A model generated the notes under the pieces. That model searched no databases, was not told the DNA's origin, and was given only the letters and a program-made list of their open reading frames with translations. The position numbers and the translations under genes are program-made. Shown here one piece after another: positions 1 through 64,000 of a stretch of 64,000 bases of DNA. The stretch is from Ensifer adhaerens. Lineage in GTDB: Bacteria; Pseudomonadota; Alphaproteobacteria; Rhizobiales; Rhizobiaceae. The stretch covers positions 1,064,501 to 1,128,500 of the forward strand of contig NZ_CP083350.1 of assembly GCF_020035535.1 (NCBI RefSeq). The letters run 5' to 3'. The first letter of the stretch is position 1; each line of letters opens with the position of its first letter.

Positions 1-307
1 GACCACGCTTGCGTGCCTTTTCGCGGGCGCGCTCGAGCATGGGTTCGGCCCAGTCGAGGCCCTGCACCTTGAAGCCGAGTTCGTCGAGCAGATGCGAGAT
101 GACGCCCGTGCCGCTCGCAAGGTCCAGCGCGGCGCGACCGGCGCCCGCTCCGAGGTGGCGCAGAAACAGGGCGTGCCAGGCCGCGCGTTCTTCTTCCGAG
201 AAGATCTCGTGCCCCGGCGACAGGTCGAAGGTTGCGGCGCGCTCCGACCAGTAGGCCTTGATTTCATCCCGCAGGTTGTAGTTCTGCCGATCCGTTACGT
301 CGCTCAT
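1..307 (-). CDS. class I SAM-dependent methyltransferase, 3' part missing
   Basis: The minus-strand frame from the ATG at 307 stays open to the window edge, giving about the first 102 residues. The glycine-rich SAM-binding loop appears as LDLASGTGV, followed by an acidic residue at the end of the next strand (GLDWAEPML), the usual class I (Rossmann) methyltransferase layout. The methyl acceptor cannot be deduced. The gene is divergent from an iron ABC importer and shares its 107-bp promoter region, which holds an iron box. A role in siderophore or iron metabolism is therefore an inference from context. The C-terminus lies outside the window. Confidence 0.8.
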   Translation of the reverse strand, partial: MSDVTDRQNYNLRDEIKAYWSERAATFDLSPGHEIFSEEERAAWHALFLRHLGAGAGRAALDLASGTGVISHLLDELGFKVQGLDWAEPMLERAREKARKRG

Positions 308-354
308 GTCGATCCCGCTCGTCCCTGTTTGGAGGCGTTCTAAAAGATAAATGT

Positions 355-369
355 TGACTAATAAAGTCA
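355..369. promoter_or_regulatory. iron-responsive operator (IRO box, RirA type)
   Basis: The 15-bp sequence TGACTAATAAAGTCA is a perfect palindrome with 5-bp arms around AATAA. It matches the TGA-N9-TCA consensus described for RirA iron-responsive operators in rhizobia. It lies 45 bp before the first binding-protein gene and 48 bp before the divergent methyltransferase. It could therefore control both. Binding by RirA is inferred. Confidence 0.65.
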
Positions 370-413
370 TGAAACATTAGATCGCGTCGATTTTCCCAGC
401 GGAGCAAAAAACA

Positions 414-1547
414 ATGCGGTTTTTCAATGGGGTGGCTGCGGCCGCCACGGGCCTTTGTGTGCTTTTTTCAACGGCAGCCTTCGCTGATGTCGTGACGTTG
501 AAAGATGTCACGGGCCGGGATGTCGAGGTCAATGTGCCGGTCGAGCACGTGATCCTCGGCGAAGGGCGCCAGATCTATTTCCTCGGCGCGCTCGATCGTG
601 ACGAGCCGTTCAAGCATGTCGTCGGCTGGCGTGACGATCTTGCGAAGGCGGATCCTGAAAGCTACGCCGCCTACCTCGAAAAATACCCTGATATCGCCAA
701 GCTGCCGACCTTCGGCGGCATGAAGGACGGCACCTTCGACATTGAGCAGGCGGTGGCGCTGAAGCCCGATGTCGTCCTGATGAACGTCGACGCCAAGACG
801 GCGACGGAAGAGGCCGGCTACATCGAAAAGCTCGCCAAGGTCGGCATCCCGCTCGTCTATGTCGACTTCCGCGAAAAGCCGATGGAAAACACCGAGCCGA
901 GCATGCGCGTGATGGGCAAGCTGCTCGGCAAGGAGGAGAAGGCCGAGGAGTTCATCAAGTTCCGCGCCGAGAGCATCGCCAAGGTGACCGACGTCCTGGC
1001 GAAGGCCAACCCGAAAAAGCCGCTGGTTTTCGTCGAACGCGCCGGTGGCTATTCCGACGATTGCTGCATGTCTTTCGGTAACGAGAATTTCGGCAAGATG
1101 GTCGAGTTCGCCGGCGGCGTGAACATGGCGAAGGACATCATTCCCGGCACCTTCGGCGTGGTCAATCCGGAACAGATCATCGCTGCCAACCCGGACCAGA
1201 TCATCATTACCGGCGGCAACTGGCAGGGATACGTGCCGGGTGGCGCCTGGGTTGGTGTCGGCTATGGCGCCGATGAAAAGGAAGCTGCCCGCAAGCTCGA
1301 AAACCTGACCGAGCGGCCGGCCTTCACCGGCGTCCAGGCGGTCAAGAACGGCCAGGTCCATGCGATCTGGCACCAGTTCTACAACAACCCCTACCAGTTC
1401 GTCGCGATCCAGCAGATCGCCAAGTGGCTGCATCCGGATCTCTTTGCCGATCTCGACCCGGAAGCGACGTTCAGGGAATTGCATGAGCGCTTCCTACCGC
1501 TTCCCTACAAGAGCGGCTACTTCGTCTCGCTGACGTCAGCAAAGTAA
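414..1547 (+). CDS. iron/siderophore ABC transporter, periplasmic binding protein (first copy)
   Basis: This 377-residue protein begins with a Sec signal peptide ending near AAFA. It has the FecB/TroA-like fold of class III binding proteins, with a first lobe that includes the motif VTGRDVEV. It should capture a ferric chelate in the periplasm for the permease encoded downstream. A vicinal cysteine pair (DDCCMSFG) sits before FGKMVEFAGG and is also present in the neighbouring paralogue. It is the first gene of a tight four-gene unit (binding protein, binding protein, permease, ATPase) directly behind an IRO box, so iron repression is likely. The exact substrate is unknown. Confidence 0.88.
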   Translation: MRFFNGVAAAATGLCVLFSTAAFADVVTLKDVTGRDVEVNVPVEHVILGEGRQIYFLGALDRDEPFKHVVGWRDDLAKADPESYAAYLEKYPDIAKLPTFGGMKDGTFDIEQAVALKPDVVLMNVDAKTATEEAGYIEKLAKVGIPLVYVDFREKPMENTEPSMRVMGKLLGKEEKAEEFIKFRAESIAKVTDVLAKANPKKPLVFVERAGGYSDDCCMSFGNENFGKMVEFAGGVNMAKDIIPGTFGVVNPEQIIAANPDQIIITGGNWQGYVPGGAWVGVGYGADEKEAARKLENLTERPAFTGVQAVKNGQVHAIWHQFYNNPYQFVAIQQIAKWLHPDLFADLDPEATFRELHERFLPLPYKSGYFVSLTSAK

Positions 1548-1604
1548 GCGCATCGACGGCCGGAGGAGGGGAGGTCTCCGGCGAGGCGACCGAAAGGAAT
1601 GAGA

Positions 1605-2744
1605 ATGTCGATCTTCAGGAAAATCGCGTCGGCGACGATCGCCGCAATCGTGCTGGCGGCTCTGCCGGTCAGCGCGGCGCAGATCATCGATGTCACCGGC
1701 CGGCGGGTCGAGATTGCGCTGCCCGCCGAGCGCGTGCTTCTGGGTGAGGCCCGGCAGGTCCATGTGGCAGCAGCGCTGAAAGGAGAGCATGTCTTCGACA
1801 CGATCGTCGGCTGGCGCGACGATCTCCTGAAGAAGGACCCGGATTCCTACGCCGCCTATCTCGAGCGCTTCCCCGAGATCGAGAAGCTGCCACGCTTCGG
1901 CTACATCCCATCGGGTGATTTCAGCCTCGAGGCGGCCATTGCGCTCAAGCCCGACGTGCTGACCCTCAACCTCGAGGCCGAAAAGGCAGTCGAGGAATCG
2001 GGCTTCATCGAAAAGGCCGCAGCCGCCGGTATCGCCGTCGTCTATCTCGATTTCCGCGTCGATCCGGCGGCCAACAGCGAAAAATCGGTCGAAATCCTCG
2101 GCCAGCTTTTCGGCGCTGAAACGAGGGCGCGCGAATTCATCGCATATCGCAACGCCCAGATCGCGCTGGTGACGGACCGACTTAAAAAGGCCGGGGCGAT
2201 CGCGCGCCCGAAAGTCTTCATCGAGCGTTCTCCCGGCATTACCGGTGACGTCGTCTGCTGCCGAACCTTCGGTCCCGCGAATTTCGGCAAGATGGTTGAA
2301 GAAGCCGGTGGCCACAATATCGGCTCGGACGTAATCAAGGGCACCTTCGGCGATCTCAATCCCGAGCAACTGATCGTCAGCGATCCCGACCATGTCATCA
2401 TCACCGGCAGCAACTGGTCGGCGGAATCCGATCTCAACCAGTTCGTCAGTGTCGGTCGCGGCGCCGATCCGGCGGCGGCCGAAGAACGCCTGCGCGGCCT
2501 GATGCAGCGCCCCGGCTTTCCCGGCCTGAAGGCGGTGAAAGAGGGCAACGTGCACGCCGTCTGGCACCAGTTCTACGGCGCGCCTTACGAGTTCATTCCG
2601 ATCCAGCAGTTTGCCAAGTGGTTCCATCCGGAGCTCTTTGCCGACCTCGACCCGGATCGGACATTCCGCGAGTTTCACGAGAAGTTTCTGCCGGTGACCT
2701 ATCGCCCGGGCTACTTCGCCTCGCTTCCGAAGGGTGGTGAATAA
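1605..2744 (+). CDS. iron/siderophore ABC transporter, periplasmic binding protein (second copy)
   Basis: This protein of 379 residues is a clear paralogue of the preceding one. Both share the order of motifs VTGRRVEI, VGWRDDLL, a CC pair (DVVCCRTFG), FGKMVEEAGG and VWHQFYGAPYEF. It has a signal peptide ending near VSAA. The ATG at 1605 is chosen because the AAGGA at 1594-1598 is 6 bases upstream. The in-frame ATG at 1599 would touch that ribosome site. Its stop codon overlaps the permease start by one base (TAATG), so it is translationally coupled. Two binding proteins with one permease suggest a wider substrate range. Confidence 0.88.
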   Translation: MSIFRKIASATIAAIVLAALPVSAAQIIDVTGRRVEIALPAERVLLGEARQVHVAAALKGEHVFDTIVGWRDDLLKKDPDSYAAYLERFPEIEKLPRFGYIPSGDFSLEAAIALKPDVLTLNLEAEKAVEESGFIEKAAAAGIAVVYLDFRVDPAANSEKSVEILGQLFGAETRAREFIAYRNAQIALVTDRLKKAGAIARPKVFIERSPGITGDVVCCRTFGPANFGKMVEEAGGHNIGSDVIKGTFGDLNPEQLIVSDPDHVIITGSNWSAESDLNQFVSVGRGADPAAAEERLRGLMQRPGFPGLKAVKEGNVHAVWHQFYGAPYEFIPIQQFAKWFHPELFADLDPDRTFREFHEKFLPVTYRPGYFASLPKGGE

Positions 2745-3804
2745 TGGTTGCGATGACCGACCAGATTTCCGGCATTGAAGGACGGGGACGCTACCGCGCC
2801 CTCGTCCTGCGCCGTTTGGTGTTGATCTTCTGTCTGCTCGGTGGGCTCTTTGCCTCGGTCGCGGTCGACATGGCACTCGGCCCGGCGAACTATCCGCTTG
2901 CGGATGTGCTGACCGCGCTGTTCCGGCCGGAAACCGTGAGCGACCAGCTCCGGGTGGTGATCTGGGACATTCGTATGCCGATCGCGCTGATGGCCGTGAC
3001 GGTGGGCGCCTCGCTGTCGGTTGCCGGGGCGCAGATGCAGACGATCCTCGCCAATCCTCTGGCAAGCCCGTTCACGCTCGGCATTTCCGCGGCCGCCGGC
3101 TTCGGCGCGGCTCTCGGTCTTGTTGCCGGCGTGGCGGTCTTTCCCGTCGCCGTCCAATACATGGTGCCGATCAACGCCTTCCTGATGGCGATGCTTGCGG
3201 CGCTCTTCATCCACTTCGCCTCCACCATGCGTGGCGTCACGGTGGAAACGATCGTGCTCCTCGGCATCGCGCTCGTCTTCACCTTCAATGCCGCGCTGTC
3301 GCTGCTCGAATACCTGGCCTCCGAACAGGCGCTCGCCGCCGTCGTCTTCTGGACGATGGGCAGCCTCACCAAGGCGACCTGGCCCAAGGTCTGGATCACC
3401 GGTGCGGTGCTCCTCTTCGCCCTGCCGCTCTTTGCGCGTCATGCCTGGGCGCTGACGGCGCTTCGGCTCGGCGACGACAAGGCTGCGAGCTTCGGCATCA
3501 ATGTTCGCCGGCTAAGGCTCGAAGCGATGATGACGGTCAGCCTGCTTGCGGCGATCCCGGTTTCCTTCGTCGGCACGATCGGCTTCGTCGGTCTCGTCGG
3601 GCCGCACATGGCCCGGATGCTCGTCGGCGAGGATCAGCGCTTCTTCCTGCCGGCCTCGGTACTTTGCGGTGCGCTTCTGCTTTCGGTCACTTCGGTCGTC
3701 AGCAAGATGCTGATCCCCGGCGCCGTACTGCCGATCGGTGTCATTACCGCGCTCGTCGGCGTGCCCTTCTTCTTCGTGCTGATTTTCACCAACAGGAGGC
3801 GCGC

Positions 3805-3811
<7 letters not shown>
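2744..3811 (+). CDS. FecCD-family iron-chelate ABC permease
   Basis: The 355-residue protein is strongly hydrophobic, with about nine to ten membrane segments, and matches FecCD/BtuC permeases in length. Conserved family stretches are visible: LANPLASPFTLGIS near the first third, and GFVGLVGPHMAR in the loop that contacts the ATPase. It would form the inner-membrane channel with the ATPase encoded next. The start overlaps the preceding stop by one base, and a second in-frame ATG lies at 2753. The gene overlaps the following ATPase gene by 7 bases. Confidence 0.93.
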
Positions 3812-4557
<746 letters not shown>

Positions 4558-4609
4558 CCCGGCCTTGTTGTAGCCCGACTGCTCGAGCCGTCGCGGCCAC
4601 CGGCCGACG

Positions 4610-5656
4610 TCAGAGCGTGGCAAGCTCGCGATTGGATAGCGTGCCGCCATTGGCTCGTTTGATGTCGAGCTTGCGTTCAAGCGAGGCCATGATGTCCTCG
4701 CTGAACTCGATCGACGTCAGTTCGGCGATCTCGGGCAGGGCGCCTGGCGTAAAGACGTTGACCTCCACCAGCTTGTCGCCGACCACGTCCAGGCCGACGA
4801 GGAACATGCCGTCACTCACCAGTTTCGGCCGCATCTGTTCGGCGACGGCCAGCATTTCGGGTGTGACGACGGCGGGCACCGGCCTGCCGTTGACATGCAT
4901 GTTGGAACGTAGCTCACCCTCCGCCGGGACGCGCCGAACCGCCGCATAGGTATCGCCACGTTTGAGCGGCAAGCCGTTCATCAGGAACAGCCGGACGTCG
5001 CCTTCGGTTGCTGCGGGAAGGTATTCCTGCGCGATCACATAGCCCATCTCGCTGACGGCCTCGAAGATCTGGTTGAGGTTTGTCTCGTGGCTGGAACTGA
5101 CCTTGAAGACGTTCTTGCCGCCGGAGCCCTGCAGCGGCTTCAGGATGACGCCCTCCGGGTGCTCATCGACGAAGGCCCGGATCTCCTCGACATGCTTCGA
5201 GATCAGCGTGGTCGGCCGGACCATCTCGGGAAAGTCCTGGAGATAGAGCTTGTTCTGAGCCCGTGCCAGCCCGTCGGGATCGTTGACGACGATCGCACCG
5301 CGCTCGGCCGCAAGCCGCCCGAAGATCACGCCCGCCTGTGTGGCCCAGGGGCGGGGACCTGCGTCTTCCGACGGGTCGCTCCTCAGGAACAGAACGTCCA
5401 CATCGGCGATATCGAGAATGTCCCGCCCAGTCGCGTCCCCCCTCAATGCGGCGATGAAGGTTTCGGCCTTGCGCGGCTTCGCAGCACCAAGGTTGAGGGC
5501 GTGGATCATCAGGCGGCCATCGGGCTTCAGGATGAAATCGCCGGGGGTCACGTAGACGATCTGGTGGCCACGGGCGAGTGCCGCAAGCGCAAGCGATGTC
5601 GTCGCGTAGAACGTCTCTTCACCCTCGATGGAGTTGACGAGAAAGGCGATGCGCAT
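4610..5656 (-). CDS. glutathione synthetase-like ATP-grasp protein
   Basis: The 348-residue protein has the GshB layout: an N-terminal MRIAFLVN strand, a middle region with PTTLISK, and an ATP-grasp core with VILKPLQGSGGKNVF. It ends with a metal-binding GLDVVGDKLVEVNVF segment. Family knowledge predicts ATP-dependent ligation of glycine to gamma-glutamylcysteine or a related peptide bond. In this genome it is the last gene of an operon with the QEGLA protein and N-formylglutamate amidohydrolase. It is therefore probably a paralogue with another substrate rather than the housekeeping gshB. It is 8 bp from the upstream gene and convergent with the iron operon. Confidence 0.85.
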   Translation of the reverse strand: MRIAFLVNSIEGEETFYATTSLALAALARGHQIVYVTPGDFILKPDGRLMIHALNLGAAKPRKAETFIAALRGDATGRDILDIADVDVLFLRSDPSEDAGPRPWATQAGVIFGRLAAERGAIVVNDPDGLARAQNKLYLQDFPEMVRPTTLISKHVEEIRAFVDEHPEGVILKPLQGSGGKNVFKVSSSHETNLNQIFEAVSEMGYVIAQEYLPAATEGDVRLFLMNGLPLKRGDTYAAVRRVPAEGELRSNMHVNGRPVPAVVTPEMLAVAEQMRPKLVSDGMFLVGLDVVGDKLVEVNVFTPGALPEIAELTSIEFSEDIMASLERKLDIKRANGGTLSNRELATL

Positions 5657-5664
5657 TCAGTTTC

Positions 5665-7548
5665 CTACTCTGCGACCATGTCGAGCGGCGTAATTCCCCT
5701 CTGGGCTCGCTGAAGTCGGTCGCGCGCTTTGACGTCATCGAGAAAAATAGGGCGAATGGCCGCGGCACCAAGGAGGCCGCGCAAATTGAGTTCCTGGATT
5801 GCGCTGAAATGTGAGGCTGCGATCTTGCCCATCCAGAAGGGCTCGAGACTGCCGCCGTCGGCGAGATGGTCGAGAAGTTGCAACAGGCCGCGCAGATAGA
5901 TCGCATCCTTGACCAGCCCGCCGCCGCGATAGATGCGCAGCGTAATGTTGAAGGCCTCGGCGGTGCCAAAGCCATGGCCGTCGACGAGCAGCCGGTAGGT
6001 CTCGGGAAACAGGGCGCCGTCGAGCAGGGCTGCACAGCCGGCGACTCTCGCTGCAAGCACGCGCAGCCGGTCCGCGGTCATTCCGGCGCTCAGATACTCG
6101 GCGAAGACGGCAAGCCCTTCCTGCATGCCCTCGTAGCCGGCAAGCCCGGAGCGCAGAACCCTGAGGCCCTGGGCCGAGCCGTTGAAATAGGTCAGCAGAT
6201 GAACGCCGATCTCGTGGTTGAGCAACGCCTCGACGCGATCCTGGTCGAGTGCCGAACTTCGCGCGATCAGCAACTGACCACGCGAAACGAGCAGGCCGGC
6301 CGGCAGGTCGTCGCGAATTTCGACGGACGCGGTGAAATCGGCCGACTGACGTCGATAGGCCGATATCATCGCCTGGGCGCGGTCCCTGATATACTCGCAG
6401 TCGCGCCGGTTGCCGGATGTCGAGGGTGCGTCGCCATCCGCCGCGGTCCGCGCAAGGATGTCCGACGCAGCGCTGAGAAGCCCGCTTTCCACCGGGCCGT
6501 AGAGCGCGCGGCCGAGCTCGATGAATTTGCGGGTTTCCCGCGCGGATATCATCGAAAGCTGCAGGTCGACCTCCTGCTGCTTTTCCCGATAGAGGGCGTA
6601 AAGCAGCGGATCTTCGAGGTGCTCGAAATTGAGGGTGAAGAGTTTGCGCTTGGCGGTTTCGATCTGCAGCGTCAGCGGCCGATAGTAGAGACGAGGGCTT
6701 CTGGAAAAGCCGCTCGATGCGAATTCCGCCCAGGCCGTTTCGGCGTTGATCGGCGTCACCGCAAGCAGAAAATCGAAGCTCGAGGCAATCTCGTCGATGC
6801 CGCGATCGGCGCGAACCACCGCATCGACGAAGGCCTTGCGGCCGAAGGCGCGGTGCGTCGACAGCCGAAAGTCGTCGGACTTCGCGCGGGCGAAGGCTGC
6901 AACGGCCCGCAGGCCGGCGTCGAAAACGCTCGCGACCAGGCGCTCACGCAATTGCGGATAGATTCGGCGGGTGCCCGGCTCGCAATAGATCGGGGCGAAG
7001 CGCACCGTAAGATGCGGGTGGTCGATCGCCAGGGTCATTCCGCTTGCCGGCGCTTCCGGCTGCCGTTCGACGAGGGTCACATGCGGGGTCCGGAACTTTC
7101 CTTCGATCGTCGCAGCGGTTTCGATCAGAGCCTTGGCCGCGACCTGCTCGGGGGCGCGTGCCCCGGTAACGACTTCGATCAGGAACGGCGGAAGGAAGGG
7201 TGCATCCTTGGCCGGCGGGTCATCGCTTTCGAGCTCCGCGAATTCGAGAACGATGAACATGCCCAGACGCTCTTCGATCACGCGGCCGACCCGCTCTATG
7301 ACGGCGGCGGCGATATCGACGCTCGGCGCCAGCAGATAGGCGGCATTCGCCTGGGCTATGTCGCGCGCGACCGGCTGCTGGTGCTCTGCGGCGATATGGA
7401 CACAGAGGAAGGGAAGCAGGCGGTCGATGTGCAGCCGCCCGCCGTCGCCGAAGTCCCGCCGTACCGCCCTGCCATCCCTTAGCCGGGTAATGGCTTCCTC
7501 CAGCCATTCCGGGCTCGGGTCCGCGAGGATGGGGCCACCGTCCGTCAT
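5665..7548 (-). CDS. QEGLA-motif protein (DUF1704, MATCAP-like putative metallopeptidase)
   Basis: This 627-residue protein belongs to the family annotated as flavohemoglobin expression-modulating QEGLA motif protein. The naming motif is visible (YEGMQEGLAVFAEY, Q at about residue 476). A zinc-binding HExxH-like sequence HEIGVH lies at residues 445-450. DUF1704 is related to the eukaryotic MATCAP tyrosine carboxypeptidases, so peptidase activity is plausible, although the bacterial substrate is unknown. The ATG at 7548 is chosen because it overlaps the TGA of the upstream gene (ATGA). A longer reading to 7644 would run inside that gene. The three genes appear to be one operon. Confidence 0.87.
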   Translation of the reverse strand: MTDGGPILADPSPEWLEEAITRLRDGRAVRRDFGDGGRLHIDRLLPFLCVHIAAEHQQPVARDIAQANAAYLLAPSVDIAAAVIERVGRVIEERLGMFIVLEFAELESDDPPAKDAPFLPPFLIEVVTGARAPEQVAAKALIETAATIEGKFRTPHVTLVERQPEAPASGMTLAIDHPHLTVRFAPIYCEPGTRRIYPQLRERLVASVFDAGLRAVAAFARAKSDDFRLSTHRAFGRKAFVDAVVRADRGIDEIASSFDFLLAVTPINAETAWAEFASSGFSRSPRLYYRPLTLQIETAKRKLFTLNFEHLEDPLLYALYREKQQEVDLQLSMISARETRKFIELGRALYGPVESGLLSAASDILARTAADGDAPSTSGNRRDCEYIRDRAQAMISAYRRQSADFTASVEIRDDLPAGLLVSRGQLLIARSSALDQDRVEALLNHEIGVHLLTYFNGSAQGLRVLRSGLAGYEGMQEGLAVFAEYLSAGMTADRLRVLAARVAGCAALLDGALFPETYRLLVDGHGFGTAEAFNITLRIYRGGGLVKDAIYLRGLLQLLDHLADGGSLEPFWMGKIAASHFSAIQELNLRGLLGAAAIRPIFLDDVKARDRLQRAQRGITPLDMVAE

Positions 7549-8369
7549 CGTTGCCTCGCGAGCGCCTCGGTCAGCACCGGAACGAGTGAGCCCACCAGTG
7601 TTCGCAGAGAGCGCAGCGCTTCGAGGTCCGGCTTGCCGGTCCACTCATCCATGAAGGTCTTCTTGAACTCGATCGCGATCGCGCAGCCCGTATCGGGAAA
7701 GTGTTCGTGGATGAAGCGCGTCTGCTCGCCGCGACCCTGGAAGGCGATGTTTTCACGCACATCCACGGGTCGGCCGGCGAACGTGGTGGCGCTGATGGCC
7801 GATATCAGCGCATCGATGACGTCCGCCCATTTGGCCCGATCCATGGAGGCGGTGCCGATGTTGATCTCGGGCGTTTCGGCGACGTCAGCCGGTTCGGCCT
7901 CCGGTCCTCGGCGTCGGTGGTTGTAGCTGTGCACGTCGAGCACGACGAAGTGCCGATGCCGCCTTTCGATCGCGGTCAGCATGGATCGCAGCATGGCGTA
8001 GTATTCGTCATGAACGGCAAGGGATGCTTCGATCAGCTCGGCAGACGGCTGCTCTCGCCAGACGGATAGGCCCCAGGCCTGTGCGGGCTGGAGATACACG
8101 GCGCCCGTGCGGGCGCGGTTGAGATCCACCTCGAAGCGGGAACGATGGACGACGATGCGGTTGGCGAGGTCGCGGATGATGAACTCCGTGAACGGGTCTT
8201 CCTCACGCAGCCTTTCCTCGTCCGTCAGCGCGACCAGCGCACGGGCATCGCTGCGCATGGCATGCCCGTTATGGATCGCGGCGCCGACGATCGGTCCGTC
8301 GCCGCGATAGCTGGTCCACCAAGCGTTCTCTGTCGCTGAACGGAACTGTTCCGTCGGCTCGCGTTGCAT
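7545..8369 (-). CDS. N-formylglutamate amidohydrolase family protein
   Basis: The 274-residue protein shows the FGase family hallmarks. These are an early AIHNGHAMR metal-binding segment, HRSRFEVDLNR, a VLDVHSYNHRR strand with the second metal ligands, and AIEFKKTFMDEWTG near the end. Known members hydrolyse N-formylglutamate or related N-acyl amino acids. It is the first gene of the operon and is coupled by an ATGA overlap to the QEGLA gene. The combination with an ATP-grasp ligase suggests turnover of a gamma-glutamyl or N-acyl peptide. That pathway is inference. Confidence 0.88.
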   Translation of the reverse strand: MQREPTEQFRSATENAWWTSYRGDGPIVGAAIHNGHAMRSDARALVALTDEERLREEDPFTEFIIRDLANRIVVHRSRFEVDLNRARTGAVYLQPAQAWGLSVWREQPSAELIEASLAVHDEYYAMLRSMLTAIERRHRHFVVLDVHSYNHRRRGPEAEPADVAETPEINIGTASMDRAKWADVIDALISAISATTFAGRPVDVRENIAFQGRGEQTRFIHEHFPDTGCAIAIEFKKTFMDEWTGKPDLEALRSLRTLVGSLVPVLTEALARQR

Positions 8370-8497
8370 GTTCGCTCCCGCATGCCCTCTCTATGGGCGC
8401 CTCGGGAATGCAACTCCCGGGCACGGCCGAGAGTTCCGGAATGAATCAAAATTCCGGCTGGATCAGCCCGGTGCGGGTGCCCGTCTCGGTTCCCGCG

Positions 8498-9397
8498 TCA
8501 ACTCGACGATGCAGCGAGTTCGCCGAGAACCCATTGGCGAAAGGCGCCGATCTTCGGTGAATTCCGGCGCGTCTCCGGGTAGACCATCCAGTAAGCCTGG
8601 CTATCGTCGCAGAGGAGGCCAAACGGCTGGATGAGCCGTCCGTCTGCCAGTTCGGCCGCGAAGAAGGCCGGCGTCAGGATCGCTACGCCCTGGCCGGCGA
8701 TTGCCGCATTTCCCTCGTAGACCTGCGCGCCCATGCTGGCGCCGGGGCGGCTCGAAAGCCCCTCGACAGGCACATTCGCGGCCGCAAACCATTTCGCCCA
8801 CCAGGGGTCGCCGGGATCGAGCAACTGCAGGCGCAGGAGATCGGCCGGCTCCTTCACTCCGCCAATGCTGGCCGCGAGGCTCGGGCTGAGCATCGGCGAG
8901 AAATCGGCGTTGATCAACCGGTGGGCCGCAAGCCCCGGCCACTCTCCGAGGCCAGAGCGAATGCCGATATCGACCTCCTCCCGGCTGAAGTCCACCAGAT
9001 GCGGATCCGTCTGAAGGCGGACGGCAAGCGAAGGGTGGGCGATCTGAAAGGAGCCGAGGCGCCGCGCCAGCCAGTTGGAGGCGAAGGTTGCGATCGTGCT
9101 GATGACAAGCGTTCCCTGGGCGCCGCCGCGCGCCGACACATAGGCTTCGCTGAGCTGCTCGAAGGCTTGGGTGACCGCGGGAGCCAGCCGCTGCCCGATT
9201 TCGGTCAGGGCGATCTGGCGCGGGCGGCGCAAAAACAAGGGTGCGCCGACCCGATCCTCGAGAACCTTGATCTGATAGCTAACCGCGGCCTGCGTCATGC
9301 CGAGTTCGGTCGCGGCCTTGGTGAAGCTTCCATGTCTGGCAACCGCCTCAAACACGCGGGTCGCCGTCAACGGTGGGAGCGGGAGAGTCTTATGCAT
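8498..9397 (-). CDS. LysR-family transcriptional regulator (GcvA-like)
   Basis: The 299-residue protein has an N-terminal winged helix-turn-helix (residues about 8-66) with SFTKAATELGMTQAAVSYQIK. A periplasmic-binding-like effector domain follows, with FSREEVDIGIRSG and GQGVAILTPAFF. The organisation resembles GcvA/AmpR-type regulators. It is divergent from the small DUF1127-like gene. Its start codon lies inside a pair of ATGCAT palindromes, which suggests autoregulation. The effector is unknown. Confidence 0.92.
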   Translation of the reverse strand: MHKTLPLPPLTATRVFEAVARHGSFTKAATELGMTQAAVSYQIKVLEDRVGAPLFLRRPRQIALTEIGQRLAPAVTQAFEQLSEAYVSARGGAQGTLVISTIATFASNWLARRLGSFQIAHPSLAVRLQTDPHLVDFSREEVDIGIRSGLGEWPGLAAHRLINADFSPMLSPSLAASIGGVKEPADLLRLQLLDPGDPWWAKWFAAANVPVEGLSSRPGASMGAQVYEGNAAIAGQGVAILTPAFFAAELADGRLIQPFGLLCDDSQAYWMVYPETRRNSPKIGAFRQWVLGELAASSS

Positions 9398-9415
9398 TAA
9401 ATGGCCTTATGCATA
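9391..9415. promoter_or_regulatory. candidate LysR-type operator (paired ATGCAT)
   Basis: Two ATGCAT palindromes at 9392-9397 and 9409-9414 are 17 bp apart, each set in TTATGCATWR. The first covers the start codon of the LysR gene. Spacing and symmetry fit a LysR-type binding region controlling the divergent pair. This is inferred from position only. Confidence 0.4.
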
Positions 9416-9503
9416 GTAAGCGATATTCGATTGGAAGGTGATGCTGTTCGTAACCACTTTCAAGGTCCGTCCATTAGACGGATTGATGAAGAGGATGACG
9501 GCT

Positions 9504-9698
9504 ATGACAACCATTCAAGTACGTAGTTTTTCGTCGACAAACGATTTTGCCGCGCGCTCGTGGCTGGCACTTTTGTTTACCCGGAAGAGCCGTGCTCCAG
9601 AAGTCGTCGACGTCAGGGATCTGTCGGACCATCTGAAGCGGGACATGGGCTTCCTCGATGGCAATCGCCCCGACGGGGAAGGCCTCCCGAGCGCATGA
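9504..9698 (+). CDS. small DUF1127-like protein
   Basis: The predicted product has 64 residues. Its C-terminal half (VVDVRDLSDHLKRDMGFLDG) matches the end of DUF1127 proteins, small arginine-rich proteins common in rhizobia that have been linked to RNA binding and to phosphate or carbon metabolism. The ATG at 9504 is chosen because AGAGG at 9490-9494 is 9 bases upstream. ATGs at 9486 and 9495 are worse placed. It is divergent from the LysR gene and is a plausible target of it. Confidence 0.6.
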   Translation: MTTIQVRSFSSTNDFAARSWLALLFTRKSRAPEVVDVRDLSDHLKRDMGFLDGNRPDGEGLPSA

Positions 9699-9986
9699 TC
9701 TGCCTCGACCTAGGCGAGCCTCCCATCGCCCAGGTCCACAGCTGCCAGCAGGGGACGGGGGCCCGCTTTGCCGCGGCCTCCGTCCTCCATTGCATTCCCT
9801 TCGTTCGCGCCAGGACGTGCGCCAATGGGGAGCAGTTTTTCACGTCTCGCCTGCTCTTTGGGTCAGAATTCCTTTAATCTACTATTTGAGTGGATAATCT
9901 CGGACGGGCTCGGTCAGGAATCGAGCGGGCAGAAACGCCCTCCGGTCGGCGCGCCCTTGCGGCGATCGGCTGAAATGAGGTCTGAG

Positions 9987-10199
9987 ATGAGTATGCTGCG
10001 GCAATTCGAGCGCTTGAGCGCAATTCGCGAGGTCCTGCAGGGCCGTTTGGAGATCCACGAGGCCCGGGACTGTTTCGGATTCGACGATGTCGAGGACGGC
10101 ACGGCCAATGAGCTCAGGGATCGCATCGCCGAACTCTCCGATGAAATCTCGACCTTGAAAAGTCGTTGCGACCGGTTTGAAAGCTTCGGCCGTCAATGA
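9987..10199 (+). CDS. small hypothetical protein, coiled-coil-like
   Basis: This 70-residue acidic protein is not recognised. Its C-terminal half (ANELRDRIAELSDEIS) should form a short coiled coil. The ATG at 9987 has GAGG six bases upstream; ATGs at 9975 and 9993 are alternatives. It stands alone before a nitroreductase gene. The 288 bases before it, from 9699, show no other gene. Confidence 0.45.
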   Translation: MSMLRQFERLSAIREVLQGRLEIHEARDCFGFDDVEDGTANELRDRIAELSDEISTLKSRCDRFESFGRQ

Positions 10200-10245
10200 C
10201 CAACCCGGACGGCGGTAACACGTCGTCGTTGAATGGACCATCCCC

Positions 10246-10848
10246 ATGACATTGCATGTGAATTCACGCGTCGCGGATCACGCGATCAATCCGCTTTTTC
10301 TCGAACGCTGGTCGCCGCGCGCCTATTCGGCCGAAGAGATCTCACAGGCCGAGCTGTTCGAAATCCTCGAAGCCGCGCGCTGGGCACCGTCTGCCTACAA
10401 CGCCCAGCCCTGGCATTTCGTCTACGCGCGCCGCGGCGGACAGGACTGGGAGAAGCTGCTCGGCCTTCTGAACGAGTTCAACCGGAGCTGGGCAAAAGAG
10501 GCCTCGGCGCTGATCTTCGTGCTGTCGAAGACCTCGTTGCTGCCGCCGGGCGCCAGTGAAGAAGTGCCTTCCTATACCCACTCCTTCGATACGGGTGCCG
10601 CCTGGGGCGCGCTCGCCCTGCAGGCCGCGCATTCCGGCTGGCAGGCCCACGGCATGGCCGGCATCGACTATGATCGGGCTCGCGCCGAACTCGAAATTCC
10701 CGAAAACTACCGGATCGAGGCAGCCGTCGCGATCGGCCGCCTCGGCGACAAGGCGCTCCTTCCGGAGGCCCTCCAGCAGCGTGAGCAGCCGAGCCCGCGC
10801 AAGGCGCTCTCCGAAATCGTATCTGAGGGACGGTTCGTTGCCGGCTGA
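10246..10848 (+). CDS. nitroreductase-family FMN oxidoreductase
   Basis: The 200-residue protein has the nitroreductase fold signatures: FLERWSPRAYS near the start (FMN phosphate contact), WAPSAYNAQPWHF (substrate and FMN loop) and AVAIGRLGDKA near the C-terminus. Members reduce nitro compounds, quinones or enones with NAD(P)H in the cytoplasm. The substrate cannot be read from sequence. It is convergent with the K+ channel gene. Confidence 0.9.
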   Translation: MTLHVNSRVADHAINPLFLERWSPRAYSAEEISQAELFEILEAARWAPSAYNAQPWHFVYARRGGQDWEKLLGLLNEFNRSWAKEASALIFVLSKTSLLPPGASEEVPSYTHSFDTGAAWGALALQAAHSGWQAHGMAGIDYDRARAELEIPENYRIEAAVAIGRLGDKALLPEALQQREQPSPRKALSEIVSEGRFVAG

Positions 10849-10901
10849 GCCGCGATAGAGCCCCCACGAGGGAGCGGGCGCGCTTTGCCGGTCCGCTCTC
10901 C

Positions 10902-11255
10902 TCACCGGTCGTCCGGCTCTTCCTTGCTGGTCGCGTTCAACGCCTGCACGCTGACGGCGGCGACCAGGCCGGTAAGCACGATGCCGGAAAAGCCGATCAC
11001 CAGCGCCAGTAGGCGCGCGCTCAAGTGCTTGGGCGTGATGTCGCCATAGCCGATCGTCAGTCCGGTGACGAAGGTAAAGTAGAGCGCTTCGTCGAGCCGC
11101 CAGTCTTCGATTTGTCCAATGATGAAGCCGACGCCGGTCATCACGATCAGGACCGCCGAAAAGATCGGCCAGAGCAGCTGAAGCTGCTGGTAGAGATTGG
11201 AGAAAAACAGGCGCCGCATTCTCTTGGTCTGGCTCCTGCGATATGATTTCGCCAC
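10902..11255 (-). CDS. two-transmembrane potassium channel subunit
   Basis: The 117-residue protein has a basic N-terminus, a first membrane helix (residues about 27-47), a pore loop with the K+ selectivity filter TIGYGD, and a second membrane helix. There is no C-terminal RCK domain, so it resembles minimal KcsA/Kch-type pore proteins. The start is a GTG at 11255, supported by GGGAGG about 6 bases upstream. The divergent SulP gene begins at 11522. Confidence 0.88.
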   Translation of the reverse strand: MAKSYRRSQTKRMRRLFFSNLYQQLQLLWPIFSAVLIVMTGVGFIIGQIEDWRLDEALYFTFVTGLTIGYGDITPKHLSARLLALVIGFSGIVLTGLVAAVSVQALNATSKEEPDDR

Positions 11256-11521
11256 GCATTCCTCCCTTCTGCCGGGTGGAGGAGAGAGCCGTACCGACCG
11301 TCCGCAAGGATCGCCTCGGCTTGCTCGCAGCCGCCGAAATTTCCGCTCGGCCGAGCTCCACCGGTCTCAAGATAGTCGCAAGTCGAGCGTCCTGCCAGCG
11401 CCTGCTTTGTGCGACGGAAAACAAGGTTCGGCCGCCGGTCGAGGTGTCCTTGCAAGCGATTTGGCCCGGTGCTATCGCTTTAGAATTACTTCATGAAAGC
11501 TCCTGTCAGAGGACAGTCCCG

Positions 11522-13198
11522 ATGGCATCGAACGAGCATTCGCTTGTCAGCGACGGTCGCGGTCTCACCGCGGGTTTGCGACTGGACGTAATCGCAGGTC
11601 TCACGGCTGCCGCCGTGGTTCTGCCCAAGGCCATGGCCTATGCCACGGTAGCCGGCCTGCCGGTCAGTGTCGGTCTCTACACCGCCTTCGTGCCGATGAT
11701 CATCTACGCGCTTCTTGGCACATCTCGGGTCTTGAGCGTCTCGTCGACCACGACGCTTGCCATTCTTGCCGGAACCCAGCTCGGCCTTGCCGTGCCGGAT
11801 GGTGACCCCGGCAAGTTGATCACCGCGACCGCGACGTTGACGGCCATGACCGGCGGGCTCCTCATCCTGGCTTCGGTTCTCCGCTTCGGCTTCGTCGCCA
11901 ACTTCATTTCCTCGCCGGTCCTGATCGGCTTCAAGGCCGGCATAGGCCTGGTCATCGTGCTCGACCAGGTGCCGAAGCTGCTCGGCCTTCACATCACCAA
12001 GGAAGGATTCTTCCGGGATATCCTCAGCATCGTCGGTCACTTGTCCGAGACCTCGATGCTGACACTCGCGATTGCGGCCGCAGCACTGGTGGCGCTTCTG
12101 GCGATGGAGCGGCTTTGGCCGCATTCGCCGGCGCCGCTGCTTGCGGTCGCCGCCGGCATAGCGCTTTCCTGGTTCGCCGGCCTGGCGGCGCTCGGCGTCT
12201 CCACCGTCGGCTTCATCCCGCAGTCGCTGCCTTCGATTACGCTTCCGAGCCTTGGTCTTGCTCAAGAGCTTCTGCCCGGCGCACTCGGCATCGCCTTGAT
12301 GAGTTTCACGGAGACCATTGCCGCCGGCCGCGCCTTCGCGGCCCCCTCCGACCCGCCGATCCGGGCCAACCGCGAACTGCTGGCAACAGGTGCCGCAAAT
12401 CTCGGCGGCGCGCTCTTCGGCGCCATGAGTGCTGGCGGCGGCACGTCGCAAACGGCCGTCGTGCGCGCCGTCGGCGGCCACTCGCAGGTGGCCTCCCTGG
12501 TCACCGCGGCAGCAGCGGCGGCGACCATGCTTGTTCTGGCGCCTCTTCTCGGCTTGCTGCCGCAGGCCGTCCTAGCGGCGATCGTCATCGTCTATTCGAT
12601 CGGGCTCATCAAGCCGGCGGATTTCTGGTCGGTTCGCAAAGTCCGGCGCATGGAGTTCCAGTGGGCGCTGGCGGCCTTCCTCGGGGTGCTGCTCTTCGGA
12701 ACGCTGCAGGGCATTATCGTTGCGATCGTGCTTTCCTTCATCGGGCTCGCGCGCCAGGCGGCTTCGGCGAAGGTCTATGTCGTCGGCCGCAAGCGCGGCA
12801 CCGATCGGCTACGCCCGCTGTCACCGGGTCACCCTGATGACGAGACCTTCGAAGGGCTGCTGATCCTCCGCCCGGAGGGGCGCCTGTTCTTTGCCAATGC
12901 GCAGCAGGTGGCAGACCAGGCGCAGCTGCTGGTTGCTCAGCAAAAGCCACGGGTTCTCGTACTCGACATGAGCCGGGTCTTCGACATCGAATATTCGGCA
13001 CTGCAGATGATGATGGAGGGCGAGCGTCGTATCAGCGCGCAGGGCGTCACCGTATGGCTGGCCGAGTTGAACCCGGACGTGCTTGCCTATGTGCGTGCAT
13101 CCGGCTTTGCCGATCAGCTCGGCCCCGATCGCCTGTTCGTCAACACCCGCACAGCTCTCCAGCACTACCTGACGAGCGCTGCTCCGGCGGCGGCCTGA
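11522..13198 (+). CDS. SulP-family anion transporter with STAS domain
   Basis: This 558-residue protein has the SulP opening (LDVIAGLTAAAVVLPKAMAYA), about 10-14 membrane segments to near residue 400, and a C-terminal STAS domain from about residue 440 (VLVLDMSRVFDIEYSAL). SulP proteins carry sulfate, bicarbonate or organic anions across the inner membrane. The start at 11522 is preferred because AGAGGA lies about 9 bases upstream and the conserved family start follows soon after. An open frame extends to 11243 but has no family similarity. Confidence 0.9.
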   Translation: MASNEHSLVSDGRGLTAGLRLDVIAGLTAAAVVLPKAMAYATVAGLPVSVGLYTAFVPMIIYALLGTSRVLSVSSTTTLAILAGTQLGLAVPDGDPGKLITATATLTAMTGGLLILASVLRFGFVANFISSPVLIGFKAGIGLVIVLDQVPKLLGLHITKEGFFRDILSIVGHLSETSMLTLAIAAAALVALLAMERLWPHSPAPLLAVAAGIALSWFAGLAALGVSTVGFIPQSLPSITLPSLGLAQELLPGALGIALMSFTETIAAGRAFAAPSDPPIRANRELLATGAANLGGALFGAMSAGGGTSQTAVVRAVGGHSQVASLVTAAAAAATMLVLAPLLGLLPQAVLAAIVIVYSIGLIKPADFWSVRKVRRMEFQWALAAFLGVLLFGTLQGIIVAIVLSFIGLARQAASAKVYVVGRKRGTDRLRPLSPGHPDDETFEGLLILRPEGRLFFANAQQVADQAQLLVAQQKPRVLVLDMSRVFDIEYSALQMMMEGERRISAQGVTVWLAELNPDVLAYVRASGFADQLGPDRLFVNTRTALQHYLTSAAPAAA

Positions 13199-13199
13199 C

Positions 13200-13634
13200 C
13201 TATTCCGCCATCATCTCTCCCGTCCCGCCGAATGCCGGCGGGAAGTCGCGATACTTTGGCAGGCCGTCCTTCATCGGCAGCACCGTCTCCTGATAGTTGA
13301 CGTGGAGCGCGGGTTTGAACGGCAGCGCTGGAATGACCGCCGCAAAGACGTCGGTCACGCCCCAGAGCGGATGTTCGGTCATGAGGTGACCGCCGCAAGC
13401 CTTGCACCATTTCCGCACGCTGGTCGCGGTCTTCTGATAGCCGACGAGTTTGTCTGCGCCCTTGACGATCCGAACCTTCTCCGGTGGCCAGAGCGTGAAG
13501 GCATTGACTGGACCCGCCGACCATGTCCGACACGAGTTGCAGTGACAGAAGCCCATGGCGGCCGGGTCACCGCTCACTTCGATCTCTACTGCGCCGCAGA
13601 AGCACTTTCCGTTGAAGCTGCCGTTCGCTGCCAT
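13200..13634 (-). CDS. GFA family (glutathione-dependent formaldehyde-activating-like) protein
   Basis: The 144-residue protein has the zinc-binding cysteine pattern of the GFA family: CFCG near residue 11, CHCNSC near residue 31 and CKAC near residue 78. Founding members were proposed to bind glutathione and S-hydroxymethylglutathione, but most are uncharacterised carbon-sulfur-lyase-fold proteins. It is convergent with the SulP gene, whose stop codon ends two bases before its own. Confidence 0.88.
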   Translation of the reverse strand: MAANGSFNGKCFCGAVEIEVSGDPAAMGFCHCNSCRTWSAGPVNAFTLWPPEKVRIVKGADKLVGYQKTATSVRKWCKACGGHLMTEHPLWGVTDVFAAVIPALPFKPALHVNYQETVLPMKDGLPKYRDFPPAFGGTGEMMAE

Positions 13635-13841
13635 GACTTTCTCCTTTCGGTTCGCGCCATCCGGAGACCGGGCTCTCGCGAATGGCCGATGTGAACCATG
13701 CCTGAGCGTGTCACTCCTGATCCTGAGGTCAACGCCTCCTTTCGAGCTAGTTTGCCGTGGCGGGAGAGACTTGGCGGCGTTGCCGAGTGCGCTATGTCAT
13801 GGCCCCGGTTTCAACCCGCGACCGAACCGCGCGAAACGCGC

Positions 13842-13871
13842 TTGACAGCAGCCAGTTGCCCGTATCTTAAT
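13842..13871 (+). promoter_or_regulatory. predicted sigma-70 promoter of the amide operon leader
   Basis: A perfect TTGACA at 13842-13847 is followed after 18 bases by CTTAAT (13866-13871), or after 17 by TCTTAA. Transcription would begin near 13878 and give a leader of about 120 bases before the AmiC-like gene. Small potential hairpins follow (TGCTC/GAGCA near 13873-13889, GACC/GGTC near 13910-13922, and GGGC-AGTTTC-GCCC near 13925-13938). Confidence 0.5.
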
Positions 13872-13935
13872 CATGCTCTCAGATTGAGCAGATCAATCCC
13901 ATTCACATGACCTCGATGGTCGACGGGCAGTTTCG

Positions 13936-13989
13936 CCCCATGATGCCCCCATCTTCGATGGGATCGGCGTCGTGGGGTTTTTGGTTTTT
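13936..13989 (+). terminator. leader terminator (attenuator) before the amiC-like gene
   Basis: CCCCATGATGCC (13936-13947) pairs with GGCGTCGTGGGG (13966-13977) over 12 bp with two G-U pairs. Between them CCCATC/GATGGG forms an inner 6-bp hairpin with loop TTC. TTTTT follows at once, and again at 13985-13989. This is an intrinsic terminator ending only 10 bases before the amiC-like start. It makes sense if the AmiR-like ANTAR protein prevents termination, as AmiR does in the Pseudomonas ami leader. The first hairpins of the leader may be the ANTAR target. Confidence 0.75.
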
Positions 13990-13998
13990 GGCGGGTAA

Positions 13999-15135
13999 AT
14001 GAGCGGCGCGGTAAAGATCGGCATCCTCTATTCGACCACCGGGCCCTACGGGACGATGGGCCGCGACTGTCGCGACGGCGCGGAACTCGCGATCGAGGAG
14101 ATTGCGGCGAGCCATCCCGGCCGGATCGAGCCGGTCTTCATCGATCCGGAAGCCAATATCGACCGCTATCTCGAAGGTGCGAGATCGCTACTGCGCGATC
14201 ATGGATGCCGCCACATCATCGGCACCATCACCTCGCTCGCCCGCAAGGAAGTCATTCCGCTGGTCGAAAAGCACGACGGCCTGCTCTGGTACATGTGCCC
14301 TTATGAGGGCTTCGAGGCCAACGACAACGTCATCTATACGGGCGGCTGCCCGAACCAGCATCTGCTGCCCTTGCTCGATTATCTGCTGCCGCGTTTCGGC
14401 AACCGACCCTATCTGATCGGCGCCAACTATGTCTGGGGCTGGGAGATGAACCGCCTGGCGCGCGAGCTGGTGGAGGAGGCCGGCGGCGCCGTGCTCGGCG
14501 AGCGTTACCTGCCGCTCGAGGAGACCGCGGTCGAGCGCATCGTCGCCGAAATCGAGCAGCGCCGGCCGAGCTTCATCCTCAACAATCTCGTCGGACCTTC
14601 GAGCTACGCCTTTCATGCGGCGATCCGGGCGCTCGCCGTGCGTGACCCGGGGTTCCGGCCGGAAAATTGCCCGGTCGTCAGCTGCGACCTTCAGGAGTGC
14701 GAGTTGACGGATATCGGCCTCGGGGTTGCGACCGGCCAACTCTGTGCCGCCTCCTATTTCGATACGGTGGTCTCACCCGACAATGCCGCCTTCAAGCTGC
14801 GCGTCGCCAGCCGCTTTGGACCCGGGCGGCGCATCTCCAGCCTGTTTGCCAGCGCCTACGCCTCCGTCAAGCTCTGCGCTGAGGCGATCATCGAGGCCGG
14901 TGCCGACGACCCCGCGACGATCACGCAGCTCGTTTCAGCAGCGCCGCATCAGAGCGTGCTCGGCCCGCTCAGGATCGATCCGCAGACCCACCATGCGGCC
15001 TTGCCTTTCCATCTCGGTCGCATCAGCGACGACGGGGGCTTCGACATCGTCACGTCGCTGCCGTCGATTGCCGCCGACCCCTATCTGACCGGCCAGCGCA
15101 AGCGCAAGGTGCCCCAATTGCGGATCGTGTCATGA
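13999..15135 (+). CDS. amiC: AmiC-like cytoplasmic amide-sensing binding protein
   Basis: The 378-residue protein has the type I periplasmic-binding fold of AmiC/UrtA (KIGILYSTTGPYGTMGR, YLIGANYVWGWEMNRLARE, GQLCAASYFDTV). It lacks a signal peptide, so it should act in the cytoplasm. Its length is close to Pseudomonas AmiC (385). Known AmiC binds short amides and releases the antiterminator AmiR. It overlaps the downstream ANTAR gene by ATGA, the usual coupled pair. It follows a leader terminator. Confidence 0.85.
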   Translation: MSGAVKIGILYSTTGPYGTMGRDCRDGAELAIEEIAASHPGRIEPVFIDPEANIDRYLEGARSLLRDHGCRHIIGTITSLARKEVIPLVEKHDGLLWYMCPYEGFEANDNVIYTGGCPNQHLLPLLDYLLPRFGNRPYLIGANYVWGWEMNRLARELVEEAGGAVLGERYLPLEETAVERIVAEIEQRRPSFILNNLVGPSSYAFHAAIRALAVRDPGFRPENCPVVSCDLQECELTDIGLGVATGQLCAASYFDTVVSPDNAAFKLRVASRFGPGRRISSLFASAYASVKLCAEAIIEAGADDPATITQLVSAAPHQSVLGPLRIDPQTHHAALPFHLGRISDDGGFDIVTSLPSIAADPYLTGQRKRKVPQLRIVS

Positions 15136-15713
15136 GGGAAACACCGAATTTCACCGGCTGGCGTGCGGCGATCCTGCACCGCGAAGATCAGACGACCGAG
15201 CGTCTCGTGCGGCAACTTCGGCTCTTCGGCTTCGACGTCACTGTACAGTGGCAGCCGCTCGATGCGCGAGACCTGCCCGACATCATCCTGGTCGATGCGG
15301 ATCAGGGCTGGAGTGGGCTCCTGCCGTGGAAGGACGAACAGGCGCCGCGGCCGTTGATTGCCCTGCTTGGCTCGGAAGCACCGGGGCGGGTCGCCTGGGC
15401 CATGGGGCAGGGAGTTGCGGCAATCATCGCCAAGCCCGTCGCGTCCTCGGCAGTTTACCCGGCCCTGGTGTTGGCGGTTGGGATCCACGAGGAGCGCCGC
15501 GCCGTCGCCGACAAGCTCGCGCATCTTGAAGAACGCGTGCGCATGCGCCCGCTCGTTCACGCCGCCGTACAGAAGATCGGTCAGGCCTGCCATGTCGACG
15601 AGGAGCGGGCCTACGGCATCCTGCGCAATTGCGCGATGAAGAAGCGCCTGTCGATGGAGCAGATCGCCGGCTCCATTCTCGGCGGTGCCGAGCCTCTGCC
15701 GGAGGCCGGTTGA
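15132..15713 (+). CDS. amiR: AmiR-like ANTAR-domain antiterminator
   Basis: The 193-residue protein has the AmiR build: a receiver-like domain at residues about 10-120 without the normal phosphorylation set, a coiled-coil linker (EERRAVADKLAHLEERV), and a C-terminal ANTAR helical domain. The ANTAR domain contains CHVDEERAYGILRNCAMKKR. ANTAR proteins bind leader RNA and prevent intrinsic termination. Here the likely target is the leader before amiC, making the operon inducible by amide. It overlaps amiC by 4 bases and the permease gene by one base. Confidence 0.85.
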   Translation: MRETPNFTGWRAAILHREDQTTERLVRQLRLFGFDVTVQWQPLDARDLPDIILVDADQGWSGLLPWKDEQAPRPLIALLGSEAPGRVAWAMGQGVAAIIAKPVASSAVYPALVLAVGIHEERRAVADKLAHLEERVRMRPLVHAAVQKIGQACHVDEERAYGILRNCAMKKRLSMEQIAGSILGGAEPLPEAG

Positions 15714-16561
15714 TGCAGGTTCTGAAAGCCATGTTCAGGCAGCCGGCGGCGCTGTTCGGTCTCGTCGTCGTCGCGCTGGTCGTTCTGCTCGCGGTGGCCG
15801 CACCGCTGATTGCGCCCTATAGCCCGGACGAGCAGATGTTCGACGGGCTGACACTGGAAGGCGCGCCGCTGCCGCCAAGTGCGCAGTTCCTGCTCGGCAC
15901 CGATACGCTCGGCCGCGACCTCTTTTCGCGGCTGCTCTATGGCGCCCGAACCTCGCTCGTCATCGGCCTTGTCGCCAATGGTGTGGCCGTCTCGATCGGG
16001 CTTATGATCGGCATTCTCTCGGGCTACATGCGCGGGCTGGTCGGTAACGCGCTCATGCGCTTCACCGATCTGATGATGGCCTTCCCGGCGCTGCTGCTCG
16101 CCATCGTGCTTGCGGCACTGCTTCGCCCGAGCCTCTGGATCGTCGCCATGGTGATTGCGTTGGTCAACTGGGTCCAGGTCGCTCGCATCGTCTATACGGA
16201 AACCCGTGGCTTGGTCGAACGCGACTTCATTCTCGCCGAGCGTTCGCTCGGCGCCGGGCATGGGCGCATCCTCTTTCACCACATCCTGCCGCACCTGGTG
16301 CCGACGGCGATCGTCTGGGGCACGCTCGGCATCGCGACGACGGTGCTGCTCGAAGCGACGCTTTCCTTCCTCGGCATCGGCGTCCAGCCGCCGACGCCCT
16401 CCTGGGGCAACATCATCTTCGAGAGCCAGAGCTATTTCCAGGCGGCTCCCTGGCTGGTGTTCATTCCCGGCGCCGTCATCCTCTTGACCGCGCTCTCCTT
16501 CAATCTGGTCGGCGATGCGCTGCGCGATATTCTCGACCCGACGCAACGCGGGAGGGGGTGA
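15713..16561 (+). CDS. ABC transporter permease, DppC/OppC type
   Basis: The 282-residue membrane protein has the DppC-like start and the loop FLLGTDTLGRDLFSRLLYGARTSL that typifies OppC-type permeases. About five more membrane segments and an EAA-like motif (ERSLGAGHGRILFHHILPH) follow. The ATG at 15713 overlaps the stop of amiR (TGATG). Together with the next three transport genes it would import an amide or small peptide-like compound. Confidence 0.92.
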   Translation: MQVLKAMFRQPAALFGLVVVALVVLLAVAAPLIAPYSPDEQMFDGLTLEGAPLPPSAQFLLGTDTLGRDLFSRLLYGARTSLVIGLVANGVAVSIGLMIGILSGYMRGLVGNALMRFTDLMMAFPALLLAIVLAALLRPSLWIVAMVIALVNWVQVARIVYTETRGLVERDFILAERSLGAGHGRILFHHILPHLVPTAIVWGTLGIATTVLLEATLSFLGIGVQPPTPSWGNIIFESQSYFQAAPWLVFIPGAVILLTALSFNLVGDALRDILDPTQRGRG

Positions 16562-16562
16562 G

Positions 16563-17483
16563 GTGGCGTTCCTTCTGCTGCGCCGTCTCGTGCAGACCGC
16601 GCTCATCCTGCTCGGCGTCGCCGCCATCACCTTCCTGCTGCTCTATGCGCTCCCGGCCGATCCCGCCCGCATGATCGCCGGGCGCAGCGCAACGGCGCAG
16701 ACGGTCGCCAATATCCGCCGCGAACTCGGGCTCGACCAGCCGCTGCTCGTTCAGTTCTGGAGCTACCTCCAGGGCATCGTGCAAGGGGACCTCGGCCGCT
16801 CCTATGCGCAGAAGACCGATGTCGGCACGCTGATCGCGGCGCGCCTGCCGGCAACGCTGATCCTGATGGCGGCCGGCATTTTCGTCGAAGTCCTGCTCGG
16901 CGTATTTCTCGGCGTCGTCGCGGCAATCCGGCGCGGCGGTTTTGTCGATCGGCTCGTCATGATGGCGTCCTTCGTCGGCGTCTCGGCGCCGCAGTTCGTC
17001 GCTGCGCTGCTGCTGCTCTATGTCTTCGCGGTTACACTCGCCTGGTTCCCGATGAGCGGCTTCGGCACTTTCGCCCATGTGGTCCTGCCGGCCCTGACGC
17101 TCGGCATCCTCGGTGCCGGCTGGTATGCGCGCATGGTGCGCTCGGCGATGATCGACGTCTTGAACCAGGACTATGTGCGCACCGCGCGCGCCAAGGGCCT
17201 GTCCTCGTTCCGCATCATCTTTCGCCACGCGCTGCCGAACGCGCTTCTGCCCATCATCGCCATGATCGGCATCGATATCGGCCAGTTCATGAGCGGCGTG
17301 GTGGTCGTCGAGGCAGTCTATGGCTGGCCGGGTATCGGCCAGCTCGCCTGGCAGGCGATCCAGCAGGTCGACATTCCGATCATCATGGGGGTGACGCTCG
17401 TTTCGGCACTGGCGATCGTGCTTGGCAACCTCCTTGCCGACCTCATTGCCCCGCTCATCGATCCGCGCATTCGCGCCCGCTAG
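16563..17483 (+). CDS. ABC transporter permease, DppB/OppB type
   Basis: The 306-residue protein starts with a GTG at 16563, one base after the previous stop, with GGAGGGGG immediately upstream. It shows the DppB pattern: LLLRRLVQTALILLGV at the N-terminus, the periplasmic RRELGLDQPLLVQF loop, and the EAA loop with VRTARAKGLSSFRIIFRHAL. The order DppC then DppB is the reverse of the usual one. It pairs with the preceding permease. Confidence 0.92.
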   Translation: MAFLLLRRLVQTALILLGVAAITFLLLYALPADPARMIAGRSATAQTVANIRRELGLDQPLLVQFWSYLQGIVQGDLGRSYAQKTDVGTLIAARLPATLILMAAGIFVEVLLGVFLGVVAAIRRGGFVDRLVMMASFVGVSAPQFVAALLLLYVFAVTLAWFPMSGFGTFAHVVLPALTLGILGAGWYARMVRSAMIDVLNQDYVRTARAKGLSSFRIIFRHALPNALLPIIAMIGIDIGQFMSGVVVVEAVYGWPGIGQLAWQAIQQVDIPIIMGVTLVSALAIVLGNLLADLIAPLIDPRIRAR

Positions 17484-17571
17484 GAGTCCTGCCAACACTC
17501 TATCTCTTTGTTTTTTGCATTTCCTGGCGAAGGACCGCCAACTCGTACAGCAACCAAAAAGGGGAACAACA

Positions 17572-19191
17572 ATGTTCAAAAGCTGGCTTCGAACTTCAAC
17601 CGTCGCTGCGGCACTGGTCGCAGCACCGTTCTCGGCCCTGGCGCAGGACGCGCCGAAACAGGGCGGCGACATCGTCATCACCTACAAGGACGATATCGCC
17701 ACGCTCGATCCCGCCATCGGCTACGACTGGGTCAACTGGTCGATGATCAAGAGCCTGTTCTCGCGCCTGATGGACTACACGCCGGGTACCACCGAGCTGG
17801 TGCCGTCGCTCGCCGAGACCTTCGAGGTTGCGCCGGATGGCCTGACCTATACGTTCAAGCTGCGCAAGGGCGTGAAATTCACCAACGGCCGCGAGATCGT
17901 CGCCTCGGACGTGAAGTATTCGATCGAGCGGGCGGTCGATCCGAAGACGCAGGGGCCGGGCGCCGGCTTCTTCGGCGCGATCAAGGGCTTCGAAGATCTC
18001 TCGGGCGGCAAGACGACGACGCTGGAAGGCATCGAGGCGCCGGACGATGCGACTGTCGTCTTCCACCTGTCGCGCCCGGACGCCACCTTCCTGCACGTGC
18101 TCGCAGTCAACTTCGCATCGGTCGTGCCGAAGGAAGCGGTCGAAGCCGCCGCCGGCGACTTCGGCAAAAAGCCGGTCGGCTCGGGCACATTCATCCTCAA
18201 GGACTGGACCGTCGGCCAGAGCCTGACCTTCGAGCGCAACCCCGACTATTTCGTCAAGGACATGCCGCATATCGACAAGTTCACGGTCGAGGTTGGCCAG
18301 GAGCCGCTGGTCGCGCTGCTCCGCCTGCAGAAGGGCGAGGTCGATATTGCCGGCGACGGTATTCCGCCGGCCAAGTTCCTCGAAATCAAGAACTCGCCCG
18401 AGGGCGCGGAGATCATCGTCGACGGACAGCAGCTGCATACCGGCTATGTGACGCTCAACACCAAGGTGAAGCCTTTCGACGATGTGAAGGTTCGCCAGGC
18501 CGTCAACATGGCGATCAACAAGGAGCGCATCACCCGCATCCTCAACGGCCGCGCGACGCCCGCCAACCAGCCGCTGCCGCCGCTGATGCCGGGCTATGAC
18601 AAGGCGTTTACCGGCTATGCCTATGACGTCGAGAAGGCGAAGGCCCTGCTCGCCGAAGCCGGTCATGCCGATGGCTTCGAGACCGTGCTCTATTCGACCA
18701 ACACCGACCCGCAGCCGCGCATCGCCCAGGCGATCCAGCAGGATCTCGCCGCCATCGGCATCAAGGCGGAAGTTCGCGCCCTTGCCCAGGCCAATGTGAT
18801 CGCCGCCGGCGGCACGGAAGGCGAGGCGCCGATGATCTGGTCTGGCGGCATGGCCTGGATCGCCGACTTCCCGGACCCGTCGAACTTCTATGGCCCGATC
18901 CTCGGCTGCTCCGGTGCGGTCCAGGGTGGGTGGAACTGGTCGTGGTACTGCAACGAGACGCTCGACAAGCGCGCGGTTGCCGCCGATTCCATGTCCGATC
19001 CGTCGAAGGCTGCGGAGCGCCAGTCGGAGTGGGGCAAGATCTTCACCGACATCATGGCCGATGCGCCCTGGGTTCCCGTCACCAACGAGCGCCGCGTCGT
19101 TGCCAAGTCGCCGCGCATGGGCGGCGAGGGCGAAATCTACGTCGATCCGACCCGGGTCATCAACTACGACGCGATCTACGTGAAGCAATGA
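17572..19191 (+). CDS. family 5 ABC substrate-binding protein
   Basis: This 539-residue protein has a Sec signal peptide (cleavage near ALAQDAPK) and the SBP_bac_5 architecture. Typical stretches are DIATLDPAIGYD, DGLTYTFKLRKGVKFTNGRE and VRQAVNMAINKERI. It would bind a peptide-like or amide substrate in the periplasm. The ATG at 17572 has AAAAAGGGG upstream. The longer open frame upstream is rejected because the signal peptide starts here. An 88-bp spacer precedes it. Confidence 0.92.
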   Translation: MFKSWLRTSTVAAALVAAPFSALAQDAPKQGGDIVITYKDDIATLDPAIGYDWVNWSMIKSLFSRLMDYTPGTTELVPSLAETFEVAPDGLTYTFKLRKGVKFTNGREIVASDVKYSIERAVDPKTQGPGAGFFGAIKGFEDLSGGKTTTLEGIEAPDDATVVFHLSRPDATFLHVLAVNFASVVPKEAVEAAAGDFGKKPVGSGTFILKDWTVGQSLTFERNPDYFVKDMPHIDKFTVEVGQEPLVALLRLQKGEVDIAGDGIPPAKFLEIKNSPEGAEIIVDGQQLHTGYVTLNTKVKPFDDVKVRQAVNMAINKERITRILNGRATPANQPLPPLMPGYDKAFTGYAYDVEKAKALLAEAGHADGFETVLYSTNTDPQPRIAQAIQQDLAAIGIKAEVRALAQANVIAAGGTEGEAPMIWSGGMAWIADFPDPSNFYGPILGCSGAVQGGWNWSWYCNETLDKRAVAADSMSDPSKAAERQSEWGKIFTDIMADAPWVPVTNERRVVAKSPRMGGEGEIYVDPTRVINYDAIYVKQ

Positions 19192-19251
19192 GCGGCGGGC
19201 TCCCCGGAGGTCGTCTTCGGGGAGCCTCTTCATGAGTTTGGGAGAGATTTC

Positions 19252-20196
19252 ATGTGCGTTGCCTGCACACACACCATCCATCGCGCCAAGCATCACTTCG
19301 GCTGGAGCCGCGATTTCGAGCCGACGCTGATCGCCAAGCCCGGTGAGACCATCCATTTCGAATGCCTGGATTCCTCCGGCGGTCAGCTCGGCGCCGGTTC
19401 GACGCTCGAAACGCTGGCCTCGCTCGATTTCGAGAAGATCAATCCGGTGACGGGTCCGGTCTATGTCGAGGGGGCAAAGCCGGGCGACGCGCTGAAAGTG
19501 ACGATCCGCCGCTTCGTTCCCTCGGGCGTGGGCTGGACGGCCAATATCCCGGGCTTCGGCCTGCTCGCCGATCAGTTCACCGATCCGGCGCTGCACATGT
19601 GGTCCTATGATGCCGGCACCATGGCCCCGGTGCTCTATGGACCGGGCGGCCGCGTGCCGTTGAAGCCCTTCGCCGGCACGATCGGCGTCGTGCCGGCCGA
19701 GCCCGGCCTGCACTCGGTGGTGCCGCCGCGCCGGGTCGGCGGCAATCTCGACATTCGCGACCTCACATCGGGCGTCACGCTCTATCTGCCGGTCGAGGTG
19801 GAAGGCGCGCTCTTTTCTATAGGGGACACCCACGCAGCCCAGGGCGACGGCGAAGTGTGCGGCACGGCCATCGAAAGCCAGATGGAGGTCGAGGCCACGA
19901 TCGAGCTTGTCAAGGATGCGCGTCTCGCAAGCCCCCGGTTCACCACCCCCGGGCCGGTGACCCGCCATCTCGACGCTGCCGGCTACGAAGTGACGACCGG
20001 CATCGGTCCGGACCTGATGACCGGCGCGCGCGAAAGCCTGATGCGCATGATCGACCTGCTCGGCGCTGAACACGGCTTGAGCCCGGTCGATGCCTATCTG
20101 CTCTGCTCGGTCTGCGGCGACCTCCGCATCAGCGAGATCGTCGACGCCCCGAACTGGGTCGTTTCCTTCTACTTCCCGAGGATCGTCTTTTCGTGA
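19252..20196 (+). CDS. acetamidase/formamidase family protein
   Basis: The 314-residue protein matches the FmdA/AmdA acetamidase-formamidase family (GPVYVEGAKPGDALKV, FAGTIGVVPAEPG, GGNLDIRDLTSGVTLYLPVEV, FSIGDTHAAQGDGEVCGTAIE). These zinc enzymes hydrolyse short amides to acid and ammonia. It lies between the binding protein and the ATPase of the same operon, so imported or diffused amide would be broken down directly. Its TGA overlaps the GTG of the ATPase gene. Confidence 0.92.
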   Translation: MCVACTHTIHRAKHHFGWSRDFEPTLIAKPGETIHFECLDSSGGQLGAGSTLETLASLDFEKINPVTGPVYVEGAKPGDALKVTIRRFVPSGVGWTANIPGFGLLADQFTDPALHMWSYDAGTMAPVLYGPGGRVPLKPFAGTIGVVPAEPGLHSVVPPRRVGGNLDIRDLTSGVTLYLPVEVEGALFSIGDTHAAQGDGEVCGTAIESQMEVEATIELVKDARLASPRFTTPGPVTRHLDAAGYEVTTGIGPDLMTGARESLMRMIDLLGAEHGLSPVDAYLLCSVCGDLRISEIVDAPNWVVSFYFPRIVFS

Positions 20197-21863
20197 CAAC
20201 GGCAGTACCCGTGCTCGGCATCGACGACCTCTGCGTTGATGCGCTGACGCCGCAAGGACCGCGCAGAGTCCTTGATGCCGTCAGCTTCAACCTCATGAGC
20301 GGCGAAACACTCTGCATTGCCGGCGAAAGCGGGTCCGGAAAATCCGTGACCTCGCTTGCCGTCATGGGGCTTCTGCCGAAGGCTTCGCTACGGATCGCAT
20401 CCGGCAGCATCAAGCTTGAAGGGCGCGAACTCTCGAAGCTCTCCAACAGCGCGATGCGCAGTGTGCGCGGCGGCGATATCGCGATGGTCTTTCAGGAGCC
20501 GATGACATCGCTCAATCCTGTCATGTCGATCGGCGAGCAGCTGACCGAGGCCATTCGCGAACATCAGGGTTCCGAAGGGGGAACGGCGAACGCCGTCGCC
20601 CTGCGCATGCTGGACGCGGTGCACATCACCGAGCCGGCGCGGCGCATGACCCAATATCCGCACGAGCTTTCGGGCGGCATGCGGCAGCGGGTGATGATCG
20701 CGATGGCGCTCTCGTGCCGCCCCAAGGTGCTGATCGCCGACGAGCCGACCACGGCGCTCGATGTGACCGTGCAGGCGCAGATCCTGACACTGATGAAGGA
20801 GCTGAAGCGGGAGTTCGGCGCCTCGATCGTGCTCATCACCCACGACATGGGCGTGGTCGCGCAGATGGCCGACCGGGTGGTCATCATGCAGCAGGGCCGC
20901 ATCGTCGAGCAGGGTGACGTCCTGCCGATCTTCAGGTCGCCGCTTGAGCGCTACACGCAGGAACTACTGGCGGCGGTTCCGAGGCTGGGGGCGCATGCCG
21001 GCACCGATGGTCCGCCGCGCATCACTGCAACGGCCGCGACGTCCCTCCCGCGGACAAGCGTCCCGGTCCTCTCAGTGCGTGATCTCGCCGTCCACTACGG
21101 GAAAAAGCCGGGCGGTCTTCTGGGTGGAAAGAAGCTGGCCGCCGCCGTCAGCGACGTTTCCTTCGCCATCTTCCCTGGCGAAACGCTGGGCCTCGTCGGT
21201 GAAAGCGGCTCGGGCAAGTCGACCACCGGCAAGGCGGTGCTCGGCCTCATTCCTTTCGAAGGGGATGTGGCGATCGACGGCCACCAGATCGGCGCGCTGT
21301 CGCAACGGCAGATGCGGCCGGTGCGCCGGTCCGCGCAGATGATCTTCCAGGATCCGTATGCCTCGCTCGATCCGCGCATGGCCGTTGGAGCGGCGGTCGG
21401 CGAGCCGTTGCTCATCCATGGCATCGGCAATCGCAGTGAGCGGGCGGATCGCGTCGCCGAACTGCTGCGTCGTGTCGGCCTTGGGCCTGATGCCGCCAGC
21501 CGTTATCCGCACGAGTTCTCCGGTGGGCAGCGGCAGCGCATCTGCATCGCCCGCGCCCTGGCGGTCAATCCGAAGCTGATCGTTGCCGATGAAAGCGTTG
21601 CCGCGCTCGACGTTTCGGTTCGGGCACGCGTGCTCGATCTGATGCTCGAACTGCAGGAGACGATGGGCCTTGCCTATCTCTTCGTCTCGCACGACATGGC
21701 TGTGATCGAGCGGATGTCGCACCATGTCGCCGTCATGCGCGGCGGGCGCGTCGTCGAGATGGGAACGCGCCGCGCTGTGTTCGAGGATCCGCAGGACGCC
21801 TATACCCGGGCGCTGATGGCCGCCGTGCCGCTGCCGGACCCGCCGATGCGAAAAAGCGCCTAG
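20193..21863 (+). CDS. fused double ATP-binding subunit (DppD-DppF-like) of the amide/peptide importer
   Basis: The 556-residue protein contains two complete ABC domains in tandem, as in GsiA. The first has Walker A GESGSGKS near residue 47, signature LSGGMRQR and Walker B VLIADEPTTALD. The second has Walker A GESGSGKST near residue 335, signature FSGGQRQR and a Walker B-like LIVADESVAALD. Oligopeptide-type C-terminal extensions follow each. The GTG start at 20193 overlaps the amidase stop (GTGA). It completes the operon. Confidence 0.93.
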   Translation: MTTAVPVLGIDDLCVDALTPQGPRRVLDAVSFNLMSGETLCIAGESGSGKSVTSLAVMGLLPKASLRIASGSIKLEGRELSKLSNSAMRSVRGGDIAMVFQEPMTSLNPVMSIGEQLTEAIREHQGSEGGTANAVALRMLDAVHITEPARRMTQYPHELSGGMRQRVMIAMALSCRPKVLIADEPTTALDVTVQAQILTLMKELKREFGASIVLITHDMGVVAQMADRVVIMQQGRIVEQGDVLPIFRSPLERYTQELLAAVPRLGAHAGTDGPPRITATAATSLPRTSVPVLSVRDLAVHYGKKPGGLLGGKKLAAAVSDVSFAIFPGETLGLVGESGSGKSTTGKAVLGLIPFEGDVAIDGHQIGALSQRQMRPVRRSAQMIFQDPYASLDPRMAVGAAVGEPLLIHGIGNRSERADRVAELLRRVGLGPDAASRYPHEFSGGQRQRICIARALAVNPKLIVADESVAALDVSVRARVLDLMLELQETMGLAYLFVSHDMAVIERMSHHVAVMRGGRVVEMGTRRAVFEDPQDAYTRALMAAVPLPDPPMRKSA

Positions 21864-21912
21864 GAACCGTTGCCGGTGTTTTGACCAGTGCCGCCACAGG
21901 TTCCGAGCGGGT

Positions 21913-23283
21913 TCATTGCACAAGGCCCTGCGGCAATACGATGCGCGCCGACAGGCCACCGCTCTCGCGGTTGCGCAGTTCGAGTTCGGCGCCGGTTCGG
22001 TCCAGCGCCCGCTCGACGATGCTGAGACCAAGGCCGCTGCCGACCGATGTCTTGAAGCGGCCGCGGAAGAAGCGCTCGGTCACGTGCGGCATTTCCTCGT
22101 CGGGAATGCCGGGGCCCGTGTCGTTGATCGCGATGACGAGGCGGCCGGCCTCCTTCTCGCCGCTGCAGGATACCGTTGCGCCTGATGGCGAATGGTTGAT
22201 GGCGTTTTCCAGAAGGTTGCGTGCCGCCAATCGGAAGAGGTCCGGATCCATGCCGATCTTTATATCGAATAGCCTTGCGTCGATGGCGACGTCGACCCGG
22301 TGATGGCCACCGAGTTCGGTCCGCAGACCCGACAATATATCGCCGACATTGAAGGTTCCTGCCGGTTTGGTGCTTTCGGTGGCTTCGACGGAGGCGATGT
22401 CCAGCAATTGCCGCACGAGTTTTCCGGTTCGGTCGACCCCGGCGACGATCTGGCCGAGGGCCTTTTCGCGGATCTCGCCGTCGTCGCTGGCGAGCGCCAC
22501 CTGTGCTTGCGTCTTGAGGCCGGCAAGCGGCGTGCGCAGTTCGTGCGCGGCAAAGGCGATGAAGTTCTGTTCGCGCTCGCGGGCGCCGGCAACGCGGGCG
22601 AAGAGGCCGTTCAGCGACTTCAGAACCGGGCTGATCTCGCGCGTCGTGCCCACATCTTCGATCGCGTGCAGATCGGAGGCCTCCCGCGCGGCGAGATCGC
22701 CCGCGAGTTTCCGCAGCGGTGCCAGCCCGCGCCCGACGCTGAGCCAGATCAGCACCGCGAGTAGGGGAATGATCAGCAGGGCGGGCAGCAGCAGCCCCTT
22801 GACGAGATCGTTGACCAGCCGGTCGCGGATGCGCAGGTTGTCGCCGACAAGGACGCGCACGCCGAGGCTGGCATTCTCCACCGCGAAGACGCGCCAGGTT
22901 TCGCCATTGATGACGGTTTCCGAAAAACCCATCGCGTGCGGTGCCAACGTGGTTTCCGGCGCGCTGTCCGACTTGCCGATCAGGGTGCCGTCGAGCGACC
23001 AGATCTGGCAGGAGAGTTGGCGGTCGTAATGAGGGTGCTCGAGCAGGGGAATCTTGATGGCGCTCTGGGCCAGACGGTTGGCATCAGTGTCGGCTTCTTC
23101 CTTCATGATGTCGGGGCTGACGATCAGTGAATTCACCATCCGCGCGGCTTCCATCAACCGGGCATCGAGCACCCGCTCGACCTCGGCGCGCGTGCTGAGG
23201 AAAATCCACACCGTGGCCGACAGCCACAGCAACCCTGTCGTCAGCAAGAGGATGGCGAAGAGGCGGGTGCGCAGTGACCGCAT
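21913..23283 (-). CDS. sensor histidine kinase (QseC/PmrB-like)
   Basis: The 456-residue inner-membrane kinase has a first membrane helix (residues about 7-29), a periplasmic sensor domain of about 130 residues, a second helix near 165-185, a HAMP-like linker, the phosphoacceptor box AAHELRTPLAGLKTQ, and the N (NLLENAINHS), D/F (INDTGPGIP) and G (GSGLGLSIVERA) boxes. The ATG at 23283 overlaps the response-regulator stop by one base, so the two are translationally coupled. The longer frame upstream lies within the regulator gene. Confidence 0.93.
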   Translation of the reverse strand: MRSLRTRLFAILLLTTGLLWLSATVWIFLSTRAEVERVLDARLMEAARMVNSLIVSPDIMKEEADTDANRLAQSAIKIPLLEHPHYDRQLSCQIWSLDGTLIGKSDSAPETTLAPHAMGFSETVINGETWRVFAVENASLGVRVLVGDNLRIRDRLVNDLVKGLLLPALLIIPLLAVLIWLSVGRGLAPLRKLAGDLAAREASDLHAIEDVGTTREISPVLKSLNGLFARVAGAREREQNFIAFAAHELRTPLAGLKTQAQVALASDDGEIREKALGQIVAGVDRTGKLVRQLLDIASVEATESTKPAGTFNVGDILSGLRTELGGHHRVDVAIDARLFDIKIGMDPDLFRLAARNLLENAINHSPSGATVSCSGEKEAGRLVIAINDTGPGIPDEEMPHVTERFFRGRFKTSVGSGLGLSIVERALDRTGAELELRNRESGGLSARIVLPQGLVQ

Positions 23284-23945
23284 CAGCTGGCCCCACCCAG
23301 CCGGTAGCCGATGCCCCTCACGGTTTCGATCAGCCCCGGCCCGAGCTTGTTGCGCAGGTGGTGGATGTGAACCTCGACGGCGTTGCTTTCGATCTCCTCC
23401 TGCCAGCCATAAAGCCGGTCTTCGAGTTTGGTCTTCGAGAAGATGACGCCGGGGTATGACATCAGCGTGTGCAGGATCGAATATTCGCGACGCGAAAGCT
23501 GCACCGGCTTGCCGGCCCGCTCCACCGATCGCCGGGCGGGATCGAGCCGCAAGCCAGCCCATTCGAGCGCAGCGGTCGCGCGGCCAGTGGATCGCCGCGC
23601 CAGCGCCCTGAGCCTTGCTGCGACCTCGTCGAGGTCGAAGGGTTTGCCGAGATAGTCATCGGCGCCGGTATCGAGGCCGGCCACGCGATCGCGAACCGTA
23701 TCGCGGGCTGTGAGCAGGAGAACGGGGGTATCGTTCTGGCTCGAGCGCAGGTCTTTCAGGACATCCAGGCCCGACCCGTCGGGCAGCATCAGGTCGAGCA
23801 CGATCGCGTCGAAGCTGTTGGCGGCCAGCGCCGTCGTCGCCGCGTCGCAGGTGCCGACGGCATCGGTGGTGAAGCCGGCCAGCGCCAAGCCGACCTTCAG
23901 GCCGTCTCTGAGGATATCGTCGTCTTCGACGATCAGGACTCGCAT
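23283..23945 (-). CDS. OmpR-family response regulator (QseB/PmrA-like)
   Basis: The 220-residue regulator has acidic residues VEDDD at positions 7-10, the phosphoacceptor D51 (VLDLMLPDGSG), K at the end of the receiver (GKPFDLDE), and a C-terminal winged helix (SRREYSILHTLM, ESNAVEVHIHHLRNKLG). It is the first gene of the two-component operon. A CTTAAG-N5-CTTAAG box lies 45 bases before its start and also faces the divergent L,D-transpeptidase, which suggests autoregulation and a direct target. Confidence 0.94.
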   Translation of the reverse strand: MRVLIVEDDDILRDGLKVGLALAGFTTDAVGTCDAATTALAANSFDAIVLDLMLPDGSGLDVLKDLRSSQNDTPVLLLTARDTVRDRVAGLDTGADDYLGKPFDLDEVAARLRALARRSTGRATAALEWAGLRLDPARRSVERAGKPVQLSRREYSILHTLMSYPGVIFSKTKLEDRLYGWQEEIESNAVEVHIHHLRNKLGPGLIETVRGIGYRLGGAS

Positions 23946-23989
23946 TGTTATTCCTCACATTTCCGAGAGCGGAACTCTTGGCTCGCTCC

Positions 23990-24006
23990 CTTAAGGCGGC
24001 CTTAAG
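23990..24006. promoter_or_regulatory. PmrA/QseB-type box
   Basis: CTTAAG (23990-23995), GCGGC and CTTAAG (24001-24006) form a direct repeat with an 11-bp period. It matches the PmrA-box pattern YTTAAK-N5-YTTAAK exactly. It is centred between the divergent response-regulator and L,D-transpeptidase genes, about 45 bases from each start. Binding by the adjacent regulator is inferred. Confidence 0.7.
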
Positions 24007-24051
24007 GTAGGACTTCCCTCTGAAGCGGCATTGCAACAATCGAATCGTTGA

Positions 24052-24819
24052 ATGCCCGATATGACCGAACCAAACGAGCCCTCTTCACCCACGTCCGATC
24101 ACAAGACCGGCATCACGCTCACCCGCCGCAGCCTTTTCGTCGGTGCGGCTTCGCTGTTCGTCACCGGCTGCGCGACCACGCGTCCGGCGCCGACGGTGAC
24201 GCCGGCAGCGGTTGCACCCGTCCGCGCCGCGGCCGGGTCGCCCGTGCCGCCGATGTACTACGCGATGCCGGATGAGCAGTTTCCGATTCCCGAGGTCAAG
24301 ATCGCAGAGGTCGATCCGAAGTTCTGGCGGCAGGAAGTGGACTATCCGAGCAGCGAACGGCCCGGCACGCTGATCGTCGATACGCCGGCGAAATACCTCT
24401 ATCACGTGCTACCCGGTGGGCGGGCGATGCGCTACGGCATCGGCGTCGGCCGCGAGGGTTTTGCCTGGTCCGGCCGGGCGATCGTCGCCTACAAGCGCAA
24501 ATGGCCGCGCTGGACACCGCCGGACGAGATGGTTGCACGCCAGCCGAAGCTTGCTCCCTACAGCATCGCCAATGGCGGCATGCCGCCGGGCCTCAAGAAC
24601 CCGCTCGGGGCGCGAGCGCTGTACATTCACAAGGACGGCAAGGACACGCTCTACCGCATTCACGGCAGTCCAGAGGCGCATTCGATCGGCAAGGCGGTGT
24701 CGTCGGGCTGCATTCGCCTGCTCAACCAGGATGTCGTCTACCTCCATGATCAGGTCCGCGACGGCAGCACCATCGTCGTCATTCCGGATCCGACCAAGGG
24801 CGACATGGCGATCGGTTAG
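24052..24819 (+). CDS. L,D-transpeptidase (YkuD), lipoprotein or Tat-exported, copy 1
   Basis: The 255-residue protein has a twin-arginine-like TRRSLF signal followed by a lipobox-like VTGC. The YkuD domain ends with HGSPEAHSIGKAVSSGCIR, where H204 and C220 are the expected catalytic pair. YkuD enzymes make 3-3 crosslinks or attach proteins to peptidoglycan in the periplasm, a major wall-crosslinking route in Rhizobiales. An alternative ATG lies at 24061. It is divergent from the two-component operon with a shared regulator box. Confidence 0.9.
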   Translation: MPDMTEPNEPSSPTSDHKTGITLTRRSLFVGAASLFVTGCATTRPAPTVTPAAVAPVRAAAGSPVPPMYYAMPDEQFPIPEVKIAEVDPKFWRQEVDYPSSERPGTLIVDTPAKYLYHVLPGGRAMRYGIGVGREGFAWSGRAIVAYKRKWPRWTPPDEMVARQPKLAPYSIANGGMPPGLKNPLGARALYIHKDGKDTLYRIHGSPEAHSIGKAVSSGCIRLLNQDVVYLHDQVRDGSTIVVIPDPTKGDMAIG

Positions 24820-24997
24820 GTGAGGGCAGGGAGCGAGCGCGGGAATTCTGCAACACTTCGAAAACGAGTACCGCCTCGCGCAAGCGATCCACGCCAAAGA
24901 AAGATTTTCACCACATTTCGGTCACGGTTCGGCCCAACAGCCTTGGGCCTCCCCTCGGACCTCCCAACCGAAATCTCCAACCCTGGAATAGAATAAA

Positions 24998-25720
24998 GTG
25001 TCGATGAATTTGTCCCGCCGCTCGCTGCTCGCGGTGATCGCCAGCTCTGTTTTGAGCGCTTGTACGCAGATCCCCAAACCGGAACCGAAGCCGAAGCTGA
25101 TCGAGCCGATCACGGGCGACGGCGGCTCTCCGGAAAAGGCGGCCGATGCGGCGGGCGTGCCGACGAAGACCTTCGATTATGCAAGGGTCTACGCTCCGGT
25201 GAAGGATGAAGGCTACGACGTTCCGGGCATCCAGTACACGGAGATCAAGCCGCAGTTCCTGCGCCAGGAAGTGGCCTATGCCACCAACGAGCCGCCCTAT
25301 TCGATCGTCGTCGATACCCAGACGATGTTCCTCTACTATGTGTTGCCGGGTGGTCGCGCCATTCGCTACGGCGTGGGTCTCGGTGCGGCGGGTCGCGCCT
25401 GGAAGGGACGCGCTGTCGTACATTGGAAGCGCAAGTGGCCGCGCTGGACGGTGCCGGACGATATGGTCGCGCGCCAGCCGCACCTCAAGAAATACGGCAT
25501 CGATGCCGGCGGCATGGATCCGGGTCTCGACAATCCGCTCGGCGCGCGCGCCATGTACATCTTCCAGGACGGCCAGGACACGCTCTACCGCATCCACGGC
25601 TCGCCGCAGTGGCGCTCGATCGGCAAGAACGCATCGGCCGGCTGCGTGCGCATGTTGCAGCAGGACGCGATCGATCTCTATGATCGCGTCAGGGGCAAAA
25701 CGCCGCTGCTCGTTCTGTGA
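24998..25720 (+). CDS. L,D-transpeptidase (YkuD), copy 2
   Basis: The 240-residue protein is a paralogue of its neighbours. It has a SRRSLL export signal, lipobox LSAC, and catalytic motif HGSPQWRSIGKNASAGCVR with H200 and C216. A proline- and lysine-rich linker (PKPEPKPK) follows the lipid anchor. The frame opens with GTG at 24998; ATG at 25004 is an alternative giving 238 residues. It follows copy 1 after 178 bp and may be transcribed separately. Confidence 0.9.
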   Translation: MSMNLSRRSLLAVIASSVLSACTQIPKPEPKPKLIEPITGDGGSPEKAADAAGVPTKTFDYARVYAPVKDEGYDVPGIQYTEIKPQFLRQEVAYATNEPPYSIVVDTQTMFLYYVLPGGRAIRYGVGLGAAGRAWKGRAVVHWKRKWPRWTVPDDMVARQPHLKKYGIDAGGMDPGLDNPLGARAMYIFQDGQDTLYRIHGSPQWRSIGKNASAGCVRMLQQDAIDLYDRVRGKTPLLVL

Positions 25721-25768
25721 CGTGCCGCGCTTCGGCGTGATCTTCTAGGGTTGCCGGGACGGATTGCT

Positions 25769-26590
25769 TCAGAGCGGCTGAGGCAGCGGCAGTCCGTCCG
25801 GGCCCATCTGCATATAGTTTGGTGACTGCGGCAACGGCTGCGAGTCCGGAAGTGGTTGTGCTCCCGGCACCGGCTGCGACTCTACCATGCCGCCGCCCGA
25901 AAGGTCGGCGACGACGATCGGCGTGCCGTTCGGCACGCGATTGTAGAGATCGACTACATCCTGGTTGATCATGCGCACGCAACCGGACGACACGGACTTG
26001 CCGATCGTCCACCATTCCGGCGAGCCGTGGATGCGATAGAGCGTATCCTCGCCATTCTGGAAAATGTACATGGCGCGGGCGCCGAGGGGGTTCTTGAGGC
26101 CGGGATCCATGCCGCCCGCCTCGATGCTGAATTGCTGCAGCTCAGGCTGGCGCGCCACCATCTCGTTCGGTGGTTTCCAGCGCGGCCATTCGCGCTTGTA
26201 CTGGATGACGCCGCGACCTGCCCAGGCGAAACCGGCGCGCCCGAGACCGACGCCGTATCGCATCGCCTGGCCGCCTTCATAGACCCGGTAGAGAAAATGG
26301 CTGCCGACGTCGACGACCAGCGTTCCCGGCTTCTCGCCCGTCGGGTCGGCGACCATCTGGCGATAGAAGCGCGGATCGATCTTCTCGTAGGGGATGGCCG
26401 GCAGCGGATAGGTTTCGTTCGGCTTCTCGCCATACATGTCCGCAAGGAACGCGTTCGTGTCGGGGACAGGTTCCGGCGCGTAGGAGCGCGTCACCATCGG
26501 CCGCGTCGAAGCGCAGCCGGCTAGACCGACAGCCGCGAGCCCCGCGGAGAGTTGCAGGAATGTGCGGCGGCGGATCTCTCTTTCAGGCAT
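25769..26590 (-). CDS. L,D-transpeptidase (YkuD), copy 3
   Basis: The 273-residue protein has a Tat-type signal RRRTFLQ, lipobox LAGC, and the catalytic motif HGSPEWWTIGKSVSSGCVR with H188 and C204. The C-terminal 45 residues are a proline/glutamine-rich tail with repeated QPLP units, absent from copies 1 and 2. It is convergent with copy 2. The high similarity of the cores (for example WPRW.PP.EMVARQP in all three) shows tandem duplication. Confidence 0.9.
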   Translation of the reverse strand: MPEREIRRRTFLQLSAGLAAVGLAGCASTRPMVTRSYAPEPVPDTNAFLADMYGEKPNETYPLPAIPYEKIDPRFYRQMVADPTGEKPGTLVVDVGSHFLYRVYEGGQAMRYGVGLGRAGFAWAGRGVIQYKREWPRWKPPNEMVARQPELQQFSIEAGGMDPGLKNPLGARAMYIFQNGEDTLYRIHGSPEWWTIGKSVSSGCVRMINQDVVDLYNRVPNGTPIVVADLSGGGMVESQPVPGAQPLPDSQPLPQSPNYMQMGPDGLPLPQPL

Positions 26591-26673
26591 GGAACCCTCG
26601 ATCGTCCTCTTGTTCGCTCCTGGCGATGCAACCGGCCTATTAGGTCAATTTTGCGTCGCCAGCCGACGAACGA

Positions 26674-27738
26674 TCAGAGGCCGGCGTAGGGATCCGCCAG
26701 CGCCGCTTCGGGTCGGCTAATAGGATACTTAGTTCCCGAGATCTTGGCGGCCAGCTTTTCTGCGCCGTTTTTCTCAAGTAGCGCCCGGAAGCTCGGATGC
26801 ATGCCGCCGTCGACATAGGCGTTGAGCGGCGCCGGCGTCTGGTTTGCCATCAGATCGGCGAGCTTTGTGTCTTCCGACTGCAGCTTCGCAACAAGCCCGG
26901 CGTCGGGCGTTGCCGTCACCGCCGGGCAGGCGGCGAGCGGATCGGACGGTTCGCCATCGGCGAAATCGGTGTTGAACACATAGCGACGACCGCAGGCCGA
27001 AACCTTCGGCTGACGCTTCGTCGCTTCGAAGATGTCGTAGCCCTGCTTGATGTTCTTCCAGAAATCGAAGTTCGGGTCGCCGCGGTGCTTGGCCATGTTT
27101 TCGGCCGTCATGCGGAAGGGATAGGCCTGCACCTGGAAGGTGCCCTGGCCGCCGGCGAGCGCCCGCTGGACGACGGCATAGATCTCGCCGACGCCCTGGT
27201 CGGTCAGGGCGTAGCAGCCGGACGACGAGCAGGCGCCGTGCACCATCAACGCTTCACCGGTGTAGCCGAGGGCCGATTCCAACCGGTTCGGATAGCCGAG
27301 ATTGAAAGACAGGAAGTACTGCGACTTCGGGTTCAGCATGCCGGCGGAGACATGGTAGAAGCCTTCCGGCGCCTGGCGGTCACCCACCTTCGTCTTCGGG
27401 CCGAGCTTTCCGGACCAGCGGCACATCGGGTAGCTCTTCAGCAGCGCGTATTGGCCTCGGCTGTTCTGTTTCCAGATCTCGAGTTCGCTTTCCTGCTTGA
27501 AGATGCGCACCAGCACCGGGCTTTCCGGCTTGCTGCCGTTCTTTGCCATGGCAGCGATCAGCTTGGACGGGATCGGCGGCGGTTCGCGCACGTCGTCGGC
27601 ATCGAGCGCCATGCAGCCGGAAAGCGCAAGCGTCATCGCTCCGATCACCAACGCATGCCGCATCCGACGGACTTGCGTGAAGAATTTGCCAGCATAGGGC
27701 GTTTCGGAAGAGGTGCTCTGTATCGTCTCGCGCCGCAT
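26674..27738 (-). CDS. YafK-type L,D-transpeptidase-fold lipoprotein (copy 4, divergent subfamily)
   Basis: The 354-residue protein belongs to the YafK/DpaA branch rather than the compact YkuD branch. The catalytic site reads HGACSSSGCYAL (H167, C175), and the fold begins near residue 72 with LVRIFKQESELEIWK. In E. coli, DpaA releases Braun lipoprotein from peptidoglycan, so this copy may be a hydrolase. The start at 27738 has AGGAG five bases upstream. An internal ATG at 27663 would leave a cleaner lipoprotein signal ending ALSGC. Confidence 0.85.
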   Translation of the reverse strand: MRRETIQSTSSETPYAGKFFTQVRRMRHALVIGAMTLALSGCMALDADDVREPPPIPSKLIAAMAKNGSKPESPVLVRIFKQESELEIWKQNSRGQYALLKSYPMCRWSGKLGPKTKVGDRQAPEGFYHVSAGMLNPKSQYFLSFNLGYPNRLESALGYTGEALMVHGACSSSGCYALTDQGVGEIYAVVQRALAGGQGTFQVQAYPFRMTAENMAKHRGDPNFDFWKNIKQGYDIFEATKRQPKVSACGRRYVFNTDFADGEPSDPLAACPAVTATPDAGLVAKLQSEDTKLADLMANQTPAPLNAYVDGGMHPSFRALLEKNGAEKLAAKISGTKYPISRPEAALADPYAGL

Positions 27739-27996
27739 GCGGGCTCCTGGCTATGCTGCCGCCGCCAAGCGTCCTGCGTTCGGCGCGGTTGCCGACGGCT
27801 CGCGTTCGACGCAGGGCGGGTCGGCTTCAAGTTCAGCGATTAAGCGGTGGCAGCCCTGGCGGCAAGCCTTTGTCCTGGGCGCTGGCGATCAACAATACTT
27901 GAACGCGCGCCGTCATAGCTGCCCGCTGATTGGGTCGATGTTGAGACAAGATGGTGAATTTTTTCTCAACGAAGGCGTCCTGATCGCGCGGACTCT

Positions 27997-28251
27997 TCAG
28001 TCCCGTGGTTCGCTGCCGGGTGCATAGACGGTCTTCTGCTTGAAGGCAAAGACGTTGCCGCAACGGCAGCGGACCATGTGCTTGGCAGGATCGGGAGAGG
28101 TGCGCTCGGTCGAGAAACCCTTGGGCATCACGTCGATGATGAAGCCGCGGTTGCCGCCCTTGGCGCTGTCGTTTTCCGACGCTTCGGCAAAGCCGGCGGC
28201 TCCGCATTTCGCGCATTCCAGCTTTCTCGAATACCGATCCCGCGATGCCAT
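27997..28251 (-). CDS. small zinc-ribbon-like protein
   Basis: The 84-residue protein has two cysteine pairs, CAKCG near residue 14 and CRCG near residue 67. This pattern suggests a zinc ribbon. I do not recognise the family. A TTG at 28257 could extend it by two residues. It is isolated, between the YafK-type gene (258 bp away, with nothing visible between) and the SDR gene. Confidence 0.5.
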   Translation of the reverse strand: MASRDRYSRKLECAKCGAAGFAEASENDSAKGGNRGFIIDVMPKGFSTERTSPDPAKHMVRCRCGNVFAFKQKTVYAPGSEPRD

Positions 28252-28382
28252 GTTCAATCACACTTGATAGCGCTGCCGCGTCCGGATGGCGGCGGCGCTG
28301 GGGTTGCCCGAAACACCGACCTATAGGAGGCGGCTCGCCGTTTCAAGTTTGCCCGTCGCTGCTGCGGCGTGTCCGCGTTGGC

Positions 28383-29291
28383 TTAACGATATCCCGTGGC
28401 ATCGGCCGGCTTGTTCGCCTCCATTACTTCGCGCATGTAGCGCCAGCAATCGGGCCGCGAGCCGTCAAGGTCGTTGAAGCCGTAGACCTGAGCCAGTCCA
28501 CCGCTCGACAGCGACTGACCGTTCCAGCGGGCCTTTTCCGCATCCGCCGCGAGTGCTGCGATGGCGCGGCCGACGAAGCGCGGTGTTTCCGAGATGACGA
28601 AATGCGGTTGGTTTTTCGTCGCGTCCTGCCAGTTGTTTTCGCCGACCTCGAAATGTTCGAGCATCATCTCCGAGCGCATCCAGCCAGGTGTGATCGAAAC
28701 CGAGGTCGCACCATGCGGCGCCAGGTCCTTGGCGTGCGCCCAGGCCATGCGGTTCGCTGAAACCTTGGCAAGGTCGTAGAAGGGCGACAGGCGATAGTTC
28801 TCTGCATTGTATTCGGCAGTGCCGTCGGTGACCTCGACCAGCAGGCCGCCCGGCCTTTCGATCATCAGCGGCAGGGCGTAGTGGGCGGTAATCAGGTGGG
28901 TGTCGACGCCAAGGTGCAGCAACTTCAAGCCATTTTCGAGATTGTGTTCCCAGACGGGCTTGTTCCATTCGAACAGCAATTCGCCGCCCCAGACGTCGTT
29001 GACCAGGATGTCGAGCCGTCCCTGTTCGTTGCGGATGCGGTCGACAAGCGCCTCGACCTGCGCCGGCTGCAGGTGATCGACCTGGACGGGAACGCCCTTG
29101 CCGCCGAGGCTGGTGACGATCTCGGCTGTTTCCTCGATCGTTTCGGGTCGCCTGTAATCGGACTGCTGCTGCCGGGTGGTGCGGCCGGTGACGTAGACGG
29201 TGGCGCCGGCCGCTCCGAGTTCGGCGGCGATGCCGCGCCCGCCGCCGCGCGTGGCGCCGGCGACCAGTGCGACTTTTCCTTCGAGCGTCAT
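28383..29291 (-). CDS. short-chain dehydrogenase/reductase
   Basis: The 302-residue enzyme has the NAD(P)-binding motif GATRGGGRGIA near residue 12 (TGxxxGxG class) and a later catalytic-type YDLAKVSANR (YxxxK). It has an extended C-terminus compared with 250-residue classical SDRs. The start at 29291 has GGAG 9 bases upstream. Substrate is unknown. It is the last host-like gene before the transposition module. Confidence 0.9.
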   Translation of the reverse strand: MTLEGKVALVAGATRGGGRGIAAELGAAGATVYVTGRTTRQQQSDYRRPETIEETAEIVTSLGGKGVPVQVDHLQPAQVEALVDRIRNEQGRLDILVNDVWGGELLFEWNKPVWEHNLENGLKLLHLGVDTHLITAHYALPLMIERPGGLLVEVTDGTAEYNAENYRLSPFYDLAKVSANRMAWAHAKDLAPHGATSVSITPGWMRSEMMLEHFEVGENNWQDATKNQPHFVISETPRFVGRAIAALAADAEKARWNGQSLSSGGLAQVYGFNDLDGSRPDCWRYMREVMEANKPADATGYR

Positions 29292-29459
29292 GATTTTTCT
29301 CCTTCGAGGCCAATTGATGTTGATTGCGCTCCGTTGATTCGTCGCTGGAGGCACTATCACTTATTGATTTCACTACTGTTTCACGGGAGCTGTCTAACTG
29401 GCGTGGGTCGTTCGCTCCGATAGTTATGTCCGTTCTCGTCACCGGCTACCCACAGGGCA

Positions 29460-29493
29460 AAAAAAATGGGCCCGCGAGGCGGACCCATTTTCG
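29460..29493 (-). terminator. intrinsic terminator of the transposition operon
   Basis: On the minus strand ATGGGTCCGC pairs with GCGGGCCCAT (one mismatch) around a short CTC loop, followed by a run of eight T. It lies 22 bases beyond the stop of the TniQ gene. The matching A-run at 29459-29466 shows that it works for minus-strand transcription. Confidence 0.85.
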
Positions 29494-29514
29494 ATCATCA
29501 GAAGAGGTTAAGTT

Positions 29515-31365
29515 CTATCCGACGATGTGGCGCACATCCTCGAGACGGTAATATCGAGTCGCGCCTCCGGTGACGTCAAAGATCGGCTTGATCCCTCGAT
29601 CCTCGAGGTCCTTCCGCAGTTTGCCAAGGAAGATTTTGCATCGCGAGGACAAGTCGGCCAGAGATACGTGCGCCTTCTTAAACTCGTCCAATGACCGAGC
29701 GCAGATTAAGTTTTGGCGGGTAAGTCTCAGCGGAGACACGCCTTCAATCACGTTGAGATATCCGAGCTCTACAAGTTTAAACACGGTTTTGTCGCGGGTT
29801 CTCAGGGCCGTCTTAGCTTGCAAGTAACTCATCAGCCCCGGGGTCTCGCTAGTCTTTTTACCCGCCTCCCGCGCGGCAATAAGACGCCCAGCGTCAATAT
29901 ACTGTTGAACCTCGGCTGGATCGACGGCGAGACCATTAATCAGGCTGTCTGTGTGAACGCGCCGAAGTGATGTGAGTTTGCCGTCCAGTCCGAGAGCAAT
30001 GATTTCCTCAAACTTACAACGGGCCTGCCTCGCAACTTCGGTAAAGCTCTTCAACCCTTCACGCTCTGATGCGGAAGCTTCGGTTGCATCGAGTTTCGCC
30101 TGAAAGGCATCGAAGTCACTCGGGCGAATACGTGAATATGTTCGCGCATGATTGCTGCTAAACGTCTCCACCCGGGGAATGAGGCCTGCCGCCAAGATGG
30201 CGCTCGTCCTCGCCATACTAATTCCCATTGCGTTCGAAAGGTCGCGCGACGTCATGGTTTCGAGGGCCGCGGAAAGAGTCGCGTGTGCCTTCTCCGCGTT
30301 GAAGTAGACGCGCGTGCCAACCAACTCGGACGGCTCGATCAGGCCAGCCTCAAGGACCAATTGATAGACGCGATCTTCCATCAGCTTGTATTCCATGCTG
30401 GCCGAGCGCACGGAGTGCAGATGGCGTCGGCGGGTCGGGAGGACGAAAAGTTCGTCCTGGCCGATTGGCAGGCACCGCTCCGCGATATCCTGGAAGAGCT
30501 CAACGACTGGCAAAAATTCTTCCTTGGAACAATTGCGGAGTAGCCAGGGGCGCAATTTCCCGAAGAACAGCTTCATATCCGAGGCAGGAGGCTTCACGCG
30601 CTCGACCGTAGTAGCAATGAACGCCTCAATCTGCTGTACCCCTTGAGAGGCTTGCTCGAACCCTGCCTCAACGGCTGACAAGCTGGCAAACAATTTTTCC
30701 GCTTTTGGCCGGTGCTGCTGCTCGAAGTATCCAAGGTTGCGGCAGAGATCGAGCGCGACGTATGTCTCCAGGCTATCGAGATAGGGATTGGCCTGGTCGC
30801 CTTCGATCCGCGCGGCCACGTAGGCATCGACTTGCATGGAGTCGACCTTCAAGACTTTCTCGGCTTGGCTTTCGATCGCTGCCAGGTTGTTGGCCGCGAA
30901 GCGTGAGAAATCACCCTCATCAAGCTCGCTGGCAGGCGCTTCGACAATTTCGCAGCCATGCACGAGGCAGCCTTGGGTCGCTCGAGTCATCCAGGGCACG
31001 CGGACATACGGTCGGGTGTGGGGTCGACCACTACCCCCTGCCATGTCCCCCAGCACGCATTTTGGGCAATAGCGATGACTGCGCCCAATACGCATATCCC
31101 GGCTCATCGACGCCGCCCCCAGCCTCCAAGTTGAGTGTCGTTCGGTCGTGATGTTGTAAGACTGCAGTACGTGTGGCTCGACGCCAGACCACTCGGCGAG
31201 GGTAGAAATAGCCTCAGGGCTGCCCGAGCGAACAGCGTGGGCGTTCGTATCTGTAAAATCCAGGAACTCGCGCACCGAGGAATATCCATTCGCGATTGCC
31301 AAACGCGAAAGCAAGCTCATGCGTGTTTCGTCTGAGTGGAAATCAACCGTCACAGGAAGGGTCAT
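29515..31365 (-). CDS. tniQ: TniQ/TnsD-family target-selection protein
   Basis: The 616-residue protein has the TniQ N-terminal region, with a short leader (FHSDETRMSLLSRLA) and a zinc-binding pattern CPKC (C100, C103) followed by GCLVHGC about 30 residues later. The long C-terminal part, including helix-turn-helix-like segments, is the size of TnsD rather than of short TniQ. It probably recognises a specific attachment site. It overlaps the TnsC gene by ATGA, and its own stop is followed by a strong terminator, so it closes the operon. Confidence 0.87.
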   Translation of the reverse strand: MTLPVTVDFHSDETRMSLLSRLAIANGYSSVREFLDFTDTNAHAVRSGSPEAISTLAEWSGVEPHVLQSYNITTERHSTWRLGAASMSRDMRIGRSHRYCPKCVLGDMAGGSGRPHTRPYVRVPWMTRATQGCLVHGCEIVEAPASELDEGDFSRFAANNLAAIESQAEKVLKVDSMQVDAYVAARIEGDQANPYLDSLETYVALDLCRNLGYFEQQHRPKAEKLFASLSAVEAGFEQASQGVQQIEAFIATTVERVKPPASDMKLFFGKLRPWLLRNCSKEEFLPVVELFQDIAERCLPIGQDELFVLPTRRRHLHSVRSASMEYKLMEDRVYQLVLEAGLIEPSELVGTRVYFNAEKAHATLSAALETMTSRDLSNAMGISMARTSAILAAGLIPRVETFSSNHARTYSRIRPSDFDAFQAKLDATEASASEREGLKSFTEVARQARCKFEEIIALGLDGKLTSLRRVHTDSLINGLAVDPAEVQQYIDAGRLIAAREAGKKTSETPGLMSYLQAKTALRTRDKTVFKLVELGYLNVIEGVSPLRLTRQNLICARSLDEFKKAHVSLADLSSRCKIFLGKLRKDLEDRGIKPIFDVTGGATRYYRLEDVRHIVG

Positions 31366-32354
31366 TTTTCAACCTTTTTGGAGCGGACACGCTTGGCGGC
31401 CGGAACAAGATCAATGAGGGCATTCTTTCGCTCGAGGTTGACCCACGACTCCGCAGTCATGATGTTTTCGGCAACGAGGCTACCTGACACGCGCCCATAG
31501 ACGAATTCAAAGTCCTTGGGCCCGAGATGCTTGTGGCTTTTCGAAAGCGCCTTGTAGGACGCCGCGCGGATCATTTCGATCATGGTGCCTACGCCGCCAT
31601 CCGTTGCCCGTACAAACCGGCCCAAGAAGTCATCCGTCAGGAGCTCTGGGGCAAGTTTCAAGCCGCAGTGATCGGACGCGATATCAGAAAGGATCTTGAC
31701 GATCGCGACCTGGTCCGCGGGAAAGCCGTACTTTTCGAAACGCATCACCAAGGATCGATTTGCCAGCTGTTGATCGCCCGTAAACAGAGTTGCGAGCTCG
31801 GGGACGCCGCTTACGATCATATGCAGGGGCCATTCAGGGATCGAAAGCAAGCTCTTGAAGCGATCTTGAAGTCCCCTTACCGCGGCCTCGGAATTGCTCT
31901 TCATAAGATGCTGCGCCTCATCGAGGTGCAACAGGATGGTGCCCCGCAGCCGGAGTTGCTTCTTGAGCGTGCTGTAGAGATCGTCCTCATTTGAAGCGCG
32001 GTTTGCGGGCAAGCCCAGTTGTTGGAAGATATGGATCGCCAGATCCTTTGTGGTACACGCGCGATCAACCTCCAAGCCGATGAAGGGCATCATGAGCTCA
32101 TTGAATTCATTCCTGTAGGGTTTGAATGCCTCGAAGCTGTTGAGTACGTGGTTGATGGAGGTCGTCTTCCCGCTCCCGGATTCACCGATAACGGCGAACA
32201 GACGACGGCGACTTCCACCGCCCGCCAAGCAATCCTGGGCGTGTTCCCAGAACTCCTCGATACGGGTGCGAAGGCTGTCGCTGCGATTAGAAGAAACGTA
32301 ACGCTGATTCTCGCGCACACGGAGGCCACGGAGGTCGGCACCTTGGCTGTTCAT
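31362..32354 (-). CDS. tnsC: TnsC/TniB-like AAA+ transposition ATPase
   Basis: The protein of about 330 residues has Walker A GESGSGKTT (K63), Walker B ILLHLDEAQHL, and the sensor region MIVSGVPELATLF. It should form ATP-dependent filaments on target DNA and connect TniQ with the transposase. The ATG at 32354 is preferred because GAGG lies about 9 bases upstream, two bases after the TnsB stop. An ATG at 32372 would add six residues and overlap tnsB. Confidence 0.9.
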   Translation of the reverse strand: MNSQGADLRGLRVRENQRYVSSNRSDSLRTRIEEFWEHAQDCLAGGGSRRRLFAVIGESGSGKTTSINHVLNSFEAFKPYRNEFNELMMPFIGLEVDRACTTKDLAIHIFQQLGLPANRASNEDDLYSTLKKQLRLRGTILLHLDEAQHLMKSNSEAAVRGLQDRFKSLLSIPEWPLHMIVSGVPELATLFTGDQQLANRSLVMRFEKYGFPADQVAIVKILSDIASDHCGLKLAPELLTDDFLGRFVRATDGGVGTMIEMIRAASYKALSKSHKHLGPKDFEFVYGRVSGSLVAENIMTAESWVNLERKNALIDLVPAAKRVRSKKVEK

Positions 32355-32355
32355 A

Positions 32356-34590
32356 TTAGTAATCCTCATCATACTGATTGAAATTGGATACGGACCGCGC
32401 GCTATCGGACACGTCGCCCTCGTCTTCGTTCACCTCCTCTGCGCCCTTCATCATTTTTTCCTTGGCGAAGAGATCGGCGCGATCCACCGTCAGGCCGAGA
32501 TGAAGGGGGTCATCGGCAATCGGTCCTTCTTGGAGCAGGGGTACTGTGTCTTCGGATTTCGTCACCTTCCAAGACCCAAAGACCTCGGCTTCCCATTTCA
32601 GGAAGTCGGGGGCAGTTGGAATGCGCGGGGACAGACCGGCACGAAGGGTCGCGGCTTCGCCGTTTGCGCGAAGGCGGTTGATCGCTTCGTTCATTACCTT
32701 CAGGCCCTGTTCCGCCGCGGTGGCGTAGTGCGCCCGCAATTCGTTACGGGCGGCAAGCCACTCAGCAAGCGTGACGCTGTCGTCGATGCCGACCGTGTTG
32801 CGGGCGACATGCCATCCCTTGTCCGATTTGAAAGCAACGTGTCCTACACACTCCGGATCGAACTTGATCGGAATGTCGATCTCGCCGTGCTTGGTGAACA
32901 TCCGCTGGAGCTCTGGGTCGTTGAAGGTGATACCCATGAAAGTGACCCCATAAGGCGTGATACGGCGCTCGGTCTTGTGGCCAAAGATCTGCAACATTTC
33001 AGTCGGGCCAGGCGGGTAGTCGATCTCATACTCCTTGCAAGCTTCGACCCATGCATTGTGGGGCGTGTTGCCGCCGAGGCCCGCGTGAGGCTTGTTGTGA
33101 TAGATGTCGCAGATTGCGAAGATGAAGACCTTGATAAGCTCCTCGACCAACAGCGAGGCATGCTTCTGGGGATCGTAGTCGCCCTTGGCCACAACGTTAT
33201 GGAAGGTCAGTCCGTCAAAATACGGCGCGATCAGAATGCCGATCGTGTGAAACAGCTTCTCGATGAACGGACGGCACGCGGGCTGTCCGGCGGGCGGGCG
33301 TGTAGCCTCAATCCTTGCCCGGCGCAGTACATCTTGGGTCTTATTCGAGATGAACTCCGTGCCATTGTCGTGGCTGATGAACCGGGGTCGAATTTTAGCA
33401 ATCCACGGAGTTTGTGCGCCCACATAGTCCGAGATATGGCGCTTATCCGTCATGATCATACGGATGGTCGCGACGGCTGACGCACCGTTGGGGTTCAAGC
33501 TCGCCTTGAGGGCAAGCAATTGACGTGTGGCCACATCGATAGCTCCACCGAAGTAGATACGGACACGTGGGATTTTCTCCTGAACCTCCTGCTGCAAGAC
33601 ATTCCAGATGCCGGTCTCGACCAACAGAGACATCAGATCAACGTTGAAGAAGTCCATCTCGATGCGCTGGCCCGGTGCGACAACGTTGAAGCTACGGCGG
33701 ATGTTCATGAACTTGCGGATCGCGAGTTTCTCTCCGAAACGAGCCGCCATGACGTGGAAAGCATCGAACTTGGCAATCATTGCCTCGAACTTTTTGCGCG
33801 AAACCTTGTCGACGCGTCGGGACGCTGGAAGCGTCTCGTTGTGGGCCTGCCTAGCCGCAATGTACGAACGGTAGGTAGCGGCCTTGGTTGGGCGGGTACG
33901 ATCCAGGTAGCCGGTAGCCATTTTGTGCGCGAAGGCGATCGAGGCTGGCTTGTAGCTGTACAGCTTTGGACCCGGCCCATGATGACGCGGAAGGAGCGAC
34001 ATCACGTCCATGTCGCTGCCAATATACAGGTCGTACCAACGCTTGAACGTCTTCGCACTGGGGCGCTTGAACACAGTCAGCTTTGCGGATTGGTCTGCGC
34101 GTCCACGCATGCGCGCGTCATCGGCATTGTCTTCCAGTTCGACAGCTTCATCAACGATCTGCTTGCGGTACTTTTTGAGGTAAGGTTGCAGGGTTGCCTC
34201 AGTGAAGGGGATACGCTTTCCGAGCTCTTCACAGTCAGCCATGAAGCGCAGCACGTATTGCTCCCGCCACAGAGCAGTGGTCTGATGCTTGGGCGGACGA
34301 TCTTCGAAATTGTCGTCTCCAAAAACCGCTCGGATGCCTTGCTGAGCGACGCTGTTGTAACCGTACGCAAGAACCGCTTTCTTGTTATCGAGCGCCGAGT
34401 AGATCTCCTGATGGGTGAGGAAGATTTTGCGCTCGGCGTTGTTCTCGGCTTGCATCATCCAGCCGAGATCGTCGCGTTTGGTTGGGATGAAGCACTCGTT
34501 GCGTTGCGTGCACTCGTAGCGATCGTTGTGGTTCATCGCGACGAGCGAGTGATGGAATTGGCGGGAAGGTACAGGCTGGAAGTCCATCAT
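32356..34590 (-). CDS. tnsB: TnsB-like DDE transposase
   Basis: The 744-residue protein has N-terminal DNA-binding regions followed by an integrase core. Likely catalytic residues are D at about 312 (RIEMDFFN), D at about 407 (SHDNGTEF) and E 36 residues later (RPFIEKLFH), a D-D-35-E arrangement. The Mu/TnsB C-terminal beta-barrel follows, then an acidic tail (VNEDEGDVSDSA) that could contact TnsC. It would cut and join the 3' ends. It starts 31 bases after the TnsA stop. Confidence 0.9.
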   Translation of the reverse strand: MMDFQPVPSRQFHHSLVAMNHNDRYECTQRNECFIPTKRDDLGWMMQAENNAERKIFLTHQEIYSALDNKKAVLAYGYNSVAQQGIRAVFGDDNFEDRPPKHQTTALWREQYVLRFMADCEELGKRIPFTEATLQPYLKKYRKQIVDEAVELEDNADDARMRGRADQSAKLTVFKRPSAKTFKRWYDLYIGSDMDVMSLLPRHHGPGPKLYSYKPASIAFAHKMATGYLDRTRPTKAATYRSYIAARQAHNETLPASRRVDKVSRKKFEAMIAKFDAFHVMAARFGEKLAIRKFMNIRRSFNVVAPGQRIEMDFFNVDLMSLLVETGIWNVLQQEVQEKIPRVRIYFGGAIDVATRQLLALKASLNPNGASAVATIRMIMTDKRHISDYVGAQTPWIAKIRPRFISHDNGTEFISNKTQDVLRRARIEATRPPAGQPACRPFIEKLFHTIGILIAPYFDGLTFHNVVAKGDYDPQKHASLLVEELIKVFIFAICDIYHNKPHAGLGGNTPHNAWVEACKEYEIDYPPGPTEMLQIFGHKTERRITPYGVTFMGITFNDPELQRMFTKHGEIDIPIKFDPECVGHVAFKSDKGWHVARNTVGIDDSVTLAEWLAARNELRAHYATAAEQGLKVMNEAINRLRANGEAATLRAGLSPRIPTAPDFLKWEAEVFGSWKVTKSEDTVPLLQEGPIADDPLHLGLTVDRADLFAKEKMMKGAEEVNEDEGDVSDSARSVSNFNQYDEDY

Positions 34591-34621
34591 AAGATGCTCT
34601 CCTAGATTTTTTGGGGTCGGA

Positions 34622-35455
34622 TCAGGCGCGACGCAGCCAGGTCAGCTCGTCAATCCGCCCGCGTGAGACAGGTTGGAGAACGCCGCGATCAATCAGACGC
34701 CAGATAGCAGTCCGGCGCTTCGCTCGGGGCCAGCAGCCCAACAGCAACTGACCAAAGCGGAAGGTGTCGGGCATTTTCAGCAAGATGTTGTGGAGGACGG
34801 CGCACTCCGCATCGTCGTGATGATCGCGGGACGACAGGAGGAAGAAGGCGTTTTCGAACGCCTCGTACGTGGCCTGCGCATCGGTTACCAATGCGACGGC
34901 ATCGGCTACGCCAGGAGTAGCCGCTCCGTACTTGTCGACCCCCGTGATGCCGTTTGCGCAGATGCGATCCAGGAGTTGGAGCATCTCTTCGCGTTTGGGC
35001 TCATACTTCACCGCAATGGCAATACGCGTTCCGTCCGTCCATTCGGCGAAGTAGTCGAAGGTGTGATGACGGGCGGTTCCATCATCATCGACATATTCCA
35101 CCTTCGGGTATTGGGAGATGAGCCGTGCAAGGCCCCGGTAGGTTTTCAGCACCAGGCTTACCCGATGCTCAAGCTCGCTCTCATGGTAGATAACAGTGTC
35201 ACCATGAAATACGTGGCCACGAGCGGTTTTCGCCTGCTTCAGCGCAGGAGTACGAACGGCGAGACCGTGATCCGGTTCACGCCAAACCGTGGTCGAGCGT
35301 TCCGCCCTGTCGGTGTCGGCCCCACGGTAGTTGATGGATCCAGAAGGTGCACGATGAAGGTCGTTCAGCGTCAGTGAACCCGCAGGAAAGGACAACTCCT
35401 GCATGCCAGCGCGTTTCAGATAGAGATGTTTCGCAATCTTGTGAGTGTGAAGCAC
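34622..35455 (-). CDS. tnsA: TnsA-like endonuclease of the Tn7-like element
   Basis: The 277-residue protein has a PD-(D/E)xK-like nuclease core: E94 (in SELEHRV), D134 (TFDYFAEW) and K150 (IAVKYEPK). TnsA cuts the 5' strands, so the element would move by cut-and-paste. The usual QxK is VK here. A C-terminal winged-helix-like part follows. The start is GTG at 35455 with GGAG 7 bases upstream. It leads the operon tnsA-tnsB-tnsC-tniQ. Confidence 0.8.
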   Translation of the reverse strand: MLHTHKIAKHLYLKRAGMQELSFPAGSLTLNDLHRAPSGSINYRGADTDRAERSTTVWREPDHGLAVRTPALKQAKTARGHVFHGDTVIYHESELEHRVSLVLKTYRGLARLISQYPKVEYVDDDGTARHHTFDYFAEWTDGTRIAIAVKYEPKREEMLQLLDRICANGITGVDKYGAATPGVADAVALVTDAQATYEAFENAFFLLSSRDHHDDAECAVLHNILLKMPDTFRFGQLLLGCWPRAKRRTAIWRLIDRGVLQPVSRGRIDELTWLRRA

Positions 35456-35558
35456 GGTATCGCTCCGAAAATTGGCAAAGCTTCGCCCTCGGGCATCGCG
35501 GCCCGCGAAAGTCGCCAGTTGTTTGAAAGGGGTTAGGCGGCGCGTACGCCGAGGATCG

Positions 35559-35765
35559 TTAGTACCGGTCGAACGACTTGAGGCGATTGCCGACCGCTGG
35601 GGAGAAATAGTCCTCCACTTCGCTCAGCATGAGCGTTTCAAGCTCGGGCACGCCGTCGGGGAGAAACACTCCCGCGAGCTGCCAGTGCTTCGTCCACACA
35701 TAGCGACGTTTTGAGCGCACAAGACCGTTCCGTCGTGTGACGGCATTGCTTCCCGGATTTGACAT
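35559..35765 (-). CDS. possible small protein upstream of tnsA
   Basis: An open frame of 68 residues lies 104 bp before tnsA on the same strand. It is basic near the start (TRRNGLVRSKRRYVWTKHW) and acidic near the end (ELETLMLSEVEDYF), and could be an accessory gene of the element. An ATG at 35840 would give 93 residues. No family is recognised. It may be spurious. Confidence 0.3.
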   Translation of the reverse strand: MSNPGSNAVTRRNGLVRSKRRYVWTKHWQLAGVFLPDGVPELETLMLSEVEDYFSPAVGNRLKSFDRY

Positions 35766-35884
35766 GAAATCTATCTCGCCCTTATTTGCCGAAATCCCCG
35801 GACACCTTGTCGGTGGTTTCAGCTGTTTCGCCGCGTTCATCGCGACGAGGGCACAATCGTCTTTTTCAAAGTTAGCCGCGCCTG

Positions 35885-35938
35885 CCCAAATGAATCTGAA
35901 TGTGATTCATTTGGGTTGTAAAATACAATCAAAGATTG
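35885..35938. repeat. nested perfect inverted repeats (possible transposon end or operator)
   Basis: CCCAAATGAATC (35885-35896) and GATTCATTTGGG (35904-35915) are perfect 12-bp arms around a 7-bp spacer. TTGTA-AAA-TACAA (35916-35928) follows at once and overlaps CAATC-AAA-GATTG (35926-35938). Read from the right, the block starts TGTATTTTACAACCC, with the 5'-TGT typical of Tn7-like ends. No matching left end was found by eye. Confidence 0.45.
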
Positions 35939-36200
35939 CGACGCTAAAGCAGCTTCTTCTTGCGAAGTCACGGCCTGGACGTCGCTTCCAATGAAAGCAA
36001 CGCAGCTTGGACGATTTGTCGGATAGACGGTCAGTGTCGGGAAGCGTCTTGAGCGCGCAAGTCGTTAAGGCCGGTGGCCAACGAAACCTAGTTAGCGCTC
36101 TGCGCTGTGCAGGGTATTCGAAAGAACGACATTGCGCTTCCCTCTGACGGTTGTGCTAATACGAATGACACCGGCAATAGGCAAAGTCGAGATCCCGAGG

Positions 36201-36215
36201 TTAACCATTCGTTAA
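36201..36215. promoter_or_regulatory. candidate CtrA-type box TTAA-N7-TTAA
   Basis: TTAACCATTCGTTAA fits the CtrA half-site pair used by alphaproteobacterial cell-cycle promoters. It lies within the arms of a CCATTC/GAATGG repeat. No gene starts close downstream, so the assignment is weak. Confidence 0.2.
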
Positions 36216-36547
36216 TGAATGGAAACATGGTTAATGATACATCGAAACGTGTTTTAAACGCCCATCGCTACGTCCTTACCTCACCGAACTCCCTAGCAGG
36301 AATCTCGCGCCACATCATATTTCAATGGGAAGATAGGGATTTTCTGTAAGGCTCGACGCGATCCTGCAAGGGCTATCGGTCCTAAGCTGACATGTGAGTT
36401 CGGACTGTGAAATGGCTGCTTTGCCGTGCACCGACGAATTGGTGGGAACTCGGCCAAGTGAAGGGACCTCTTTCGAAATGGAGAAAGCCGACCAGGCTTT
36501 CGCCCGGCCGGCTCTCGATCAGCAGCAGCAAATCGAACGTTCGCGGA

Positions 36548-37357
36548 TTACGACGCAGCACGGAGGTTAATGAAATCTCCGTCGGACGCTTCTGGGTCGC
36601 GTGGCAAAATGACGTCATCTGGTTCTTCAAGCGTCGTCAGCAAGATATCTCTGAATCCAGCACTCCCAGCGATGGGTGCCTCCATGGGTGTGACCATGTG
36701 GAACAATTGCTTCGTCAGAACTACGCCCTGAAATGGCTTGAGGTGTGCAACGCGTTCGATCGAGCGAAGATTATGGGCGAGGATTGTGTCGCCGCCGATC
36801 AGACCTTCGGATTCGTCGATTACGTTTAAGATGACCAGCGGCTCGTCGTCTTTGTGAAGCCAGATTGGGCTGCTGAACGTCGGCTTGCCGAGGTCGGTGA
36901 AATAGCGAACGCAGTGAACACCGATCGTTACCTCTTCCTTCATGAAGGTATAGGCAGCCAACATCAGGCTAAGGTTTTTTTGAACCAACCGCTGAAAAGC
37001 AACGCTGGCGATTGCGTCGTTTGCAATGGGTCCGAAGATGCGTACCTTCCCGCCGTCCAAGGGATTGGCGAGGTATGTCTGAGAGTAGGTCTGGTCCTCA
37101 GCAATGGAGATCGCGCCGGTCGTCGGGCGCATACGCAGCTTGAGATAGGCGCGGCGGCGAGTATCGCCGTAGGGATCAACATCGAGGCTGCGGTAGGTTT
37201 CCTGGAAAACCGCCCGGTCGCTCTCATTTATCGCATAATAGCTCTGAGGCAGGATGGCCCATCCACCGCCGCGAATGGCAGCCTCGGCTTCGTCGCCGCC
37301 TTTCTCTGCCGAAAGAGAGCCGGCAGCGGCTTCGAGGAACGTTGTAAAGTGGGGCAT
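36548..37357 (-). CDS. 2-oxoglutarate/Fe(II) dioxygenase family protein
   Basis: The 269-residue protein has the facial triad of Fe(II)/2OG enzymes: H168-x-D170 (LHKDDEP) and distal H220 (LFHMVTPM), with R236 (FRDILL) as a 2-oxoglutarate contact. The size and the stretch RMRPTTG...YSQTYLANP recall the 2OG-Fe dioxygenase family that includes amino-acid hydroxylases. The substrate is unknown. The ATG at 37357 has GGAG 8 bases upstream. It is divergent from the large P-loop protein across an AT-rich 190-bp spacer, so the two may be functionally linked. Confidence 0.8.
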   Translation of the reverse strand: MPHFTTFLEAAAGSLSAEKGGDEAEAAIRGGGWAILPQSYYAINESDRAVFQETYRSLDVDPYGDTRRRAYLKLRMRPTTGAISIAEDQTYSQTYLANPLDGGKVRIFGPIANDAIASVAFQRLVQKNLSLMLAAYTFMKEEVTIGVHCVRYFTDLGKPTFSSPIWLHKDDEPLVILNVIDESEGLIGGDTILAHNLRSIERVAHLKPFQGVVLTKQLFHMVTPMEAPIAGSAGFRDILLTTLEEPDDVILPRDPEASDGDFINLRAAS

Positions 37358-37550
37358 AATTTTCACTCCGATGTTGCGGACGCTCTCTGTTTCGGCGTCA
37401 CACACAACGTCTGCCCGAGTAAAAAAGGACATGGAAGAGGCGCAAAAAATCGATAATTATTACGAATTAAGTAGCAAATATTTAATTGATGAAATATTGC
37501 TGGCATCACTTCTGCTTGCATTTTCGTGAGGGGTTTTCGCGTGGGTTGCT

Positions 37551-40500
37551 ATGGATGAGGAAGCGCGACCGGGGCGCCCGCGGAAAGATGCTGCGGCAAT
37601 TGCACAGCCGACGCTTGAGCTCGTGCTGGCTTATTTCGCTGACTATACTCGCATAATGGACAGCGGTCGGCCGTGGATCTACCGCGCAGCCGTCCAAAAC
37701 CGTCATGAAGATGTGGACTATTATGCGGGCGTCGGCGCAACGTCAGACAACTGCTTGGAAAAGATCGGCTTCCGCGGCAAGCTGTATGCGCTTTACCTTA
37801 TTGAAAGACACCGTAATCGATTAGGAAAGACCGCCGCCGACCTCGCTAAAGCTATCGTATCAACGAGCTCTCGAAATGCGTCCGTCGAAGTTAAGAAGCA
37901 ACTGGAAAAGGATGCCGAAAGAAGAGCCCTCATCAGCGGTTTTAGTAGGCTTCTGTCGACAAAGAACATCAAGGCTCTGCCGAGGGACGGCGACAGAGAT
38001 GTTTTGCGGGCTTGCGCGGTCGTATACTTCGCGGACCTTTTGCTATCCGTAGGCTGTAGACAAGGCCGTACCAGTGTTGAAGCACGACTAGACGCGTTGC
38101 TCGCCAGTCAAAGTGAGTTTCCCGACGTCAGAACCTGCTACGAGCACCTTCTACGCGATTTTGAGATCACGAAGAGCTTCAAGGAAAATCAGAACAAACC
38201 GTTCCCGCCGACACGTTTCTCCTCTCAGGCTGAAAAGGCGCTGTCGTCGCCGAAACCCGCCAATGAACCAGTGCCTACTCCACCGGGGCCCGCCCCGGCG
38301 GCCGCTCGGTCTTGGATGGACGAAGAGTTTCGTCGACAAATCACTGATAGCACCCGCACCTATCCAGAAGAGCAAGCTAAGACGGAGCTCGGGGCGCTAG
38401 CGCGAGAGTTACATGACAAACTAACAGATCGGTCGAAGCCCCAGAAGCTGGCAATCCTCCAAGGCGCGCCTCACAGCGGGAAAAAGAGCGTCATCGCCGA
38501 GATGCTACGGGAGATCGACCGAAAGTCAAAAAACGCAACCCTCATGGGGTTGGTAGACCGTGATGATGACGTTATCGAACTTCCGGTCATGGCAATTGTC
38601 GCCCGATCGCGCGACCAGAACGCTCTTGCCTTGTATATTCGGGCCTTTCTTCAAAGGTTGGACGACATCGAAAATGCTGTTGTGCCCTATTGGGCGACGA
38701 AGCCCGGCACGCCCGAATTGGAAAGCTATCACAGCGAGCTTGTGAAACAAGCGCGTGAAGCCGGGGGAATGGTTTCGACCGAACGAACGCTGGCCGAAAT
38801 CGCCCGCCTATCCGCGCGTCATCCTGCTTGCTACTTCTTCGCCGATGTCGACGGATTGGGCAGAGATTCCATCCTCAAGCTCCTTCTCGGCTACGAAGCG
38901 ACACGGTTGTTGAATATTCTCAATAACCACCGCGACACGCGGATCGTTGTGTCTGCCTACGATCGGTCCGCAGCTCCAGAAATACGGCTCGACTTGGACG
39001 AAGCGGCGGTGATTCAGGAACCGGTCCCCAATCCCGAGTTGGGGAGGCTGACCCGATATTGGCACGGGAAATCGGCGAAGCCAGTCAGAAAAGAGCTGGT
39101 GACAATCTGGCAAACGCTTCGCGACGAACTCAAACTCACGGAACGCCATCAGAAACTTGAAGGCGAATCCCTTGTCGTTGCCGCCGCAATTCTTCAACAT
39201 TGTGCCCAGGAAAAGGGCCGGTACGGAAAGCGGATCGATGAAACGGTGTCGGCGATTGCAAGTTTCGCAAGGAAAAGAAACCAGGCTGAGCTAACTGCGA
39301 AACTCTCCGCGATCCTGCTGTCAATCTTTGAAGCCGAGAACCTGCTTCCCGCGGTCTCTTTGATCTTGGCCGCTGAAGATGGTCTGTTGCGCGGAACGCT
39401 GATCAGGAGCTTGGAGTCGTGGAAGATCGACGCTCCCGACTTCTTCCGGCTCAGCACCGAGGGTCAGGATGATGTCGAGTTAAAGCTTAAGCGCTTTAAA
39501 GATTTGGCGGGTGGCTTCTTTCTACGACAAGAGAGGAATGTAAGGCTCGATGAGCATGAATTTGGACTCGATGAAACGGAATGGAGGTTGGAAAAGAGCC
39601 TGTTCGGCGATGAATTCCACCCTTTGTCGGACGCTGACGTCGAAGGACTTTTGGTGTGGTCTTTCGATCCGGCGGTCCGCACCAGTCTGATCAGACAGCT
39701 TCAGATCGAAGGTGGTCAATATGACATCCTGTTCAGACAAGCGAATCGACTGGTCGCCCGTGCTGCTCGTCGCCGAGCTCAGCATAAAAAGGTCAACCTT
39801 CCGACGCCATTCTCTATGCAGCCGCAAACAGACAGCGCCCGGGACATTCAAGCCTACATCTGCCTCCTGGCCAGCATTACGGAAAAGGACATTGTGAGAG
39901 ATGGTGGCGCCGAAGCATCATTGTTCGCTTCGACGGAGAGCATCTTTTCTCTTGGGGGCGATTTCAATGGCGGGGTTGCACTCAACTTTGCCTATTTCGG
40001 TTTGCTTCGAGAGGACATCGATCGCGACTTCCGCCTTAGCATGGTATCCGATCAGGACATGCTCAGGCTGCGCCTCTATTTGTTGATGCTCCTGCCGAAG
40101 GGGCAGCATCATTTTGATTTTATCGCTGCACTACCGGGAGATGGCAGCTTGCCCGGCGCTCTTCCTCCGAAGATCCCGGATCATATTGTCGCGACTTTCG
40201 ACCCCGACACAATTGTGCGCCTGTGCGCAACTATCGCCATCTCGGCCTTTCACGCGCATCAGCCGAAATTGATCGATTATGCGCAAAGGTTACTTGATGA
40301 ATACCTGATCTCGCAATGTGGGGCGATAGAGAAGTACTATCCATTTGTCGCTCAGATGATTGAGGATATCGCCCACGTCTGGTTCGCAAAGCTCGATTGG
40401 ATGTTCTCTTTTCGGAAAAACGAAGATTTCGATGACTGGAAACCTCTCATCGACGAGCTGTTAGGCAAGCAACTCTTCGAGGACCTGAGCTTCGAGAATC

Positions 40501-41333
40501 CGAAGGGACTCTTGGCCATTTACGACGAGCCCGGTGGGGCTCAGAAGCTCAGGGTTTGGATGCGGCTGAAGTTTAGGGAAGCCGAGGTTCTTCACCTAGA
40601 ATCGGCGCACGAGAAGGCGCGCGAGATAATGAGAGCTGTGGTGGAGCTTGATAATTTCATCAGCGCTGAGAAAAAGCTGATAGAGCCGCTTGTCTTCAGC
40701 GGCAGAACTGCTCGGCGGTTCATAAGATATGCTTTCGGTGAACCGCTGATAAGGTCGCCTCATGTCACTTCCTCGTTTATCGAAGAGAGTGCCAAAGCGA
40801 TGATTGAGGTTAACATATCGAGACAAAGGCGTTTTGCAGGTGTCGACAGAATTGGCGTGCTGATTGATCTCGCCCGCCGCCATGTTTTTGAGGGTAATGT
40901 CACGAAAGCCGTCGGTTATATCACCAATGCCAACATTCGTGCTCGGCGCGGGCCGATGAGTTACTCGGCTCGCCTGGAACTGCTCGCATGTCTGTCTTCG
41001 ATCAGGTTGTGGTGCGCGCTGAGCGGTGAAATCGAGGGCCAGCGAGAGCAAAGACAATTTTTGCAAAAGGCGCGAGAAAGCGCGTTGAAACTTATCAACC
41101 TTGGGAATGTCGTAGATTCTAAGTACTTTCAGTCGATAGGCAAATTTTTGGCAGCGAAAGCTTTTGTCGAGCGTATAAAGCTCTCTGATGCCGCCCGGAG
41201 TACCAAGGTAAGCCGTGCTCTAGCGATCTGCTCTGGAGATCTAAGGGAGTGCGCGGAATGGCTCAATCGCATAGGCGATCGGCTCTATTACAAAGCAATT
41301 GGCGACTTGATTGAAGACATCGAGAACATTTAA
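37551..41333 (+). CDS. large STAND-like P-loop protein of unknown function (candidate defence gene)
   Basis: The 1,260-residue protein has three parts. The N-terminal 225 residues are helical with no recognised enzyme motif and end in a proline-rich linker (KPANEPVPTPPGPAPAAA). A P-loop NTPase core follows: Walker A GAPHSGKKS (residues 305-313), Walker B CYFFADVDG (D432, D434) and a sensor-like RIVVSAYDRS strand. The final 700 residues are mostly helical and could be a repeat-type sensor, as in STAND proteins. There is no membrane segment. GC content falls below that of the host genes. It is a single-gene unit between a dioxygenase and an RNA-like repeat in an island that carries Kiwa, so an anti-phage role is possible but inferred. 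Confidence 0.6.
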   Translation: MDEEARPGRPRKDAAAIAQPTLELVLAYFADYTRIMDSGRPWIYRAAVQNRHEDVDYYAGVGATSDNCLEKIGFRGKLYALYLIERHRNRLGKTAADLAKAIVSTSSRNASVEVKKQLEKDAERRALISGFSRLLSTKNIKALPRDGDRDVLRACAVVYFADLLLSVGCRQGRTSVEARLDALLASQSEFPDVRTCYEHLLRDFEITKSFKENQNKPFPPTRFSSQAEKALSSPKPANEPVPTPPGPAPAAARSWMDEEFRRQITDSTRTYPEEQAKTELGALARELHDKLTDRSKPQKLAILQGAPHSGKKSVIAEMLREIDRKSKNATLMGLVDRDDDVIELPVMAIVARSRDQNALALYIRAFLQRLDDIENAVVPYWATKPGTPELESYHSELVKQAREAGGMVSTERTLAEIARLSARHPACYFFADVDGLGRDSILKLLLGYEATRLLNILNNHRDTRIVVSAYDRSAAPEIRLDLDEAAVIQEPVPNPELGRLTRYWHGKSAKPVRKELVTIWQTLRDELKLTERHQKLEGESLVVAAAILQHCAQEKGRYGKRIDETVSAIASFARKRNQAELTAKLSAILLSIFEAENLLPAVSLILAAEDGLLRGTLIRSLESWKIDAPDFFRLSTEGQDDVELKLKRFKDLAGGFFLRQERNVRLDEHEFGLDETEWRLEKSLFGDEFHPLSDADVEGLLVWSFDPAVRTSLIRQLQIEGGQYDILFRQANRLVARAARRRAQHKKVNLPTPFSMQPQTDSARDIQAYICLLASITEKDIVRDGGAEASLFASTESIFSLGGDFNGGVALNFAYFGLLREDIDRDFRLSMVSDQDMLRLRLYLLMLLPKGQHHFDFIAALPGDGSLPGALPPKIPDHIVATFDPDTIVRLCATIAISAFHAHQPKLIDYAQRLLDEYLISQCGAIEKYYPFVAQMIEDIAHVWFAKLDWMFSFRKNEDFDDWKPLIDELLGKQLFEDLSFENPKGLLAIYDEPGGAQKLRVWMRLKFREAEVLHLESAHEKAREIMRAVVELDNFISAEKKLIEPLVFSGRTARRFIRYAFGEPLIRSPHVTSSFIEESAKAMIEVNISRQRRFAGVDRIGVLIDLARRHVFEGNVTKAVGYITNANIRARRGPMSYSARLELLACLSSIRLWCALSGEIEGQREQRQFLQKARESALKLINLGNVVDSKYFQSIGKFLAAKAFVERIKLSDAARSTKVSRALAICSGDLRECAEWLNRIGDRLYYKAIGDLIEDIENI

Positions 41334-41608
41334 GTCATGGGAACCTGGGAAAGCTGCCCGGTAGCGGATCTACAGTTGTTTCTCCAATGAAGATGAAACC
41401 GTGGTGCCCCCTGTTGAGATCCTGTTCGGTGGGACTTTGCAGACTGATCCCCCTTCGTGGAAGAGGGCTTACATGCGGTACACGAAAACTGAGGAGGTTC
41501 CGATTGGTGACAACGGAGCGACATTTGTATTTGGGGCGTCTAGGATGACCGAGAAATTTGTGCTTATTGCTCTCTACAGGTGATGCGCCTATCTCAAGGT
41601 CATACCAC
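41334..41608. other. intergenic stretch without a supported gene
   Basis: This segment follows the large P-loop gene. A 60-residue open frame from a GTG at 41401 has no ribosome site and no recognisable content. No strong hairpin precedes the RNA-like unit that begins at 41609. The stretch from 41673 to 41842 is likewise empty. Confidence 0.5.
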
Positions 41609-41672
41609 TGCCACGGGGTTAGGCTTCTACGCTAACCGCCTTAGGGGACCTTCGGGTCCCTTAAGTTTTTCT
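41609..41672 (+). ncRNA. two-hairpin small-RNA-like unit, copy A
   Basis: This 64-bp unit recurs at 54167-54230 with only three differences. Hairpin 1 is GGTTAG-N9-CTAACC. Hairpin 2 is GGGACC-TTCG-GGTCCC, flanked by AAG/CTT bases and followed by AAGTTTTTCT, which makes it an intrinsic terminator. Similarity stops sharply on both sides. A weak promoter (TTGCTC, 17 bp, TATCTC) ends just upstream. It could be a short transcript or a mobile terminator unit. Confidence 0.5.
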
Positions 41673-41842
41673 ATGGTGTCGAGTTTTCAGTACCAACGCA
41701 CCGCCGAGGAAGACGCGCGCAGGTGGCGGTCCTGTAACCATATGCTGACGATCGCATGCATTTGTTTACAGGACTTGGGTCGATCGCGACGACAGTAGGT
41801 CGGACATGTGCCAGTTGGAGCACAAGTGCCGCCTTGCAGTCG

Positions 41843-42361
41843 TCAGGCGGTGATGGCCGCTTCCGGAAACCGCAGGCCTTCCATTTTCGCGTACCACACG
41901 TCTTCTTTTGGGTTGTAGATCCCCGGAAGCGGATAGCATTCGTTGATGAGCAGATAGTCTTTGACGTTAAACGTCGCTATCGCTGCACGGTGAACCAGTG
42001 CTGCAGCGGCGATATGAATATCCTGACCACTGCGCGGTCGCTTCGAGTCGGGGCGAGGGACGATCAGGTTCCTAAGGCGAGGGTCGGCACTGAGAGTCCC
42101 CCAGACATCGATGACGTGCTTGTCCGTTGGAATGATTGGGATTCCGCCTGAAGTCAGCTCATTGTACCAAGCGCTCAGTTTGACAGCTTTTAAAGGATCC
42201 CGGCTGCAAACCTCCGTAATCCCCTTCTGCAGTTCCATCAATGCCGCGGCCGGCAGGAGGATGTTGTGTGCCTTGAGTATGAAGTTGACGACCATCGGAT
42301 CAGGCTTCGCCCGAGAGGTTTCGCTGAGAACGTCGGTATCCAGTAAGAATGCCATGTCCAT
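41843..42361 (-). CDS. PIN-domain protein, VapC/FitB-like putative RNase toxin
   Basis: The 172-residue protein has the PIN pattern: an early LLDTDVLSE with the first acidic ligand, a glutamate in LMELQKGI, an aspartate in GQDIHIAAAAL, and a final ATFNVKDY. PIN toxins cut tRNA or other RNA. No convincing antitoxin frame precedes it, although VapB partners normally do so. Starts at 42361 and 42355 are both possible. It may be an orphan toxin or a solitary PIN protein. Confidence 0.75.
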   Translation of the reverse strand: MDMAFLLDTDVLSETSRAKPDPMVVNFILKAHNILLPAAALMELQKGITEVCSRDPLKAVKLSAWYNELTSGGIPIIPTDKHVIDVWGTLSADPRLRNLIVPRPDSKRPRSGQDIHIAAAALVHRAAIATFNVKDYLLINECYPLPGIYNPKEDVWYAKMEGLRFPEAAITA

Positions 42362-42541
42362 TTAGCTGTCTCGCTTTAGAGGGACGGCGGAGCTTCTGCG
42401 GATTAAGGGTGGAAAAGGATGGTTAATAAACGGTAAGCGACGTTTTGAAAGGAGTGAAGCGAAGTAACCGGCTCATCGCCCCTACCGCTAATTTGAAATC
42501 GCGCCTGTGTTGACTGGGAATTTGATGGTATAGAAGTTCTT

Positions 42542-42760
42542 GTGAAAACACCTGATGCGAGCACGATGTCCTCAAAGGAAATCATTTCCGTAAAGTCCGA
42601 AGACAAGGAAATCCGCAATTTCCTTGAGCGGTTGGTCGCGGCTGGTTCTTTGACGATTAATCTCGATTCCGAGCAATTCGTCATCGCGATACGACGTGAA
42701 AATGTGTCCGGAGACGGTAGAGCGTTTCTCACTGGCGGCGGCCCTGACGGTCGAGACTAG
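42542..42760 (+). CDS. small hypothetical protein
   Basis: The 72-residue frame starts with GTG and is not recognised. It is charged (SSKEIISVKSEDKEIRN), has a central beta-like stretch (LTINLDSEQFVIAIR), and could be a small regulator or antitoxin-like protein. There is no good ribosome site. It is divergent from the PIN gene and lies upstream of the Kiwa pair. The 230 bases after it, up to kwaA, hold no clear gene. Confidence 0.35.
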   Translation: MKTPDASTMSSKEIISVKSEDKEIRNFLERLVAAGSLTINLDSEQFVIAIRRENVSGDGRAFLTGGGPDGRD

Positions 42761-42990
42761 GCCTCGCGGACCGAATCACTTGCCTGAAGGTGACGGTTTT
42801 CCATCAAGCAAAGCGGGCAGTTCCATCTGTCGACCTCACGACATGGGTTCTCCGAACCGATTTGCGAGCACGCAAGTAGCTGCGAGCTTCGTTATACCGA
42901 TTCACTGCGCGGAAAGCTGTGTGCACAAGTAACAAATGCTCGCGTTTACAACCTCTTTGTTGCATGTTGCCTCAAAGGTAGGGCAAGAAG

Positions 42991-43593
42991 TTGCAATTCA
43001 GGTTTCTGGCATCGCTTATCGTATTCATAGGCTCGTATTTCCCACTGAGCTTGATTCTGCTCGCCCAAGACTTCCGATACGAATTGCTGTGGGCACCTTT
43101 GTGCTGGCCCGGTACAGCGGGCTGCGTGCTTCCTCTCCAAAACGGAGTCCTTTCCTTCGGCGTTTTCCTTGTTTGCTTGGTATGCCTTCTGTTCTCTCTG
43201 GGCGTTTTATCAACCGTAACGCCAAAAACTCCCGTAAATATCCATGAAGCAAAATATATCCCGGCAGAATTGATGGCATATACTCTACCATATGTCGTCT
43301 CGTTCATGAGTCTTGAGTATAAAGATACGGGGAAATTCGTGGGCCTTCTCATATTCTTAGGTTGGATGTTCATCATCACCTACAGATCAGGGCAACTGAT
43401 CCTTAACCCACTCCTCATTGTGTTCGGGTGGCGGCTTTACGAGGTCACGCTCTCGTATCCGGGGAACAGCCAATCTCGTATTACATCTTGGGCGCTATCG
43501 AAGGCAGACCTGCAGCCCGATACCCGTTGCAGTGTCGCCACCATCCAGGACGTCAAAATCATAAAGTCGATTAGAGTGGAAGGTGACGACTGA
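42991..43593 (+). CDS. kwaA: Kiwa anti-phage system, membrane subunit KwaA
   Basis: The 200-residue protein has four predicted membrane segments (residues about 6-24, 50-72, 88-106 and 113-145 region) and a cytoplasmic tail of about 55 residues, matching KwaA in size and build. The start is a TTG at 42991 with GGTAGGG 7 bases upstream; a stop at 42979 excludes earlier starts. Published work describes Kiwa as a membrane-bound complex that senses phage at attachment and passes the signal to KwaB. The stop overlaps the kwaB start (TGATG). Confidence 0.8.
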   Translation: MQFRFLASLIVFIGSYFPLSLILLAQDFRYELLWAPLCWPGTAGCVLPLQNGVLSFGVFLVCLVCLLFSLGVLSTVTPKTPVNIHEAKYIPAELMAYTLPYVVSFMSLEYKDTGKFVGLLIFLGWMFIITYRSGQLILNPLLIVFGWRLYEVTLSYPGNSQSRITSWALSKADLQPDTRCSVATIQDVKIIKSIRVEGDD

Positions 43594-44519
43594 TGCCAGC
43601 ACTAGAGGAATTACGGGCTCTTGATCTCGCGGATGCCCATGTGACCTTGTGGACGATTAAAGGCCCGACCGGACCCGCAGCGGAAGCCCCCCGCTTTTCG
43701 GGTCGATGGGTGGATACGACAGATGAGGTCGACGCCGCCTTGAAGGAAACCTTTGCAGCCGAGCTCGCGAAGATTGAGGAGGTGCTGGAATACAGCCTGC
43801 TTGCCCAGAATAATGAAGCTAGCGCACTACAGATCCCCGCCGATGAAACACATGCCGGCTTGTTGCTAGACGAAATAGCTGCCGAAGTGGATGGAAAAAA
43901 AGCCTCCCAGGTCAATCATCTACTCAACTCAAAATTCTACGTGGCGAAATTCATTGTCGACGACCAGATCGCTTACGCAGTTCGCAAAACAGAACCCAGT
44001 TGGAGGACCAAGAAAGCTCTGTCCTTCAGGAGCCTGTATTTCGCGGACGAGCAGTTGGCGATCGATAATCGGCCGCACTTTGAATTGGGTAAGACGTTCG
44101 ATTTTATCGTTTTTGATCACACGGTCCTCGTCCGAAATAAGAGCGCATTCGAGTCCTTGCTGCGTTACAAAAGCACCCAACGTGACGACTTTGTAGAGCT
44201 TCAAGCAGAAGAGGAATTCTTGAGCGCATTTGTCGACGTCGCGCCCTTGGTCGAATACGTTGGAGACAACAAGATTCAATTGAGACGTGCCTGTGCGATC
44301 CGTGACAAAGGCCACTATCGCGATGCCGAATTCATGCAGCGGCTAAGGGATAACCAGGCCGAGTATGGGCTGGTCATCCAGTTCGACGATGATGGGAAGA
44401 TCATTGTGACACCGGAAACATGTCCGCAAATTATGAAAGCGCTCCTCGACCATCGCCTAAAGTCAGGCTTCTCGACCTTGGTTTACGACGTCCAGGACAC
44501 CACACCCGTCCACGTGTAG
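43593..44519 (+). CDS. kwaB: Kiwa anti-phage system, effector KwaB (DUF4868)
   Basis: The 308-residue cytoplasmic protein matches KwaB/DUF4868 in length and in characteristic stretches such as FVAKFIVDDQ-like YVAKFIVDDQIAYAVRKTE, FDFIVFDHTVLVRNKSAFES and VEYVGDNKIQLRRACAIRDKG. KwaB binds DNA and blocks phage replication and late transcription when triggered by KwaA. It is translationally coupled to kwaA and followed by a terminator, so the two genes form a complete unit. Confidence 0.85.
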   Translation: MPALEELRALDLADAHVTLWTIKGPTGPAAEAPRFSGRWVDTTDEVDAALKETFAAELAKIEEVLEYSLLAQNNEASALQIPADETHAGLLLDEIAAEVDGKKASQVNHLLNSKFYVAKFIVDDQIAYAVRKTEPSWRTKKALSFRSLYFADEQLAIDNRPHFELGKTFDFIVFDHTVLVRNKSAFESLLRYKSTQRDDFVELQAEEEFLSAFVDVAPLVEYVGDNKIQLRRACAIRDKGHYRDAEFMQRLRDNQAEYGLVIQFDDDGKIIVTPETCPQIMKALLDHRLKSGFSTLVYDVQDTTPVHV

Positions 44520-44539
44520 TGGCTGAGATCAGCTCATAT

Positions 44540-44571
44540 GGGGGCGGCGTGTTCCTGGTTTTTGCCGCCCC
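44540..44571. terminator. terminator after kwaB
   Basis: GGGGCGGC (44541-44548) pairs with GCCGCCCC (44564-44571) around a 15-base loop. It sits between kwaB and the convergent lipoprotein gene and lacks a long T-run on either strand, so it may serve as a weak bidirectional terminator. Confidence 0.5.
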
Positions 44572-44601
44572 TTACGGGTTGAGTAGCTGCAGAGCAACGC
44601 T

Positions 44602-45024
44602 TCACCATCCACCCGGCTTTGACGAAGCGCTCCTGCGACCGCAACGGTTGCCGGCCGCATCTCGCTGCCACTCGTATTGGCAATTCCCTGGGTAATTTGG
44701 GTAGTAGCCGCCACCGCAGTCATTGTTTGCGCACACTGCGATGGCGGTTCCTACCAAAGCAACAGCGACGACGGCAGCCGCGGCTTGATTTTCCTGCTGG
44801 ACCATATTGACGCACTCGATCGGATCGATGCGGCGGCGAGCCAGTTCACCCGTCAGGTCTTGCGTGAAGGCTAGATCGGTGTTCGTTATGAACGTCCGAC
44901 AAAGCGCCGACTTGGTCACGCGCGCAGGATCCTTGCGAAATTCGGCTTGAGTGGTCGTGCAACTCGACAAGGCAAACGCCATCGCCGCGGCTAGGCTAAG
45001 CCGCGCAAAGATAACAGATTTCAA
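44602..45024 (-). CDS. small lipoprotein of unknown function
   Basis: The product of about 140 residues has a signal peptide and lipobox (AMAFALSSC). A second hydrophobic segment follows (AAAVVAVALVGTAIAVCA), then a glycine- and cysteine-bearing C-terminus (CGGGYYPNYPGNCQYEW). Such small lipoproteins with a glycine zipper-like helix are common in Rhizobiales. A TTG at 45024 with GGGG upstream gives the cleanest signal peptide; an ATG at 45054 is possible. It is convergent with kwaB. Confidence 0.6.
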   Translation of the reverse strand: MKSVIFARLSLAAAMAFALSSCTTTQAEFRKDPARVTKSALCRTFITNTDLAFTQDLTGELARRRIDPIECVNMVQQENQAAAAVVAVALVGTAIAVCANNDCGGGYYPNYPGNCQYEWQRDAAGNRCGRRSASSKPGGW

Positions 45025-45238
45025 TTGTAATCCCCCATTTCCCCAGGGGATCATGTCACAACTTGTCGAAGAGTCCAGTCTGCAATGCTAGGCTGGCGTT
45101 GCTGCGCTGGTTGCCAGTTAACGCACGAAGGCCGTGGCGCGCTGGGCACACGGTCGCTCGGCGTTGCAACCGATGCCCGTCGAAGCCGAGCCAATCGAAA
45201 TCGGTCGGCGGATCGGGCTGGCGCGCAGGCGGCGGCAC

Positions 45239-46042
45239 TCAATCGGTCGTCGCGCGGGTGACACAATTCACGGGCGCAGGCTGTGATTTGCAAGCGCCAG
45301 GGTCCGTGAAATCCTGTTCCTGGATTAGGCCGGTTACCAGACCCCACGAAAATTGCTCATCCCACGGGACCTCGTATACCCCCTCCTGGCTATGGGCCTT
45401 CTCAACCAGCTCGGTTTTGATGCCCATCTCCGAGAGATAAGTTGCGATCTCGCGTTTAGCCTTGCGCATCATCCGTTCGGCACGCTTGGCGTCTTTCATG
45501 GCCTTGAACGATTTGTTGTCCCTCGAATAGATAACCATGAATCCCTTGTGCAACCCAACCACGTTGCCCGGAGCGTTAAGCCGGACCACCCCACCGCCGA
45601 AAAGATAGACGCAGCCCGAAATGCAGTTGATCCCGTAGAATCTGGGAGTTCCAGGGACGAAGGGTATCTTTCGGCATACACTCGGTTTCGCCTGGCATTT
45701 GATAGTGTCGGCATAACCGATTGCGACTGTCAGCTTTTGTTTCCTGATGATCCGGCCGAGTTCCAAAGCCACCCCGCGATCCCCACCGTTCGACGCAATC
45801 ACGATCGGCAAGCGACGAGATCCAAGCGTCTTGAGCAGTTTCCGGAAGGATGCCGCCGTATCGGGTTCAATGGAGCCTGCAGCGAGGATCCACTCCGGGC
45901 AGGTGGGCTCACATTCGGGCGAGGAACTTCGCACAATCTGGAAGGTCATCGGATGATCCGGAGCATACGAGGAGGCTAGGGCGTCGGCAAAGGGGAAAGG
46001 CGCAATCACGATCGCTAGCAGAAAGGAAAGAAGGTTGCGCAT
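45239..46042 (-). CDS. secreted ClpP/crotonase-like protein (COG3904 type)
   Basis: The 267-residue protein has a Sec signal peptide (FPFADALASS) and then a ClpP-like fold: PIVIASNGGDRGVALELGRIIR, a variable loop, and GINCISGCVYLFGGG, where the serine occupies the position of the ClpP nucleophile. COG3904 proteins are predicted periplasmic and uncharacterised. The ATG at 46042 is preferred because the signal peptide begins there and AAAGG lies upstream. The frame stays open to 46246, which would put 68 extra residues before the signal. Confidence 0.65.
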   Translation of the reverse strand: MRNLLSFLLAIVIAPFPFADALASSYAPDHPMTFQIVRSSSPECEPTCPEWILAAGSIEPDTAASFRKLLKTLGSRRLPIVIASNGGDRGVALELGRIIRKQKLTVAIGYADTIKCQAKPSVCRKIPFVPGTPRFYGINCISGCVYLFGGGVVRLNAPGNVVGLHKGFMVIYSRDNKSFKAMKDAKRAERMMRKAKREIATYLSEMGIKTELVEKAHSQEGVYEVPWDEQFSWGLVTGLIQEQDFTDPGACKSQPAPVNCVTRATTD

Positions 46043-46246
46043 GGTGGCCTTTCTCAGATGAACTTGCAGCCAAGCATCACACCATGCTTTTGAGGCTTCC
46101 TGTCGCAGCTTAACGGCTTGGTCGCAGTGCTTCAGTTCGGCCGCACGCTCTTCCTCAATAGAGCGGCTGAGCCACCGTGCGTTCGGCCTACAATCCGGCT
46201 CCAATGGCATGTGCCTCATTCTATAGACGCTCATCGGTTCCCCCAC

Positions 46247-46638
46247 CCACTACAACCTGGACATTCAACATCTCATAATGCAATCTATAGTCAAGGCTTA
46301 TTTAGGTGTCACTAAACTGAGACATGTGCTATCGTCCAGCGTGAAGAGAACGACTTTAACCCTCGGAAGCGTCGGATTGGAACACAGGGCGAAATCCCAG
46401 GTCAGCGCAGGCCGCATTTGCGCCCATTCCCTTCATCCGCAACGCGTCTGTCTTGGAACATGCATGTCGTCGACGGTCTCATACGCCGCCGTTTGACGAG
46501 GAGCTTTGGGCTTCTCAGGCCCAAGTCTGAAAGCTTCGTTGTCATGCCCGCAACAGATCGGGCTTTCACTCGACGCGCAATTTGTAGGATTCACCATAAT
46601 GACCCGGAACTAGTCACTTCCTATGACGGTTTATACCC
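46247..46638. other. intergenic stretch without a supported gene
   Basis: No gene is supported here. Open frames on the plus strand lack ribosome sites and recognisable content. The segment leads into the two-hairpin module at 46639-46707 and could include the promoter of that transcript. Confidence 0.45.
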
Positions 46639-46707
46639 GAGGCCTTTTACGAGGGCCTCCGCACACTCTGTCCTCGGCCCCGTCTCGCCTTTCGGGGCCG
46701 CTTTTTT
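46639..46707 (+). ncRNA. two-hairpin RNA module with terminator (P1)
   Basis: Hairpin 1 is GAGGCC (46639-46644) with GGCCTC (46654-46659). After 15 bases hairpin 2 pairs CGGCCCCG (46675-46682) with CGGGGCCG (46693-46700), followed by CTTTTTT. This is a good intrinsic terminator with no supported gene upstream, so a short untranslated transcript is likely. Confidence 0.5.
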
Positions 46708-46828
46708 AGGACGCCGCGAAGCTTTTTAGAATGCCAGCGGTTCTCGCTTGTCCTGACCCCATTTCGCCGATCGAGATCAGGCACGAGCTTCACGAATGTG
46801 CCCAAGTGAAGTCTCTTAATCTCGGCCG

Positions 46829-46905
46829 AGCTCCATCGATAGTCCCCGGAATGGAGCCTATTGGCACTGCGCCGGCCTCGCTCACCCGGACGGGGCAATT
46901 CTTTG
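46829..46905 (+). ncRNA. two-hairpin RNA module, plus-strand member of a duplicated pair (P2)
   Basis: Hairpin 1 is GCTCCAT (46830-46836) with ATGGAGC (46851-46857). Hairpin 2 is GCCTCG (46875-46880) with CGGGGC (46891-46896), then AATTCTTTGA. The sequence is roughly 80 percent identical by eye to the minus-strand module at 51695-51782. Both precede paralogous small protein genes, so module and gene were duplicated together. It may be a leader or a separate RNA. Confidence 0.5.
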
Positions 46906-47024
46906 AACTTAGCGGCCTCAGACCTAGGTCTGATAACCCCTCCGCAAAGGTCCTAATCCGTCGTCGAACTTGAAGCCCTCTGCGTTGCTAGTGGAGTAAT
47001 CAACCGGCATGCGTGGCCTTTAAA

Positions 47025-47261
47025 ATGACGCCGAATGAAATCCCGCACTTTGTAAATGAGTTGCTTGCGGCCGGGTGCGAGATTACGGCCCTTGGCCGAG
47101 AGATGTACGTCATAGATGAGGCGAAGGGGTCCACAACCGAAAAGATTCGTCGGATTACAGAGAAATATGGGGACCGGGATTCGCTGAGACTGGAGATCGT
47201 CGCCCACCTCTGGTCGATTGGTCGATACATAGAGCTAGGGTCCGAAAGCACGCGGCAGTAG
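47025..47261 (+). CDS. small conserved protein, paralogue of 51192-51455
   Basis: The 78-residue protein is about half identical to the product of 51192-51455. Shared are NEIPHFV/TEIPSFV, AAGCEI/AAGCDI, MYV, RRI, YGDR and SIGR in the same order. The family is not known to me. A GTG at 47013 would add four residues. The paralogy and common upstream RNA module make it a real gene. Confidence 0.6.
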   Translation: MTPNEIPHFVNELLAAGCEITALGREMYVIDEAKGSTTEKIRRITEKYGDRDSLRLEIVAHLWSIGRYIELGSESTRQ

Positions 47262-47284
47262 GACCCAATCGCGGACGAGGAAGC

Positions 47285-47509
47285 CTATTTGTCGAAGCGA
47301 TCTAGAAAGGACATCAAAAGCCGCTCAACAATGATCATGAGGTGATACAGAGCGAAAAGGCAAACCGCCGCAGCGAATGCCAAGTATCCGAAACCTAACG
47401 TCCATACACACTGTTCAGTTGTGCAAGGATCGTTGTTTACGATGTACGAATAAGACCACGGCACGAACGCTGAAACCGCGAGGACGATCATTAATCTGTA
47501 TCTGATCAC
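47285..47509 (-). CDS. small two-helix membrane protein
   Basis: The 74-residue protein has two membrane segments (residues about 5-24 and 38-62), a periplasmic-type loop with two cysteines (CTTEQC), and a charged end (SFLDRFDK). The GTG at 47509 has AGGAGG 8 bases upstream, which strongly supports it. Just before that ribosome site an imperfect hairpin (ATGGC.CTC / GAG.GCCAT, 47526-47556) could affect translation. No family is recognised. Confidence 0.6.
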   Translation of the reverse strand: MIRYRLMIVLAVSAFVPWSYSYIVNNDPCTTEQCVWTLGFGYLAFAAAVCLFALYHLMIIVERLLMSFLDRFDK

Positions 47510-47879
47510 GAAACGAACCTCCTTATGGCCTCTGCGAAGCTAACGCCGAGCGCCATTGCTCAATGCCGGTCACGCCAGGTGCCCGATCCCCATCAGCTCC
47601 CAACGCTTCACGTCGTCGGTCAACGCAGCGTGCCTACGCTGGTGGCGCTATCCGTGCTTGCGGTCGGTCTCTACCTTTTCTTGGATTACTAGAGGTACTG
47701 CGCACCCGCGTCCTGACGCAGATCGGCCAGAGGCTCGAAGAGTAGCTTGGTAGCCCAACCTTCGATGCCGTGCTCAAGCTGTCGCTCCAAGGCCCGCTCG
47801 CCATTTGCGACATGCCTTGGCTGCCTCGCTATCTCGCGATCCTTTTCCTGTTTCATGCCTATTTGGGATTTTTATACGG

Positions 47880-48390
47880 GGTCGGTGATCAATTACCCTT
47901 CTTCACCGGAATACTGGTTCGACGGGACGAAGATCTACTTCGACGCGAGCCAGTCGATGCGCGCGCGCTTCATGCTCTCTCTGGAGGATAACAGCGCGCC
48001 GACGGGTGGCAGAAACAAGGTCCTGCGGCAATTCAATGAGGTGGCGTCAATGTCGTGCAGTTTCTGCGACCTGGTGCGGCCAACCCAGTCCTGGGCCGAC
48101 ATCATCATCATCGACAGCCGATGGCCGCAGGTCCAGATCCTGGCGGAAGGCTTCTTCAATGTGGCGGCCGGGACGATGTTGTCGTCGACGTACCTCTTGA
48201 CGGCAATGGCATGTTCCCGCTGGTCAAGTACATCACCGCCCACGGGTCGGGAGGCAATCAGACGCTGGCTTTACCGTATTCGGGAGCTGGCAGGCGATGT
48301 ATCGGCTGCCGTTCATCAAGCGGCTGAAAAACATCTACAACGGCCAGGCCCATGCCGCGGCCGCGTGCGCCGTTCCAGTCATAGCCAATG
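47880..48390 (+). pseudogene. decayed gene fragments of unknown family
   Basis: Protein-like pieces follow one another in shifting plus-strand frames: PSSPEYWFDGTKIYFDAS and QILAEGFFNVAAG in one frame, DVVVDVPLDGNGMFPLVKYI in another (shift near 48175), and FTVFGSWQAMYRLPFIKR in the third (shift near 48265). I cannot name the ancestor. Upstream to 47510 there is no supported gene, only LFLFHAYLGFLYG-like hydrophobic coding remnants. Confidence 0.35.
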
Positions 48391-48391
48391 G

Positions 48392-48847
48392 CTATTTCCG
48401 ACGCCGGATGCGGCTACGGCCAAGTCGGATCTCCACCATAATTCGCACCAGCCATCCTCTCACATCCGAGGTGTCGAGGAAGTCAGCCACATGGTCGATA
48501 GCGTGCTCCAAGGTTTGCTCAAGCAACGCGGTTGCTGCCTCCGGTGAGGCCGTGAGGCTGCGAGCCCAGGCAGAAAGCTCGGGAAGGAGGTCCACGACTT
48601 GCGTGCTGCTGCCGCCGCTCGAAGGCGGTGAAATCTGGGTATGCCGGCAAGCGTTTCTCAGCCGGAGTTCAAGTTCCCATGTATCGCGGGTCCCGCTCAT
48701 GTAGAGCGAAAGCGCCTCTCGCGCCAGGCATTCTCCCTCGTCGCTATGCCGCCCAATGTTTCGCGCGGCCACGACCTTTTCAAAGGCCGAGGCGATGACA
48801 GTAAAACCTTCAGGAAGGACGTACCCTGACTGCGTTTGATCAAACAT
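48392..48847 (-). CDS. hypothetical protein with degenerate sigma-70 region 2-like C-terminus
   Basis: The 151-residue protein starts with an ATG that has GGAGGAG 7 bases upstream, so translation is well supported. The first 70 residues (ARNIGRHSDEGECLAREALS) resemble short helical domains seen in rhizobial hypothetical proteins. The last 60 residues (LPELSAWARSLTASPEAATALLEQ...VRGWLVRIM) resemble region 2 of small ECF/EcfG sigma factors but lack the acidic residues and the region 4 part. It may be a sigma-factor mimic or relic. This is an inference from pattern only. Confidence 0.5.
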   Translation of the reverse strand: MFDQTQSGYVLPEGFTVIASAFEKVVAARNIGRHSDEGECLAREALSLYMSGTRDTWELELRLRNACRHTQISPPSSGGSSTQVVDLLPELSAWARSLTASPEAATALLEQTLEHAIDHVADFLDTSDVRGWLVRIMVEIRLGRSRIRRRK

Positions 48848-49137
48848 AGCGCAATCTCCTCCAATTGGGGCGAAAGCGCTTATGATCTCCCAGCCGCCGG
48901 AGCCCGTTTTAGTGTCCAGCGATGGACGTATTATGCGCCGCTAAGGCGCACTTGGCGAATCTTATTCCGCATCCGGCCGCACTGATCGCACCGCGGCAAT
49001 CCTCCTCGACAAGTATCAGGAGCATCGATGAGCCACAGCGCTCAGCAAGTTCGCGATGTCTCGTCGGGCAACTGGAATCTCGTGAAACCCCATTCGCGCT
49101 CGCGCGTTATTCCCTCGATGATGCGGTGAGGTATAAA

Positions 49138-49359
49138 ATGTCTATTCATATGCGAGATCTCAGCGAGGCTGTGCTTGATTTGCTTTATTGCCGTCCGACA
49201 GAGCCGGAATTGGATCACGAGCAGCATTTGCTCATTCAGGCATACCGATCGGGCCCAGCCTCTGAGGCTGCCTGTGAGCTTGCACGCTGTGGGCAGCCAA
49301 ATCCTGACGGCGCACCGATTGCGTCCCAACTGGTTGGCGGTAGAATGTTGCGTCTGTAG
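49138..49359 (+). CDS. small hypothetical protein
   Basis: The 73-residue acidic protein is not recognised. The ATG at 49138 has GGTGAGG 7 bases upstream. Its content (SEAVLDLLYCRPTEPELDHE) looks like a soluble helical domain. The frame is open from 48922, but only this start has a ribosome site. The 290 bases between 48848 and 49137 hold nothing else that I can support. Confidence 0.45.
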   Translation: MSIHMRDLSEAVLDLLYCRPTEPELDHEQHLLIQAYRSGPASEAACELARCGQPNPDGAPIASQLVGGRMLRL

Positions 49360-49417
49360 AAGTCGAACGCTCAGACCGAAGGCTCTGGACCGTTGCTGGT
49401 TTCGATCTGGAGCCTTC

Positions 49418-49624
49418 TCACATCAAGATCACAATCCTGCTGACGACGATCAGCGCAGCTCCGGGCCAAGCCGGCAGCGCAGCGATCCAATCTAGTAAAC
49501 GGCCACGGGCAGTTATCTGCTCAGCGGGAAGATCTCGCTTTCGGTCCGGTTCTCGTATGAGACCTTCAACCAGAGTGGTTCTCATCAGCCACATTAGCGC
49601 AGCGATCAGCCCGACCGGGCCCAA
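49418..49624 (-). CDS. possible small membrane protein
   Basis: The 68-residue frame from a TTG at 49624 has two hydrophobic segments (VGLIAALMWLM and PGAALIVVSRIVILM) with a charged middle (REPDRKRDLPAEQ). This is a plausible two-helix hairpin protein like the one at 47285-47509. There is no clear ribosome site, so it may not be translated. Confidence 0.3.
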   Translation of the reverse strand: MGPVGLIAALMWLMRTTLVEGLIREPDRKRDLPAEQITARGRLLDWIAALPAWPGAALIVVSRIVILM

Positions 49625-49690
49625 AGCATCTATTCGCTTCTGATCTCCAAATAACCACCCGCATCATTGCGGTACAGCGGTTGCTAGCTA

Positions 49691-50227
49691 CTAGATCTGT
49701 GTCGGATCCTCGATTCCGGTGTCGGAACGGACGCACTCTGCGATGATGTCACAGAAATCTCTGACGAGCCGATGACGAGCTTTTTCGCGCTCTTCGGGCC
49801 CCAGCGATGCGATGAAGGGCATTTCGTCTGATAACGCCAGCATAGCGGTCAAGTTCTGGTTCAAGACTTTCCGCGACGTGGAAAATGGCTCACGCATGTT
49901 TCGCAGCAGGCGCTGTATCGCTGTGGGATACCGGGTCAGGCCGGCCGCCAAATACGCGGACAGTTGTTCATCAGAAAAGGTGCGTATCGGCAATCGTTGT
50001 GGAACGGGCGGCGGCGAATGCCATGTGCTCGCTGCGCCCGGAGCGACTGCAAACACTGATTGGGAAAACCGCTCGTCTCGCTGCTGCCGCCGCAACAAGT
50101 AGGCGAGGACGATGGAAGCTATGAGCCGGCGTACGAACGAGCGCCGAATATCGGGCGACCAATTCACTACTAATCTCCGCAACGCTTCCGCTCGCTGGTC
50201 TGCGGACACAACTACCAAATCCACCAT
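49691..50227 (-). CDS. hypothetical protein
   Basis: The 178-residue frame is not recognised. It is basic and helical at the N-terminus (DIRRSFVRRLIASIVLAYLLRRQQRDE), proline-rich around residue 75, and has a helical C-terminus with REKARHRLVRDFCDIIAECV. Its start is close to the beginning of the lysozyme remnant on the other strand (50247). Expression is uncertain. Confidence 0.45.
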   Translation of the reverse strand: MVDLVVVSADQRAEALRRLVVNWSPDIRRSFVRRLIASIVLAYLLRRQQRDERFSQSVFAVAPGAASTWHSPPPVPQRLPIRTFSDEQLSAYLAAGLTRYPTAIQRLLRNMREPFSTSRKVLNQNLTAMLALSDEMPFIASLGPEEREKARHRLVRDFCDIIAECVRSDTGIEDPTQI

Positions 50228-50246
50228 TAAGAAAGAGGTAAATCCG

Positions 50247-50567
50247 ATGAACAGTACGATGTTCCTCGCCTATGCGAGGCGCGCGCCTTTTGACGGCCGC
50301 CTGACGCTATCCCAGATCGACGGCATGAATGCGATCCTCGACGAGTGGGATCGGCGCCAGTCGACCGGAAAGGTGATCGACAACCGGTGGCTCGCCTACA
50401 TGCTGGCGTCGGTGTTTCACGAGACGGGCGGCACCCTGCAGCCGGTGATCGAAAACCTCAATTACTCGGGCGAGCGCCTGACCAAGGTCTGGCCGTCGCG
50501 CTTCCCGACGATCGCCAGCGCCAAGCTCTTTGCCCGAAACCCGCGCACGCTGGCGAACACGGTCTAG
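50247..50567 (+). pseudogene. truncated GH19-type lysozyme/endolysin gene
   Basis: The 106 codons match the N-terminal part of phage-type glycoside hydrolase 19 lysozymes (FDGRLTLSQIDGMNAILDEWD, YMLASVFHETGG with the catalytic glutamate, PVIENLNYSGERL). The family continues with a VYANRxGNG block. Here the sequence GTCTAGCCAACCGTCATTGG appears to have lost two bases in that block, causing a stop at 50565-50567, and the rest of the gene is missing. GAGG lies 8 bases before the ATG. It is a prophage-like relic. Confidence 0.7.
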
Positions 50568-50630
50568 CCAACCGTCATTGGGCGCCGTGTTGCCGAGCCG
50601 GCCCTCCATAGTGCCCCTACCACAGCCGGA

Positions 50631-50804
50631 TCAGTGCATCACTGCGTCATCCAGCGCGTTTATCCACCCCCGCCGCTCAGCCTCTTCGGTAATCTGACGA
50701 AACACTCTGTCCTCTGAAGCATGAGGGAAAATCACGGTCGCGGCCATAAGCAACAGATGCAGGTCTACGTCGTCCAATTCTGCAAGCTTCAAGTCCTCTT
50801 CCAT
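50631..50804 (-). CDS. small acidic hypothetical protein
   Basis: The 57-residue protein (starts MEEDLKLAELDD, ends NALDDAVMH) has GGGAGG about 7 bases before the ATG at 50804. Only this start is well placed in a longer open frame. A helical, acidic protein is expected. It is preceded on the same strand by the hairpin at 50875-50912. Family unknown. Confidence 0.55.
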   Translation of the reverse strand: MEEDLKLAELDDVDLHLLLMAATVIFPHASEDRVFRQITEEAERRGWINALDDAVMH

Positions 50805-50874
50805 GTCAGATCCTCCCTTGAAACGAGAAAGGCTATGACGCAGGTCACCGTGGCCGCCGGGCGCAAAGTGCCCC

Positions 50875-50912
50875 CTTAAAAAGTATGGCCTCGCCGGGGA
50901 GAGCGAGGCCAT
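50875..50912 (-). terminator. hairpin module M1
   Basis: On the minus strand ATGGCCTCGC and GCGAGGCCAT form a perfect 10-bp stem around the pyrimidine-rich loop TCTCCCCG, followed by ACTTTTTAAGG. It is an intrinsic terminator located about 70 bases before the small gene at 50631-50804. It belongs to a series of similar hairpins in 50.8-52 kb. Confidence 0.6.
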
Positions 50913-51020
50913 TGGGCAGCTTCATAACCGGAGGGGTCGTGAAGGCGTCATCCTGATCGGGGACTCAGGCTGCCATAGGCGAGAAACGCCGACGCTGCTC
51001 TTGAGTTCCCGTCTCCGCAG

Positions 51021-51054
51021 AAAAAAATGGCCCCAAAGGCGACTAAGAAGCCAT
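51021..51054 (-). terminator. hairpin module M2
   Basis: On the minus strand ATGGCTTC pairs with GGGGCCAT over 8 bp using two G-U pairs, followed by seven T. The wobble pairs show that the minus strand is the RNA. It terminates transcription coming from the gene at 51192-51455 or from an RNA of its own. Confidence 0.6.
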
Positions 51055-51191
51055 TAGTGTCGCGCTTTTGTCGAGCCGGCAGGATCGCCAGCCCGCCTAT
51101 ACAATCGCCGCGCTTGAAATTGGTTCCTCGCCAGCTTTGATTTTCTCCTCGTACGTCGCAGCGTAGGGAAGGGATGATCGCCTTCCTAACG

Positions 51192-51455
51192 CTATTGGAG
51201 AGTTTCGTGCCACCGCACATCCACGAACCGCCCGATAGACCGAAGGTAAGCGATAATTTCAAACTTCAGAGGGGCGCGATCGCCATATCTCTCGCCGATC
51301 CGGCGAAGTTCCTCTTTTGCTTCTTCCTGCTCGTCGACACTGCCGAGCACATACATATCGTGACCAACGGCATTGATATCGCAACCGGCGGCGATGACTT
51401 CCGCCACAAAACTCGGGATTTCAGTTGCACTCATTTCGCGCTTGCTTTCGACCAT
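51192..51455 (-). CDS. small conserved protein, paralogue of 47025-47261
   Basis: The 87-residue protein starts at an ATG with GAGGAG 5 bases upstream. It is about half identical to the product of 47025-47261 (TEIPSFV, AAGCDI, MYVLG, ERYGDR, YLRSIGRF) and has a five-residue longer charged middle (DEQEEAKEELR). No function is known to me. It follows modules M4 and M3 and is followed by M2. Confidence 0.65.
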   Translation of the reverse strand: MVESKREMSATEIPSFVAEVIAAGCDINAVGHDMYVLGSVDEQEEAKEELRRIGERYGDRAPLKFEIIAYLRSIGRFVDVRWHETLQ

Positions 51456-51542
51456 GGCAACTCCTCGCTAAAAACCAAGAAACGACGGCGGGAGCGACGG
51501 GTTCCGACAGGGCAAAGGTGCTTCCTGTTGACCAGACAACAG

Positions 51543-51644
51543 AATGGCCCCGATGGGGCGTCGGGGCCATTCAGTACGCGTCATCATCATGAGGCTCCAG
51601 GAGAAGGGGTTGCCCTGGAGCCGGCTGTGATCCCGGGGAGGATC
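51543..51644 (-). ncRNA. hairpin module M3
   Basis: Three stems follow each other on the minus strand. They are GATCC-TCCCCG-GGATC (51629-51644), GGCTCCAGG with CCTGGAGCC (51593-51622, 12-base loop), and a perfect 11-bp AATGGCCCCGA with TCGGGGCCATT (51543-51571). The last lacks a T-run. It lies about 90 bases before the gene at 51192-51455 and could be its leader or a small RNA. Confidence 0.45.
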
Positions 51645-51694
51645 ATTGCTGTGCCTAAAACAGCGGATGCTTTAATTTAGTTCCCTATCGACCG

Positions 51695-51782
51695 TCAAAG
51701 AAATGGCCCCGTCCGGGGAGAGCGGGGCCTGAGGGCGGCTTTCGCCAATTAGCTCCATTCCTGGGACTAGTGGATGGAGCTC
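51695..51782 (-). ncRNA. two-hairpin RNA module M4, duplicate of 46829-46905
   Basis: Hairpin 1 is AGCTCCAT (51751-51758) with ATGGAGCT (51774-51781). Hairpin 2 is GGCCCCG (51705-51711) with CGGGGCC (51723-51729), then ATTTCTTTGA on the minus strand. It aligns along its length with P2 on the plus strand, including the bases after the terminator. It precedes the paralogous small gene in the same orientation. Confidence 0.5.
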
Positions 51783-51854
51783 AGCCCAAATCCCGCGGGG
51801 GTAAACGGATCGTAGGCGAACAGAAAACGGCCGGAGGCACCGAAGGTTCCTGAC

Positions 51855-51935
51855 GCCAAAAAAATGGCCCCAAAGTGTAAGCAAGGGGGCCAAAGTTCGT
51901 GCTTGTGCCAACTGAGCCCTCGCGGAGTGGAGGGA
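51855..51935 (-). ncRNA. hairpin module M5
   Basis: On the minus strand a small stem CCCTC with GAGGG (51917-51934) is followed by TGGCCCC with GGGGCCA (51865-51892, 14-base loop) and a run of seven T. The second is a clear intrinsic terminator. No supported gene ends just before it on this strand, which suggests a short untranslated RNA. Confidence 0.5.
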
Positions 51936-52059
51936 TGGACTCGCCCTCTAAAACGACCAGCCCTGGGGACGCATTCTGGTTAAAACGGCAATCTGAACAG
52001 TGCGTCATACTCCTCGGCGGGTGCGCTGCGCGATCTTGAACAAGTGCGGCAGTTTTTAC

Positions 52060-52197
52060 GTGAGCCAAGCGCCAATAGCCTTGTTCGATGCGCCTTGGAT
52101 TTTCGTTTATATCGCCTTCCTCTTCATCCTGCACGCATATTTTGCCGTGCTAGCACTGCTCGGTGTCTTCACACTGTTGGTACTGACCTTTAATTAG
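52060..52197 (+). CDS. possible 45-residue membrane peptide
   Basis: A GTG at 52060 opens a frame whose last 30 residues are almost entirely hydrophobic (WIFVYIAFLFILHAYFAVL onward), one or two membrane helices. Similar hydrophobic remnants (LAILFLFHAYLGFLYG) occur near 47.84 kb. There is no clear ribosome site and the frame is open from 52000. The 280 bases to the next gene are otherwise empty. Confidence 0.3.
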   Translation: MSQAPIALFDAPWIFVYIAFLFILHAYFAVLALLGVFTLLVLTFN

Positions 52198-52477
52198 CGA
52201 ACTATCGTTGCGCGCTCCGTTGCGGTCGCTTGAAAAACACGCGAGCCGTCGAAACCAAATATTTGAAGCGGGCCGGCGTAACGCCACCGTATAGCCACCG
52301 ACATAGCCGCGTTCGTTGATTTCACGAACCGGTCGACTGCCCGCGAGACCGGAATAGGTATTTATCCACTTGCGCCGACGGATGCAGGGACCCACCGTGA
52401 AGGAAAGGAAAGCGACCGCCGGTGAGGGATATGAGGAACGGGAATACAAAGATCAAAAATGAGCGAGTGAGCTGCAT

Positions 52478-53353
52478 ATGGGTAATCGATCCAAAAAATC
52501 GCAGATCAGAGGGCGTACGTTCAATGAGCGAACTAACCGCATAGGAGTGCATGCCGTTGGTACAATCTTCCTTGCAGACTTCCAGTGGCTCTTCCGCCCT
52601 CAGGAAGTCTCTGATCTCGGGATAGATGCGGTCGTGGAAATCCTTGACAACGATGAACCAACGGGACGGCTGATCGCGCTCCAAATCAAGACGGGTCCAT
52701 CATACTTTCGAAAATGGGGAGACGGCTATGCTCTAACCATCGAAAAAAGACATATCGAATATTGGATTAAATACTCCATACCTGTGTACGTCATCATTGC
52801 CGACCCCGAAAGAAAACTCTTCCTCTGGCAGAAGGTTGAACGGAGGCTCTGCACACCTACGCGCGGTGGCTGGCGCATTGGGATTCCCAGATCGAATCCA
52901 TTGAACCCCACGGCCAAGCCATTCTTTGAGCGGCCTGCTCCACGTGATGCTCAATCGATAGCTCGAGCACACTTCAAGTTGGACCGTGAATTAATCGATG
53001 AAATCTCCAGAACCGGCCGGGCTGCTATTTTTGTCTGGGATGAATGGAGGAATGAGAACGCTTGGCGCAACCTTCGGATCTATATAGATGGTGATAGATC
53101 CGTTGCAGCCGATCTAGTTCTTGATCTCGATTTGGCTGCGGATGGCGGATTACCGGAAATTATGGAGAAAGTGTTTCCATGGAGCAGGCACTGCTATGCG
53201 GAGGAGACGAGCATATCCGCGGAAGTAAAAGTGCATGTGCTGAGCGTCGAGTTACGAAACGAAGCGACGGCATATCTGCAGCTAGAGCGGTTTTTTGAAG
53301 CCGGTGAGCCGTCTGCGTCTTTACTCCTTCGCCGGGGGGAAGGTTCGTCGTGA
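52478..53353 (+). CDS. DUF4365 protein, putative PD-(D/E)xK nuclease
   Basis: The 291-residue protein has a DUF4365-like N-terminal domain (residues about 1-150). The core reads DLGIDAVVEI followed by GRLIALQIKTGPSYF, the D...E-x-K/Q-x-K layout of PD-(D/E)xK nucleases, and then KRHIEYWIKYSIPVYVIIAD, a strand common to this family. DUF4365 proteins are often found in defence islands. The C-terminal 140 residues are unassigned. It stands alone, with a probable small RNA unit 800 bp downstream. Confidence 0.75.
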   Translation: MGNRSKKSQIRGRTFNERTNRIGVHAVGTIFLADFQWLFRPQEVSDLGIDAVVEILDNDEPTGRLIALQIKTGPSYFRKWGDGYALTIEKRHIEYWIKYSIPVYVIIADPERKLFLWQKVERRLCTPTRGGWRIGIPRSNPLNPTAKPFFERPAPRDAQSIARAHFKLDRELIDEISRTGRAAIFVWDEWRNENAWRNLRIYIDGDRSVAADLVLDLDLAADGGLPEIMEKVFPWSRHCYAEETSISAEVKVHVLSVELRNEATAYLQLERFFEAGEPSASLLLRRGEGSS

Positions 53354-53437
53354 GGCGAATAACTGCCGCGACCGATATCGGACTTCGTATTTAGTGAGCG
53401 ATGCGCATTCGTCCCAGGCGATTGTCTTTTACCTTGT

Positions 53438-53833
53438 TTGAGGACACATGTATTTTCGAGGAGGTCGCTTTTGCCCAATGGGCGCGCTTCCAAAGGGATG
53501 CTGTGTTTGCGCATCTCGAGTCCAATCGAATCTCCAACCGGTATCATAATCTATTGCAACGTTCCGGCGACCAGAAACGGCCATTGGATCGCTTTCGAGC
53601 TCTGGGAAGCGATTGACGAATTCCATAATCTTCTCAACGGCGACGGCGCAGAAGAGCAATTGGGCGATGAGGGGCCAACTGTCGCGATCGACCGCTTGTC
53701 GGATGTTCTCAAAAGCATCGAAGCCGACATCAGCGAAACAATCCGCGTAGTCGGTCCAAAAAAAAACGAGCTCATGGCAGATCCTGTTGATGTCCAAAGA
53801 GTTGCGGCACTCGAAGCCGTCAGGCATTGTTAA
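53438..53833 (+). CDS. hypothetical protein (strand uncertain)
   Basis: The plus frame gives up to 131 residues, with an acidic, protein-like second half (ELWEAIDEFHNLLNGDGAEE). The minus strand is also open over the same stretch (53429-53920, 163 residues), with a plausible sequence too. Neither has a good ribosome site or known family. I prefer plus because of composition, with low confidence. From 53921 to 54125 I see nothing. Confidence 0.3.
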   Translation: MRTHVFSRRSLLPNGRASKGMLCLRISSPIESPTGIIIYCNVPATRNGHWIAFELWEAIDEFHNLLNGDGAEEQLGDEGPTVAIDRLSDVLKSIEADISETIRVVGPKKNELMADPVDVQRVAALEAVRHC

Positions 53834-54125
53834 GTGCGTCGCAGGCGGATGCTCGTCTTTTGCGAAGATTGCTTGTTCCGACCCCGATGTGGCTGGGCGG
53901 GAAGATGGGGATGAAACCACTAAGCCTCCATAAAGCGCTTAGACGAAGTCATGAAATGGATAGCGGCGGCGTCATAGAGCGTTAAGCTAAGGCGCGGAAG
54001 GCTTCTTCTGAAAAAACCAGGAACAATAATTGTCGGTATGGGTGACGGCTCGCAAACGTAAAAGCAGCTCATGTAGCAGCATCACCATATCGACGTGGCG
54101 GTTGGCCAGGCGCGCTCTACGTTGG

Positions 54126-54153
54126 TTGCAACACAGCGAAAAATCGGTATGAT
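54126..54153 (+). promoter_or_regulatory. promoter of small-RNA-like unit B
   Basis: TTGCAA (54126-54131) and TATGAT (54148-54153) are 16 bp apart, a good sigma-70 promoter. The start site would fall near 54160, 7 bases before the conserved 64-bp unit, which ends in a terminator. Predicted transcript length is about 70 bases. Confidence 0.55.
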
Positions 54154-54159
54154 AACGCC

Positions 54160-54230
54160 TTGGCATTGCCACGGGGTTAGGCTTTGACGCTGACCGCCTT
54201 AGGGGACCTTCGGGTCCCTTAAGTTTTTCT
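54160..54230 (+). ncRNA. two-hairpin small-RNA-like unit, copy B
   Basis: Positions 54167-54230 match 41609-41672 at 61 of 64 bases. The change CTAACC to CTGACC in hairpin 1 keeps the stem through a G-U pair, and the two other changes fall in its loop, which suggests selection on RNA structure. The UUCG-type tetraloop terminator is identical. With a promoter just upstream, it is the best small-RNA candidate in the window. Confidence 0.6.
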
Positions 54231-54363
54231 GGATACATGCAGCCTAGCCTGGTCCCGAACATCTGTTGACGGTTCCATCAGCTGCGGTCGTCAATGGAAG
54301 GCTCGCAATGATCACCTTTCAGCGAGCGCCGGAGCCATATAGTTCGGGCATCATCCGCGGCTT

Positions 54364-54647
54364 TTGAGGTTCAACGATTTCAAACCAATATCCATCACGA
54401 TGAATTGCTTACCTTTGTCTATTCAACGCACATTTGATGAGTTCGTCAAACTCGTCGCCTCCGCGGGGGCACTTTTATGGAAAGACGTTTTGTCGGCGCT
54501 TCGGGCCAGCTTTTCCACTTCGCTCGATAAATCTCCGTGCAAAGTCGCTCGACAAGAAATCGCGTTTTTTCGATGCGGCAATTGACACCACTGCAGCCGA
54601 ACTTTAACTTAGTGCAATCAAAAAGTCGGTCGTTTCACTTCCGATCA
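54364..54647. other. intergenic stretch, only a doubtful ORF
   Basis: A 73-residue frame from a TTG at 54364 (contains FDEFVKLVASAGALLW) has no ribosome site or known family. I see no other structure before the hairpin at 54648. Confidence 0.35.
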
Positions 54648-54677
54648 ATGTGCGGGGCACTGCTATGCCCCGCACAT
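54648..54677. terminator. perfect 12-bp hairpin after the micro-ORF
   Basis: ATGTGCGGGGCA and TGCCCCGCACAT are perfectly complementary with a 6-base loop. The hairpin begins 6 bases after the stop of the 27-codon gene on the minus strand. There is no T-run, so it may be an RNA-stabilising structure as well as a terminator. Confidence 0.5.
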
Positions 54678-54683
54678 CTCGTT

Positions 54684-54767
54684 TTACGACAAGATCGCGG
54701 GAGCGATCATGAAGTACACGATTTCGAATGCTAGCAGGGTGATGCCTGCACGATCAAAAAGTGACAT
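54684..54767 (-). CDS. 27-residue membrane micro-protein
   Basis: This ORF is too short for usual gene calling. An ATG at 54767 has AGGAAGG 8 bases upstream. The product begins MSLFDRAGI and continues as a single membrane helix (LLAFEIVYFMIAPAIL). The stop is followed by a strong hairpin. The layout resembles small membrane-protein or type I toxin genes, with a small-RNA-like unit 450 bp away. No function is known. Confidence 0.5.
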   Translation of the reverse strand: MSLFDRAGITLLAFEIVYFMIAPAILS

Positions 54768-54895
54768 GTCGTTTTCCTTCCTGGGGCTGCTTTACAGCTC
54801 GCGGAAGCAAGGTGTGTCCGTACTGACTGGCTTCCGGAAAATCCCATGGCGCGTCGGCGCGAACCAGCACCGGCTGCGGGGCTTAGAGAGGTTGA

Positions 54896-55714
54896 TTGCG
54901 AGCGTCAACGCGGGTCTTCGTTCTGAACAATTTCGCGCTGAATTTGGGTGTCGTTATCGGCCCGACACTCGGTACCGTTTTCGTCCTGTACGGGACAATC
55001 ATGCCATTTCGGGTGGCCGGATTTCTGTTTCTGCTCCTTGGCATCTGGTCAGCGAGGTTTGGTTACCTGGATCGTCTATATGAAAGCCGTTCAACGGTCG
55101 TCGCGAGTTGGACCGCTGTATCCACAGATCGCAGATTTCTATGGTTTCTGGCGACAACACTTCCGTGGTGGTTTCTCTTCTCCCAACTTTTCGTAGCATT
55201 CCCTCTGCATGCCACCCGAGTTGCAGGCGACGAGAGCGCCGCCAATGCTGTCTTTGTGACAAACGGCATCTCCGGCCTGATATTTGTCGTCGTGTCGCTC
55301 TTTGCGTTCAAACGGATCAAGCCACGCGAGATGAACGTGCTTTGCTACGCAATTCTGCTTCTCGCGTACGCTATCGCCCCCGCCTGGCACTCGATCTTTT
55401 GGATCCTGCTTGTGGTCTTCATCTACACCGTAGCCGAATCCTTGATCTTGCCTGCTATCGAGACTGTGGTTGCGGAGTTAGCTCCCGACGGAAAGCAAGC
55501 AACGTACTTCGGCGCCTTGGGGCTTGCCTGGGGGCTGGGTTCGGCGCTCGGAAGCTACGTTGGAAGTTGGACGGTCTTGGAATGTGAAACGCCGTCGATG
55601 CTTTGGATCGTAAACGCGGCCGTCGCCGTGATCGGCTTGGTCCTAGCAATTGCATTCAGATACACCGAGAAATCATTCAGCCTAAGTGTTAGTCCAATCG
55701 GTGAGGGAACCTGA
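54896..55714 (+). pseudogene. truncated MFS transporter gene
   Basis: The 272-codon frame begins inside an MFS protein: NFALNLGVVIGPTLGTVF is the end of the N-terminal six-helix domain. The complete C-terminal domain follows (GLAWGLGSALGSYVG, PSMLWIVNAAVAVIGLVLA). About 130 N-terminal residues are missing and the upstream 200 bases do not supply them in any frame. The only start is a TTG without a ribosome site. It is a 5'-truncated remnant. Confidence 0.65.
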
Positions 55715-55715
55715 G

Positions 55716-56312
55716 ATGCTCCGCGTGGTCGTCGTACTGACAGGCATGCTATTGACAGCAGGGGCGGAGGGAGCCTCGCTCGCTCAGCCTCGCTGCGCCA
55801 CTTTGGGCCCGAGGCAATTCTGCGTTCCTCGTGAGCACCAAGCGCCGCCAATCGCGGATGGCGTCGCGGTGCGGACCACGATCGGTGACCTGTTGCTTGA
55901 GGAAATCGTCTACCAGCAATCGGCCTCTGTCGTCACGATTGCGGCCTACAACGGTTTCGGCGGCGACGACGAAGTCGAACATCTAAAGTCACTGACCCAA
56001 TCCATCGCGCAAAGATCACTCTCAAAGGATCCGGCTGAATCGACCGAAGGTACCGGTCGAATACCCAATTTGAGTGTGACGCCGGGCAGTGATGGGGTTG
56101 AGCTGGTGGTGGCTCACTCCGATACAGAGCCGGTTCCGAGCGCTATTGCAGAGTGCAGGGCATCGTCCAATCGGTGCAATTTATACTTCACGGATTCCAG
56201 CATGGCGTGGAAGGTCTCGTTCCCATATGAGCGACGTTTTCAGCTTTCAGAAATAAAACAAGGCTCGATTTCGTTCCTGAATCAATTTGCGGTCCCCTTT
56301 CACAGCAAGTGA
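55716..56312 (+). CDS. secreted protein of unknown function
   Basis: The 198-residue protein has a signal peptide (VVVVLTGMLLTAGAEGA), a cysteine pair near the mature start (CATLGPRQFC) and a second pair later (CRASSNRC). The ATG at 55716 follows the MFS stop by one base, with GAGGG about 7 bases upstream. No family is recognised. It may have been the last gene of the MFS operon. Confidence 0.55.
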   Translation: MLRVVVVLTGMLLTAGAEGASLAQPRCATLGPRQFCVPREHQAPPIADGVAVRTTIGDLLLEEIVYQQSASVVTIAAYNGFGGDDEVEHLKSLTQSIAQRSLSKDPAESTEGTGRIPNLSVTPGSDGVELVVAHSDTEPVPSAIAECRASSNRCNLYFTDSSMAWKVSFPYERRFQLSEIKQGSISFLNQFAVPFHSK

Positions 56313-56371
56313 TTTATACACGTGGATGCCCGTTGCCCGTTCGGCGATCGCGCCCTTCATGAGAGAGTGTC

Positions 56372-56893
56372 ATGACGTTTGAGAGACAGCTTGAAAATCT
56401 GGCACCCGAGGCTCTCGTCATAAGAATTGCAACCGCAGTCGACGTGCACGAACTTGACTCAATGGTCCGTCGCCTCGCTACCCTGTTGGGCAGGCCGGAC
56501 GTTGTCGAATCCTCTCCCGACGACTTTCTCCAGCATGGCTTCGGGGCCGCTCCCAGGTTCACTGCGTTTATCGCCTCAAAAGGGAGGGTGAACCTAGGCT
56601 TCGCGATCGCCATTCCCAGCTTCTGCAGTCGCCGAGGACACCCAGGCGTTCTCATCGATGCATTCTTCGCCGAACCGGGGCCTGAGCAAAAACTTATAGC
56701 CCGCGGGTTGGTTAGTTTGGCAATTGATCATTGTGAGGGGAGAGGCGGTCGCTACGTGGAGATTTACCGACGCAACTCGAACGTCGGAAGCTCCTTACTT
56801 GAAGGGGTCTTGCAAGACCTTCACAGACGCAACCCTCAGATCCGCGTCGCAACGTCCTCGGAGGAACTTGGGATCGAGCCATTACTTCACTGA
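56372..56893 (+). CDS. GNAT-family N-acetyltransferase-like protein
   Basis: The 173-residue protein has a GNAT-like order: IRIATAVDVHELDSMVRRLATLL at the start, a central beta sheet (FTAFIASKGRVNLGFAIAIPSF) and an LIDAFFAEPGPEQKLIARGLV segment at the acetyl-CoA loop position. The Q/RxxGxG/A loop itself is degenerate, so catalytic activity is uncertain. It is followed 53 bp later by a TadE-like gene. Confidence 0.55.
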   Translation: MTFERQLENLAPEALVIRIATAVDVHELDSMVRRLATLLGRPDVVESSPDDFLQHGFGAAPRFTAFIASKGRVNLGFAIAIPSFCSRRGHPGVLIDAFFAEPGPEQKLIARGLVSLAIDHCEGRGGRYVEIYRRNSNVGSSLLEGVLQDLHRRNPQIRVATSSEELGIEPLLH

Positions 56894-56946
56894 TCGAACT
56901 CATCCCGTCGCGTTCGTCTCCCGCAGACCTTCAGCGGCTGGAGACG

Positions 56947-57339
56947 GTGGACGGGGCAGCTGCGATCGAATTTGCAATCATAGCACGATTGTTCTTCCTT
57001 TGTGTTCTAACCCTGATCGCTTATGGCATCTACCTCAGCGCAGCTCACTCCATCCAACAGATTGCCGCCGATGCGGCCCGTACGGCAGTTGCCGGCCTTT
57101 CCGAAACGGAACGCGAGCGGCTCGCGACTAACTACATCCGGTTCACGACACTGGATCAGCCGTTCATCAAGCCCTCGCGCATGATCGTGACCGTCAAGGA
57201 CGACACCAAGAACGTCAATCAGTTCACTGTTCGCATCAAATACGACGCGGCCGACCTGCCAATCTTTAGCCTGTTTACATTCGCGATACCGAGTACCGAG
57301 ATCGAGCGCTTTGTAACGATCCGCAAAGGTGGGATTTGA
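56947..57339 (+). CDS. TadE/TadG-like pseudopilin protein
   Basis: The 130-residue protein has the TadE signature at its N-terminus: GAAAIEFAIIARLFFLCVLTL, a prepilin-like sequence with the conserved glutamate followed by one hydrophobic helix. The usual IAPLFF is IARLFF here. The start is a GTG at 56947 with GGAG 4 bases upstream. The same frame is open upstream, so a longer N-terminus is possible. No other tad genes are in the window, so it appears isolated. Confidence 0.65.
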   Translation: MDGAAAIEFAIIARLFFLCVLTLIAYGIYLSAAHSIQQIAADAARTAVAGLSETERERLATNYIRFTTLDQPFIKPSRMIVTVKDDTKNVNQFTVRIKYDAADLPIFSLFTFAIPSTEIERFVTIRKGGI

Positions 57340-57484
57340 CAGACCCAAAATGCCTAGCCACCTGCGTCGACCGACAGCAACCTTGGTGTACCGAGGTTCG
57401 CCGATGAATTTCCCACAGAAGCGCGGGGCTGCTATGGGGGGCAGCCCGCGCGCGAAGTTTGACCAACCGACTATAACGTTCGCG

Positions 57485-58906
57485 CTACGGGTTGAGCATC
57501 GTTCCAAGATTTGCAGCAGCGGCGGTGGGCGGCGGGCACTCGGGTATGGTTTGCGTAGCTGCCTCCCCGGACTGGACCGCGACCAGAGTGACTATGCCAT
57601 TCTTCGCCTCGAGTATTGGGCTGCCTGACATGCTCTTTTCAGTCTGGCAGTTGTGAACGAGCCCGCGTCCAGAGATGCCGTACACGCGGCAACCTGGTTC
57701 GAGCGACAGGCTTGCCGCGCCAAATAGCCCATTACTCGGTTCATTAGTCGCTTTGGCAAGGGCCCGCAGGAACGGGTTTACCCCGACGACGTAAAGTGGG
57801 GCCCATAAATCAGGAGCGTTGCCGATCGCGAACCCGGACGGTAGTTCGACAGCGCCTGTCGTGGGTATGAAGACGGCGTCTTGGCTTTCGGGATAGTCGT
57901 AACCAATGATGTCTTCATCGACATGAACGGCGAACTTCTTGCCGTCGAATGCTGTAAAAGTAAGATCGGCGAAATTCTCGGCATACTGCAGTCGTCCATC
58001 TCCGGCACCTCGCGTGACTTCGCCAATGCAGTGTGCCGCAGTCACAAGTCCGACCTCACCGCTGGAACGATGAGCGATTGAGGCCGTACATAAAACTGGA
58101 ACGCCGGGTCTATGCAGTTCACCGACGCTGCGCTTTACGTCGGGAACAAAGTTGGCCCCAAGAAGCGCTCCCAGTGACTTGGTCATTTTCAAATCAGCGA
58201 GCGGATGTAAGCACAGCTTTCGGTAGTTTTCGAAGATGCTGAAGGCGCTCTTCTCTTCGTCACGCGTTCGCTGACCGGTAAGAACTTGCAAGTACCTTGA
58301 TCCAAGCTCGTTGCGTTGGTCGAGCACGAGGTCAGCTGCCGCACTGCATTCCTCTGTCTCCCGTTGACGCAACATGAGTTCGCGCCAGTACTCCGCTGGA
58401 CGGTCACCCGAGGAGTTGCATAACAGCGACGTCTTCTTGTCGTGTTCTGCAGCTTGCTCAAGCCCCGCCCGGTCAATTCGGAATGCTGAAATTGTGCCGG
58501 TGGGTAACAGCGAACCAGTATCATCGTTGAACAGACCGTCAAAGGCCGGAGTAGGTGAACGCAAGATAAGGTCGGTACCGTTGAACCTAGTCAAGTTCTC
58601 TATGCGAGATGGTAGGCTCAGGGTGACATTGCCGCTTTCAAATCGGAAGTTTCCGTTCTGAGTTAGTTCATCGCATTTATCGCAGGCGCAAGGATCAAGC
58701 TTGCATAACGGGGCTGCTCGCCAATTGTTTAGATCACGAGCCCGCATGTAAGCAAAGTCACACGCATTCGGATCTTCCTTGCAAAGGTCGACTACCCTCT
58801 CGATACTTTTGTCGTGGTTCAATCCTTGGGCCAGGCCGGGACCGAACGGAACAATCAAAAGACCAATCCAGGAAATGGTGAGCGTGATCGATAGTTTGAA
58901 GGTCAT
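57485..58906 (-). CDS. secreted trypsin-like serine protease (S1 family)
   Basis: The 473-residue protein has a signal peptide (LLIVPFGPGLAQG) and a cysteine-rich N-terminal region of about 240 residues (CKLDPCACDKC). A C-terminal trypsin-like domain follows, with H292 (VTAAHCIG), D343 (SQDAVFI) and S427 (SMSGSPIL). The catalytic triad is complete, although the GDSGGP box is replaced by SMSGSP. The ATG at 58906 is chosen for its signal peptide and AGGTG upstream. It lies 8 bp after the metalloprotease gene as the last gene of a three-gene operon. Confidence 0.82.
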   Translation of the reverse strand: MTFKLSITLTISWIGLLIVPFGPGLAQGLNHDKSIERVVDLCKEDPNACDFAYMRARDLNNWRAAPLCKLDPCACDKCDELTQNGNFRFESGNVTLSLPSRIENLTRFNGTDLILRSPTPAFDGLFNDDTGSLLPTGTISAFRIDRAGLEQAAEHDKKTSLLCNSSGDRPAEYWRELMLRQRETEECSAAADLVLDQRNELGSRYLQVLTGQRTRDEEKSAFSIFENYRKLCLHPLADLKMTKSLGALLGANFVPDVKRSVGELHRPGVPVLCTASIAHRSSGEVGLVTAAHCIGEVTRGAGDGRLQYAENFADLTFTAFDGKKFAVHVDEDIIGYDYPESQDAVFIPTTGAVELPSGFAIGNAPDLWAPLYVVGVNPFLRALAKATNEPSNGLFGAASLSLEPGCRVYGISGRGLVHNCQTEKSMSGSPILEAKNGIVTLVAVQSGEAATQTIPECPPPTAAAANLGTMLNP

Positions 58907-58914
58907 GACCGCAC

Positions 58915-59745
58915 CTAACGTGGCAATTGGCTGGTCGCCTTGGGATAGAGTTTTGCAATCACCGCCTTGTCGAGCGACGAGAGTTGCTCGTTCCACCCGA
59001 CGGCGTCTGACGGATCAGTCACAAGTGAGGCATCGATCGGATAATGCATGATGGATGTCTGGTCATAGCCTGAGCCATTGACTTGGCTCAGTTGATATTT
59101 CTTGAAAATTTGCCGGCGGACATCGTCCTCGCTCCAACCCTGTTTTTTGTAGTACGCAAAGACGGCTTTTTCTTTCCAACTGATTTTGCCGCCGGGGTGA
59201 CTGTGTTCGTGAACAAGGGAAAGCGCATGCCCAAACTCGTGCAGGCAGACGCGGCTGAATTCACCATCGGCTGTCTTAGAATCAAACCAGCCGAAATTCA
59301 TTGAGGGTCGCCCACGTTGCGCGTAGTAACGGCTGTCGGTTCCAATGTAGCTCCAAGATCCGCCCTTATCAAAGGCAATGAGGATATCAGGATCGGAAGG
59401 CCCAAATCGGAAATTCATTCCGATGTGATCTTCCCAGCCACGCGCGTTTTTGATTACTTTGTCGAGGTAGGTCGGCTCGTCAAGGAAACTGACATTCAAG
59501 ATTCGACGCTTGGGGTTCCATTTTTTCTTATACAGTGAGATCGCCTCGGAATGCGGGAGATTCTGGCGCGCCGGATCATTATCCGGATTCTCGTCAATGG
59601 CTATTTCCAATGACGCTTTAAAATCCGCCATCACTAGTTCAGTGCACACTAGCGGTTCAGGTTCGCCTGCGACGGCGTCAACGCGGCAGCAAAGGCAGAT
59701 CGGTGCAAGGCTCGTAAACCTCAAAAACTCTCGTCTTCCCAGCAT
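58915..59745 (-). CDS. secreted metzincin-type zinc metalloprotease
   Basis: The 276-residue protein has an export signal (GRREFLRFTSLAPICLC, Tat-like). Its catalytic zinc site HEFGHALSLVHEH (H169, E170, H173, H179) and a Met-turn SIMHYP (M233) place it in the metzincins, closest in pattern to astacin/M12A or related families. It should act in the periplasm or outside the cell. It is preceded within 3 bp by the lipoprotein gene and followed within 8 bp by the trypsin-like gene, so the three are probably co-expressed. Confidence 0.85.
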   Translation of the reverse strand: MLGRREFLRFTSLAPICLCCRVDAVAGEPEPLVCTELVMADFKASLEIAIDENPDNDPARQNLPHSEAISLYKKKWNPKRRILNVSFLDEPTYLDKVIKNARGWEDHIGMNFRFGPSDPDILIAFDKGGSWSYIGTDSRYYAQRGRPSMNFGWFDSKTADGEFSRVCLHEFGHALSLVHEHSHPGGKISWKEKAVFAYYKKQGWSEDDVRRQIFKKYQLSQVNGSGYDQTSIMHYPIDASLVTDPSDAVGWNEQLSSLDKAVIAKLYPKATSQLPR

Positions 59746-59748
59746 TTT

Positions 59749-60468
59749 TCACATCGCCTTTCTTGGGCCGTGATCAAATTGACGTCCTCCGTCGACGGGC
59801 TTTCCTCCTCTAATCCTGACCGCCTTGATGACGATATTAATGTGCTGGACGTCTGACCGTGACGTATCGAAGGAGGCCCCAAGCTTGACCGGAACAATAT
59901 CGAAATCGACGCCGCCCTTTGCTCCTCTTTTGAGAATGAAATTGCTGTCATAGGTGTACTTCTTCATTGACGCATAAGGCGGTCCCGCGACAGCAAGGTT
60001 GATGCCGGTCACTGCCTGCGCAAGCCAAGAAGAGAAGCCAGCATCCTGGTACTGCCCATCGATAGCCCGGCAGGCCGCTCCGTCGCCTTGGGCAATCGAC
60101 ACGTCGAACTCTGTAGTCGTATTGTTTGTCAAGGTTGCGTCTCGAGAAACGCTGAAACTTGGACTGAGGGTTCCAGCGCCGCTTGATATCGGAATGCCCG
60201 CAGAGGCGGATCCCCCTAGCGTGTTGCCAGCGATGACGTTGACGTCGAGCTTTACGACGGCAGTTGCTCCCCTAACACCGCTGCGATCGTACGTGTCCAG
60301 CGCGACGGCAGTAGAGAGACCGCATTTCAGCGTGTCGATTACAGCTTGGACAGGTACAACCGGAGCGTTCGCGGCCTGCTCGCGAAATTGTGCGCCCCCG
60401 CAGCTGGCAAGCAACAGAGAAGTAATCAGCAAGGCGGTTGCCCTGCTTCCTGCAGTGTTAAGTATCAT
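59749..60468 (-). CDS. lipoprotein at the head of the protease operon
   Basis: The 239-residue protein has a signal peptide and lipobox (LLLASCGG). The middle region has two cysteines and alternating beta-like segments (ATAVVKLDVNVIAG, TEFDVSIAQG, HINIVIKAVRI). The order of a short helix (VIDTLKCGLSTAV) and then beta strands loosely recalls the trypsin-co-occurring (Trypco2) domain, but I cannot confirm this. GAGGGAG lies 6 bases before the ATG. It could be an inhibitor, receptor or cofactor for the proteases. Confidence 0.7.
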   Translation of the reverse strand: MILNTAGSRATALLITSLLLASCGGAQFREQAANAPVVPVQAVIDTLKCGLSTAVALDTYDRSGVRGATAVVKLDVNVIAGNTLGGSASAGIPISSGAGTLSPSFSVSRDATLTNNTTTEFDVSIAQGDGAACRAIDGQYQDAGFSSWLAQAVTGINLAVAGPPYASMKKYTYDSNFILKRGAKGGVDFDIVPVKLGASFDTSRSDVQHINIVIKAVRIRGGKPVDGGRQFDHGPRKAM

Positions 60469-60997
60469 TTTAAATCTCCCTCGGATTGCAGAGTGCTTCA
60501 GGTCGAAGGTTGTGTCAATTTCTAATTTAGTAGGCTGTAAAGAGCATCTCTGTGGTGTAGAGGCGACCGGTGTTGGTGCTCCACTGAGGTTGGGCGTGGG
60601 ATCGTTTCCGCTATCGAAGGCGTTGCCTGCGCGGGCGACAATAGCTGTTCCTGACGATGCGACAGCGAGAACGATGGCTGCAGTTTGCTTGTCCCGCTGC
60701 GACGTATTGATCGTCCGATCGCGTCGATGCGTCGACGGGGCCGATCACGTGTGATCTCGGTCGGCGTCAACACCTAAAGGGCGGCGGCTAAGCGATTTGA
60801 ATGGTTCGAACCGCGATTGTGCGGGGGACTGCGAGGAGGGCTCTACGCGTATTCGACTCTACCGAACGCTGCCTTTACCGGCCTCGATAAACATCTAGCT
60901 GTGGAAATCCCAAGCGTAGAGAGGTGGAATTCCATGTCGTCGGTGACATCAACCGGGTGGCCTGACAAGCTTCCCCGGTCAAAAAGAGGGGGACACC
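60469..60997. other. 530-base intergenic region
   Basis: No gene is supported here. It should hold the divergent promoters of the protease operon and the HU gene. The inverted repeat GATCAC-GT-GTGATC at 60743-60756 is a possible operator. The phrase GGTTCGAACC near 60806 resembles a tRNA T-arm, but no tRNA can be folded around it. Confidence 0.4.
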
Positions 60998-61276
60998 ATG
61001 ACGACCACAAACGAAATTGCAGAGAAGATTGCTGCCGACCACAACTTAACTAAGGCCCAAAGTAAAGCTGTCGTAGAGGCGGTCTTTGCATCTATTACGA
61101 GGGCGGCGCTCGATGGAGTCGAGACCTCTATCCCCGGCTTTGGCAAGTTCAAGGTCAAAGATACGCCAGAACGTGAGGCGCGCAATCCGGCAACCGGCGC
61201 GACGGTCAAGGTCTCGGCAGCCAAAAAGCTCACTTTTGCTCCGGCCAAAGCGCTGAAAGATTCTCTCAACAGGTGA
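60998..61276 (+). CDS. HU-family DNA-binding protein
   Basis: The 92-residue protein has the HU/IHF fold: N-terminal helices (EIAEKIAADHNLTKAQSKAVVEA), the conserved GFGKF turn, RNPATGATV at the DNA-bending arm tip, and a final helix with AAKKLTFAPAKALKD. GAGGGGG lies 7 bases before the ATG. It is a monocistronic gene closed by a perfect terminator. Extra HU copies are common on mobile DNA. The sequence is slightly diverged from housekeeping HU types (RKAREGRNP is replaced by EREARNP). Confidence 0.9.
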   Translation: MTTTNEIAEKIAADHNLTKAQSKAVVEAVFASITRAALDGVETSIPGFGKFKVKDTPEREARNPATGATVKVSAAKKLTFAPAKALKDSLNR

Positions 61277-61281
61277 CCTCA

Positions 61282-61311
61282 GGAAAGGCCCCACTTAGTT
61301 GGGGCCTTTCC
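61282..61311 (+). terminator. terminator of the HU gene
   Basis: GGAAAGGCCCCA (61282-61293) and TGGGGCCTTTCC (61300-61311) pair perfectly over 12 bp around a 6-base loop, starting 6 bases after the stop codon. The T-rich part is within the descending arm. It would act in both directions. Confidence 0.8.
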
Positions 61312-61807
61312 GCTAGCGGATCGAACATGATGTCAGTGACACTGGTGGTCAGTTAAGTCTCAAGTTGTTCATGAATGTTTGGACCCCGCATTGCTGTCGT
61401 CCGGACGCGGGACATCGTACTCCACTGCAGTACGGTCAGAATCTTCGCAATCGCTGGCACACAACTGAATCCACATGGATGTTGGAGGCTCCCCTTTATG
61501 GTGCCGTTCACGTCGAGTAGCGACTGATTACCATAAATGGGTTCCGCTGATCAGTGCAGAGGGACAACCGCGGGTTCATGGAGCGCCATCGATCCACACG
61601 GTCCCAAGCTCGCCTATCCCACGCCAAGCAGCACGGCACATAAAGAGCCGTAGACAATGGCTAATCTGGATCCGCTGAATTCATTTGTTCACCGAGGCAA
61701 GAGGCATGCCTATGTTTCGCGTCGGATGAAACAACGATTTCAGCGGGAAAGTTGAACCCAGACCAAGGTGACGCTATTACCGACGCGACCGAATAGGAGC
61801 AAAAGAC
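61312..61807. other. gene-free segment near the right edge of the island
   Basis: I find no supported gene in these 496 bases. Short open frames lack ribosome sites. Phrases such as CACTGGTGGTCAGTTAAGTCT look like worn insertion-sequence ends, but no transposase remnant can be named. The island boundary may fall in or just after this segment. Confidence 0.4.
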
Positions 61808-62146
61808 TTGGAAGCGACAGATTGGACGCGCGAACGGGCGGAAGCTGCCGTTCACCTGATCAAGCCGCTATCGCATCCCTCCAGGCTTCTGATCATGGAA
61901 GCTCTTGCGGATGGTAAGGCTAAGTCGGCTCGAACGTTGGCGCGCATTAGTGGCCTTTCCCTGTCTTCGATGTCAAAACATCTCTCTCTGCTGTCGAGGA
62001 GTGGCTTCATAACGCCAGAGCCTCGGAGTAATCGAGTATGCTCGTTCTCCCTCTCTGCCGAATTCGCTCCGGCCCTAGTCTCGCTCTTGGCGGCCTTGGC
62101 TTCGTTGTCTGGGGCCGGTGCGAAGGGCAGCAAGTTATCTTCCTGA
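61808..62146 (+). CDS. ArsR-like winged-helix transcriptional regulator
   Basis: The 112-residue protein has an ArsR-type helix-turn-helix: LSHPSRLLIMEALADG, ARISGLSLSSMSKHLSLLSRSGFI and a short wing (EPRSNRVCSFSLS). No metal-binding cysteine pair of the ELCVC type is present, so it may sense something other than arsenic. The start is a TTG at 61808 with TAGGAG about 9 bases upstream. Its target is unknown; the amidohydrolase gene is convergent. Confidence 0.8.
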   Translation: MEATDWTRERAEAAVHLIKPLSHPSRLLIMEALADGKAKSARTLARISGLSLSSMSKHLSLLSRSGFITPEPRSNRVCSFSLSAEFAPALVSLLAALASLSGAGAKGSKLSS

Positions 62147-62226
62147 GCCTCGCAATTCAGACTTCCATGTTTGCTTCGGACCCGACTTACACGGCATTGC
62201 CGTGCAAGAAATTGCATTGTTGGCCC

Positions 62227-64000
62227 TCACACCGCCCAGCAGGAGCATCCAAGCGCGCCGAAGAAACCCTTAATGTCGGCGATCGGCAGCTTTGACGTCC
62301 AGGCGCCGGCATGGTCGTGACCATGGACGCCGCAGTTGCTGGCGCAGCCGCAGGACGTGATCGCGGTGCGCCGGAGCGAGCGCTTGCCGGCGCCCTCGGG
62401 TTCACCCCAGGCGGCATAGCCGCCGAAGGTGCGAACCGGCGACCAGTCGGGCATTGCCGGCGGCACCGGGTTCTCGTCGTGAGAGGCGAAGTCGCCGGCC
62501 GCATAGACGATCTTGCCGCCGACCATGGTCAGTTCCGAGGTCAGGAACGAGATCTCGTCCTCGGCGCAGTTGAAAAAGTCCTTGTTCGGTACGATCAGGT
62601 CGGCGAACTGCCCCTTCTCGATCCGCCCCTTCTTGCCTTCCTCGTTGGAGAACCACTGCACCTTTTCGGTCCACATCCGAAGCGCCGTTTCGCGGTCGAG
62701 GCAGTTGGCGCGCGGGTAGAGCTGCAGGCCGCCGACGGTCTTGCCGGTCACCATCCACGACAGCGAAACCCAGGGATTGTAGGAGGCGACACGGGTCGCG
62801 TCGGTGCCGGCGGAGACGTTGACGCCCTTTGCCAGCATCTTGGCCACCGGTGGCGTTGCTTCAGCGACGCCATGGCCGTAACGCTCGACGAAGTACTCGC
62901 CCTGATAGGCCATGCGATGCTGGACGGCGATGCCGCCGCCAAGGGCGGCGATCCGGTCGATCGAGCGGTCGGAGATCGTCTCGGCATGGTCGAAGAACCA
63001 GTTGATGCCCTCAAGCGGGATCTCCCGGTTGACCTTCTCGAAGACGTCGAGCGCACGGGTGATCGTCTCGTCATAGGTGGCATGCAGTCGCCAGGGCCAG
63101 CGGTTCTCGGCAAGAATGCGTACGACCTCTTCGAGTTCGCCCTCCATCTCCGGCGGCATGTCCGGGCGCGGCTCGCGGAAGTCCTCGAAGTCGGCGGCGG
63201 AAAACACCAGCATCTCGCCGGCACCGTTGTGGCGGAAATAGTCGTTGCCCTGTTTGTATTTGACCGAGGACGTCCACTTCAGGAAGTCTTCCTTTTCCTG
63301 CTTCGGCTTCTGGGTGAAGAGGTTGTAGGCAAGCCGCACCGTCATCTGGCCTTCGTCGGCGAGCTTCTGGATGACGGCGTAGTCATCCGGATAGTTCTGG
63401 AAGCCGCCGCCGGCGTCGATGACGCTGGTGACCCCCAAGCGGTTGAGCTCGCGCATGAAATGGCGGGTGGAGTTGACCTGATAGTCGAAGGGCAGTTTCG
63501 GCCCCTTGGCGAGTGTCGAATAGAGGATGCCGGCATTGGGCTTGGCCAGGAGCAGGCCGGTCGGGTTGCCATTGGCATCCCGGGTGATCTCGCCGCCCGG
63601 CGGGTTCGGCGTGTCCCTGGTATAGCCGACCGCCCGGAGTGCTGCGGCATTGAGCAGTGCCCGGTCGTAGAGGTGCAGCAGGAACACCGGCGTATCCGGC
63701 GCGACCGCATTGATCTCGTCGATCGTCGGCAGGCGTTTTTCTGCAAACTGATGCTCGGTGAAACCGCCGACGACCCGCACCCATTGCGGCGCCGGCGTGA
63801 TCGCCACCTGCCGCTTCAGCATCGCCATTGCATCGGCAAGCGAACGCACGCCGTCCCAGCGCAGCTCCATGTTGAAGTTGAGGCCGCCGCGCACGACGTG
63901 GGTATGGTTGTCGTTCAAGCCCGGCAGGACGCGCTTGCCCTTGAGGTCGATCGTCTTTGTGCCTGAGCCCGCCAGCGCCATGATCGTCCTGTCGTCACCG
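62227..64000 (-). CDS. YtcJ/LAF3-type amidohydrolase, 5' end outside the window
   Basis: The visible 591 codons include the metal-binding LPGLNDNHTHVVRG segment at the start of the barrel, later NWFFDHAETISD and SAGTDATRVASYNPW. This is the pattern of amidohydrolase superfamily 3 (COG1574). The frame continues past the ATG at 63981 to the window edge (residues GDDRTI before it), so the true start lies outside. The C-terminus is unusual: a cysteine-rich tail with CGCASNCGVHGHDHAG and GCSCWAV after the normal end of the fold. Substrate is unknown. Confidence 0.88.
   Translation of the reverse strand, partial: GDDRTIMALAGSGTKTIDLKGKRVLPGLNDNHTHVVRGGLNFNMELRWDGVRSLADAMAMLKRQVAITPAPQWVRVVGGFTEHQFAEKRLPTIDEINAVAPDTPVFLLHLYDRALLNAAALRAVGYTRDTPNPPGGEITRDANGNPTGLLLAKPNAGILYSTLAKGPKLPFDYQVNSTRHFMRELNRLGVTSVIDAGGGFQNYPDDYAVIQKLADEGQMTVRLAYNLFTQKPKQEKEDFLKWTSSVKYKQGNDYFRHNGAGEMLVFSAADFEDFREPRPDMPPEMEGELEEVVRILAENRWPWRLHATYDETITRALDVFEKVNREIPLEGINWFFDHAETISDRSIDRIAALGGGIAVQHRMAYQGEYFVERYGHGVAEATPPVAKMLAKGVNVSAGTDATRVASYNPWVSLSWMVTGKTVGGLQLYPRANCLDRETALRMWTEKVQWFSNEEGKKGRIEKGQFADLIVPNKDFFNCAEDEISFLTSELTMVGGKIVYAAGDFASHDENPVPPAMPDWSPVRTFGGYAAWGEPEGAGKRSLRRTAITSCGCASNCGVHGHDHAGAWTSKLPIADIKGFFGALGCSCWAV

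Follow-up and report, generated by a model that had tools for sequence, protein, structure and literature searches.

On the minus strand of the 64-kb stretch of DNA analysed here (the window, within which all positions are counted), genes for a lipoprotein, a metzincin and a trypsin-like protease follow one another with gaps of 3 bp (lipoprotein to metzincin) and 8 bp (metzincin to trypsin). Coordinates, strand and gaps were as the initial annotation had them. The region around the operon is low in GC and also holds a Kiwa system and transposition genes of Tn7-like type; the features are as follows.

59749 to 60468, minus strand: lipoprotein, 239 aa, lipobox LASC at residues 20-23 (Pfam, AlphaFold2)
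58915 to 59745, minus strand: metzincin (astacin-like, M12A), 276 aa, PF01400 at 29.3 bits (cut-off 22.5)
57485 to 58906, minus strand: trypsin-like serine protease, 473 aa, signal peptide and S1-fold domain (about 261-473)
42991 to 44519, plus strand: Kiwa defence system (context), KwaA 42991-43593 and KwaB 43593-44519 (PADLOC KwaA 1.3e-72, KwaB 2.2e-119; Pfam KwaB 3.4e-24)
29515 to 34590, minus strand: Tn7-like transposition genes TniQ, TniB/TnsC and TniA/TnsB (context; Pfam, PADLOC)

The three frames are real genes, with relatives 71% identical to the lipoprotein, 79% to the metzincin and 67% to the trypsin; chance open reading frames were ruled out by these relatives and by invariant active sites. 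The export signals that had been claimed for all three products held up, as a lipobox, a twin-arginine-like signal and a hydrophobic signal, respectively.

The lipobox places the lipid cysteine at residue 23, and a permissive lipobox regular expression matched 22 of 24 family members. The C-terminal half of the lipoprotein (residues about 138-222) is probably a diverged Trypco2 domain, and on the same strand the second gene downstream encodes the trypsin. PF19631 matched 22/24 family members at E ≤ 1 (best 9.8e-7, Pfam) and stood in the precomputed annotation of 6 of the 23 homologues; the window lipoprotein alone reached 17.8 bits, under the Pfam cut-off of 24.2, and a genome scan with the Pfam Trypco2 model gave no match in the window's own genome. 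By hhalign, in a single comparison, the C-terminal half aligned to the second Trypco2 domain of a protein at another locus, L031, at 90.5% probability (1.4e-6), L031 having been kept out of the lipoprotein profile for such half-against-half comparisons. Profile comparison supported the suspected kinship with trypsin-associated (Trypco) domains. The L031 protein has two Trypco2 stretches (3e-19), and its gene overlaps a trypsin gene by 4 bp; since both products carry signal peptides (by eye), exported Trypco2-trypsin pairs exist. In the middling AlphaFold2 model of the window lipoprotein (mean pLDDT 69.3), a helix and three strands (40-57; 69-83, 88-93, 115-124) in the N-terminal half are repeated with similar topology in the C-terminal half (145-158; 170-181, 189-194, 208-215), which suggests a second, N-terminal Trypco2 copy that is not significant by sequence. 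Pfam found no Trypco2 match in six isolated N-terminal halves, hhalign gave 0.036 for the N-terminal half against the L031 N-terminal domain and 1.2e-3 over 29 columns for one half against the other, and a narrower lipoprotein alignment gave no signal between the halves (0.17). Neither a PDB sequence search with the lipoprotein profile (E ≤ 1) nor a fold search with the model returned a significant match, the latter result excluding no family.

The metzincin has the zinc site HEFGHALSLVHE and the Met-turn SIMHY, both complete as first described: H169, E170, H173, H179, E180, M233 and Y235 were each present in 27/27 aligned metzincins. Compared with the HExxHxxGxxHE motif of M12A astacins, the ligands, Glu, Met and Tyr are kept and, in the window protein, Gly is replaced by Ser. 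By the twin-arginine motif rule for Tat export, the signal RREFLRF makes the protein a candidate Tat substrate, with Arg at the two positions in 19/27 and 20/27 sequences (six rows are gapped there). Myroilysin has a cysteine switch, and the propeptide cysteine Cys34 (CTEL) of the window metzincin, kept in 22 of 27 sequences (four gaps and one Leu in the others), is a candidate counterpart. The family profile matched myroilysin (M12A; PDB 5gwd, further entries 5czw and 5zjk) at 1.5e-65 over the catalytic domain; unlike myroilysin, the window metzincin has the twin-arginine-like signal and the Gly-to-Ser change, and is encoded with a trypsin and a lipoprotein. The NCBIfam name 'AbsR1' was rejected, its match scoring 89.8 bits where the cut-off is 650.

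The open frame of the trypsin extends up to a GTG at 58996, but translation probably starts at ATG 58906, 8 bp downstream of the metzincin stop codon; a hydrophobic signal comes next (by eye). Residues about 24-137 form a cysteine-rich, low-confidence region and about 140-260 are mostly helical; 14 cysteines are kept in at least 10 of 11 aligned sequences, nine of them before residue 240. The triad, too, is complete as reported (H292, D343 and S427 in 11/11 aligned trypsins), and its position within a predicted trypsin fold assigns the protein to family S1, PF13365 scoring 19.4 bits, under its cut-off of 27.6. With the AlphaFold2 model (mean pLDDT 65.6), Foldseek gave 203 PDB matches at E ≤ 0.001, DegP being among the fold matches; the best 50 were mostly chymotrypsin-fold proteases, and the top three matches came from the Umb1 umbrella toxin particle (chains of 8w20). 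The sole PDB sequence match of the family profile at E 0.1 or better was E. coli YdgD (7uxg, 1.1e-4), which shares the S1 domain, the SGSP box and the triad; the window trypsin is longer at its N-terminus by about 200 residues or more, first cysteine-rich and further on helical. The glycine box SMSGSP, initially presented as altered, is ordinary, because SGSP also occurs there in YdgD. None of the operon proteins had a PADLOC match at E ≤ 0.001, and a weak LmuA match of the trypsin (E 0.034) was taken as chance.

Whether the trio recurs elsewhere had been put forward as a check on the initial annotation, and the answer is divided: the three families travel together in close relatives, whereas lipoprotein and proteases separate at distance. 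The relatives at 71%, 79% and 67% identity each lie on a contig of 23,719 bases, taken as the same contig. Contigs of 23,719 and 13,232 bases are common to all three families and six further equal-sized contigs link pairs of families; non-self trypsin relatives share an equal-sized contig with a metzincin in 6/10 cases, with a lipoprotein in 3/10 and with either in 7/10, sharing being judged from equal contig sizes, with metzincins and lipoproteins among the matches listed. None of the eight other genomes with a distant lipoprotein held a relative of metzincin or trypsin at E 0.001, and among the 12 non-own genomes with the metzincin type, only one had an adjacent trypsin and one an adjacent caspase. 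Diverged metzincin-trypsin pairs were found at three other loci (L004, L021 and L058), two of them with the lipoprotein or a remnant; at L021 a truncated lipoprotein remnant, the metzincin and the trypsin stand in the window's gene order, with caspase-GH25 and GH25 genes 3-6 kb off on the opposite strand. Chance adjacency of unrelated secreted genes would agree with the separation in distant relatives, but is very improbable given the 3- and 8-bp gaps, the equal-sized contigs across the families and the diverged pairs at other loci. Plasmid records held the lipoprotein once (S. terangae), the metzincin 15 times and the trypsin not at all, all under 60% identity. A phage origin was rejected, viral contigs having no lipoprotein or trypsin relative and phage records no lipoprotein relative (lipoprotein query only). 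Distant metzincins, at most 40% identical, occur in 16 viral-contig loci.

The operon is sporadic. Within the order, 8 of 397 genomes have the lipoprotein and, within the taxonomic family, 2 of 394 have the trypsin, the window's own counted in both; the other trypsin genome gave a weak partial match (2.0e-6); a protein search in which the best 7994 candidates were scored found at least ten non-self trypsin family members. Independent housekeeping homologues, which the initial annotation had named as an argument against itself, were not found in these searches for the close families. An envelope quality-control or regulated-proteolysis module like the periplasmic trypsin-fold DegP or YdgD, in which the lipoprotein serves as anchor in the outer membrane, would account for YdgD as sole sequence match and DegP as fold match, and for the Gly after the lipid cysteine, which by the lipoprotein sorting rule fits such an anchor; we consider it improbable, as neither this sporadic distribution nor a low-GC region with transposition genes resembles housekeeping. 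Among the latter, Pfam placed TniQ (1.5e-12) and TniB (1.8e-13) over and rve (1.9e-4) and Mu-transpos_C (6.6e-4) under cut-off, and PADLOC matched TniQ (1.2e-18), TnsC (2.7e-7) and TnsB (2.5e-7). The complete Kiwa system in the same region offers a possible link to defence loci of the kind that had been sought, a neighbourhood that we count as weak evidence. Flanking genes at 62227-63981 and 25769-26590 were both present in 16/16 genomes of the genus; their best copies lay side by side in 0/15 outside the window's genome (on different contigs in 11; in the remaining 4, on a single contig but separated by more than 500 kb), so that no empty site was found and the island bounds are only putative.

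Near some distant lipoproteins stand genes for other exported proteins, of nuclease-family, phospholipase D-like or polysaccharide lyase type (at L023 a nuclease-family gene is 1 bp away), as for a general protector or partner. At L004, LuxR and LuxI genes precede the metzincin-trypsin pair, with one gene between, and a gene with a weak CHAP match (2.2e-4, under cut-off) is close by. Together with export signals on all three products and zymogen-like pre-catalytic regions in both proteases, this would suit secreted weapons or scavenging enzymes serving antagonism or nutrition, the lipoprotein being self-protection or an inhibitor in the producer's periplasm. Such a role is conceivable but rather unlikely: Sec and Tat signals by themselves leave proteins periplasmic, and an inhibitor role of Trypco2 is absent from the parts of PMC7159879 and PMC10907252 considered here.

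The names Trypco1 and Trypco2 were given to domains found next to trypsin-like peptidases in the VMAP (MoxR-vWA) ternary systems (PMC7159879), and both have been termed adapter domains (PMC10907252); Trypco2 and its trypsin partners are predictions from genomics, placed mainly in NTP-dependent systems in the treatments consulted (PMC7159879, PMC10907252). Like the ternary systems, the window operon encodes a Trypco2-type domain beside a trypsin-like protease; unlike them, it has a lipoprotein signal and a metzincin, and their signalling core is missing here, because no MoxR, vWA or VMAP gene was found beside it (frames over 54-64 kb; seven proteins scanned, three of the operon and four neighbours). 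A putative trypsin-based proteolytic cascade in the window would be like the one that the authors of the System 3 NucA-trypsin systems, mostly of alphaproteobacteria, proposed for these (PMC7159879), but no NucA nuclease or EAD1 match was found among the same seven proteins. A Bradyrhizobium barranii plasmid, pBb1S5b (locus L022), also encodes a metzincin of astacin-like type (255.8 bits against the A3 profile) with a trypsin, but a caspase gene stands between them, the two trypsin stretches fall within one very long protein, and no Trypco2 lipoprotein was found within 10.7 kb. No such exported triad was found in the literature on Trypco, the trypsin-co-occurring domain.

From sequence, the locus holds a co-directional trio with a probable, diverged Trypco2 domain in the lipoprotein, an export signal in each product, and intact active-site residues in both proteases, best read as an envelope-tethered, zymogen-controlled protease pair whose function and cascade order we infer. 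We tentatively propose, at a probability of roughly 0.45, that the operon represents an exported form of the module of Trypco2 and trypsin that is known in bacterial conflict systems. The Trypco2 matches in 22/24 family members, the hhalign result and the exported pair at L031, the diverged metzincin-trypsin pairs, the invariant active sites and the low-GC region with complete Kiwa argue for it; the lack of MoxR, vWA and VMAP, the distant co-occurrence of 0/8, the adjacent trypsin in 1/12, the want of a strong PADLOC match, a window lipoprotein under the Pfam cut-off and the empty Pfam-model scan of the window's genome argue against it. Of the initial interpretation, the export signals, the Trypco2 kinship, the co-travel in close relatives and the defence system in the same low-GC region are supported, and the separation of lipoprotein and proteases at distance speaks in part against it; a proteolytic cascade and an action on other cells are conjectural.

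If the exported Trypco2-trypsin module is real, the metzincin would be exported folded by Tat and held latent by the Cys34 switch, whereas the trypsin would leave the cytoplasm through Sec, its cysteine-rich N-terminal region holding it inactive, and would be bound in the periplasm by the membrane-tethered lipoprotein, an adapter or sensor. When the envelope is disturbed, for example by phage infection or a competitor's attack, this may free or activate one protease, which would activate the second, and the active pair would degrade envelope proteins; that the metzincin acts first and the trypsin second is a guess from gene order. More speculatively, and on balance doubtful, the operon could be a periplasmic counterpart of cytoplasmic protease-based conflict systems, in which an envelope-tethered Trypco2 receptor governs a two-step zymogen cascade (metzincin to trypsin), in logic like the complement or clotting systems of animals, and, with no NTPase involved, protects the cell surface from phage, plasmids or rivals. 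With a compact, three-gene exported version, what Trypco2 does could be tested directly on purified components and with no need for large NTPases, and the periplasm would emerge as a site where bacteria station defence triggered by proteases.

The lipoprotein, metzincin and trypsin-like protease genes formed a compact set on the minus strand, with gaps of 3 bp (lipoprotein/metzincin) and 8 bp (metzincin/trypsin), bearing out the arrangement proposed in the initial annotation. The set and two neighboring systems of the window were positioned as follows:

29515-35455: Tn7-like TniQ, TniB/TnsC and TniA/TnsB-type genes, within or at the left edge of a low-GC stretch
42991-44519: complete Kiwa anti-phage system (KwaA 1.3e-72, KwaB 2.2e-119), ~13 kb from the operon
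58906-57485, minus strand: trypsin-like protease, 473 aa counted from ATG
59745-58915, minus strand: metzincin, 276 aa
60468-59749, minus strand: lipoprotein, 239 aa

Opened mechanically, the trypsin frame began at GTG 58996, as against ATG at 58906. Between 57.2 and 61 kb we counted three promoter-like sites (1.9 in shuffles) and three terminator-like sites (4.0 in shuffles), approximately no excess of either, so the case for an operon depends on how the genes are spaced and conserved. GC content was 60-66% at 1-30 kb, fell to 52-58% between 30 and 62 kb and rose to 63% over 62-64 kb. The low-GC stretch or its left edge also held a PIN-domain gene and a gene for a 291-aa protein that matched the initial part of PADLOC's Aga_REase-PNTD1-PNTD2 models. 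Neither a 1260-aa protein of the low-GC region (37551-41333) nor the 277-aa gene at 34622-35455, just upstream of the Tn7-like genes where a TnsA-like partner might sit, matched anything in Pfam or PADLOC at E 0.001, and ARAGORN found no tRNA genes in the window.

A protein search returned 23 relatives of the lipoprotein at alignment identities of 40-71%, six of which carried PF19631 (Pfam Trypco2, a trypsin-co-occurring domain) in their precomputed annotation. Trypco2 was the sole Pfam match of the window lipoprotein at E ≤ 1 (17.8 bits, under the cut-off of 24.2); scanned singly, 22 of 24 aligned family members matched it (best 9.8e-7), and no other family matched more than 4 of the 24. Of 150 genomes of the order scanned with the Pfam Trypco2 model, 5 gave a match; the window's genome gave none. 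The AlphaFold2 model of the lipoprotein (mean pLDDT 69.3, pTM 0.64) comprised a helix and three strands, twice over. At locus L031 of another genome (G086), a 201-aa protein had two Trypco2 stretches (3e-19) and, judged by eye, a signal peptide; its gene overlapped by 4 bp the gene of a trypsin that also had a signal peptide. The lipoprotein profile aligned colinearly with this protein over both halves in a single hhalign comparison (38% probability, 3.3e-4). Using a wider profile without L031, the C-half matched the second L031 Trypco2 domain at 1.4e-6 (90.5%), but the N-half reached no better than 0.036 with the first; the two halves matched each other at 1.2e-3 over 29 columns. Taking these results together, we assign the C-terminal half, on sequence grounds, as a Trypco2 domain that has diverged; the N-terminal half is probably another copy, more diverged still. 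Profile comparison thus supported the Trypco similarity suspected in the initial annotation; the three-gene finding is real and, since that suspicion holds, somewhat stronger than could be known at first reading.

The metzincin contained an Astacin domain (29.3 bits, exceeding the Pfam cut-off of 22.5), and its family profile matched myroilysin, an M12A metzincin (PDB 5gwd), at 1.5e-65. Zinc ligands, Glu, Met-turn Met and Tyr were invariant in all 27 aligned metzincins, confirming a complete zinc site and Met-turn. The twin-arginine positions held Arg in 19/27 and 20/27, with six gaps. Cys34, N-terminal to the catalytic domain, was present in 22 of the 27 (the rest being four gaps and one Leu) and is a candidate cysteine switch. 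The metzincin (58915-59745) also matched the NCBIfam model 'beta-glucuronidase AbsR1' (1.7e-25), although its 89.8 bits fell far short of the required 650; the model's name is curious given a match to a metzincin. In the trypsin-like protease the catalytic triad was likewise complete, with H292, D343 and S427 each invariant in 11/11 aligned trypsins, and 14 cysteines were conserved in at least 10 of the 11. The SMSGSP glycine box, previously described as altered, fell inside the normal range of the trypsin family. No PDB sequence other than E. coli YdgD matched at 0.1 or better. The structural model (mean pLDDT 65.6) was poor at residues 15-137 and better in a helical region and in the S1 domain. 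Both sequence and fold indicate a member of the trypsin family. The top three Foldseek rows for this model (57485-58906) were 8w20 chains, from the Umb1 umbrella toxin particle. Identity was 14% and the target TM-scores ran from 0.30 to 0.52; these rows scored no better than the plain proteases ranked beneath them, and the resemblance is probably just the shared chymotrypsin fold.

We inferred shared contigs from equal sizes of the longest contig reported per relative, taking the best 120 of 611 metzincin matches and a trypsin search that scored the best 7994 candidates, and leaving aside P0024 and P0145, which are the window's own. By this measure all three families occurred on contigs of 23,719 and 13,232 bases, and lipoprotein and trypsin on one of 190,728 bases. 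Among the matches listed, lipoprotein and metzincin shared a contig of 275,073 bases, metzincin and trypsin shared contigs of 208,225, 4,151, 2,904 and 12,884 bases, and at least 7 of 10 non-self trypsins shared a contig with a metzincin or lipoprotein. Lipoprotein relatives were found in 8/397 genomes of the order and 1/385 class-wide, the window's own included in each count. Eight other genomes had a distant lipoprotein (G014 and seven from the order search, two of them weak at 1.2e-4 and 3.0e-4), and none of the eight had a relative of the window metzincin or trypsin at E 0.001. The metzincin type was present in 13/397 genomes at E ≤ 1e-10; within 4.5 kb, using a limited query set, one of the 12 other genomes had an adjacent trypsin and one an adjacent caspase. 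These genome counts speak against tight linkage, and the triad is a coherent yet sporadic association whose parts also combine in other ways.

At a Mesorhizobium WSM3626 locus (L004), the genes of a metzincin (75.7 bits) and a trypsin (32.9 bits), in diverged form, lay 1 bp apart, with a Trypco2 lipoprotein of 48% identity 1.9 kb downstream. LuxR and LuxI genes lay upstream (1323-2808), separated from the pair by one gene, suggesting quorum-sensing control of the pair; the locus also had a weakly CHAP-like intervening gene. On Sinorhizobium terangae plasmid pCB3126_1 (L021), a 5'-truncated lipoprotein remnant was followed first by a metzincin (21.3 bits to A3, the profile of the window's metzincin family; Astacin 1.4e-7) and then by a trypsin (Trypsin_2 6.3e-10), matching the gene order of the window. 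Caspase-GH25 and GH25 genes lay 3-6 kb off on the opposite strand; the former (2593-4524) encoded an exported-looking protein with a caspase domain (3.2e-13) fused to a GH25 muramidase domain (5.2e-33), the second GH25 gene adjoining it. In genome G215 (L058), where no lipoprotein was seen, a trypsin gene (Trypsin_2 2.1e-12) overlapped that of a metzincin (65 bits to A3, without Pfam match). A metzincin was followed by a caspase in G335 (L049), and B. barranii plasmid pBb1S5b (L022, 4965-10753) carried a metzincin, a caspase and a long trypsin of two consecutive trypsin stretches, a distinct multi-protease cluster on a Bradyrhizobium plasmid. Selected genes around distant lipoproteins at L023, L026, L030 and L031 were also scanned. 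At L023 (6352-8185), a distant Trypco2-type lipoprotein gene was preceded at 1 bp by a gene of the Endonuclease/exonuclease/phosphatase family whose product had a signal peptide as judged by eye, possibly a nuclease version of the module. L030 had a nuclease-family match under the cut-off and a phospholipase D-like protein, and polysaccharide lyases were among the neighbors at L023 and L026. These varied exported hydrolases, like the quorum-sensing genes at L004, fit the main rival reading, a weapon-plus-protector interpretation of the proteases and lipoprotein.

In the favored, adapter reading, the lipoprotein, tethered to the membrane, would serve the exported trypsin as adapter or sensor, the metzincin would be the trypsin's partner in activation, and the pre-catalytic regions of both proteases could keep them inactive. 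Trypco1 and Trypco2 are defined as products of genes adjoining trypsin-like peptidase genes in VMAP systems (PMC7159879) and are regarded as adapters (PMC10907252). The Trypco2-trypsin pairing seen here is already known, and the passages of both papers that we consulted contained no mention of export, a lipid anchor or a metzincin partner. Relative to that account of the association, these three features would be what sets the Ensifer adhaerens operon apart.
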